DNA of 32,645 bases, from contig CAJVYQ010000062.1 in assembly GCA_913009825.1 (NCBI GenBank), positions 1 through 32,645 of the forward strand, in the 5' to 3' direction. Within the stretch, counting starts at the first letter, position 1. Each line of letters opens with the position of its first letter. A program made the translations under genes and the position numbers. Below are positions 1 to 32,645 of this stretch, piece after piece. A model generated the notes under the pieces. The model made no database searches and was not told the origin of the DNA. It saw only the letters and a list, made by a program, of their open reading frames with translations. This stretch comes from an uncultured Deferribacteres bacterium. GTDB lineage: Bacteria; Zhuqueibacterota; JdFR-76; DREG01.

Positions 1-343
1 TTAAAACGCAGAGACGCAGAGAACGCAAAGGAAGCGGATTTGTTCAAAAAACTAAAGTGTTACGGTATTGTCACTACTCAGGCAGCCCGCGAAAGACTCA
101 AAAAAAAACAGGAAAAAAGTTAGATGAAATCATTCGATTGTTTCGTGTGTTTTCTGCCTGTGTCAGATAGACGTGAGCTGAATAGTTACGAAAAGAATTA
201 GCGAAACAGACTGAGTTCAAATCATTAAGTTGCCTTATTTTTAATATTCTTCGTGACTTAGTGTCTCTGTGGCAAAAGTTTATGAGTTATACCGGTTAAG
301 TAAAAATCGCTCAATTCAGGAATTCTGATACGGAGGCAAAAAC
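1..343. other. Intergenic region with interspersed-repeat remnants
   Basis: I see no convincing gene here. Bases 1-32 are a run of short near-repeats of the type GCAGAGACGCAGAGAACG. Bases 174-189 contain GCTGAATAGTTAC, the terminus of a repeat family seen again near 6027, 9654 and 9871. Around 248-280 lies a degenerate CTTCGTG/GTGTCTCTGTGGC stretch of the same family. A short frame is open from base 1 to the TAG at 121-123, but it runs through the repeat and is not called. The region ends in the Shine-Dalgarno of the next gene. Confidence 0.5.
305..320 (+). repeat. Solo terminus of the 130-bp MITE-like repeat
   Basis: AATCGCTCAATTCAGG matches the right terminal inverted repeat of the element at 6158-6287 with one mismatch. 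No left terminus is recognisable upstream, so this is a remnant or solo end. It lies 23 bases before the start of the lipoprotein gene, in the same orientation and at nearly the same distance as the full element before the GNAT gene. Confidence 0.55.
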
Positions 344-1438
344 ATGAACAAACGGTTTCCATTTATTCTGTTAACTTTTTTACTCCTGATCGCCTGCGGC
401 CGGAAGAAACCGCTGAATATTGACGGCCAGGCCAGAATAAATATTTTGGTAGCGGATACTACCGGCACTTTTCCGGTTGATCCGGTTTTAGGTTATGCCC
501 CGATCCCAAATATAAAGGTTCTGATCCAATCCATTGAATATGATTATCTGGAGAGCAAAGAAACGGATAAATACGGATTGGCCATATTCGACGACCTGTT
601 CGCTTCAGAGTATAAAGTGATCGCCAGCAGGAATGTGGGGAAAGGCGCCTACGAACTAAATATGTCCGCCACAAAGGATGTGGAAGTTTATCAGAGACGA
701 ACAGCTGTGGATACGTTGTATTGCAGCGTTGCAAAAATGTCCGGTCTGGTCATTAATGAAATCTATTATGCCGGACCGGTGAACAATGCTTACTATTTTT
801 ATGATCAGTTTGTGGAATTGTACAACCGTACCAACACTACACTCTATCTGGATGGCATCATCGTTTCCCGCGCCAGCCAGACCATTAATCCCAATATAGA
901 AATTAATGATTATGTGGAAACCCTTTATTGTTTTCAATTCCCCGGCAAACCGTTGGGAAAACAGTATCCCATCCAGCCGGGTCAGTTTGTTGTCATTGCC
1001 CAGGATGCCTTCGATCACTCAAAGGTTATTGCCAACGCGGTTGACCTTTCCAACGCCGATTGGGAATTTTACGACGGGTACGGTGGAGACTGGGATAATT
1101 TCGATGTGCCTAATGTGAATAATATTCGTCCCGACAAAACGGTGGATTTTATGATTAACCTGGTGCACAATGCGGTGGTTATTTCCGACGGCACCGAATA
1201 CACAGTCACAGACAATTATGTACGCATTCCACTGAGCACTATTTTAGATGGAGTGGAATATTCGAAATCGGCATCCAGATCAAAAGAGATGACCACCCGG
1301 GTGGACGCCGGATTTGCCGGTGTGGGGCTTGCCAAATACAGCGGTCAATCTACGCAGCGCATTGAACCCGGCTACGATTCAAATAACAGCACGCTTGATT
1401 TTATATTACTGGATCATCCCACACCGGGTCGACAGTAG
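344..1438 (+). CDS. DUF4876-like surface lipoprotein
   Basis: The 364-residue protein starts at an ATG preceded by GGAGG eight bases upstream. A hydrophobic signal ends in the lipobox LLIAC with the lipidated cysteine at residue 18, so it should be a membrane-anchored lipoprotein. Residues about 28-130 look like a carboxypeptidase-regulatory-type beta-sandwich. A second domain follows with the signature VINEIYYAG...YDQFVELYN...LYLDG (residues about 136-170), which resembles DUF4876 and, more loosely, lamin-tail domains. In Bacteroidota, DUF4876 lipoproteins often sit beside DUF6850 barrels and a TonB-dependent receptor. The next gene here fits the barrel; a receptor is not in the window. The function is unknown; a role in surface binding or uptake is an inference from that context. 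Confidence 0.65.
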   Translation: MNKRFPFILLTFLLLIACGRKKPLNIDGQARINILVADTTGTFPVDPVLGYAPIPNIKVLIQSIEYDYLESKETDKYGLAIFDDLFASEYKVIASRNVGKGAYELNMSATKDVEVYQRRTAVDTLYCSVAKMSGLVINEIYYAGPVNNAYYFYDQFVELYNRTNTTLYLDGIIVSRASQTINPNIEINDYVETLYCFQFPGKPLGKQYPIQPGQFVVIAQDAFDHSKVIANAVDLSNADWEFYDGYGGDWDNFDVPNVNNIRPDKTVDFMINLVHNAVVISDGTEYTVTDNYVRIPLSTILDGVEYSKSASRSKEMTTRVDAGFAGVGLAKYSGQSTQRIEPGYDSNNSTLDFILLDHPTPGRQ

Positions 1439-1474
1439 CGGTTGAAATTGACCCGGGCGAGAGTACTATCTTCA

Positions 1475-1553
1475 CTCATATTGGGTGATTCTTGACTTGT
1501 ATCTATCACCGGGTCGGTTTTGTCATTCGGAAGGAATCTTGTTAATTCTGTGC
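1475..1553 (+). repeat. Degenerate copy of the MITE-like repeat
   Basis: TGTCATTCGGAAGGAATC at 1521-1538, followed by TTGTTAATTCTGTGC, closely resembles the inner part of the 6158-6287 element. A weak left terminus (ATTGGGTGATTCTTG, about 1480-1494) is recognisable, but no right terminus is. It lies in the gap between the lipoprotein and the barrel gene. Confidence 0.4.
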
Positions 1554-1640
1554 TCTTAACCGGCAATGTTCCAAATGAAGGTAAGTAATTTGAACCCTAC
1601 TCAATCAAACTTCAGGGAAAGGAACATTTAGGAGCAATAT

Positions 1641-3113
1641 ATGAAAAAAATTGGTTGCCTGTTTGTTGCATTTGCGGCTATCGCTTTTGGATTTCGTCCG
1701 CTTGCAGCCCAGTTGGATGATCCCCATCTTTGCGCCATGGGCTCCGTTCGGTATGTGCTGACAGGCGACTGGAACCGGTTTAACCTGTTCGATCTGGGCA
1801 ACAATCCCGCCTGGCTGCACGAAAAAAATACACCGGACTGGCTGCGGATCTGGAATAATAACGGATACACGCGGGGCAATTTTCGCCGTTTATATGATCC
1901 GGCAAAAATTAATTCTTCCGCCATCTCATTTGCCGGTACCAAACGACTGAACGAGAAACACACTTTTTTAGGCCGGGTAACCTATTTTAATGATCAATTG
2001 ATCGGTGTGCCGTTTGCTCTGGAAAAAAATCCCTATGCCGCCGATCCGTTCATTTTAACCGACAGCAGCAGCGGCGGTTACCGTTTTTGGGGGCCGGATA
2101 TCGATGTGATTTACAGCCGAAAACTTTCCAATCGGTTTAATATGGGTGCAGAATTGCAATACACGCTGGATTCGGCGGTGCGGGATGAAGAAGCAATGGT
2201 GCGCATCGTGCAACGAAATCTCATTTCCCGAATCGGCTTCACATTCAAATTGAGCGGGCTGGTGACCACCGGGGTCACTTACTCCTACAAAAATCTGTTC
2301 GACATGACCGAAGTGCCGAAACGGCAGGATGGCCGGGTGCCGGTTACCTACCGTTACCGTGGCTACATCATCTCCCGCCGGGAGTTAAAAACCTATCCTC
2401 GCAATGCCATGTCCTTTCACCATGTCATCGAAAACCAGTGGTTGTTAAAACCGGTGAATTCTTTGGTTTTCCTGTTGCAGGCAGGGTACCATTTTCATTA
2501 TCTGGATCTTTATGACGGCAGCAGTGTTCGTTATTATGAAGCGTACTGGCAGCAAAACGAAGCTACATTTAATTTCATCGGGAAATATTCCCGGCCCGGT
2601 TCACCGTGGGTTTGTATCGGTTTTGCCAACGGGAACTTTTCATCGGATTGGTCAAAGCATTACCGCCTGCCGGTTTTGATTACGGAACAAAGTAAAAATG
2701 ATTTGGAATATGGCCTGGGAATCTCGTTTCAGCCCGGTCATCATGTTTATCGCATGGGCGCAGAGATCAGCGTCGGCAGCGGGGATTACCGGTTTTCGGA
2801 TTACATCGGCCACGCCGATTTTGACGCCAAAATCCTGGCGCCGGAGATTCGGTTGGGAGGAGAATATTTTTTTAACGAGATACTCTCCGCGCAGGCCGGG
2901 GTTCAGTTGAGAGATTACCGTTTGAACGGTGAAATGCCCTACCTGCTGAGCAGCAATCTGCAAAACGGCCTGAGTTTCGGCTTATCACTTTATCAGGAAA
3001 AATATCTTCTGGAATTTGTTGCCGTCTTTCGCCGGGACAATCCCAAAGCGCCCGGACTGGGACAAAGAAATCACTTTGAGCTGATACTGAACTCTAAATT
3101 TAATTTACATTGA
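1641..3113 (+). CDS. Outer-membrane beta-barrel protein, DUF6850-like
   Basis: This 490-residue protein starts at an ATG with AGGAG seven bases upstream. It has a typical signal peptide (MKKIGCLFVAFAAIAFGF...AAQ, cleavage near residue 24). The rest is rich in alternating hydrophobic and aromatic strands typical of a transmembrane barrel (for example FNMGAELQYTL, SRIGFTFKLSGLVTTGVTYSY), and it ends in a short strand, HFELILNSKFNLH. The pattern of an N-terminal NPAWL segment followed by many barrel strands, next to a DUF4876-like lipoprotein, suggests the DUF6850 outer-membrane family. The family name rests on pattern and neighbourhood, not on an alignment. The two genes are about 200 bases apart, so co-transcription is possible but not certain. 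Confidence 0.6.
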   Translation: MKKIGCLFVAFAAIAFGFRPLAAQLDDPHLCAMGSVRYVLTGDWNRFNLFDLGNNPAWLHEKNTPDWLRIWNNNGYTRGNFRRLYDPAKINSSAISFAGTKRLNEKHTFLGRVTYFNDQLIGVPFALEKNPYAADPFILTDSSSGGYRFWGPDIDVIYSRKLSNRFNMGAELQYTLDSAVRDEEAMVRIVQRNLISRIGFTFKLSGLVTTGVTYSYKNLFDMTEVPKRQDGRVPVTYRYRGYIISRRELKTYPRNAMSFHHVIENQWLLKPVNSLVFLLQAGYHFHYLDLYDGSSVRYYEAYWQQNEATFNFIGKYSRPGSPWVCIGFANGNFSSDWSKHYRLPVLITEQSKNDLEYGLGISFQPGHHVYRMGAEISVGSGDYRFSDYIGHADFDAKILAPEIRLGGEYFFNEILSAQAGVQLRDYRLNGEMPYLLSSNLQNGLSFGLSLYQEKYLLEFVAVFRRDNPKAPGLGQRNHFELILNSKFNLH

Positions 3114-3187
3114 TGGATTGCAGATAAATGTTTTTTTGTAACTACTCGGTTTTCCGGTTCAAAGCTTCTTAATTCAGGGTTTAACAG

Positions 3188-3568
3188 TTGCAATTGCGCC
3201 TGTCGGTCACATCGAAGGACGGGGCGGTTATAAATTCGCTGGACGGTCAACTGAAACCTGTAGCGTGCTGGACACTACGGTATCAGGCTGCTGGATTCAC
3301 CGGTTTTGGGCTAACAACGCCGGGCGAAAGTAAATTATTTATCACCGATAACGGTTCCTTGTTTCACGTTGTTTTTGAACCGGAATGGTTGTACCATTCC
3401 AATCAGGTAACTCAGTACATATGTGGCGGAATGCTTGTCCGGCGAACAGGAACAGCATGGGAATTCAGATTATCCGGTTCTTTCAATCGGGTAGCAACAA
3501 AATATTCCTATAAAAATAGAGACTTTTTAAATTTTACTTTAAAATTGAACCATCTTTTGTTACATTAA
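3188..3568 (+). CDS. Small beta-strand-rich protein or gene fragment
   Basis: A 126-residue frame opens at a TTG (3188) directly after an in-frame TAA at 3182, with no clear ribosome binding site. The translation is rich in short amphipathic strands (CWTLRYQAAGFTGFGLTT, WEFRLSGSFNRV, FLNFTLKLNHLLLH) and looks like the last strands of an outer-membrane barrel. I do not recognise a family. The missing signal peptide, weak start and barrel-like ending suggest the 3' remnant of a larger gene rather than an intact one. It follows the barrel gene by 74 bases in another frame, and no simple frameshift joins the two. Confidence 0.35.
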   Translation: MQLRLSVTSKDGAVINSLDGQLKPVACWTLRYQAAGFTGFGLTTPGESKLFITDNGSLFHVVFEPEWLYHSNQVTQYICGGMLVRRTGTAWEFRLSGSFNRVATKYSYKNRDFLNFTLKLNHLLLH

Positions 3569-3602
3569 AGATTATTACAGACCTTAGACCTCACAGCCTC
3601 CC

Positions 3603-3634
3603 AGACCTTCCAGGTTTTAAAACCTGGAAGGTCT
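3603..3634. repeat. Perfect 32-bp palindrome
   Basis: Arm AGACCTTCCAGGTTTT (3603-3618) is followed directly by its exact reverse complement (3619-3634). The 14-bp segment CTGGAAGGTCTTGA at 3624-3637 recurs at 3644-3657, giving a partial tandem copy. Palindromes of this type are commonly dispersed between genes in several phyla. It could also fold as a long hairpin in the transcript, but no T-tract follows, so I do not call it a terminator. Confidence 0.75.
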
Positions 3635-3718
3635 TGAATGAGTCTGGAAGGTCTTGACAATTACACTTAACGAACCGAAAAATTAATCATCATTAACCCA
3701 AAAAGAGGAAGGCAGTAC

Positions 3719-5920
3719 ATGAAGCGATTCAATGTGTTGATTGGTTTAGTGACAATTATTTTTGTCACGTTAGGGATGGGGTCGGCAATTGCCAATGATT
3801 GGCAATTGGTGAAACACCAGGATGTTTATATGCCGGAACATCTGTTTTTTCTCGACGCCCAGACGGGCTGGGTTGTTGGCGGCAGCAGCGCGGTTTTTCA
3901 AACCACGGACGGAGGCGAAACCTGGAATTCGGTTCATTCCGAAGATGCAAGCATGCAAAACCTGAACAATGTTTATTTTTTGGATGCGGATACGGGTTAT
4001 GCCGTGGGCGCCAAAGGATCTGTTTATAAATCTGTCGACAGCGGCAGCAACTGGACGGCTGTAAATGATCCGGTCGTAATTCCGGAAAAATCCCTTTACG
4101 GCATCTGGTTCTTTGATACGATGCATGGATTTATATCCGGAGATGATTCCACCGTTTGTGAAACCATAGATGGCGGTGCTACCTGGGCCAGGCATGCTTT
4201 GCCGTTGCCGGATTACAAGGAGGACATTGTCAGAGTGAAATTTTTTGATGCCATGCACGGTATCGGCATTGGCGACGGTAACACCGGAACGGTTATTGTC
4301 ACCAGCGATGGCGGCGCTACCTGGGAGCTGGTTCAGTTGGGCGGCGTATTCCCGCCGGGAACCGGATCAAAAAAGCTGTATGATCTGGATATTACGGGAG
4401 ACCGTTACGCCATCATTGCCGCGTACAACAAAGTGACTTTCTTTTCTTCGGATACCGGCCATACCTGGCAGGCCGTTGGGCCTTATACTACCCGGTATGA
4501 ATATGCCGGTGCCGGTTTTGCCCTCGATGCAAATGTTATGTTCACCGGGGGGGGACAAGGTTTCCTCATCAAAACCAGTGATGGCTGGGCCACTCACGAT
4601 ACATTAAAACTGGGCACCGGCAGCACTGTCAAGGCAATCCATTTTTGGAATGAAAATAACGGCTATGTGATCACAGATAATGGCCATTATTTTAAAACCA
4701 ACGATGGCGGCCTGACCTGGACGCCGAAACTGGATTGGCCGAGGCTTCGCTTTCTCGGAATTGCGGCTAAAAATGAAAATGAACTGTTTGCTTCTGCGAA
4801 GTCCGGTGGAGAAATCACCAAATCTACCGATGGCGGTTTAACCTGGAGTTATCCGGAAAACTTTACTTCCGGTACGGCATCCGGTATTTACAAGTTCGAA
4901 TTTTTAACGCCGCAGAAAGCCGTCATATCCGGAATGTATGGCTTTATCGGTGTCTCCAACGATGGCGGGGTGTCGTTTCAGCCGGTTAAGACAGCGGCAT
5001 GGGGCAGCAACTCCCAGTTTACCGCTATGCTTACGGCTGGTCCGGACAGCATCTGGGTCGGCAGCAATAAAGGCGAAATATTCTGGTCCTTCGACGGCGG
5101 CGCAACCTGGACGGACACCGTAGATGTGGGCTCGGCGCAAATCAAAGACATTAAAAGGCTGGATGCGCAAAATTTTATTGCCTGTTCCAACAACGGTAAA
5201 ATTTACAAATCTTATGACGGCGGCATTACCTGGACGCTCGGTAACGATTACGGTTCCATGTCATTTTACGATATGTATTTCTTCGATGCAAACATGGGTT
5301 ACCTGATCTCTTCCAAAGGTTATGTCTGGAAGACCGAAGACGGCGGCGAGACGATGGTAACCATCGATACGCTGGATACCGGTTCCAACAGTGGTTATCT
5401 GTATGGCATCGACTTTGCCGATGACGGCATGACCGGCGCCATTGTGGGCGATTACGGTTCCATTTTCATGACCACCGACGGCGGCGCCACCTGGAATCCG
5501 GTAACTTCTCCCACGGAAAGAACGCTCCAAAATGTGAAATTCTTGTACGGAAAATTCTGGGCCGTGGGACAGTTCGGCACCATTCTTTCCATGAAACCGA
5601 AGACAACAGCGGTAGCGGATTATGAGAGACGACAGATTCCAACGAATTATGCGCTGCATCAGAACCATCCGAATCCGTTTAACCCGAGCACGGCGATCAC
5701 TTATGATTTGCCGAAAGAGTCGCTGGTGAAATTGGTGGTTTACAATGTGCTGGGGCAGAAGGTTCGCAGGCTGATCGAAGCCAAACAGCAGACCGGTGCC
5801 CATACGGTTCAGTGGAATGGATTGGATGATTACGGCCGCCGGATGGCCACGGGCATGTACATCTACCGCATCGAAGCGGGACGGTTTATTGCCGTGCGCA
5901 AGATGGTGTTGATGAAATAG
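3719..5920 (+). CDS. Secreted Asp-box (YCF48-like) beta-propeller protein with C-terminal sorting domain
   Basis: The 733-residue protein has a signal peptide (residues 1 to about 25, ending ...GSAIAND) and a GAGGAAGG ribosome binding region. It contains about 13 Asp-box motifs of the form S/T-x-D-G-G-x-T-W, for example TTDGGETW, TIDGGATW, TSDGGATW, STDGGLTW and TTDGGATW. These indicate one or two propeller domains of the YCF48/BNR type. The last 85 residues, beginning NYALHQNHPNPFNPSTAITY, are a Por-type/FlgD-like C-terminal domain (LVVYNVLGQKV, GMYIYRIEAG), which marks cargo of type IX secretion in FCB bacteria. It is therefore probably exported to the surface. The ligand is unknown. A hairpin terminator candidate follows. 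Confidence 0.85.
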   Translation: MKRFNVLIGLVTIIFVTLGMGSAIANDWQLVKHQDVYMPEHLFFLDAQTGWVVGGSSAVFQTTDGGETWNSVHSEDASMQNLNNVYFLDADTGYAVGAKGSVYKSVDSGSNWTAVNDPVVIPEKSLYGIWFFDTMHGFISGDDSTVCETIDGGATWARHALPLPDYKEDIVRVKFFDAMHGIGIGDGNTGTVIVTSDGGATWELVQLGGVFPPGTGSKKLYDLDITGDRYAIIAAYNKVTFFSSDTGHTWQAVGPYTTRYEYAGAGFALDANVMFTGGGQGFLIKTSDGWATHDTLKLGTGSTVKAIHFWNENNGYVITDNGHYFKTNDGGLTWTPKLDWPRLRFLGIAAKNENELFASAKSGGEITKSTDGGLTWSYPENFTSGTASGIYKFEFLTPQKAVISGMYGFIGVSNDGGVSFQPVKTAAWGSNSQFTAMLTAGPDSIWVGSNKGEIFWSFDGGATWTDTVDVGSAQIKDIKRLDAQNFIACSNNGKIYKSYDGGITWTLGNDYGSMSFYDMYFFDANMGYLISSKGYVWKTEDGGETMVTIDTLDTGSNSGYLYGIDFADDGMTGAIVGDYGSIFMTTDGGATWNPVTSPTERTLQNVKFLYGKFWAVGQFGTILSMKPKTTAVADYERRQIPTNYALHQNHPNPFNPSTAITYDLPKESLVKLVVYNVLGQKVRRLIEAKQQTGAHTVQWNGLDDYGRRMATGMYIYRIEAGRFIAVRKMVLMK

Positions 5921-5983
5921 AAGATCGCAGCGGATACGCACCGGAGTGCAACCCCGGCGCGAGCTTTTTTATACTTCAAAGCT

Positions 5984-6016
5984 GGGGCAGGAGTTGCACT
6001 CCTGCCCCTTATTTAT
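5984..6016 (+). terminator. Hairpin terminator candidate after the propeller gene
   Basis: Arms GGGGCAGGAGT (5984-5994) and ACTCCTGCCCC (5998-6008) form an 11-bp stem with a TGC loop, followed by the T-rich TTATTTAT. It lies 63 bases after the stop of the propeller gene. The run is not a pure T-tract, and similar GC-rich hairpins can be repeats, so the terminator reading is moderate. Confidence 0.5.
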
Positions 6017-6026
6017 AGAATATTGG

Positions 6027-6075
6027 TAACTATTCAGGTGCCTGTGCCACAAAGGCACTAAGGCACAAAGGTTCA
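6027..6075 (+). repeat. TAACTATTCAG / CACAAAGG-type interspersed repeat
   Basis: TAACTATTCAG (6027-6037) is followed by three tandem 8-base units, CACAAAGG, CACTAAGG and CACAAAGG (6048-6071). The same terminal motif with CACGAAG/CACAAAG units recurs at 9654-9702, inverted at about 9800-9883, and near 174. Confidence 0.6.
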
Positions 6076-6157
6076 CTATAACAATGAAGGGATTGGCAGG
6101 ATTATCAGGTTAAAAAGTTTGTTCAAAAAACAAATTTTTACGCTGTAATAATATAGA

Positions 6158-6287
6158 CCTAAATTGAGCGATTTTAATGTCATTCCGTAGGAATCTTGTT
6201 GGTTCAGTGCACAGAACTAACAAGATTCTTTTAGAATGACAAAACTCTTTAGGTGGTTGTTTCAAGATAAGAATCGCTCAATTTAGG
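6158..6287. mobile_element. 130-bp MITE-like element with 16-bp terminal inverted repeats
   Basis: The left end CCTAAATTGAGCGATT (6158-6173) and right end AATCGCTCAATTTAGG (6272-6287) are perfect reverse complements. Both flanks carry ATAGA (6153-6157 and 6288-6292), which fits a 5-bp target-site duplication. A nested inverted repeat lies inside: TGTCATTC (6178-6185) against GAATGACA (6234-6241), and AATCTTGTT against AACAAGATT around GTGCAC. It has no coding capacity, so any movement would need a transposase elsewhere. Partial copies lie at 305-320, 1475-1553 and 29848-29920. Its right end is only 21 bases before the GNAT start codon, so it probably shapes that gene's leader. Confidence 0.75.
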
Positions 6288-6308
6288 ATAGAGATAATTT
6301 GGCAGAAA

Positions 6309-7565
6309 ATGTCCACAAATATCGCAATAAAAAAAATCGATTCCCATCTGTCTTCCTGGCCCGGCCGGGTAGAAGAAATCCGCAAACTTTTAGGCGCTCC
6401 GGGAAATCCGCATCTGTTCCCGCCTCATTTTCTTAAGAGCGTCTTTCCCAAATTGGGCGGCCATTTATTTCTTGTTGAAAAAAACGGACAGGACATGGGA
6501 GCGGCATTCCTGTTTCCGGGAAATCTGAACGGACAAAGACTGGAATATAATTTGCGGTGGCATCAAATCGATCCGCATGTTCCGGTCAGTAAGGACAGTT
6601 TGTTAACCGGGATAAAAAAAAGAATGGGTGCTTGCGACCTCCGTTTTTACGCTCCGGGAGAAAGTTATTCTTTTAAGAAAACGGCGCAAGAAATGGCCGG
6701 TTTTGAATTCGGTTGTCCCGACCCGGAGGAATCTTTAAAAATTCGTCATCTGCAAAAGGATATCTGGGGTTATCACACCGCAGCGGATCAGGATTTCCTC
6801 TATCCTGCCGATATTCACTCCACGAATTTTCAGCCCTGCAGTTCTCTGGTTGTGCGAAAAGACGGGCAGGTTGTGGGCTTTCTTTTCGGCTTTTTCAAAT
6901 TTAATCACTCCCCGTTTCCCGACTTGTTAAGACAAAAATATCTCACCGGTTTTCGTATCGAATCCCAATTATTAGGCGTTACACCGGCTTTTCGCGGCAA
7001 GAATCTGGGTTTTCTGTTGAAAAAAGCGCAGGCGGAGTTAGTCGGGGACGAGGGGATTGATATCATAAACTGGACTTTTGATCCGCTGCAATCCCGCAAC
7101 GCCGTTTTGAATTTCTGTGAATTAGGCGGCATCGCGGGCCAGTTTTTCCCGGAGTATTACCCTTTTAAAAATGAACTGAATCAGGTGCCTGCTTCCCGTT
7201 TCGGCGTAACATGGCTGATCCGCTCGGTTCGGGTGCGGAAGGCGCTTACCGGCCATCGGAGGAAAATTCCCCACATTGCTTCTGCTGATGATTACCGGAT
7301 TCTGAACGACGGCTACAACATGGCGAACGCCGCTGCCGGGACCCCCAAAATAGCTATTGAAATTCCCAGCAACTGGACCCGGCTGCAGCGGGAAGATTTA
7401 GCCGCGGCTGCCGAATGGCGCCGGGTCACCGATGAAATTTTTTCCCGGTATGTTGGTTTTGATAAAGGAAAATATCTTGTGACCGGTGTAGGCTGGAATA
7501 AAGGAAAATATTTTTTGATTGGTGAAAGAGTGGACAACAATTTGCTGGAGCGATTGGGATTGTGA
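6309..7565 (+). CDS. GNAT acyltransferase, COG3375 type
   Basis: The 418-residue soluble protein has two GNAT-like halves. The acyl-CoA binding motif is visible at residues 229-234 within GVTPAFRGKNLGFLLKKAQ. It is followed by the family signature INWTFDPLQSRNAVLNFCELGG (about 253-274), characteristic of COG3375 predicted acyltransferases. Proteins of this group are found with M20 peptidases and N-succinylamino-acid racemases, where the GNAT enzyme is proposed to N-succinylate D-amino acids. An M20 peptidase is the next recognisable gene here, but no racemase is in the window. The ribosome binding site is weak; the MITE ends 21 bases upstream. The family is fairly secure; the substrate is inferred. 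Confidence 0.75.
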   Translation: MSTNIAIKKIDSHLSSWPGRVEEIRKLLGAPGNPHLFPPHFLKSVFPKLGGHLFLVEKNGQDMGAAFLFPGNLNGQRLEYNLRWHQIDPHVPVSKDSLLTGIKKRMGACDLRFYAPGESYSFKKTAQEMAGFEFGCPDPEESLKIRHLQKDIWGYHTAADQDFLYPADIHSTNFQPCSSLVVRKDGQVVGFLFGFFKFNHSPFPDLLRQKYLTGFRIESQLLGVTPAFRGKNLGFLLKKAQAELVGDEGIDIINWTFDPLQSRNAVLNFCELGGIAGQFFPEYYPFKNELNQVPASRFGVTWLIRSVRVRKALTGHRRKIPHIASADDYRILNDGYNMANAAAGTPKIAIEIPSNWTRLQREDLAAAAEWRRVTDEIFSRYVGFDKGKYLVTGVGWNKGKYFLIGERVDNNLLERLGL

Positions 7566-7672
7566 GGGGGCTTCTAACGCTTCGGTTTATTGTAAGATAG
7601 TCTTGCATTTATGCACATTCAGTTGTACTTTAAAATGTTTGGATTAGTTTTTTTAGAGATGATATTATAACA

Positions 7673-7921
7673 TTGCGAGATAAAGATTGGGGAAAAATAT
7701 CTGAATATTATATTTTACCTCATAGTATGAAAAACATTGATCATACTAAGATTGATTTTAAAGAGAAGAAAAAAATATTAAAACATTTCGTTTTTATTAT
7801 TAATGGAAACGGGACGAAAAAAAGTAAAAATCAACTTTCCTTGAAGAAACCCAAGTTAAAGCTTGTTTTGAATGGGGCAAGTTTGACAGAAACAATATTA
7901 GAAGAACGTAAATCTTTTTAA
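7673..7921 (+). CDS. Small AT-rich ORF, possible antitoxin remnant
   Basis: This 82-residue frame starts at a TTG (an inner ATG gives MKNIDHTKID...) with no clear ribosome binding site. It is much richer in A/T than its neighbours. The lysine-rich middle and the tail NGASLTETILEERKSF resemble the C-terminal tail of small type II antitoxins (Phd/YefM-like). Seven bases after its stop, an ATG opens MNTIFDPAAF and then stops, which looks like the first residues of a PIN-domain toxin. This hints at a decayed toxin-antitoxin pair. The evidence is only short-pattern similarity, and the ORF may not be expressed. Confidence 0.3.
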   Translation: MRDKDWGKISEYYILPHSMKNIDHTKIDFKEKKKILKHFVFIINGNGTKKSKNQLSLKKPKLKLVLNGASLTETILEERKSF

Positions 7922-8343
7922 TCGAAAATGAATACTATTTTTGATCCTGCTGCTTTTTAATATTACCAGTAAGATATCCCGCTGTATTTTAGTTTGTTGA
8001 TTTCTAAGATTGTGTCGTCGTGATATTGAACCGAAAAAAGTCCCCAGGTTTTATCTGAGCGAGAATTGATTGTTGGTAACACTTTAGTTTTTTGAAAAAA
8101 CCGCAATTATCCGGCATTCTGTCATTCCCGAATGCTTTAATCGGTCTGCCTGCGCAGACAGGCCGATTAAAGCATTCGGGAATAATAACTTCGTGTGTTA
8201 TTTTAAAAAAGTAAAAAGTAACAATTATTTCAAAGGACTAAAGTATTACGATTGTTGTATGCACAGATCAAACGGGACAACGTTCACCATCGTTTTAACC
8301 TCATAGAAACCCGGAAGATTCATTCCCAAAACGGAACCCAAAG
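7922..8343. other. Intergenic region before the M20 gene
   Basis: Apart from the truncated MNTIFDPAAF frame (7928-7960) and the 60-bp hairpin repeat listed separately, I see no gene. The M20 start lacks a strong Shine-Dalgarno, and I could not identify a promoter with confidence. Confidence 0.5.
8124..8183. repeat. 60-bp palindromic hairpin repeat
   Basis: The outer arms are exact 21-bp reverse complements, 8124-8144 and 8163-8183, beginning ATTCCCGAATGC and ending GCATTCGGGAAT. The centre contains GTCTG (8144-8148) and CAGAC (8155-8159), able to extend the cruciform. It has no T-tract. It is probably a dispersed palindromic repeat rather than a terminator. Confidence 0.7.
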
Positions 8344-9492
8344 ATGACCCCATCAGACTATCTTACATATCTTGAACAACATCAAAATGAAATGGTCAGC
8401 ACCTTAAAAACGCTGGTGGAATTGGAATCGCCCAGTACGGACAAAATCCTCTTAGATCGTTTGCAGCAATATCTGCAGGACTGGTTTTCATCCCTCGGCG
8501 GGGCGATGGAGCCTATCCGGCAGAAAAAAGCGGGAAATCTGTTAAAAATCACCTTTACTGCTCCTAACTCCATTGCCGGAAAAAAAACGGCGCTTATTCT
8601 TTGTCATTACGACACGGTGTGGCCGGAAGGGACAATCAGTGCCCGTCCTTTTAAAATTGTGGCAGGGAAAGCTTTTGGTCCCGGTGTATTGGATATGAAA
8701 GGGGGAATTGTGCTGGTGTATTTTGCCCTGCAGGCCATTCGGGGTCTGAAGCGGCAACTTCCCCGCCCTGTAATTTTACTGCTCACTGGGGATGAAGAGA
8801 TTGGCAGTCCGGTTTCCCGGCAGATTCTTGAAAAAATAGCCGTCGGCGCTAAATATGTTCTGGTGCCGGAGGCCCCGCTTCCCAATGGCGTATTGAAAAC
8901 AGCCCGGAAAGGAGTTGGCCGTTTCCGGATAAAAATTCAGGGAAAAGCCGCACACAGCGGCATCGAACCGGAAAAAGGTATTAGCGCCGTCACCGAGTTA
9001 GCGCGTCAGATTCTGTTTCTGAACCGGTTGGGTGATGTGGAAAAAGGAACGACCATCAATGTGGGACTGGTGAAAGGCGGAACCAAACTAAACGTGGTGG
9101 CACCAGTCGCAGAAGCTGAACTGGAGGTTAGGGTTTGGCAGCAAAATGAGGCGGATCGCGTGGAAGCGGCAATTAACAATTTGCAACCGGTTCAGCCAGG
9201 GATTAGTTTCAACGTCACGGGAGGTTTTAACCGCCCGCCCATGGAAAGGACACAAGACGTGCAAAACCTGTTTTCCCGGGCGAAAGAACTGGGAAAATCG
9301 CTGGGACTGAATTTGCAGGAAGGCGCAACCGGCGGCGCCGGCGATGGAAATTTTACGGCGGCTCTGGGCATTCCCACACTCGATGGACTTGGCCCCCCGG
9401 GCGAAGGCGCCCACGCCGAACATGAACATGTGATTCTTCAATCTTTCCCGCAGCGGGCCGCACTGATTGCATCTCTTTTACTCTCTGTTTAA
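8344..9492 (+). CDS. M20 family metallopeptidase, carboxypeptidase G2-like
   Basis: The 382-residue cytosolic protein has no signal peptide. The expected di-zinc site is complete: H88 and D90 in CHYDTVWPEG, D117 in GPGVLDMKGG, catalytic E151 with E152 in GDEEIGS, E176 in LVPEA, and H357 in GAHAEHEHV. The dimerisation-domain histidine is in GKAAHSGIEP (H204). These motifs fit the glutamate carboxypeptidase/carboxypeptidase G2 branch, which removes C-terminal glutamate or N-acyl groups from amino acids. With the upstream COG3375 GNAT gene, an N-acyl (perhaps N-succinyl) amino-acid hydrolase role is attractive, as in known D-to-L amino-acid conversion clusters. The 780-base gap argues against a tight operon. 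The family is secure; the substrate is not. Confidence 0.85.
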   Translation: MTPSDYLTYLEQHQNEMVSTLKTLVELESPSTDKILLDRLQQYLQDWFSSLGGAMEPIRQKKAGNLLKITFTAPNSIAGKKTALILCHYDTVWPEGTISARPFKIVAGKAFGPGVLDMKGGIVLVYFALQAIRGLKRQLPRPVILLLTGDEEIGSPVSRQILEKIAVGAKYVLVPEAPLPNGVLKTARKGVGRFRIKIQGKAAHSGIEPEKGISAVTELARQILFLNRLGDVEKGTTINVGLVKGGTKLNVVAPVAEAELEVRVWQQNEADRVEAAINNLQPVQPGISFNVTGGFNRPPMERTQDVQNLFSRAKELGKSLGLNLQEGATGGAGDGNFTAALGIPTLDGLGPPGEGAHAEHEHVILQSFPQRAALIASLLLSV

Positions 9493-10105
9493 CCGGCCGG
9501 TTTTCCCCTGCACAAAGATGCAAATCATTGGGATCCCCCGCCTGCGTTTTGGACAGGCTCCTTCCGCCTGCCCCGGCAGGAAATGATCAGCTTGCAGCTA
9601 TTTTATGGCTTTTATTCAGGCAATATTTTAAATTTAAATTCTTTCTTTTGGGGTAACTATTCAGCCACAAAGTCCCGGAGGCACGAAGAAACACAAAGGA
9701 GAAGAAATGAATCAAATTACCAATGCCGGCGGCGGTGAATTTTGCTTCGTAATAAAACATGAAACATGATGCATTGGGATAACATAAAAAACAATAATGG
9801 TTTTCTTTGTGAAACTTCGTGGCTTGCCGGTCCGATGCAGGCGGGGTGTCTTCGTGGCAAAAAGAAACCAGGCTGAATAGTTAATTTTTTTGTACCTCCA
9901 CAAAATCTGAAAATCCTCCCGCAGATTACACTTGATGGTTTCACAAAGTTCCTAACCCACAGATAATAAAAAGGGAGTTTTCGTTCGAGCACTAATTATC
10001 ACAATGATTCTCAATAATGAATTCAGAAATGTAAAATCAACAAATTCATTGCCCTTTCTGTGGTTTTGCCGGAGGTAGAGACAACCCGGGTAACCCACAG
10101 AAATC
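9493..10105. other. 613-base intergenic region rich in repeats
   Basis: No gene is supported. A small palindrome, CCTGCCCCGGCAGG, lies at 9567-9580 after the M20 stop. The 230-bp inverted-terminus repeat is listed separately. The convergent GH97 gene ends at 10106, so terminators for both strands could lie here, but I see no hairpin with a T-tract. Confidence 0.5.
9654..9883. repeat. 230-bp repeat with 13-bp inverted termini
   Basis: TAACTATTCAGCC (9654-9666) and GGCTGAATAGTTA (9871-9883) are perfect reverse complements. Inside each end are CACGAAG/CACAAAG-type units in inverted orientation (for example GCACGAAGAAACACAAAGG on the left, CTTTGTG, CTTCGTGGC and GTGTCTTCGTGGC on the right). This is either two head-to-head copies of the family seen at 6027-6075 or one mobile element. 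Confidence 0.55.
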
Positions 10106-12020
10106 CTACTTCCCCGCGGCCGGTACCAACCTGATTGCCTGACCTCCTTTGGCTGACATCGAAACTTTTAACACGCTGTTTCTATTCACCATAAGACGTT
10201 GTATTTTCACGTGTGTGCAGGTATTCACGGACATGTCATCTGCATAGATATGAGCAACATATTCTTTGTCCGGCTGCAAAAACAGCAGCGGCACGGCCAA
10301 TGTTCTTGCCTTACCGCTGTTCATAGCGCCAATGAACCAATTTTCCCCGGAGCGGCGGGCAATGACGGCATATTCACCAATTCGGCCGTGAATCACTTTG
10401 GTATCGTCCCACACGGTAGGCAGTTCGGCAAAAAATTCAAGTTCCGGTTCGCCACCCATGACAAACCGGCCCGCTTTATTTTTGATCCGACTGGTTGTCC
10501 CGGGCTTATCGTACCCAAAAAGGAATTGCCACGGGCTGTAAATACAGACGCCTTTTGCTAACTGGTACGCGTGAGAGGCATTGCGATCTACCCGTTTATC
10601 ATAATAGCAAATTGTGTTATCCGCCGCCCCGGCGAGCATGCGCGTAAAAAGAAGGGTCAGCGTTAATTGGTTGGACGGACCGGTTTCATCGCCGGCGGAT
10701 TCCCTCCTGGGTCATGAAATTGGGATAAGTGTGGGAATAGCCGGTCGGGCGATATTCATCATGCACATCCATCATCAGATGATGAGCGGCGGCTTTCCGG
10801 ACTGCTTCATGGAGCCAGGCTGTCCATCTTTGCGAGCCCACCCGGACAAAACCATATTTAACCCCTTTTACTCCCCATTTTTGATAGAGCGGTAAAATTT
10901 GATCAAGCTGCCGCTCCAACGCCTTCCGGTTGACATATAAAATAATGCCGGTGTCCCGCTCGTTCGCATAGTGAATTACATGGTGCAAATCCAACGGGCC
11001 GGGGGAGCGCCTTGGGTCGACATTAATAGTGGTCGCATTGGAGCTGTCTGAATATTCATAACCGTACCAGCCGGCATCAAATTCAACATATTGCAAGCCG
11101 TGTGTAACGGCAAAATCCACGCAGGCAAGCCCTCCTTCCGTAGTCAGGGAAATTTCCCGGATCACTTTACCCGGTCTGATCCACGAAGGATCTTTGATCG
11201 CGCAGGGATCATTCAGATTAGGAATGATATCATTATTTTCCAGCAAGCGTCCGGGACTGTCGGCGATCATGATAACACGCCAGGGAGTTGTCAACGGCAG
11301 CATAGCGGTAACCTCCCCGCTCAATTCGCTGATGATGCAATTGGGACGAGATGAAAAGGTGGTTAGTTTCATGCGAGCATAATCGACCAGGCGCGCTTCC
11401 GCAACAGCCATATAGGTGGAATCATCCGCCTTTATGGTGAGTGGCCGTTCGATTCCTTCTCCCATTTTACCGATGGTTGTTTTTCTGTATTTTCCCTGCG
11501 CGCTGTTCGCCGCCCAGACGGTATGGTCGGAAAGAAAACAAAATTCCGTATTCTCCTTTACAATATGCAGCTCACCGCCAACTGGGTTTTCCATGATTGT
11601 GGTACGGAACGCTACCCCGGCATCAAAGCAGCGAAAAGTCAGGTCCAGCGCTAAATAGGGCGGTTTTTTCTGCTGTAGTTTTACCAGTAATTGATTGTAA
11701 TGATTGCGAATCCGGCTGCGTTCCCCGTAAACCGGTTTCCAGGTGTCATCATGACTTAGTGTTGACATCGATAAAATTTCCATATCATCGCCCAGTATGG
11801 AGTTTTCATTCAACGTGAAACTAAGCCTCGATAAACTAACGACCGGTTTTCCGCGAAAGGAGATGTTGTAGACCGGACATTCCGTCCGTCCGGCGACATT
11901 TTCAACGGCAAAAGAAAGGTCAATTTTCCCGTCGGGAGATCTGATTTCCGTGCTATACACAATATTAGTACCAAGAAGAAAAAACAACAGACAAGAGACA
12001 GTTCGTTTTCGCCAATTCAT
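10106..12020 (-). CDS. Glycoside hydrolase family 97 (SusB-like), frameshifted
   Basis: Two frames together give a full GH97 enzyme of about 637 residues. The first (12020 to TGA at 10686-10688) has a signal peptide (MNWRKRTVSCLLFFLLGTNIVYS), the N-terminal beta-sandwich and most of the TIM barrel, including YVEFDAGWYGYEY, WGVKGVKYGFV and HDEYRPTGYSHTYPNFMTQEGIR. Skipping one C at 10694-10695 continues as GDETGPSNQLT...LFTRMLAGAADNT into the second frame, which ends at 10106 with the usual C-terminal beta domain. GH97 enzymes cleave alpha-glucosides or alpha-galactosides in the periplasm. The usual GVKxDF aspartate is glycine here (GVKYGF), so a retaining galactosidase mechanism is doubtful. 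The extra base is either a sequencing error or a real inactivating mutation. The gene is separate from the BREX operon upstream on the same strand. Confidence 0.8.
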
Positions 12021-12184
12021 TTCATGGTGCCTTTATTCTCAAAAATATCTGTATATCATTCTTATTAAGCAAATATCCGCTTTAAACTGCCAAGTTTTTA
12101 CGAATTCCTTTCTCAAAGAAGTATACTTTCTCAAATTCATTTAACTTACATCCTCAGATTTTTTTTAGAGATAGCTATTATTAA

Positions 12185-14236
12185 TTATTCATTTAAAATA
12201 GCCTTCTGTAAAATCCTCTGATTATTAGAGAAAAAGTTGACATCCGTGTTATTTAATATTGAAGGTGGGATATCCTGCATTTCCGCTAAATTTTCCATCG
12301 ACGTTAAAACTAATTTTGCGCCATTTTCTGATAACATGGCCAGTTTATCCGGAAAATTTATGGCTCTTTGCACAGATCCACTCACAGAAATATCTCCCAA
12401 AACACCCAACCCTGCCTTAAGATGTCTTTTATTAATAGCTGATAAAATAGCTGCAAAAACCGCAGCGCCTATTCCGGCTCCCACATTGCTGCCTAATAAA
12501 TTTGTAACCTGAACCGAAAGATCATAACTAGAAAGAGAATGATCCTGACTTAAAATAGATTTTTCATTCGCCTTAATGAAATGATGCACATTCTTTATGC
12601 TGTCCTTTACAATGGAACGTTTAGTCCCTGAAATATTTAGTTTACCGTTACCCTGTGTAACGCTGACTTCTATTCTAACTAAGGCCAAACCGGCCTCTTC
12701 GTCAGAAACTGAATACACGAGACCGGGCTGTAAGGGCAAATTTTCAATTAAATTTGACCCGCGTTCTTCGGGTAGTGGAACATATTTTTCTTCCTGATTT
12801 CCTTTATCTATGTAAGAAAAGTTAGTATCCCAGAATTCCATCCCCCCGATTCGCTTTAACTGCTCCTTAACTCTGCGCCGCATTTCCATAGCAACTTCTA
12901 AATAATCCTGAATATCTTTTTTTGTAAATGAGCCATCAGGATGAAGTAATTTGATGAAACCGGAAATGGTTTTCTTAACCGCTTTTGAATCGCGCTGCTT
13001 TAAATGAGTACCTAAAATAAAATATGTATCCGCGGCATCGGAAAAGGTATTTCTTCTTAAAAACTTTAACAATTCGGAAAAATAATCTGTGCTAAAACCA
13101 AAATTATTAGTGAAATTATGGGGAGATAGCTTAAGCACTTCCCATCCGGGTAAATAAAAATGAATCCGATCAAGAAAGGCTGTATCATTGCGGATTGATT
13201 CGGGCAAAGGACTAAATAAGTGGGATGTTTTGAGCAATGTTCCTACAGGTTGATTAATATTGCCATTAAACACCATGGAAGCGCTGCCGGTCATTTCACC
13301 GCCACCACCACGGGAAAATGAACCTGATTCCATGTAATCCTTCATTATCTGAATGCCGTCTTTGTCTTTAAATTTAATGCCGGCAATTTCATCAAAAGCG
13401 ACAGTATCCCAATTACCTACTAAGCCGATCTTCTTTGTTGTATTGTTAATAAATAACTGTGGAACAGTAGTTTGGCCGCCTGATAACAATATGGCATAAG
13501 GACTTATTTCCTTGTACACATAACTCTTACCCGTCATGCGTGGCCCTAATTCGATTAAATTGAAATTGGCTTCCACTAATGGTATTAATCTGGAAATTAG
13601 TAAGAGTTTAAGACGATCTGTAAAGCCTTCCGAAGATGGTTCCATACCAATACTGCGGATGATCACATCAATCCATTCCGATTTGCTGAACTTTTTTCTT
13701 GCTTCTTTCAATCGTTCAAAATCAAAATTCGATAATTGTATCGGTTTTATATCTTTGACAATAAATGGATAGACCCTATTACCAATTTTAATTTCTGCAT
13801 CATATTCTAGATCAATTATTGCCCAAATCCCGCCTAATAGCAGTTTATCATGACGAGTTACTAAACGCTCGTCAATATTGGCATTTTTTATGTTGCTATT
13901 TAATAGCTGCGCCCAATACTTATCTTTGTTGGCATCCAAGAAAACTTCAATACGATCTATAATGGTGAAATTCCGATTCTCTCGAATTCTTGATTGGGTG
14001 AGTTTACTTTCTTCCGGATTGACATAATGACTTTGAAGAATTTTTTTAACATTTTCAATCCCTTTACGGATTTGATCCTCATCGGTTGTTGAACAAGAAT
14101 TTGCCAGAAGATATTCTAAAACAAAAACCGGAACATTGGCGCCTATTTTTAATTCCCGAACTAAATCTTTTTTCACGACAAAGCCGCGGAAGTTATCCAT
14201 TAATTTTTGATCTAAATCATCTAATATAAGTGTCAT
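12185..14236 (-). CDS. brxL: BrxL, AAA+ protein with Lon-like C-terminal domain
   Basis: The best start is the ATG at 14236 (MTLILDDLDQKLM), two bases after the pglZ stop, with AGGAG eight bases upstream; the longer upstream frame overlaps pglZ and is unlikely. The 683-residue protein has the BrxL N-terminal domain, then a Walker A (GPRMTGKS, 231-238), Walker B (TVAFDEIAG, about 278-286) and a glycine-rich GSFSRGGGGEMTGSAS segment. The C-terminal third matches the Lon-type fold (VLGDISVSG...NGAKLVLTS). The catalytic serine position of Lon is glycine here (SNVGAGIG), while the lysine (FPDK) is kept, so proteolysis is unlikely. Characterised BrxL proteins are DNA-binding AAA+ rings needed for phage restriction in BREX. 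This is the last gene of the operon. Confidence 0.9.
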   Translation of the reverse strand: MTLILDDLDQKLMDNFRGFVVKKDLVRELKIGANVPVFVLEYLLANSCSTTDEDQIRKGIENVKKILQSHYVNPEESKLTQSRIRENRNFTIIDRIEVFLDANKDKYWAQLLNSNIKNANIDERLVTRHDKLLLGGIWAIIDLEYDAEIKIGNRVYPFIVKDIKPIQLSNFDFERLKEARKKFSKSEWIDVIIRSIGMEPSSEGFTDRLKLLLISRLIPLVEANFNLIELGPRMTGKSYVYKEISPYAILLSGGQTTVPQLFINNTTKKIGLVGNWDTVAFDEIAGIKFKDKDGIQIMKDYMESGSFSRGGGGEMTGSASMVFNGNINQPVGTLLKTSHLFSPLPESIRNDTAFLDRIHFYLPGWEVLKLSPHNFTNNFGFSTDYFSELLKFLRRNTFSDAADTYFILGTHLKQRDSKAVKKTISGFIKLLHPDGSFTKKDIQDYLEVAMEMRRRVKEQLKRIGGMEFWDTNFSYIDKGNQEEKYVPLPEERGSNLIENLPLQPGLVYSVSDEEAGLALVRIEVSVTQGNGKLNISGTKRSIVKDSIKNVHHFIKANEKSILSQDHSLSSYDLSVQVTNLLGSNVGAGIGAAVFAAILSAINKRHLKAGLGVLGDISVSGSVQRAINFPDKLAMLSENGAKLVLTSMENLAEMQDIPPSILNNTDVNFFSNNQRILQKAILNE

Positions 14237-14238
14237 CG

Positions 14239-16472
14239 TTATACTCCTAAACCGCTCAGATCTCTGGCAATTATTTTGGTAACCTGACAAGAATCCAAAA
14301 CCATCTTAGATTGAGCATCTAAGATAGCCAAAACAAAACAATCATTTTGTTTAAACGAAAATTCCCTTTCGATTTGTTTTTCTGCTTCTAACGAAATAAT
14401 GTCACTTTGGTAAAATTCTTTTTTATCTTTTAAAAAAACAATCTGAATCTTTCTATTTTGTCCAAAAATATCATCACTAGATCGCACGCCCTTTATTTTC
14501 ACTTTAAAAACATCACCAACAACTGTCTTTAAATTATCTTTATTTACAATACTAACCTGTAAAGTATTATAATCCGATTTTAATTTTTCTATTTTAAAAA
14601 AAGGAACGATCAACTCTTGCGGCGTTAAACCGCCATGTGCAAAACCATACGCGCCGGTTGTTTTGAAAGGATGTGAACTTTTCGCAAAGTAAATATAATC
14701 GTATTCCAAGTAGGGTTGTTTATATTCGATGAGATATTCCGGTACATGTTCAAAGCGCCTTTGGCAAAGACAATAACGCTCGGCTAATTTCACACTTTCT
14801 GCTTTGGGAATTTCAATTTTATCCGCCTCGTCCAAATTACCGGTTAGTATAAAACCATGATCACTCACTAAAAAAACGTGCTTATACCCACAGGCAAAAA
14901 TGGTTTTAACTCTATCGCTTAGATGAGCAATGAATTCATTATAATACTTTAGAGCTTTTTGATTTTTCTTCTCTGAGATGCTGTCCACATCGTCGCTGTA
15001 AAATATAGTATCGTCGTTTGGTTTGTGCATTACAGATAAATCATCAAGAGGCATGAACTCAATCTTCTTGTTTACCTCATCAACAAGCTTTTTTTCTCTT
15101 TGCGCTTTTTCTAATAGTTTCCCGCCTGCGCTAAATAATTTGCTCATATTATTTAACGTTTCCGAAGGAAAGCCGGCATAAATGAAGCTGTCTTCTATTT
15201 GAAATTCGGACTGAATAACATGTCTGATTTCATGCGCAATGCCAAATGAAATAGCGTCTCCAACAATAATGGCCACGAGCGGTTGATTTTCTTCAATAAT
15301 TTTACCTAACAATCCTGATTGATTTTCCTGATATTCCGTTTCAAAAAATTGGAACCATTTGGCCAGGAACAATTCTAAAATTTGCAGATAATAATTCTGT
15401 AACGGTTTCAAAATTCTCTCTTCCGCCAAAAAGAGCTGATAGAAGCGGCGCATATCGTTGTCCAGTTTATAAAACTGCTTCACATAATGCGCAACAGCAT
15501 CTTTTAGCGTGTAAATCTGATCGATTTGGTGAATAGCGTAGGAGAATAGCGTAAAAACAGGCCGCCAGTATTCCACCTGAATACTATCCAAAACCACCTG
15601 TTTGGAACGCGCTTCGATATAATCCAGTTTATTGGCTATCCAGGTTTTATCTTTGATGTGGGCAATAATTTGTTCAAGCGCGCGGTCATCGGCCGGTTTA
15701 AAAGGATGATTAACGGGCAATTGCCATATATCGATTGTTAGCGGTAAATTAAACTCCGCCAGACATTTTTTAAAGGCCGCTTCATGCTTTTTGGAATTGA
15801 GCCAAAGCTGATATAATTGTATTAAAAATGCATCTTTTTTTTGATTTTCAATAATGGCATTAAAAAGCGCCGCAGTAATTTCCTTAGCGACCGTCTTTAC
15901 CGGCTTACCCCGTAAGGCATGGGGTGTGTAGGCAGACATATAATCACAAAACAAATTCTTTTCTTCCGTACCATATTTTTTAAATACGCCTTCCGGATCA
16001 GACAGAAAATCGAGAATATCTTCCAGACTAAAAACACCGTCTTTACCGTTGACTTTTATGCGCGACCAAAATTCACCGCCTTTACCAATGCTTAATTTAC
16101 CGATGGCTACAATTTCTTCGGCTGAATTGAGCAAATCCATTCCCAAATGATCGTGAACTTTTTGCTTGATATAGCGGTGCAATAAGCTTAAATCCAGATA
16201 GCCACCGGTTTCACAATATTCACGCACAAAGCTGAGCTTGTCTAAAGGAAGTGCAGAAAGAATAACGACCTTTCTACTTCGATAGTTTTTTTCTATTTCA
16301 TATTTTACTTTAACCTCATCCAGTTCATTGGCAATGTTAAAAATAGTACCCATCCGATGTTTTTAAGAATTCCTTTTAAAAACAGCGCTTTTCCTTCCGG
16401 ATCGATTACGACCACACGACCATTATTGGTTAGGGTTTCTTTTACATCTTCTAAAAACCAGCGGTCTAACAT
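14239..16472 (-). CDS. pglZ: PglZ, alkaline-phosphatase-fold BREX protein, frameshifted near its start
   Basis: The large frame (16353 to 14239, 704 residues) holds the PglZ domain of the alkaline phosphatase superfamily: AIIVGDAISFGIAHEIRH with the metal-binding aspartate (about residue 366 of this frame), YSDDVDS and VFLVSDHGF. It begins abruptly. The true N-terminus is in the neighbouring frame. An ATG at 16472, six bases after AAGGA and ten bases after the darG stop, gives MLDRWFLEDVKETL then NNGRVVVIDPEGKALF, typical of PglZ N-termini. That frame reaches a TAA at 16305. Restoring one base in the five-A run (16360-16364) joins the two into a 744-residue protein. PglZ is an essential core BREX component. 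The lost base may be a sequencing error, a real mutation, or a phase switch. Confidence 0.85.
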
Positions 16473-16481
16473 GCACATTCC

Positions 16482-17519
16482 TTAATTCTTTGAAGGGACA
16501 AAATTTGTTTTTGCCAGGCGTTCTTTGGCTATTTTGATATGTTCTTCGCTGAACAGTTCCTTCTTTCTGCTGCTCCAATCCCGAACATAGTTAACTATAT
16601 CGGATAAGTGCGTTTTATTCTCTTTGGTCATAGTCCAATGGACTGTGGCTAATAACTCCAGGCCATACGGCGTCTCAAAGCCTTCTATCAATTGGACAAC
16701 TTTTTTGAATCGTTCAGCGGTTTCGGGATGCTGCTCAATAACTTTCTCCGCTAATGGAACGCCGTCTTTCAGCAAATGAATTTGAACAGATGAAGAACGG
16801 TCGCCATAACCTTCAATATAGTGCTTCTCTATGGCTTGCAAAACATGGTGTAAATTATCTGCATAAGGGCCGTATTTTGCCTTGCGATAATTCAAACGCA
16901 AAGGTTCACCGGCTTCCTGTAAAAAATACATCAGCTTTTGAATTTCCAGCATGGTGATTTCATATCCGACTTCGGCGTAATTTTTCAGTAAGCCAATTAA
17001 TGCGGCCCTGCCAATGGTCATTTTAGGTTTGGAAGTTCTTACATCCATTTCTTCGGCGCTGGGCGCTTTTGACGGCGCATAAAGGAGCAACTTAACGTTC
17101 TTTAATGATGATAGTTTTTGTTCAATTAACGGCCGTACATCATTCCAATTTAAACCGCCAAATCCACAACCTAACGGCGGAATTACAATTGATTTAATAT
17201 TTAATTTTTCTATTTGATAAATTAAATCATCTAATCCTTTTTCGATATATTCGATTTTCGATTTTCCTTTCCAGTGTTTTTTTGTGGGAAAGTTGATGAT
17301 ATACTTCGCTCCAAACATATCGCTAATTTCGGTAATGAACATTTTACCGATTTGCACTTCTTTTTTATCACAGGCCCTTTTGTACAATTTATAGTTTTCC
17401 GGATATTTTAATTTAAATTGCAAAGCAATCCCTTTACCCATAATGCCCACACAGTTTACCGTATTGACATAAGCCTGCACGTTTTCTTTTAGCAAATCGC
17501 CGCTTTTTTTTATAGTCAT
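16482..17519 (-). CDS. darG: DarG, macrodomain antitoxin
   Basis: The chosen start is the ATG at 17519 (MTIKKSGDLLKEN), with AGGAG ten bases upstream; a TTG nine bases earlier lies too close to that site. The 345-residue protein begins with a macrodomain: AYVNTVNCVGIMGKGIALQFK (17-36), NFPTKKHW with K80, and PPLGCGFGGLNW. In DarG this domain removes ADP-ribose from thymidine bases in DNA. The C-terminal half (MTIGRAALIGLLKNY...ITMLEIQKLMYFLQ...KYGPYADNLHHVL) is the usual DarG C-terminal domain, resembling Panacea/DUF4065 antitoxin domains, and binds the toxin directly. It follows darT by about 50 bases and precedes pglZ by ten, so it is translated as part of the BREX operon. Confidence 0.88.
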   Translation of the reverse strand: MTIKKSGDLLKENVQAYVNTVNCVGIMGKGIALQFKLKYPENYKLYKRACDKKEVQIGKMFITEISDMFGAKYIINFPTKKHWKGKSKIEYIEKGLDDLIYQIEKLNIKSIVIPPLGCGFGGLNWNDVRPLIEQKLSSLKNVKLLLYAPSKAPSAEEMDVRTSKPKMTIGRAALIGLLKNYAEVGYEITMLEIQKLMYFLQEAGEPLRLNYRKAKYGPYADNLHHVLQAIEKHYIEGYGDRSSSVQIHLLKDGVPLAEKVIEQHPETAERFKKVVQLIEGFETPYGLELLATVHWTMTKENKTHLSDIVNYVRDWSSRKKELFSEEHIKIAKERLAKTNFVPSKN

Positions 17520-17571
17520 AATAACCAAGCTCCTACCACTTTTCAGTAGTTGTTAAACATATTCTTGAAAA

Positions 17572-18199
17572 TTAAAAATACCAATCACGGTTTTCTCTGC
17601 ATTCAATTTTATATCCATATCTTTCCAAAAATTCATCAATTTTCTTTTTGACTGTATTATTTTAATACAACAATCCGATTAATCAATTCCACAGGCAATT
17701 TTTGATAAACCAAAAACTCTGCCTGACGGCGCCGCTTTCGATCACTGTCGTCATCTGTATTATGCCAATAGCGAGCTTTCATTAACTGCCAATCAATGAC
17801 AGTTTTCAACATTGATAGGTCACTAAAAAATTTACTAAAAGCCATAATAGGGTGACCATCACAATAAACAAATTCTAAATGACTACTAACAATATCTTGA
17901 ATCTTGACCACCAAATAAATTAGTGTATCCTGTCCTTCCTGAAATGATTCCACATTACCCATAAGAATCGTATAAAGCATGGGCGACCTTGGTGCAAAAT
18001 GAAACGGTACGTAGTCGTGCAGATTACCGCCGGGGCTGATAGGAACTATCGTTCGGTGCCGGTGTTTTTGAATTCCCTCATAAGCGATGCTTACATGATC
18101 TGAGATTTCTGCATTCAAAAGGTTTTTACATAGAACAGCCCCGCTCTGCAGAATTTTTTCCAAATTAATAAAATGCGTTACGTGATAAATATATTTCAT
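17572..18199 (-). CDS. darT: DarT, DNA thymidine ADP-ribosyltransferase toxin, frameshifted at its 3' end
   Basis: The frame as written is 180 residues (18199 to TAA at 17657). It has the DUF4433 signatures: YHVTHFINLEKIL...G at the N-terminus for NAD binding, the arginine in HRHRTIVP (about R49), DYVPFHFAPRSPMLY, CDGHPIMAF and the catalytic glutamate E161 in RRQAEFLVYQKLP. DarT attaches ADP-ribose to thymidine in single-stranded DNA. Removing one A from the four-A run at 17660-17663 continues the reading as NNTVKKKIDEFLERYGYK to the canonical ending RENRDWYF with a stop at 17572-17574. This gives 208 residues, the family's usual size. The gene starts three bases after the pglX stop. The indel either truncates the toxin behind its active site or is a sequence error. 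Confidence 0.85.
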
Positions 18200-18202
18200 G
18201 TA

Positions 18203-21200
18203 TTACCAATCCGCATGTAGATATTTTTCCAATTGTTTGGGCTTTAGCACATTCGCCTTCAGCAAGCATTTTTCCTGCAAAGGCGCAATGTTTTTGCCCA
18301 CGCCGTCATCCAATTTAGGATCGTAACCTGCTTGTAATATTTCATCTATGGCTTGTCTGAACTGTTCCACTTCTTTGATTTGGGCCTGAATGATTTCCCG
18401 CTCGCTTTGGGCTTTAACGGAATCATCCTTTTGTAAATCCAACAGGCGGTTGCGTAAGGACGACAGCCGTTTTTCCACATAAACCGAGCGCAAGCGCAGC
18501 ATGGCATCGCGGCTCCATTTGTAAATAAGCACAAAAGCTTCAAAACCGCCCAACGGACCGGACGATAAATGCCAGATGAACGGCGTTTTGGGCAAATACA
18601 TAAACAGGTTTAAGCGGTCGCTCAAATCGGCAAAAAAGCGCTTTTCCAGCCATGCGTTCAAATCCTGCCCCAGGATATCCTTGTAATTGCCAATTTGCGT
18701 CGGCGAAAAGCCTTTGGCAACTAATTTATCAAACAGCCGTTTTTGCAGAATGATTTCTCCGGCCGAATCCACCAAAGGGATAATGCCGTCGTCATCTTCC
18801 CACAAAATTTCCCGCAGCACATCGTAGATAAAATCTTTGGCCAAATCATTCATCCGCTTTTGCGGCAGGATATGACTTTCCTTAAGCAACAACATAATGC
18901 TTTGCGGATGGACGCCCGTTTTTAAAGCCATATCTTCCAACGATGTGTTGGCTTTGTACAGGTTCTCCAATTCCCGCTTCAAATTGGCAAGTTCCTGCGC
19001 ATTTAAATCTTTAACTTCCAAGGTTCCGATATAGTTTTGCACAAAATTCGGCAATTCCCCGCCAAAGGTATCGTAGCCTTTTAGCAAAGGCAGCGAGCCG
19101 GCCGGGAAACCTTCCTTATCCAACACCATCTGCCGGTCTTGCGCCGAAAGTTGATAGACTTCAAAAATCAATTCGTCAATAACGGCTTCGTTGAGCAAGA
19201 CGCGGGCTAACTGTTCGTTTTCATAATCGACATAGGTTTTGATGAGCTGACGCAGGTCGGAAACGGGCTTAAACTGCCGGGCCCAGAGAAAAGGATGTTC
19301 TTTGTAATTGGTTTCAATAATGGAAAATTCGCACAGATGTTTTTTAATGCTCACATTCTGTTCAGCTAAAAGAGAAACCTGATTTTCCAGTTCTTTTGTT
19401 GGATTGACAAAAGGAATACGCTTTAAATCGCCCACTTGAATATTTGCTGTTGGATTAAGACAATCAGCTATGTAAAAAGATAATTTTGAATTTAAAAATG
19501 CCAATAAATATAATATATTTTTATAATTTTTTGATAAAAAAATACTTGAGCCTCCAACATCAAAAATATGATTTGGTGGAAGATGCCTAAATGCATATCC
19601 ACCTCTTCCACTTGCAGAATAAGTAATTCCTTCTTGAAAATAATATTCTAAATTTTGTGGCCTAGATCTTTGTTTACCGTTTTCGTCTACTACATTTTTA
19701 ATTTCGTAACCATTGTTTTTCCAATTAACTGTAAGCCACAGGTTCCCATACCATTTTTCAAAAGTACCTCCTTTGGCGTAAAGCACCCATTTTTTATGGT
19801 CGTTTACATAGTCTCTGGAAATACTGTTTTTATCAACTTCCCACCAGAAGCGAATAAACCTTTCATTATTGCCAGATTGCAATCCAACCTTAACATCACA
19901 AAATTCATCCAGCGGCTGCTCGCTAAACTTCTCTCTGAATTCGTCAGAGATCCAATATATAAAGGGATATGATTTTATTTTTAATAATAAGAGTTGATCT
20001 AATAGATATAAATGTTTGTCTTTTAGCCCAATAATACTCTTTCTTAAACTTTCTATCATGAGATTTTTTTTATCATCACTATAGTATTTGTCTAGTTTGA
20101 TAAAAATACTTTTACTATTATAAATAGTTTTTTCTAAAATAAAGATTGAAGTATCAATGGAAGCATCAAACATTCCTCCAAAACCAAATTGAACGAAAAT
20201 ATTTATTTTAAAGTTTTTAAGTATATACTTTCTCATATCTTCATATGTTTTTATAAACATAAATGTCATAGGTGTAACCATGCCTATTTTACCATTTTCA
20301 ATAATTAATTCTGAATTCCTTCTAAAAAATGAGCTATACAAGTTATAATGAAATGCATTTGGCTTTTTGTAATTTTGTTCAATGAATATTTTTAATTCAT
20401 TACCAAAATCTGCTGAAGGGGTATATGGCGGATTAGCCACCACTACGTCAAATTTGTTGAGCAAAATCTCTACAAAGCTCATGCTTTCAATCGTTTTGTT
20501 TTCAAAAAAGTGCAGGTTGTTTTGTCGGCTGTATTTTTTTACGGCCGCTTTAATGTTTTCAAAAATTGTTCCCGGCGGGATATCGCCCAAGGTAAGCTGG
20601 TCCTTTTTAAACATTTCCATTTGACCCGGGTTTTTCATTTTTTCCAAAATAGGCCTGACTTTTTCTTCAATTCGAATCAACGAGCCAAATTTATGGGCAT
20701 TTCGTAAATCGTCCCAGATTTTTCGCAACAATTTTATGGCAGTACGGCTATAAGAGAGTTCCATAAAAAAGTCCTGCACCCGTTCATATTCCGGCAGGTA
20801 AAAATCGCTGGAAACTACGTTCATTTGCGGCAGCTTGATGTCTTTGTTTTTTTGCAGAGCTTTAATGTACAAGCCCAAACGGGCAATCTGAACGGCGCGG
20901 TCGTCCAGGTCGATACCAAACAAATTATTTTTAATGATTAAGGCCGGTATGTCTTTTTCTGCATAATCCTGTTCCAGATACATTTCATAAAACAGATCAA
21001 AGGCATAAAGTAAAAAATTTCCGCTGCCGCAGGCTGGATCTAATACTTTAATTTCCTCCACCGGTTTGGCTTTTAAGGTGGGCTTATCGGGAATATTGGC
21101 AATATCGTGCTTTTCTTTCAGCTTGCTCTCCGGATGCATTTCCATCCACAACTTGCCCAGGGAATTATTCAAAATAAATTCCACCACCCAACGCGGCGTG

Positions 21201-21850
21201 TACACCTGAGATGTAACCGGCACCCAGTTGTATTCAATTTTTTGCCCGCTTTCCTTAAAAGCTTTTTGTTTTTTGCGGTTGTAAGTTTCGTACAACCAGC
21301 CCAGAATATCGTCGGATTTCCAGTCGCTCTCTTCAATGGCGTTAAAGGCTTCAATAATGCCATCCAGATCATACACATCCGGCAGGGCATCAAACAGATA
21401 ATCCGGGGAATATAACTGGATTCTATCTAGTAATTGATGAAAGGCATAGCGCACATACTCCCGTAATCCTTCTAACGGTAAAGCGCCCTTTTCCTGATGC
21501 TCTTCCAGCCACAGCCGATGACTAAATGATTTACCGCCCATCTCCGCCCGGCGCACAAAAACCTCCGGAATGAGCTGCCGCGTTTCCATCACCTTAATGC
21601 CGGCAATGCGGTTAAACAAGGTAAAGCTCAGTTCGTCCAACAGTTTTTCGCGGGCCGGCTCATAGCCGCCGGTTTCATCTTTTAAATTGGACAGGATGTC
21701 GTCCAGGCGCCGGCGTTCTTCCTGTAATTCCGGACGTACTTTTGCCGTGTCCATTTCCTTCGACAACAGCAATCCCAGCATGGAAAGATATTTGTCAAAG
21801 GCTTTGAAAATTTGGCTGCGTATCTGATCAACCTGAACATCCAGTTTCAT
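18203..21850 (-). CDS. pglX: PglX, BREX adenine-specific DNA methyltransferase
   Basis: The 1215-residue protein is the normal size for type 1 PglX. The S-adenosylmethionine motif is DPACGSGNF (271-279), followed by NNLFGIDLDDRAVQIARL, and the catalytic motif IV is NPPY (473-476), typical of N6-adenine methyltransferases. Residues from about 480 to 800 form the variable, presumed DNA-recognition part, encoded by markedly AT-rich DNA (about 19,450-20,410) unlike the better balanced ends of the gene. The C-terminal region is long and helical. PglX methylates the host at a short non-palindromic site and so marks self DNA in BREX. It starts 12 bases after brxC and ends three bases before darT. 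Confidence 0.93.
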   Translation of the reverse strand: MKLDVQVDQIRSQIFKAFDKYLSMLGLLLSKEMDTAKVRPELQEERRRLDDILSNLKDETGGYEPAREKLLDELSFTLFNRIAGIKVMETRQLIPEVFVRRAEMGGKSFSHRLWLEEHQEKGALPLEGLREYVRYAFHQLLDRIQLYSPDYLFDALPDVYDLDGIIEAFNAIEESDWKSDDILGWLYETYNRKKQKAFKESGQKIEYNWVPVTSQVYTPRWVVEFILNNSLGKLWMEMHPESKLKEKHDIANIPDKPTLKAKPVEEIKVLDPACGSGNFLLYAFDLFYEMYLEQDYAEKDIPALIIKNNLFGIDLDDRAVQIARLGLYIKALQKNKDIKLPQMNVVSSDFYLPEYERVQDFFMELSYSRTAIKLLRKIWDDLRNAHKFGSLIRIEEKVRPILEKMKNPGQMEMFKKDQLTLGDIPPGTIFENIKAAVKKYSRQNNLHFFENKTIESMSFVEILLNKFDVVVANPPYTPSADFGNELKIFIEQNYKKPNAFHYNLYSSFFRRNSELIIENGKIGMVTPMTFMFIKTYEDMRKYILKNFKINIFVQFGFGGMFDASIDTSIFILEKTIYNSKSIFIKLDKYYSDDKKNLMIESLRKSIIGLKDKHLYLLDQLLLLKIKSYPFIYWISDEFREKFSEQPLDEFCDVKVGLQSGNNERFIRFWWEVDKNSISRDYVNDHKKWVLYAKGGTFEKWYGNLWLTVNWKNNGYEIKNVVDENGKQRSRPQNLEYYFQEGITYSASGRGGYAFRHLPPNHIFDVGGSSIFLSKNYKNILYLLAFLNSKLSFYIADCLNPTANIQVGDLKRIPFVNPTKELENQVSLLAEQNVSIKKHLCEFSIIETNYKEHPFLWARQFKPVSDLRQLIKTYVDYENEQLARVLLNEAVIDELIFEVYQLSAQDRQMVLDKEGFPAGSLPLLKGYDTFGGELPNFVQNYIGTLEVKDLNAQELANLKRELENLYKANTSLEDMALKTGVHPQSIMLLLKESHILPQKRMNDLAKDFIYDVLREILWEDDDGIIPLVDSAGEIILQKRLFDKLVAKGFSPTQIGNYKDILGQDLNAWLEKRFFADLSDRLNLFMYLPKTPFIWHLSSGPLGGFEAFVLIYKWSRDAMLRLRSVYVEKRLSSLRNRLLDLQKDDSVKAQSEREIIQAQIKEVEQFRQAIDEILQAGYDPKLDDGVGKNIAPLQEKCLLKANVLKPKQLEKYLHADW

Positions 21851-21862
21851 TGCCTAAAGCTC

Positions 21863-24800
21863 CTATTCCACTTCAATAATATCGTTGTCATTGAGCTCCC
21901 TGAACCCATCGAGTTGTTTTTGTAACACGGAACGGTATTGCCCGGCCGTAAAGCGTCCCGTTTGCGCTTTGAGTTTTACCGTTTTGGGTTTAGGCTTTTC
22001 ACCCGGTTGCTCCGGGGGATAGATGATGCGCAGGGCTGTTCTTTCCAGAACCGTTTTTTGGGCTTCGATAGATTGATTGGATGCGATGATCTCGTTCAAT
22101 GTAAAATGGCAGTTTTGGCAGGCGATTTCATATTCAATTTTTAGTCCGGGACAGACGTGTGTCTGGGCGTAGCGTTTGATTTCTGCCAATTTGCTTAAAA
22201 GTTCCCGGTTCAAATCCGCCGAAATGTCTTGCACCTCTTTCATCTTTTGCTCGACTAAGGTGGCAAGCTCTTTATGCCCGGCGCTCATGGTATCATGCTC
22301 AACCTTCATCAGGCGGTAATATTCATCTTTAATTTTCTGATAAATGTTTTTCAGTTCATTAAAATTTTGTATCAGAGACGAATTGAATTTTTCATCAAAC
22401 GTCTGCTGCAGATCAAAGATGGGATTGTCCTGATAGGTTCCACCTAACTTTTTTAGTTCGATGACAATGTGCCGAACAAATTCCCGGTATTTTTCCACCT
22501 CGGCTAATTTTCTATCAACAAAATGTAAAATTTCTCTGATCCCGCTGACTGCATTTTTAAATGCATTGTATTGATTTAAAAAATCTTCCGCCTTGGTCTG
22601 GTAGTTGGCGTCGGTAATTTTTGTAGCAAAGGGCTTGAGTTGATTCACAAAATCTTCTGCCTTCGGGAAGTAGCGGTCAAAATTGGACTGCAGGTCCCGG
22701 CGTTCCTTTACCCTGTCAATAAAGTGACGGCATAAATCGCTGATTAAGGAAATCAACTCAATATTATTAATACTATAGGAAAATTCCCGGTTTAAAATCC
22801 GCTCCGTTTGCAGTTCTTTTAGATGGTCCACAATCTGCTGTTTTTGTGCCATACTCAAAGTGGACGTAATGATTTTAAAAGCTGCTTTGCGGAAATCGCG
22901 CGAGCGGCTGAATACATTCCAGGTTTCTTCGCTTTTATAATCGTAGGTAATAATACCAGTGTTTGATTTTAGAGCCAGCCGTCCGGCACGCATCAACACC
23001 GTCAAAACAGTTGCCACCGTTCCGTAACTATATGCATAGGGCGGTTCAGCCAATTCTTTTTCCAGCTCTTCTCCGCTGATGAAACTGGTGGAAGGCATTT
23101 TGGCCGTTATCTTTTCCACCACTTTCAAATGATCGCCCACAAAATTACCGTTGTTGTCAAAAAACTGAAATTCCGCTCCGCTAAAATAAGTCCTTAGTTT
23201 GGCAGCATTCGTCTCTTTAAGAATCTTTTTGGCTATCTCTTCCGATAGCTGGTAGGGCAAACGGTCGGTATAGGTACGGGCAATGATTTTATGCTGAATA
23301 TCCTGAATCACCCGGTTAAAATCACTTTCCGTCAGCGTGTGTTCTTCAAAATTGTAAATTAACACACCGTTTTTGTATGACTTTTCGATTAAATGATTCA
23401 GTTGTTTTTTCTGATTCCCCAAACTTACACTAAAGTCTTTGACAATGCTCCGAATTCGTTCATCATCGTCATTCTGGTAGCGATCAATCACCACACCGTA
23501 GCGGTAAATGTTTTCAATCAGATGGTCGATTTCTTCAAATTCATCCATAAAAGGGATGAAAACCGCCCGGTCAATTTCAGACTGTGTCTCAAATTTAATG
23601 GTTTCGATGTAGGAATCCTTGTTTTCGATCTCCACCGTATAGGGACTTGCCAGTTGAAACTTAATATGTTTGTTGTTGGAATATTGTAATTCATCACCGT
23701 CCACCGTGGTAACAAGAAAATTGTAAGGATTACTTTCTAAAGTGCTTTTTGCTGCGGTGCTCAGAAAAGATTGATTTTTCAAAGCATCAACTAATTCTCG
23801 TTTTTTGTAGTGGAATTCAACGGTGATTTCTTTCATCTCCTCAATGAGCTTTTGCTCTAAATCAGAAGTAATTTTGTACAACCCGTTTTTCTCCAGAATG
23901 AGATTGGCGCCCACAAGACCTTTTAAGGCCTGCTCAATCCCTGGTTTTATTTCATAATATTTATCCGGATAGGCTAAATATATTTTTGCAATCACTTCAG
24001 CGCTTGCTGAAATGATTTCCGCCTCATTGAGAAGATGAATGACTTTCATTAGCCGTATACCCTCAATGGGGCTTTTTTTCTCTTTTAAAACTTTGTCCGC
24101 TTTTACAAATTTGCGTTCCAGTTCACTCTCCAATAACTTTTTTGCGCCATCAACCAATTTATCTGCCGAAACCTGCGAAAAGAGTTTTTCATCCTTTACA
24201 TTCTTCAAAACGGCGTGTGCAGCGATGATCATACCGCGTTCCGTACCTCCTGTTTTAGCCTTTTGATTAACAGCAAACAGGAAATTCTGAACCAGGTCGA
24301 ATTGATATTTGTGGAAGGGATAATAGGTAATGAAGTCTTCGGCATTTTCTGTTTTGGTGGGAATCGTTCCGTTTAAAGTGGTGGCATCTGCAATAAGACC
24401 GCTATTTTTTGAATAATAATCATTAAGCGTCTGCATTGCATTATCTTTCTTCAACAACAACCGCTTGCGAATAACCATATTCACCTCTTCAGAAGACAGA
24501 TGAATTTTGGTTTTAAAACGATCGGTTACCTTGTTCAGGTCTTGTTTCCGCACATTGGCATTGTGAATCACGTCATCCAATTTTTCCTGGGCAATAGCAA
24601 TGGTCCAAACACGACCTCTGGGAATAGCGGAAAGCGCCTCGCTGATACCTTCCAAATCTAAAAGATCAATTTTCTCTCTGGAAATGGCTTCGCTCACTTC
24701 GTCGATAATAAAAACAAGCCGGATTTCCGGAAACTTTTCCAGATAGTAAGACAGTTCTTCTTTAAACTTGGTCGTATCGTAATCCTGTATTCTCCTGTCC

Positions 24801-25462
24801 AGAGATTGTTTAATTTCGTTGTATTCTTCATCGGAATAAATCGTTTTTGTCAGCGTGTTCCGCATTATTTTGGGCGCAACTAAAGCATTCCGCCGAATAT
24901 CCTGCCAATCCTTCCCGTGATTTTTTTTAACTTCCGCCAAAAATTGATTATATTTATCATCCAGGAACAAACCATATTCAATATAGCCAAACACATCATC
25001 TAAAAATCCCAGTGTTCTTAAAAAATTCTTAAAAAGCACCCAAGCAAAACCATTGGTAGTATTTTGCTTCGCAATATCTAAAAACACAACTTTCGTCCGA
25101 TAGGCATTCAAACCGCGAATGGCATTTTCCAACAAACTCTGCTTGTTAAGTCCGGCTAATCGCTGGATGAAACGCTCTCTGAACTCGGTGCCTTCAATTG
25201 TGGGGTTTTCAGAAAGATAACCTAACATTTTACCAAAGTATGATTTGCCGGAGCCATAAAATCCAGATAGCCAGACGCCCGTTTCTTTAATATTACTTTT
25301 ATAAAGGCTAATGATTTCATCCAGATATTCAGCAATCTTTTCGGTAACGATGTAATTTTCTATTTCATACTTTAGATGGCTTGCCTCCCGGTCCTCAAGA
25401 TCAATAACATCCTTCAAATCTTCGTTAAAGTCTAATTCTAATATTTCTTTGATGGTAGGCAC
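21863..25462 (-). CDS. brxC: BrxC (PglY-like), large BREX P-loop ATPase
   Basis: The 1199-residue protein has a Walker A near the N-terminus (GFYGSGKS, 67-74) and a Walker B (LVFIIDEVSE, 249-258), in the arrangement of the DUF499/BrxC ATPases. The large remainder contains long charged helices and, near the C-terminus, a small cysteine cluster (HVCPGLKIEYEIACQNCHF) that may bind zinc. BrxC is a core component of all type 1 BREX systems and acts with BrxB, PglX and PglZ. It begins 24 bases after brxB. Confidence 0.93.
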   Translation of the reverse strand: MPTIKEILELDFNEDLKDVIDLEDREASHLKYEIENYIVTEKIAEYLDEIISLYKSNIKETGVWLSGFYGSGKSYFGKMLGYLSENPTIEGTEFRERFIQRLAGLNKQSLLENAIRGLNAYRTKVVFLDIAKQNTTNGFAWVLFKNFLRTLGFLDDVFGYIEYGLFLDDKYNQFLAEVKKNHGKDWQDIRRNALVAPKIMRNTLTKTIYSDEEYNEIKQSLDRRIQDYDTTKFKEELSYYLEKFPEIRLVFIIDEVSEAISREKIDLLDLEGISEALSAIPRGRVWTIAIAQEKLDDVIHNANVRKQDLNKVTDRFKTKIHLSSEEVNMVIRKRLLLKKDNAMQTLNDYYSKNSGLIADATTLNGTIPTKTENAEDFITYYPFHKYQFDLVQNFLFAVNQKAKTGGTERGMIIAAHAVLKNVKDEKLFSQVSADKLVDGAKKLLESELERKFVKADKVLKEKKSPIEGIRLMKVIHLLNEAEIISASAEVIAKIYLAYPDKYYEIKPGIEQALKGLVGANLILEKNGLYKITSDLEQKLIEEMKEITVEFHYKKRELVDALKNQSFLSTAAKSTLESNPYNFLVTTVDGDELQYSNNKHIKFQLASPYTVEIENKDSYIETIKFETQSEIDRAVFIPFMDEFEEIDHLIENIYRYGVVIDRYQNDDDERIRSIVKDFSVSLGNQKKQLNHLIEKSYKNGVLIYNFEEHTLTESDFNRVIQDIQHKIIARTYTDRLPYQLSEEIAKKILKETNAAKLRTYFSGAEFQFFDNNGNFVGDHLKVVEKITAKMPSTSFISGEELEKELAEPPYAYSYGTVATVLTVLMRAGRLALKSNTGIITYDYKSEETWNVFSRSRDFRKAAFKIITSTLSMAQKQQIVDHLKELQTERILNREFSYSINNIELISLISDLCRHFIDRVKERRDLQSNFDRYFPKAEDFVNQLKPFATKITDANYQTKAEDFLNQYNAFKNAVSGIREILHFVDRKLAEVEKYREFVRHIVIELKKLGGTYQDNPIFDLQQTFDEKFNSSLIQNFNELKNIYQKIKDEYYRLMKVEHDTMSAGHKELATLVEQKMKEVQDISADLNRELLSKLAEIKRYAQTHVCPGLKIEYEIACQNCHFTLNEIIASNQSIEAQKTVLERTALRIIYPPEQPGEKPKPKTVKLKAQTGRFTAGQYRSVLQKQLDGFRELNDNDIIEVE

Positions 25463-25486
25463 GTTGCAACTCCTGTAATGAATCTT

Positions 25487-26038
25487 TTAAATGACAATTG
25501 CCCGGTAATCGGAAGCTAATTTATGGTTTAGAAATTTCAATTTGCCATCGGCCCCAATGGTTGCCGGATACATAATTATAAGTGGTAAGTGTAGATGTTG
25601 AACAATAACCGAATCCATGATATTTAAATTTTCGATGCCTGTTCCATAAAGCGCTCCTGTGCGAATCAAAATCGTTAATTTGCTTTGTTCATCGGCTCTT
25701 TTAATTTCCTTTAAAATCATGCCGAAAAAATCACCTTCGGCATACTCTGATTTAAAAAGTTTCTCGGGCTCGCTGGCATATTCTTTATAAATACTAAAAA
25801 ATTCTTCGGGGCCATTATCATCAATAAATTTTACTAATAATTCTGCAATATTGATAAAATAAGCATCAGAATATTGCCGCTTTATCGTTTGAAGATATTC
25901 CTTTTCCTCTTTGGGCGGATATACAAACAAGATTGAGTACCCCCCATGGGCACTCATTTTAATCGATTGTTTATCCTGGTTTGCTAAGATAAATTTAAGA
26001 TCATTGAATTTTTCATTGATATTTTTTGACAAGGGCAT
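25487..26038 (-). CDS. brxB: BrxB, DUF1788 BREX core protein
   Basis: The 183-residue protein matches the DUF1788/BrxB layout in size and position, with conserved-looking blocks GGYSILFVYPPKEEKEYL, LTILIRTGALYGTGIENLN and LPLIIMYPATIGADGKLKFLN. The ATG at 26038 has AAGGA eight bases upstream and lies inside the 3' end of brxA, overlapping by 26 bases, so the two are probably translationally coupled. BrxB is required for BREX defence and interacts with PglZ in characterised systems. Confidence 0.9.
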   Translation of the reverse strand: MPLSKNINEKFNDLKFILANQDKQSIKMSAHGGYSILFVYPPKEEKEYLQTIKRQYSDAYFINIAELLVKFIDDNGPEEFFSIYKEYASEPEKLFKSEYAEGDFFGMILKEIKRADEQSKLTILIRTGALYGTGIENLNIMDSVIVQHLHLPLIIMYPATIGADGKLKFLNHKLASDYRAIVI

Positions 26039-26792
26039 CTATCACATCCTTATAATCATACGTTAATTCAAGTGATAATTTGTTGCCTACAAATGAAACC
26101 AAAAAAAAATCCTTGAGAGCTATCTTTTTAATTCGTTCTACTAAACTGTCTTTGGATATGGGTAGTAAATCAATGTAAGAATTTTCCAGAATATAAGAAG
26201 TCTCATCATTAATTGCTTTAAAAAGATACAGCGCAAAAATGATAGACTCATCGCTTAAAGTGATATGAACAAATTCTTTTTTTTGCTTTCCTTTTAAAAA
26301 ACCAAGTTTTTTTAACAAGGTAAGATATTTAGAAGCAACTTCTTCAATGGTAGAGTCATCCCATTTTCGTACTTGTGAATTTTCTTCTTTCAAATTATAA
26401 AGATATGAACTGAATTCTATCTTATCAACCGTTAATCTACCGGCGAAATAGAGTTTAAGAAATACCCTGTTAGTCAATTCGAAAAATACTTGATTATTAA
26501 TAGCGATCTGTAAATAAATTGCGATTCTTTTAAGCTCTAAGGTGCTTTCCTTAGTAAAACAATCATATATTAACTGTCGATGCGAAGCATTTTTATAATT
26601 AATCAGTGTGGAGTGTATTCCTCTTAAAAAACGCCCGCGAGTCGCTTCCGTGCGAATTCCATAAATATCCCGACTAATAATTTTTTCCATTACTGCTTTT
26701 TTGTCACTACCTTTAGCATAATAACGGAAAACGTCATATAGAAGATTGAAATCCGGAATACTTGCAATAACTTTTAAATTTGTATTATACAT
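26013..26792 (-). CDS. brxA: BrxA, DUF1819 BREX protein
   Basis: I chose the ATG at 26792 (MYNTNLKVIASIPDFN), giving 259 residues. A TTG at 26807 is also in frame, and neither has a clear ribosome binding site. The protein fits DUF1819/BrxA: an N-terminal helical segment with GIRTEATRGRFLRGIHSTL, then a winged-helix-like part (WDDSTIEEVASKYLTLLKKLGFL, VHITLSDESIIFALYL). BrxA is a small DNA-binding protein and the first gene of type 1 BREX operons. The preceding 80-95 bases hold a purine-rich GGGAGGAGG stretch but no promoter I trust, and no brxR. Confidence 0.88.
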   Translation of the reverse strand: MYNTNLKVIASIPDFNLLYDVFRYYAKGSDKKAVMEKIISRDIYGIRTEATRGRFLRGIHSTLINYKNASHRQLIYDCFTKESTLELKRIAIYLQIAINNQVFFELTNRVFLKLYFAGRLTVDKIEFSSYLYNLKEENSQVRKWDDSTIEEVASKYLTLLKKLGFLKGKQKKEFVHITLSDESIIFALYLFKAINDETSYILENSYIDLLPISKDSLVERIKKIALKDFFLVSFVGNKLSLELTYDYKDVIDALVKKYQ

Positions 26793-26888
26793 AAAAACGG
26801 CAACCAAGTTTATGTATAAAGTAAACTAATATGTTCGACGTAGATTGATCCTCCTCCCTCAATTTTGGATAAAAAGTATTGTTTCCCG

Positions 26889-28613
26889 TCACTCTTTATC
26901 CCAACCGCCTTTGCTGCGTAAATCCGCCACAATTTCCAGCGCCCGTGATTTCAATATAACATAATCCGTTTTTGCCACGCGGTTCAGCGGCATTTGTTCC
27001 GGCGGTAAAATTTCCACATGAGAGGGGCGTTTATAAGAAGCCATCTCTTTACAGACGGCATGGACTTCATCAGCCGTCAGATCCGTATCCGGCTTCTTTT
27101 CTACAAAAGCAACAATCGCCTCCGTAAAAACATCGTGCCGGACGCCGACCACGGCCACACCGGCCACTTTTGGTTTTAAACCGGCGGAGATAAATTCTTC
27201 CACTTCCGTTGGGAAAACATTGTAGCCTTTAGGTTTGATCAGCAGTTTCGACCGGCCGGAAAAATGCAGCCCTTTTTCATCGTAAAAGCCCAGGTCGCCT
27301 GTATAAACATAGCCATCGGTAGAGAGAGTTTTCTTCGTATTCTCCTCGTCGTTGAGATACCCCAAAAACATCTGCGGGCCGGAAAAGCAGATTTCACCGA
27401 TTTCATCCGCAGGCTTTTCGTCTCCCGCAGAGCCGTCACCTTTCATGGGCGCGCGGATGGAAATGGGACAGAGCGGCATGTCGTATCCGATACTGGCCAA
27501 AATATCGTCCACTGTGCCGTCCAATGGCGAATAGGTGCAAAATCCGGCGGTCTCGGTGAGTCCCAGACCGGTGCCGAATTGAGGCGCCATCGTGGCCAAT
27601 TGTTCCAGAAACTGCCGGGTCACAGCCTGACCGCCGTACAGAGCAAACTTCAGCGAAGAAAGATCATACTCCTTGTAATTGGGCAGCCGCCACTCCATGG
27701 CAAACAGCGCGGGAATTTGCCCAAACAGGGTCACTTTATATTTTTGAATAGCATCCAGCGACTCATCCGGTTTGAACACGTGCAGCAAAACGCTGGTGCC
27801 GCCGCGAAAGATGGTGGTGGCAAGTTGTTCCGTGGTACAACCCACATGGCTGGGCGGAAGATTGACCAGCATGGTGTCATTCTGTTCCATGCCAAAAGCA
27901 ACGCCCAGAGCGATATTCTGGATCAGAATATTTTCCGAACAGAGCAGCGCCGGTTTGGGGTAACCGGTTGAGCCGGTGGTGAAAATGATCAGAATCGGAT
28001 CCCGCTTGCCAACCTGTTTTTGCGCTTTTTTCAACTTACCGGTAATCATATTCATGATGAAAATTTTCTTGATATCGCCGGCAAAATCAACCACGCCCAC
28101 AGCGCCGTCAACAATTTGATCCGCTTCTTTCTGAAACTGAATGAAATGCTCGCAGGCGCCGCCGTTTATCTTGCCATGTTTTGCAATCATCCCGGTGATG
28201 ATCGGGCGAAAATCGGTAACCGGCGTGTTGCCCAGGCAAAAGAAGGCTTTCGGCTGCATTTTGCGAAAACTCTGATCTACCTCATGAACTTTCAACCGGG
28301 GATCCAAAGGAGCAATGATGGCGCCGATTCTGTAACAGGCGTACATCAAAAAAACATGCTCCTTCAAGAGAACCAGCATGGTTGCAACCACGTCCCCTTT
28401 TTTGATGCCCATGCTTTGCAGCTTGGCCGCAAACGCTTTCGATTTGGTGGCAAAATCTTTCCAGGTAACTTTTTCGCCCGTATTATATTCGATAAGCGCG
28501 ATTTCGTCCGGTTTTTCTTTTGCCCATCGATCCACCCAATCAAACATGCGCGGGTAGCGGTCTAATTCTTTGAATAGCGTTTGACATTGTTCATCTTTTT
28601 TAGGATCGTGCAT
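26889..28613 (-). CDS. AMP-forming acyl-CoA synthetase
   Basis: The 574-residue protein has the hallmark motifs of the ANL superfamily: the ATP-binding loop FTTGSTGYPKPAL (about 211-223), GLGLTETAGF, YTGDLGFYDEKG, the hinge region KLLIKPKGYNVFPTEVEEF and the C-terminal catalytic lysine in NRVAKTDY. It activates a carboxylic acid, probably a fatty or aromatic acid, as an acyl-AMP and then an acyl-CoA. AGGAGG lies five bases before the ATG. The gene starts 14 bases after a MaoC-like hydratase, so the pair probably forms an operon in acyl-CoA metabolism. The substrate cannot be read from the sequence. Confidence 0.88.
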   Translation of the reverse strand: MHDPKKDEQCQTLFKELDRYPRMFDWVDRWAKEKPDEIALIEYNTGEKVTWKDFATKSKAFAAKLQSMGIKKGDVVATMLVLLKEHVFLMYACYRIGAIIAPLDPRLKVHEVDQSFRKMQPKAFFCLGNTPVTDFRPIITGMIAKHGKINGGACEHFIQFQKEADQIVDGAVGVVDFAGDIKKIFIMNMITGKLKKAQKQVGKRDPILIIFTTGSTGYPKPALLCSENILIQNIALGVAFGMEQNDTMLVNLPPSHVGCTTEQLATTIFRGGTSVLLHVFKPDESLDAIQKYKVTLFGQIPALFAMEWRLPNYKEYDLSSLKFALYGGQAVTRQFLEQLATMAPQFGTGLGLTETAGFCTYSPLDGTVDDILASIGYDMPLCPISIRAPMKGDGSAGDEKPADEIGEICFSGPQMFLGYLNDEENTKKTLSTDGYVYTGDLGFYDEKGLHFSGRSKLLIKPKGYNVFPTEVEEFISAGLKPKVAGVAVVGVRHDVFTEAIVAFVEKKPDTDLTADEVHAVCKEMASYKRPSHVEILPPEQMPLNRVAKTDYVILKSRALEIVADLRSKGGWDKE

Positions 28614-28627
28614 AAGATCCTCCTGTG

Positions 28628-29503
28628 TTATGGTTCACGAATACTTACATATCCTCCTCTTAAAACAAATTTATCGTTTTGATCGATAATGTCAAAGGAA
28701 AAATCATTCGTCCCCTTTTTTAACAGCCGGACGGTTAGTTGGTTGGGCGGCACAACAATTCCGGTAAACTTCCCGGCCACTACTTTCACCGGGCGGGGAT
28801 CATCCTCGAGTTCTTTGCGGATGATGGTGCTCACGGACATGGCCAGTGTGGCCGTCCCCTGCAACACGATATCCGGCAGGCCCACCGACCGGGCGCAGGA
28901 AACGTCTGTATGAATAGGATAAACGATGTCATTGCAGCCATCATAAAGATAGGGCGCCAATCGTGTAACTGAAAGGGACTCTTCCCAAAGCGGCACGGCC
29001 GGTTGAATTCTCCCGGTTTCCGGTAGCTCGTGGGTTGTCTTTCCGTCATCGAGGCATTTCACGCCAACTAAAATAGCGGTGACATATTCGGTTAACACAA
29101 GCTGACCGGATTGATCAAAGCTATCGAATTTCAGTACAATTTCAGCACCCAATTTATGAGGAAACAACCCGGAAATTTCACCCTGAATGGTCAGTTCGTC
29201 TCCCGGTTTCAACGGTCTGTGATGAATCAAATATTCGGAATGGTGCAGCAGATTGCTAAAAATCTCCGCGGGCAATGTCATATCCCAAAGTTCAAATATT
29301 TTTGTCACTATTCCCCAGGAGATACGCACCGCAAACAGCGGATGGGCGATGATTCCATTCGCTTTTGGGGTGTTGAAATAGCGTTCATTCCCGTCGGAAA
29401 TGGATGCGGCAAAATTGGATATCTGCCGGAAAGTTACTTTGAAATGATACTGTTTCATGCGCGCGCCCACAATCTGTGAGCTGATTTGTATTTTCTTTTT
29501 CAT
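28628..29503 (-). CDS. MaoC-like double-hotdog hydratase/dehydratase
   Basis: From the ATG at 29503 (MKKKIQISSQIVGARM) the protein has 291 residues; the frame extends to a TTG at 29566, and a later ATG at 29458 would cut into the domain. No candidate has a strong ribosome binding site. The N-terminal half matches the first hotdog of two-domain hydratases (FRQISNFAASISDGNERYFN). The C-terminal half has the MaoC signature NDIVYPIHTDVSCARSVGLPD with the catalytic pair D192 and H198. Such enzymes hydrate enoyl-CoA or dehydrate 3-hydroxyacyl-CoA. It sits 14 bases before the acyl-CoA synthetase gene on the same strand. Confidence 0.8.
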   Translation of the reverse strand: MKKKIQISSQIVGARMKQYHFKVTFRQISNFAASISDGNERYFNTPKANGIIAHPLFAVRISWGIVTKIFELWDMTLPAEIFSNLLHHSEYLIHHRPLKPGDELTIQGEISGLFPHKLGAEIVLKFDSFDQSGQLVLTEYVTAILVGVKCLDDGKTTHELPETGRIQPAVPLWEESLSVTRLAPYLYDGCNDIVYPIHTDVSCARSVGLPDIVLQGTATLAMSVSTIIRKELEDDPRPVKVVAGKFTGIVVPPNQLTVRLLKKGTNDFSFDIIDQNDKFVLRGGYVSIREP

Positions 29504-29847
29504 CGGCAGCCGGGAATATCTTTTTACCCGATCAGACAATGAAAAGAACATTTTCCCGGGATTCAAGCGAATTTTCCCCCCGTAATCATGTGGAAGTGAG
29601 ACACGGTTACATCATTTCTCCTGTTTTTCTCGTGATCCCTATTTTTACCCAATTCAATGTTCCATTTTTCTGCATCGATCAGTGTGTGTTGTAATTTGGC
29701 AAGCAGATTTTAGAACAGGCCGCTCTCTTCATATTGCAGTGCGTAGCTCTGTTTTTCCCGGATGGTGAAAGAGATGATTTCATTCTCTGCTTCCAGGTTT
29801 TCCGTCAGGTAAGCGCAGCAACAGCCGGTGGTTTTCTTTAAGACCGG

Positions 29848-29920
29848 AAGAATCTTGTTAGTTCCGTGCACTAAACCAACAAGATCCCTACCGAATGACA
29901 TTAGAATCGCTCAATTTAGG
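29848..29920 (+). repeat. Partial copy of the MITE-like repeat
   Basis: The right terminus AATCGCTCAATTTAGG (29905-29920) is identical to that of the 6158-6287 element. The preceding inner part (AATCTTGTTAG...GTGCAC...CCAACAAGAT...GAATGACA) is the same inverted-repeat core in the same order. The left terminus is missing, so this copy is truncated. Confidence 0.65.
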
Positions 29921-29990
29921 GAAGAGTAACCTGTGGGAGGATATCCCGGAGTCAACCGGCGGAAGCAAAGATTAAATTTGAAAAACAGGT

Positions 29991-30012
29991 TCTGACATTA
30001 CCCAATGTCAGA
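29991..30012. repeat. Small perfect hairpin
   Basis: TCTGACATT (29991-29999) and AATGTCAGA (30004-30012) form a 9-bp stem with an ACCC loop. There is no T-tract on either side, so neither a terminator nor another role is clear. Confidence 0.4.
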
Positions 30013-30222
30013 GAATAACTGCATGTTTGATTTTAAACTAAAAAACAAGTACTTACGCAATAAATAGTGCAATTTCATTATGATTTTTATTCGGTTATTC
30101 AACCTAATATTTATCAAATTTAGCGAGGTCTGAAAGTAGATGTTTCGACTTCGTTCCGACAAAAACCATCGGAACTTCCTGCCCGAATAGCGCCAATTGT
30201 TTTCAATTCAACTTCATCCCCA

Positions 30223-31278
30223 TCATTCAATCACTTCCGTATTGGGATAGAAGGTACTCCAGGCAAACCAATAGGCTATAGTTACTTGTAATTCTTTCAG
30301 TTGTTTCCCTTTCATTTTCCCGGCAACACAGATTCCGGTTTCGGTATTCCAAACGGAACCGGTTTTTTTATCGATGATTTTCCTTGTATAGCTTCCATTT
30401 TTGAACCGGATATTTTGGCCATCAATCTGTGCTATGAAAGCACGTACACCACCATCCGGTGCGCGCACAATCAAGATATTTTCTTCACCCAGCGTTGTTT
30501 GGTGGAAATCCTCTTTTTTGATTTTAGTATCCGGAACCGCCAGCGCAAAAGGGCCATTGGTAACGCCGGAAATTAGTTGTTTCCCGGGCAATCTATTTAT
30601 GCGGTATTGCATGGGAAGAATCCCGAACCGCTTCTGATTCTTAAAATAGCGTTCGTACCGGGAAGAACGAACCTCTTTGCTTTTCTGCAACACTTTAGTC
30701 CCGGGATAGGTTTTTACCCACTGCGCCCAAGTGGTTTGAACTGACGGAAGTGTGGGGAGTTTTTTCCCCGCCAATTCTCCGATGATTCCCTTGCCGGTTA
30801 CATGGCTCCAGAATGTTTTGGTTTCCAAGTCCTGCATAATCAGACTGTTTCGCCACAATCTGCCGGAGACAATCAATGTCAATGTTTTGCCGTCTATCTG
30901 ACGGACGTAGACTACGCCCGTATGACAGAGCGGTCACCAGGTCACCGCAAACAGGACATCTCCGGAAACATCATTAACAATTTCATGGGAATCCAGTTGC
31001 CAGAGAGAATAGGCTCTTGCTTCTCCGTTAATCACGACACCCATCACCAATTCATCATCGGACATCTGTTTGGCAGCCTCTTCGCCGGTGACAAACTCAG
31101 GACTCCTGATCGCCGGAATGGCATCCGGCGGAAGCACCTGATAAACAGAATCACCATCCACAGTAGCAACGACTTTTGCACGGCGACGCTGTGCAAAAGA
31201 GACCTGATTGGAGCCGGTAAAAATAAACAAAAGTACGATCAGGTAACATAAAACTTTTTTCCGCTCAAGGTGGGTCAT
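30223..31278 (-). CDS. Secreted DUF3179 protein, predicted selenoprotein (UGA = Sec115)
   Basis: Start is the ATG at 31278, with the near-ideal AAGGAGGTGA at 31281-31290. The N-terminus is a signal peptide (KKVLCYLIVLLFIFTGSNQVSFAQ). The frame meets a TGA at 30934-30936 and then continues without a shift to 30223, for 351 residues in all. The sequence around it is DUF3179 throughout: GEARAYSLWQLDSHEIVND, then VTW-TGA-PLCHTGVVY where the family has TYCPLCGTG, then SGRLWRNSLIMQDLETKTFWSH and GELAGKKLPTLPSVQTTWAQW. The TGA replaces exactly the first cysteine of the CxxC motif, and a SECIS-like hairpin follows. The gene lies 17 bases after a PP2C phosphatase gene. DUF3179 has no settled function; a thiol/selenol redox or metal site outside the cytoplasm is my inference. 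The alternative is a nonsense mutation. Confidence 0.85.
30901..30936 (-). promoter_or_regulatory. Candidate bacterial SECIS element with its UGA codon
   Basis: The UGA (30936-30934, followed by C) is followed after 12 bases by the stem ACGGGCGUA (30921-30913), loop GUC (30912-30910) and stem UACGUCCGU (30909-30901). All nine pairs form, one of them G-U. The apical loop begins 22 bases after the UGA, within the roughly 16-37-base window known for bacterial SECIS, and its first base is G as SelB recognition needs. The tip GUA-GUC-UAC resembles the E. coli fdhF tip GCA-GGUC-UGC. Confidence 0.82.
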
Positions 31279-31280
31279 TT

Positions 31281-31290
31281 TCACCTCCTT
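31281..31290 (-). promoter_or_regulatory. Strong Shine-Dalgarno deciding the DUF3179 start
   Basis: AAGGAGGTGA, almost the full anti-Shine-Dalgarno complement, is followed by AA and the ATG at 31278. An in-frame GTG at 31299 overlaps the upstream gene's stop and has no such site, so the ATG is preferred. Such a site also suggests the host relies on Shine-Dalgarno initiation. Confidence 0.8.
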
Positions 31291-31295
31291 TTTCC

Positions 31296-32579
31296 TCACA
31301 ATTTTTTAACTACGACCAGTGTCATGTCATCCATTTGCGGTTTATTTCTTGTAAAAGTGCCCACATCTTCCAGAATACGATCGATGATCCCCCAGGCGGA
31401 AGATTCTTTGCTGTTCATAACGATTTCCACCAACCGTTCTTCACCGAATTCTTCCTCATCGGGATTCATGGCTTCTGTGATCCCATCGGAGTAAACAAGC
31501 ATAATATCACCGGATTCAAGACTGACATCCTCTTGCTCGAAAGATACATTTTCAATAAAACCCAGGACAATGCCGCCGGTTTTCAGACGCAAAATTTCAC
31601 CACCGTTTTTAAACAGAAACGGGTTATCATGGCCGGCATTTGAAAAACAAAGTTTATTTTCCGCGGCATTCAACACACCGTAAAAAAACGTAACAAATTT
31701 TCCCATATCGGTATTATGAAACAGCAACCTATTTGACCGTTCAGTACATTCCCTGGCGGAAGCATTCAGCAGTGCCTGGCTTCGTATTGCAGCTTGCAGG
31801 TTGGCCATCAAAATAGCAGCAGGCAATCCTTTGCCGGACACATCTCCCAGACAGACAGCGGTACAGTGCTCATTGATTCCGATGAAGTCGAAATAATCTC
31901 CGCCAACCATCTGCGCCGGAATGCTGCTGCCGGCAATATCGTATCCGGGAATCTGGGGAAATTCTTTTGGCAGAAGATCATGTTGAATTTTTGAAGCTAA
32001 TTGCACCTGTTCCCGCATCCGCACCAACGCCTGTTCCTCTTCGTAGAGACGTGCATTCTCCACCACCTGGGCAGATTGGGCAGCGATAATCGATAACAAT
32101 CGCTGGTCACCCTCGGTGAAAACCGCGCCGTGCTTTTTGTTGTAGACCGTCAGTATGCCAATGAGCTCGGATTTGACAATCAACGGAACGCACACCAAAG
32201 ATCGCACTAACTCGTTCCATTTCACTCCGCTGAACCGTTTATCCGCTTGGGGATCATTAATCATCAAGTTTTTTTTGTGTATTTGCATCCAACCCAATAA
32301 ATTCTGATCAAGGTGAAACGGCCGGTGCTCCATAGAACTGGACATGCCGCGAACCAGCGTCTTCATGGGATCCACGGCATCTTTCTCCACTAGCGTAATG
32401 ACACCCTGTTCAGCCTGAACCGAACGCAGCGAGCGGCGAATGATTGTGTCCATAATCTCCTGCGAATTTCTGGATGCGCCAATGGACCGCGCCAGATCGT
32501 TCAATGTAGAAAGTTCCTCTACAGCACGGATCAATTTCTGATTTTCTTTTTGTAATTGTTCAATGGAGATTTCTGCCAT
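31296..32579 (-). CDS. GAF domain PP2C (SpoIIE/RsbU-type) serine phosphatase
   Basis: The 427-residue cytoplasmic protein starts at an ATG with AGGGAG eight bases upstream. Residues about 1-28 form a short coiled coil, 30-175 a GAF domain, and 190-427 a PP2C-type phosphatase with metal-binding blocks GGDYFDF (226-232), GDVSGKG (245-251), SNAGHDNP, YSDGITEAMNP and the C-terminal QMDDMTLVVV. Such enzymes dephosphorylate anti-anti-sigma factors in partner-switching pathways, with the GAF domain sensing a small ligand or redox state. No partner kinase or STAS protein is in the window. It is probably co-transcribed with the DUF3179 gene 17 bases downstream. Confidence 0.9.
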   Translation of the reverse strand: MAEISIEQLQKENQKLIRAVEELSTLNDLARSIGASRNSQEIMDTIIRRSLRSVQAEQGVITLVEKDAVDPMKTLVRGMSSSMEHRPFHLDQNLLGWMQIHKKNLMINDPQADKRFSGVKWNELVRSLVCVPLIVKSELIGILTVYNKKHGAVFTEGDQRLLSIIAAQSAQVVENARLYEEEQALVRMREQVQLASKIQHDLLPKEFPQIPGYDIAGSSIPAQMVGGDYFDFIGINEHCTAVCLGDVSGKGLPAAILMANLQAAIRSQALLNASARECTERSNRLLFHNTDMGKFVTFFYGVLNAAENKLCFSNAGHDNPFLFKNGGEILRLKTGGIVLGFIENVSFEQEDVSLESGDIMLVYSDGITEAMNPDEEEFGEERLVEIVMNSKESSAWGIIDRILEDVGTFTRNKPQMDDMTLVVVKKL

Positions 32580-32610
32580 TTATTCTCTCCCTGTTGATTG
32601 AAACATCTTT

Positions 32611-32639
32611 ATTTTAGGAAGAAAAACCGAAGTTTACAA
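32611..32639 (-). promoter_or_regulatory. Candidate sigma-70-type promoter for the PP2C-DUF3179 operon
   Basis: On the reverse strand TTGTAA (32639-32634) and TAAAAT (32616-32611) are separated by exactly 17 bases. They match the -35 consensus at four of six and the -10 consensus at five of six positions. The -10 lies about 30 bases before the start codon. This is a pattern match only. Confidence 0.4.
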
Positions 32640-32645
32640 GTTATC

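Follow-up and report, generated by a model that had tools for sequence, protein, structure and literature searches.

A DUF3179 gene with a conserved in-frame TGA and a SECIS-like stem-loop, very likely a selenoprotein gene of a KSB1-type bacterium

A single TGA within a DUF3179 reading frame

The window analysed here, a stretch of 32,645 nucleotides, is contig 62 of a 5.1-Mb draft genome (123 contigs, 95.9% complete). Close to one end of it lies a gene for a DUF3179 protein, preceded by a Shine-Dalgarno sequence and a GAF/SpoIIE-type phosphatase gene (Table 1). No obvious conserved gene neighbours hint at the function of DUF3179. Elsewhere, the window holds a BREX locus (12185-26807, minus strand) comprising BrxA, BrxB, BrxC, PglX, PglZ and BrxL; its PglX and PglZ genes are separated by an inserted DarT/DarG toxin-antitoxin pair.

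Table 1. Features at the DUF3179 locus, in window coordinates
Feature	Position	Strand	Remarks
DUF3179 gene, predicted selenoprotein	30223..31278	minus	ATG at 31278; 351 codons plus TGA stop; one internal UGA, predicted to be read through
In-frame UGA	30934..30936	minus	Codon 115; predicted Sec at first Cys position of CPLC (UPLC)
SECIS-like stem-loop	30901..30921	minus	9-bp stem and GUC loop; conserved core of 6 pairs (30915-30920 with 30902-30907)
N-terminal hydrophobic helix, probable export signal peptide	31192..31278	minus	Model residues 3-23; cleavage near the SFA–Q junction, placed by eye
Shine-Dalgarno AGGAGGTG	31282..31289	minus	3 nt upstream of the DUF3179 ATG, read directly from the sequence
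GAF/SpoIIE-type phosphatase gene	31296..32579	minus	Upstream neighbour; probably co-transcribed with the DUF3179 gene

The DUF3179 gene occupies one frame from its ATG to a terminal TGA, with a lone TGA in its interior. Plain ORF calling splits genes of this type into two false ORFs. The original prediction, made from the DNA letters, held that DUF3179 sequence continues on both sides of the TGA with the frame unshifted, and profile searches bear this out. PF11376 spans both flanks of the TGA in a single frame in a search of the genome (E=4.2e-73, one TGA inside). The read-through protein matches the same family over positions 2-292 of 292 (E=3.6e-75; 253.6 bits, against a gathering cut-off of 27). 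The TGA was further proposed to replace the first cysteine of a CPLC motif, giving UPLC. Alignment with a Cys-form homologue (L096, ~51% identical) agrees, as its WCPLCHT falls opposite WUPLCHT of the window protein.

One open frame across a TGA might also be expected if TGA coded for a different amino acid, for instance Trp, throughout the genome. However, only a single TGA is read through, and TGA serves as the stop of several other window genes (for example 1641-3113, 6309-7565 and 26889-28613). Further, the column holds Cys or TGA in all aligned homologues, and never Trp. Genome-wide reassignment can be given almost no credence.

A shared UGA codon and a covarying stem-loop

Homologues had been named as a place where further in-frame TGAs might occur in this column, and 27 other genes of the phylum indeed have TGA at the identical codon. 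Together with the window gene, this makes 28 DUF3179 genes in 16 genomes (the window genome and 15 relatives). Pro-Leu always follows the TGA, with Ile for Leu once. The resulting Sec forms are UPLC (in the window and in relative G042), UPLA, UPLT/UPIT and UPLV/UPLI, the last of which constitute a shorter subfamily of about 220-300 amino acids. Two such short UPLV genes stand in tandem, nearly abutting, in one relative (L076 1196-2739, genome G013). Extra TGAs (up to three) are reported in some homologues; in L085, the sole case read fully, they proved to be the true stop and the frame beyond it rather than additional Sec codons.

Cys-form DUF3179 proteins from Bacteroidota, Chloroflexota, haloarchaea and others share the domain and the CPLC motif with the window protein. 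Their genes differ, however, in having TGC or TGT at the Sec codon and in the absence of a matching hairpin. A tree of 69 proteins places the Sec proteins of the window and G042 as sister to a Bacteroidota Cys protein (100/99 support). The distribution of Sec and Cys on this tree needs three changes, at least two of which are forced by strong branches. Interchange of Sec and Cys has therefore occurred more than once.

Immediately 3′ of the UGA, the window sequence can form the hairpin ACGGGCGUA-GUC-UACGUCCGU, whose stem starts 13 nt, and whose loop starts 22 nt, after the UGA. It had been described as a perfect 9-bp stem with a GUC loop. The stem, the loop and the 22-nt loop spacing all stand, but 'perfect' does not, since one pair is G-U. 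Nor does the C after the TGA, once read as an fdhF-like context, provide independent evidence, because it is the first base of an invariant Pro codon. The predicted minimum free energy is -19.1 kcal/mol (z=-3.1). Of 200 dinucleotide shuffles, 2 fold as well, and 2000 synonymous recodings of the gene produced no equally stable fold. The folding energies of most relatives' single sequences are unremarkable. The case for the hairpin, as read from sequence comparison, rests on covariation and on the control that Cys genes provide.

Downstream of the TGA, the 28 Sec genes align without gaps, and the distance to the stem-loop is fixed. Family-wide conservation of the hairpin covers its inner six pairs (columns 17-22 with 30-35) with a 7-nt loop. 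Within these pairs, 94.0% of cells pair, compared with 82.7% in shuffles (0/500 as high), and 21 cells are changed on both sides, that is, in a compensatory manner. Sliding the register along the alignment reduces pairing to only 20-49%. In the same register, Sec genes form 5.6 of 6 pairs and 41 Cys genes 2.9 of 6; L096, a close Cys relative, forms 2 of 6. In addition, GUGUAC occupies columns 25-30 in 25 of the 28 Sec genes, versus one of the 41 Cys genes. A Tyr/Phe difference accounts for part of this contrast, but the encoded amino acid does not account for the uniform GUG. Like the fdhF-type SECIS that is read by SelB, the element is a stem-loop that immediately follows the UGA; its apical loop contains GU and lies ~20 nt from the UGA. 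It differs in that the conserved stem has only six pairs and the loop 7 nt, and in that SelB binding is here a prediction.

These comparisons bear directly on whether the TGA is instead an ordinary nonsense mutation (making the gene a pseudogene) or a sequencing error at a Cys codon. The TGC or TGT of Cys homologues is one base from TGA, and SelD and tRNA-Sec were not found in the draft, both of which such an origin would accommodate. It would leave unaccounted for the TGA at the same codon in the other 27 genes, the covarying hairpin specific to Sec genes, and a frame and family match that remain intact for 236 codons past the TGA. The original argument that a chance nonsense mutation was unlikely to strike this codon beside such a hairpin has thus held. 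Conservation largely refutes a mutation or error here, and we consider either highly improbable.

Selenocysteine machinery in the window genome and its relatives

The search of the genome for selA, selB, selD and tRNA-Sec proposed with the original prediction succeeded in part. Both selA (558.6 bits) and selB (347.4 bits) exceed their cut-offs, and the two genes are intact and adjacent on another contig. Neither tRNA-Sec nor a convincing selD was found in this draft. For tRNA-Sec, RF01852, a 14-sequence phylum-specific covariance model, and anticodon-stem and T-arm patterns yielded only ordinary tRNAs or chance matches, part of the candidate tRNAs having been scored. For selD, no match in the window genome exceeded the 125-bit cut-off; the best (85 bits) is HypE/SelD-like and has an equal HypE score. 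The simplest reason for both absences would be an assembly gap, and the organism presumably possesses tRNA-Sec and SelD.

Among 20 genomes of the phylum, 14 have a canonical tRNA-Sec with a TCA anticodon (loci L048-L061), and SelD is above the cut-off in 18. A published study of KSB1 reports selC to be absent (PMC9012183), a statement that these tRNA-Sec genes correct. Relatives with Sec-DUF3179 mostly have tRNA-Sec, and SelD is present in all those checked. Four of them (G002, G013, G056 and G060) combine Sec-DUF3179 and SelD with no detected tRNA-Sec. The miss is therefore not peculiar to the window genome, and tRNA-Sec is often missed. In G028, where DUF3179 occurs only in the Cys form, there is only a marginal 47-bit tRNA match and no SelD. 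The Sec-DUF3179 gene lies 764 bp from tRNA-Sec in G081 and 1618 bp in G040; in G056, its distance to a SelD domain is 921 bp.

The lineage could conceivably have lost tRNA-Sec and SelD recently, leaving a former selenoprotein gene that is now poorly decoded or terminates at codon 115. The failure to find either component in a 96%-complete assembly, when SelD is found in Sec-DUF3179 relatives, is what such a loss predicts. Yet selA and selB remain intact and adjacent, the window hairpin is fully kept, the tRNA-Sec search scored only some of the candidates, and the same undetected tRNA-Sec in the four relatives accompanies SelD and Sec-DUF3179. Recent loss accordingly seems very unlikely. SelB-dependent decoding, as first proposed, is supported by the same-column TGAs, the covarying hairpin, and selA and selB in the genome, and Sec decoding of the window UGA by a SelB-type SECIS is very likely.

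Several further observations concern this machinery. SelD itself has an in-frame TGA in many genomes of the phylum (several relatives, L201-L210), while other SelD sequences of this set form part of an open frame of ~740-810 amino acids, probably a fusion. G056 (L217, contig C276, ~6131) contains what looks like the 3′ half of a tRNA-Sec lacking its 5′ half, possibly an integration-site remnant. An AhpC/TSA gene with a TGA ('WUGCR'; L228, window genome contig C3, ~144.3 kb) was considered as a second selenoprotein. It was set aside as support because it lies within a 65%-GC block that adjoins 46%-GC sequence; GC shifts from ~46% to 65-68% beside the gene, suggesting a chimaeric contig or foreign DNA.

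Predicted chemistry, known family and fold

We favour, with a probability of roughly 0.9, an exported DUF3179 protein that uses Sec, decoded by SelB at UGA115, as a catalytic or redox residue. A complex of SelB and Sec-tRNA would recognise the stem-loop that follows UGA115 closely and carries GU in its apical loop, and Sec would be inserted in place of termination to give U115-P-L-C118. If other UxxC selenoproteins are a guide, the U115 selenol and C118 would probably form a selenenyl-sulfide. The hydrophobic helix at the N-terminus of the model suggests export, and the U115/C118 pair may act in an extracytoplasmic thiol/selenol redox reaction. The UPLA and UPLV relatives lack a second thiol at that place, and a resolving Cys there is therefore not essential to the family.

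Two reviews (PMC9312934 and PMC13188914) already include DUF3179 (pfam11376/PF11376), with UxxC/T, among the selenoprotein families, and the former credits Zhang and Gladyshev 2007. Some members bear the NCBI name 'DUF3179 domain-containing (seleno)protein'. The window gene is consequently a further, genuine example of a selenoprotein family already known, not a discovery. DUF3179 was not initially counted among the classical bacterial selenoprotein families, with a doubt about novelty that proved justified. The window protein, with the same domain and Sec first in UxxC, shows no essential difference from the listed members, and it opens no new kind of biology. What is added is the UPLA, UPLV and UPLI forms, which the reviews do not state, the proximity of the gene to tRNA-Sec or selD in three genomes, and the occurrence of tRNA-Sec in a phylum for which selC was reported absent. 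Genomes of this KSB1-type phylum commonly encode the family, often in several copies. The 28 same-column UGAs, the covarying SECIS and the Cys-form control represent well-controlled evidence for a family given little detail in the reviews.

The fold offers a weak lead. A fairly confident AlphaFold model of the window protein (pLDDT 87) has Rieske [2Fe-2S] domains as its top PDB matches in Foldseek (E about 1.4e-3), and an HcaE profile matches the protein over 40 residues (E 5e-4). Profile comparison of DUF3179 with Rieske by hhalign is not significant (probability 5%), PDB profile searches likewise give no support, and a short-form DUF3179 model has no Rieske match by fold search. It is rather unlikely that DUF3179 is a Rieske-derived fold without an iron-sulfur cluster, with the Cys or Sec of (C/U)PLx at the place of the Cys in the second cluster loop. 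Were it so, an exported protein would have exchanged a metal-cluster redox centre for a selenol.
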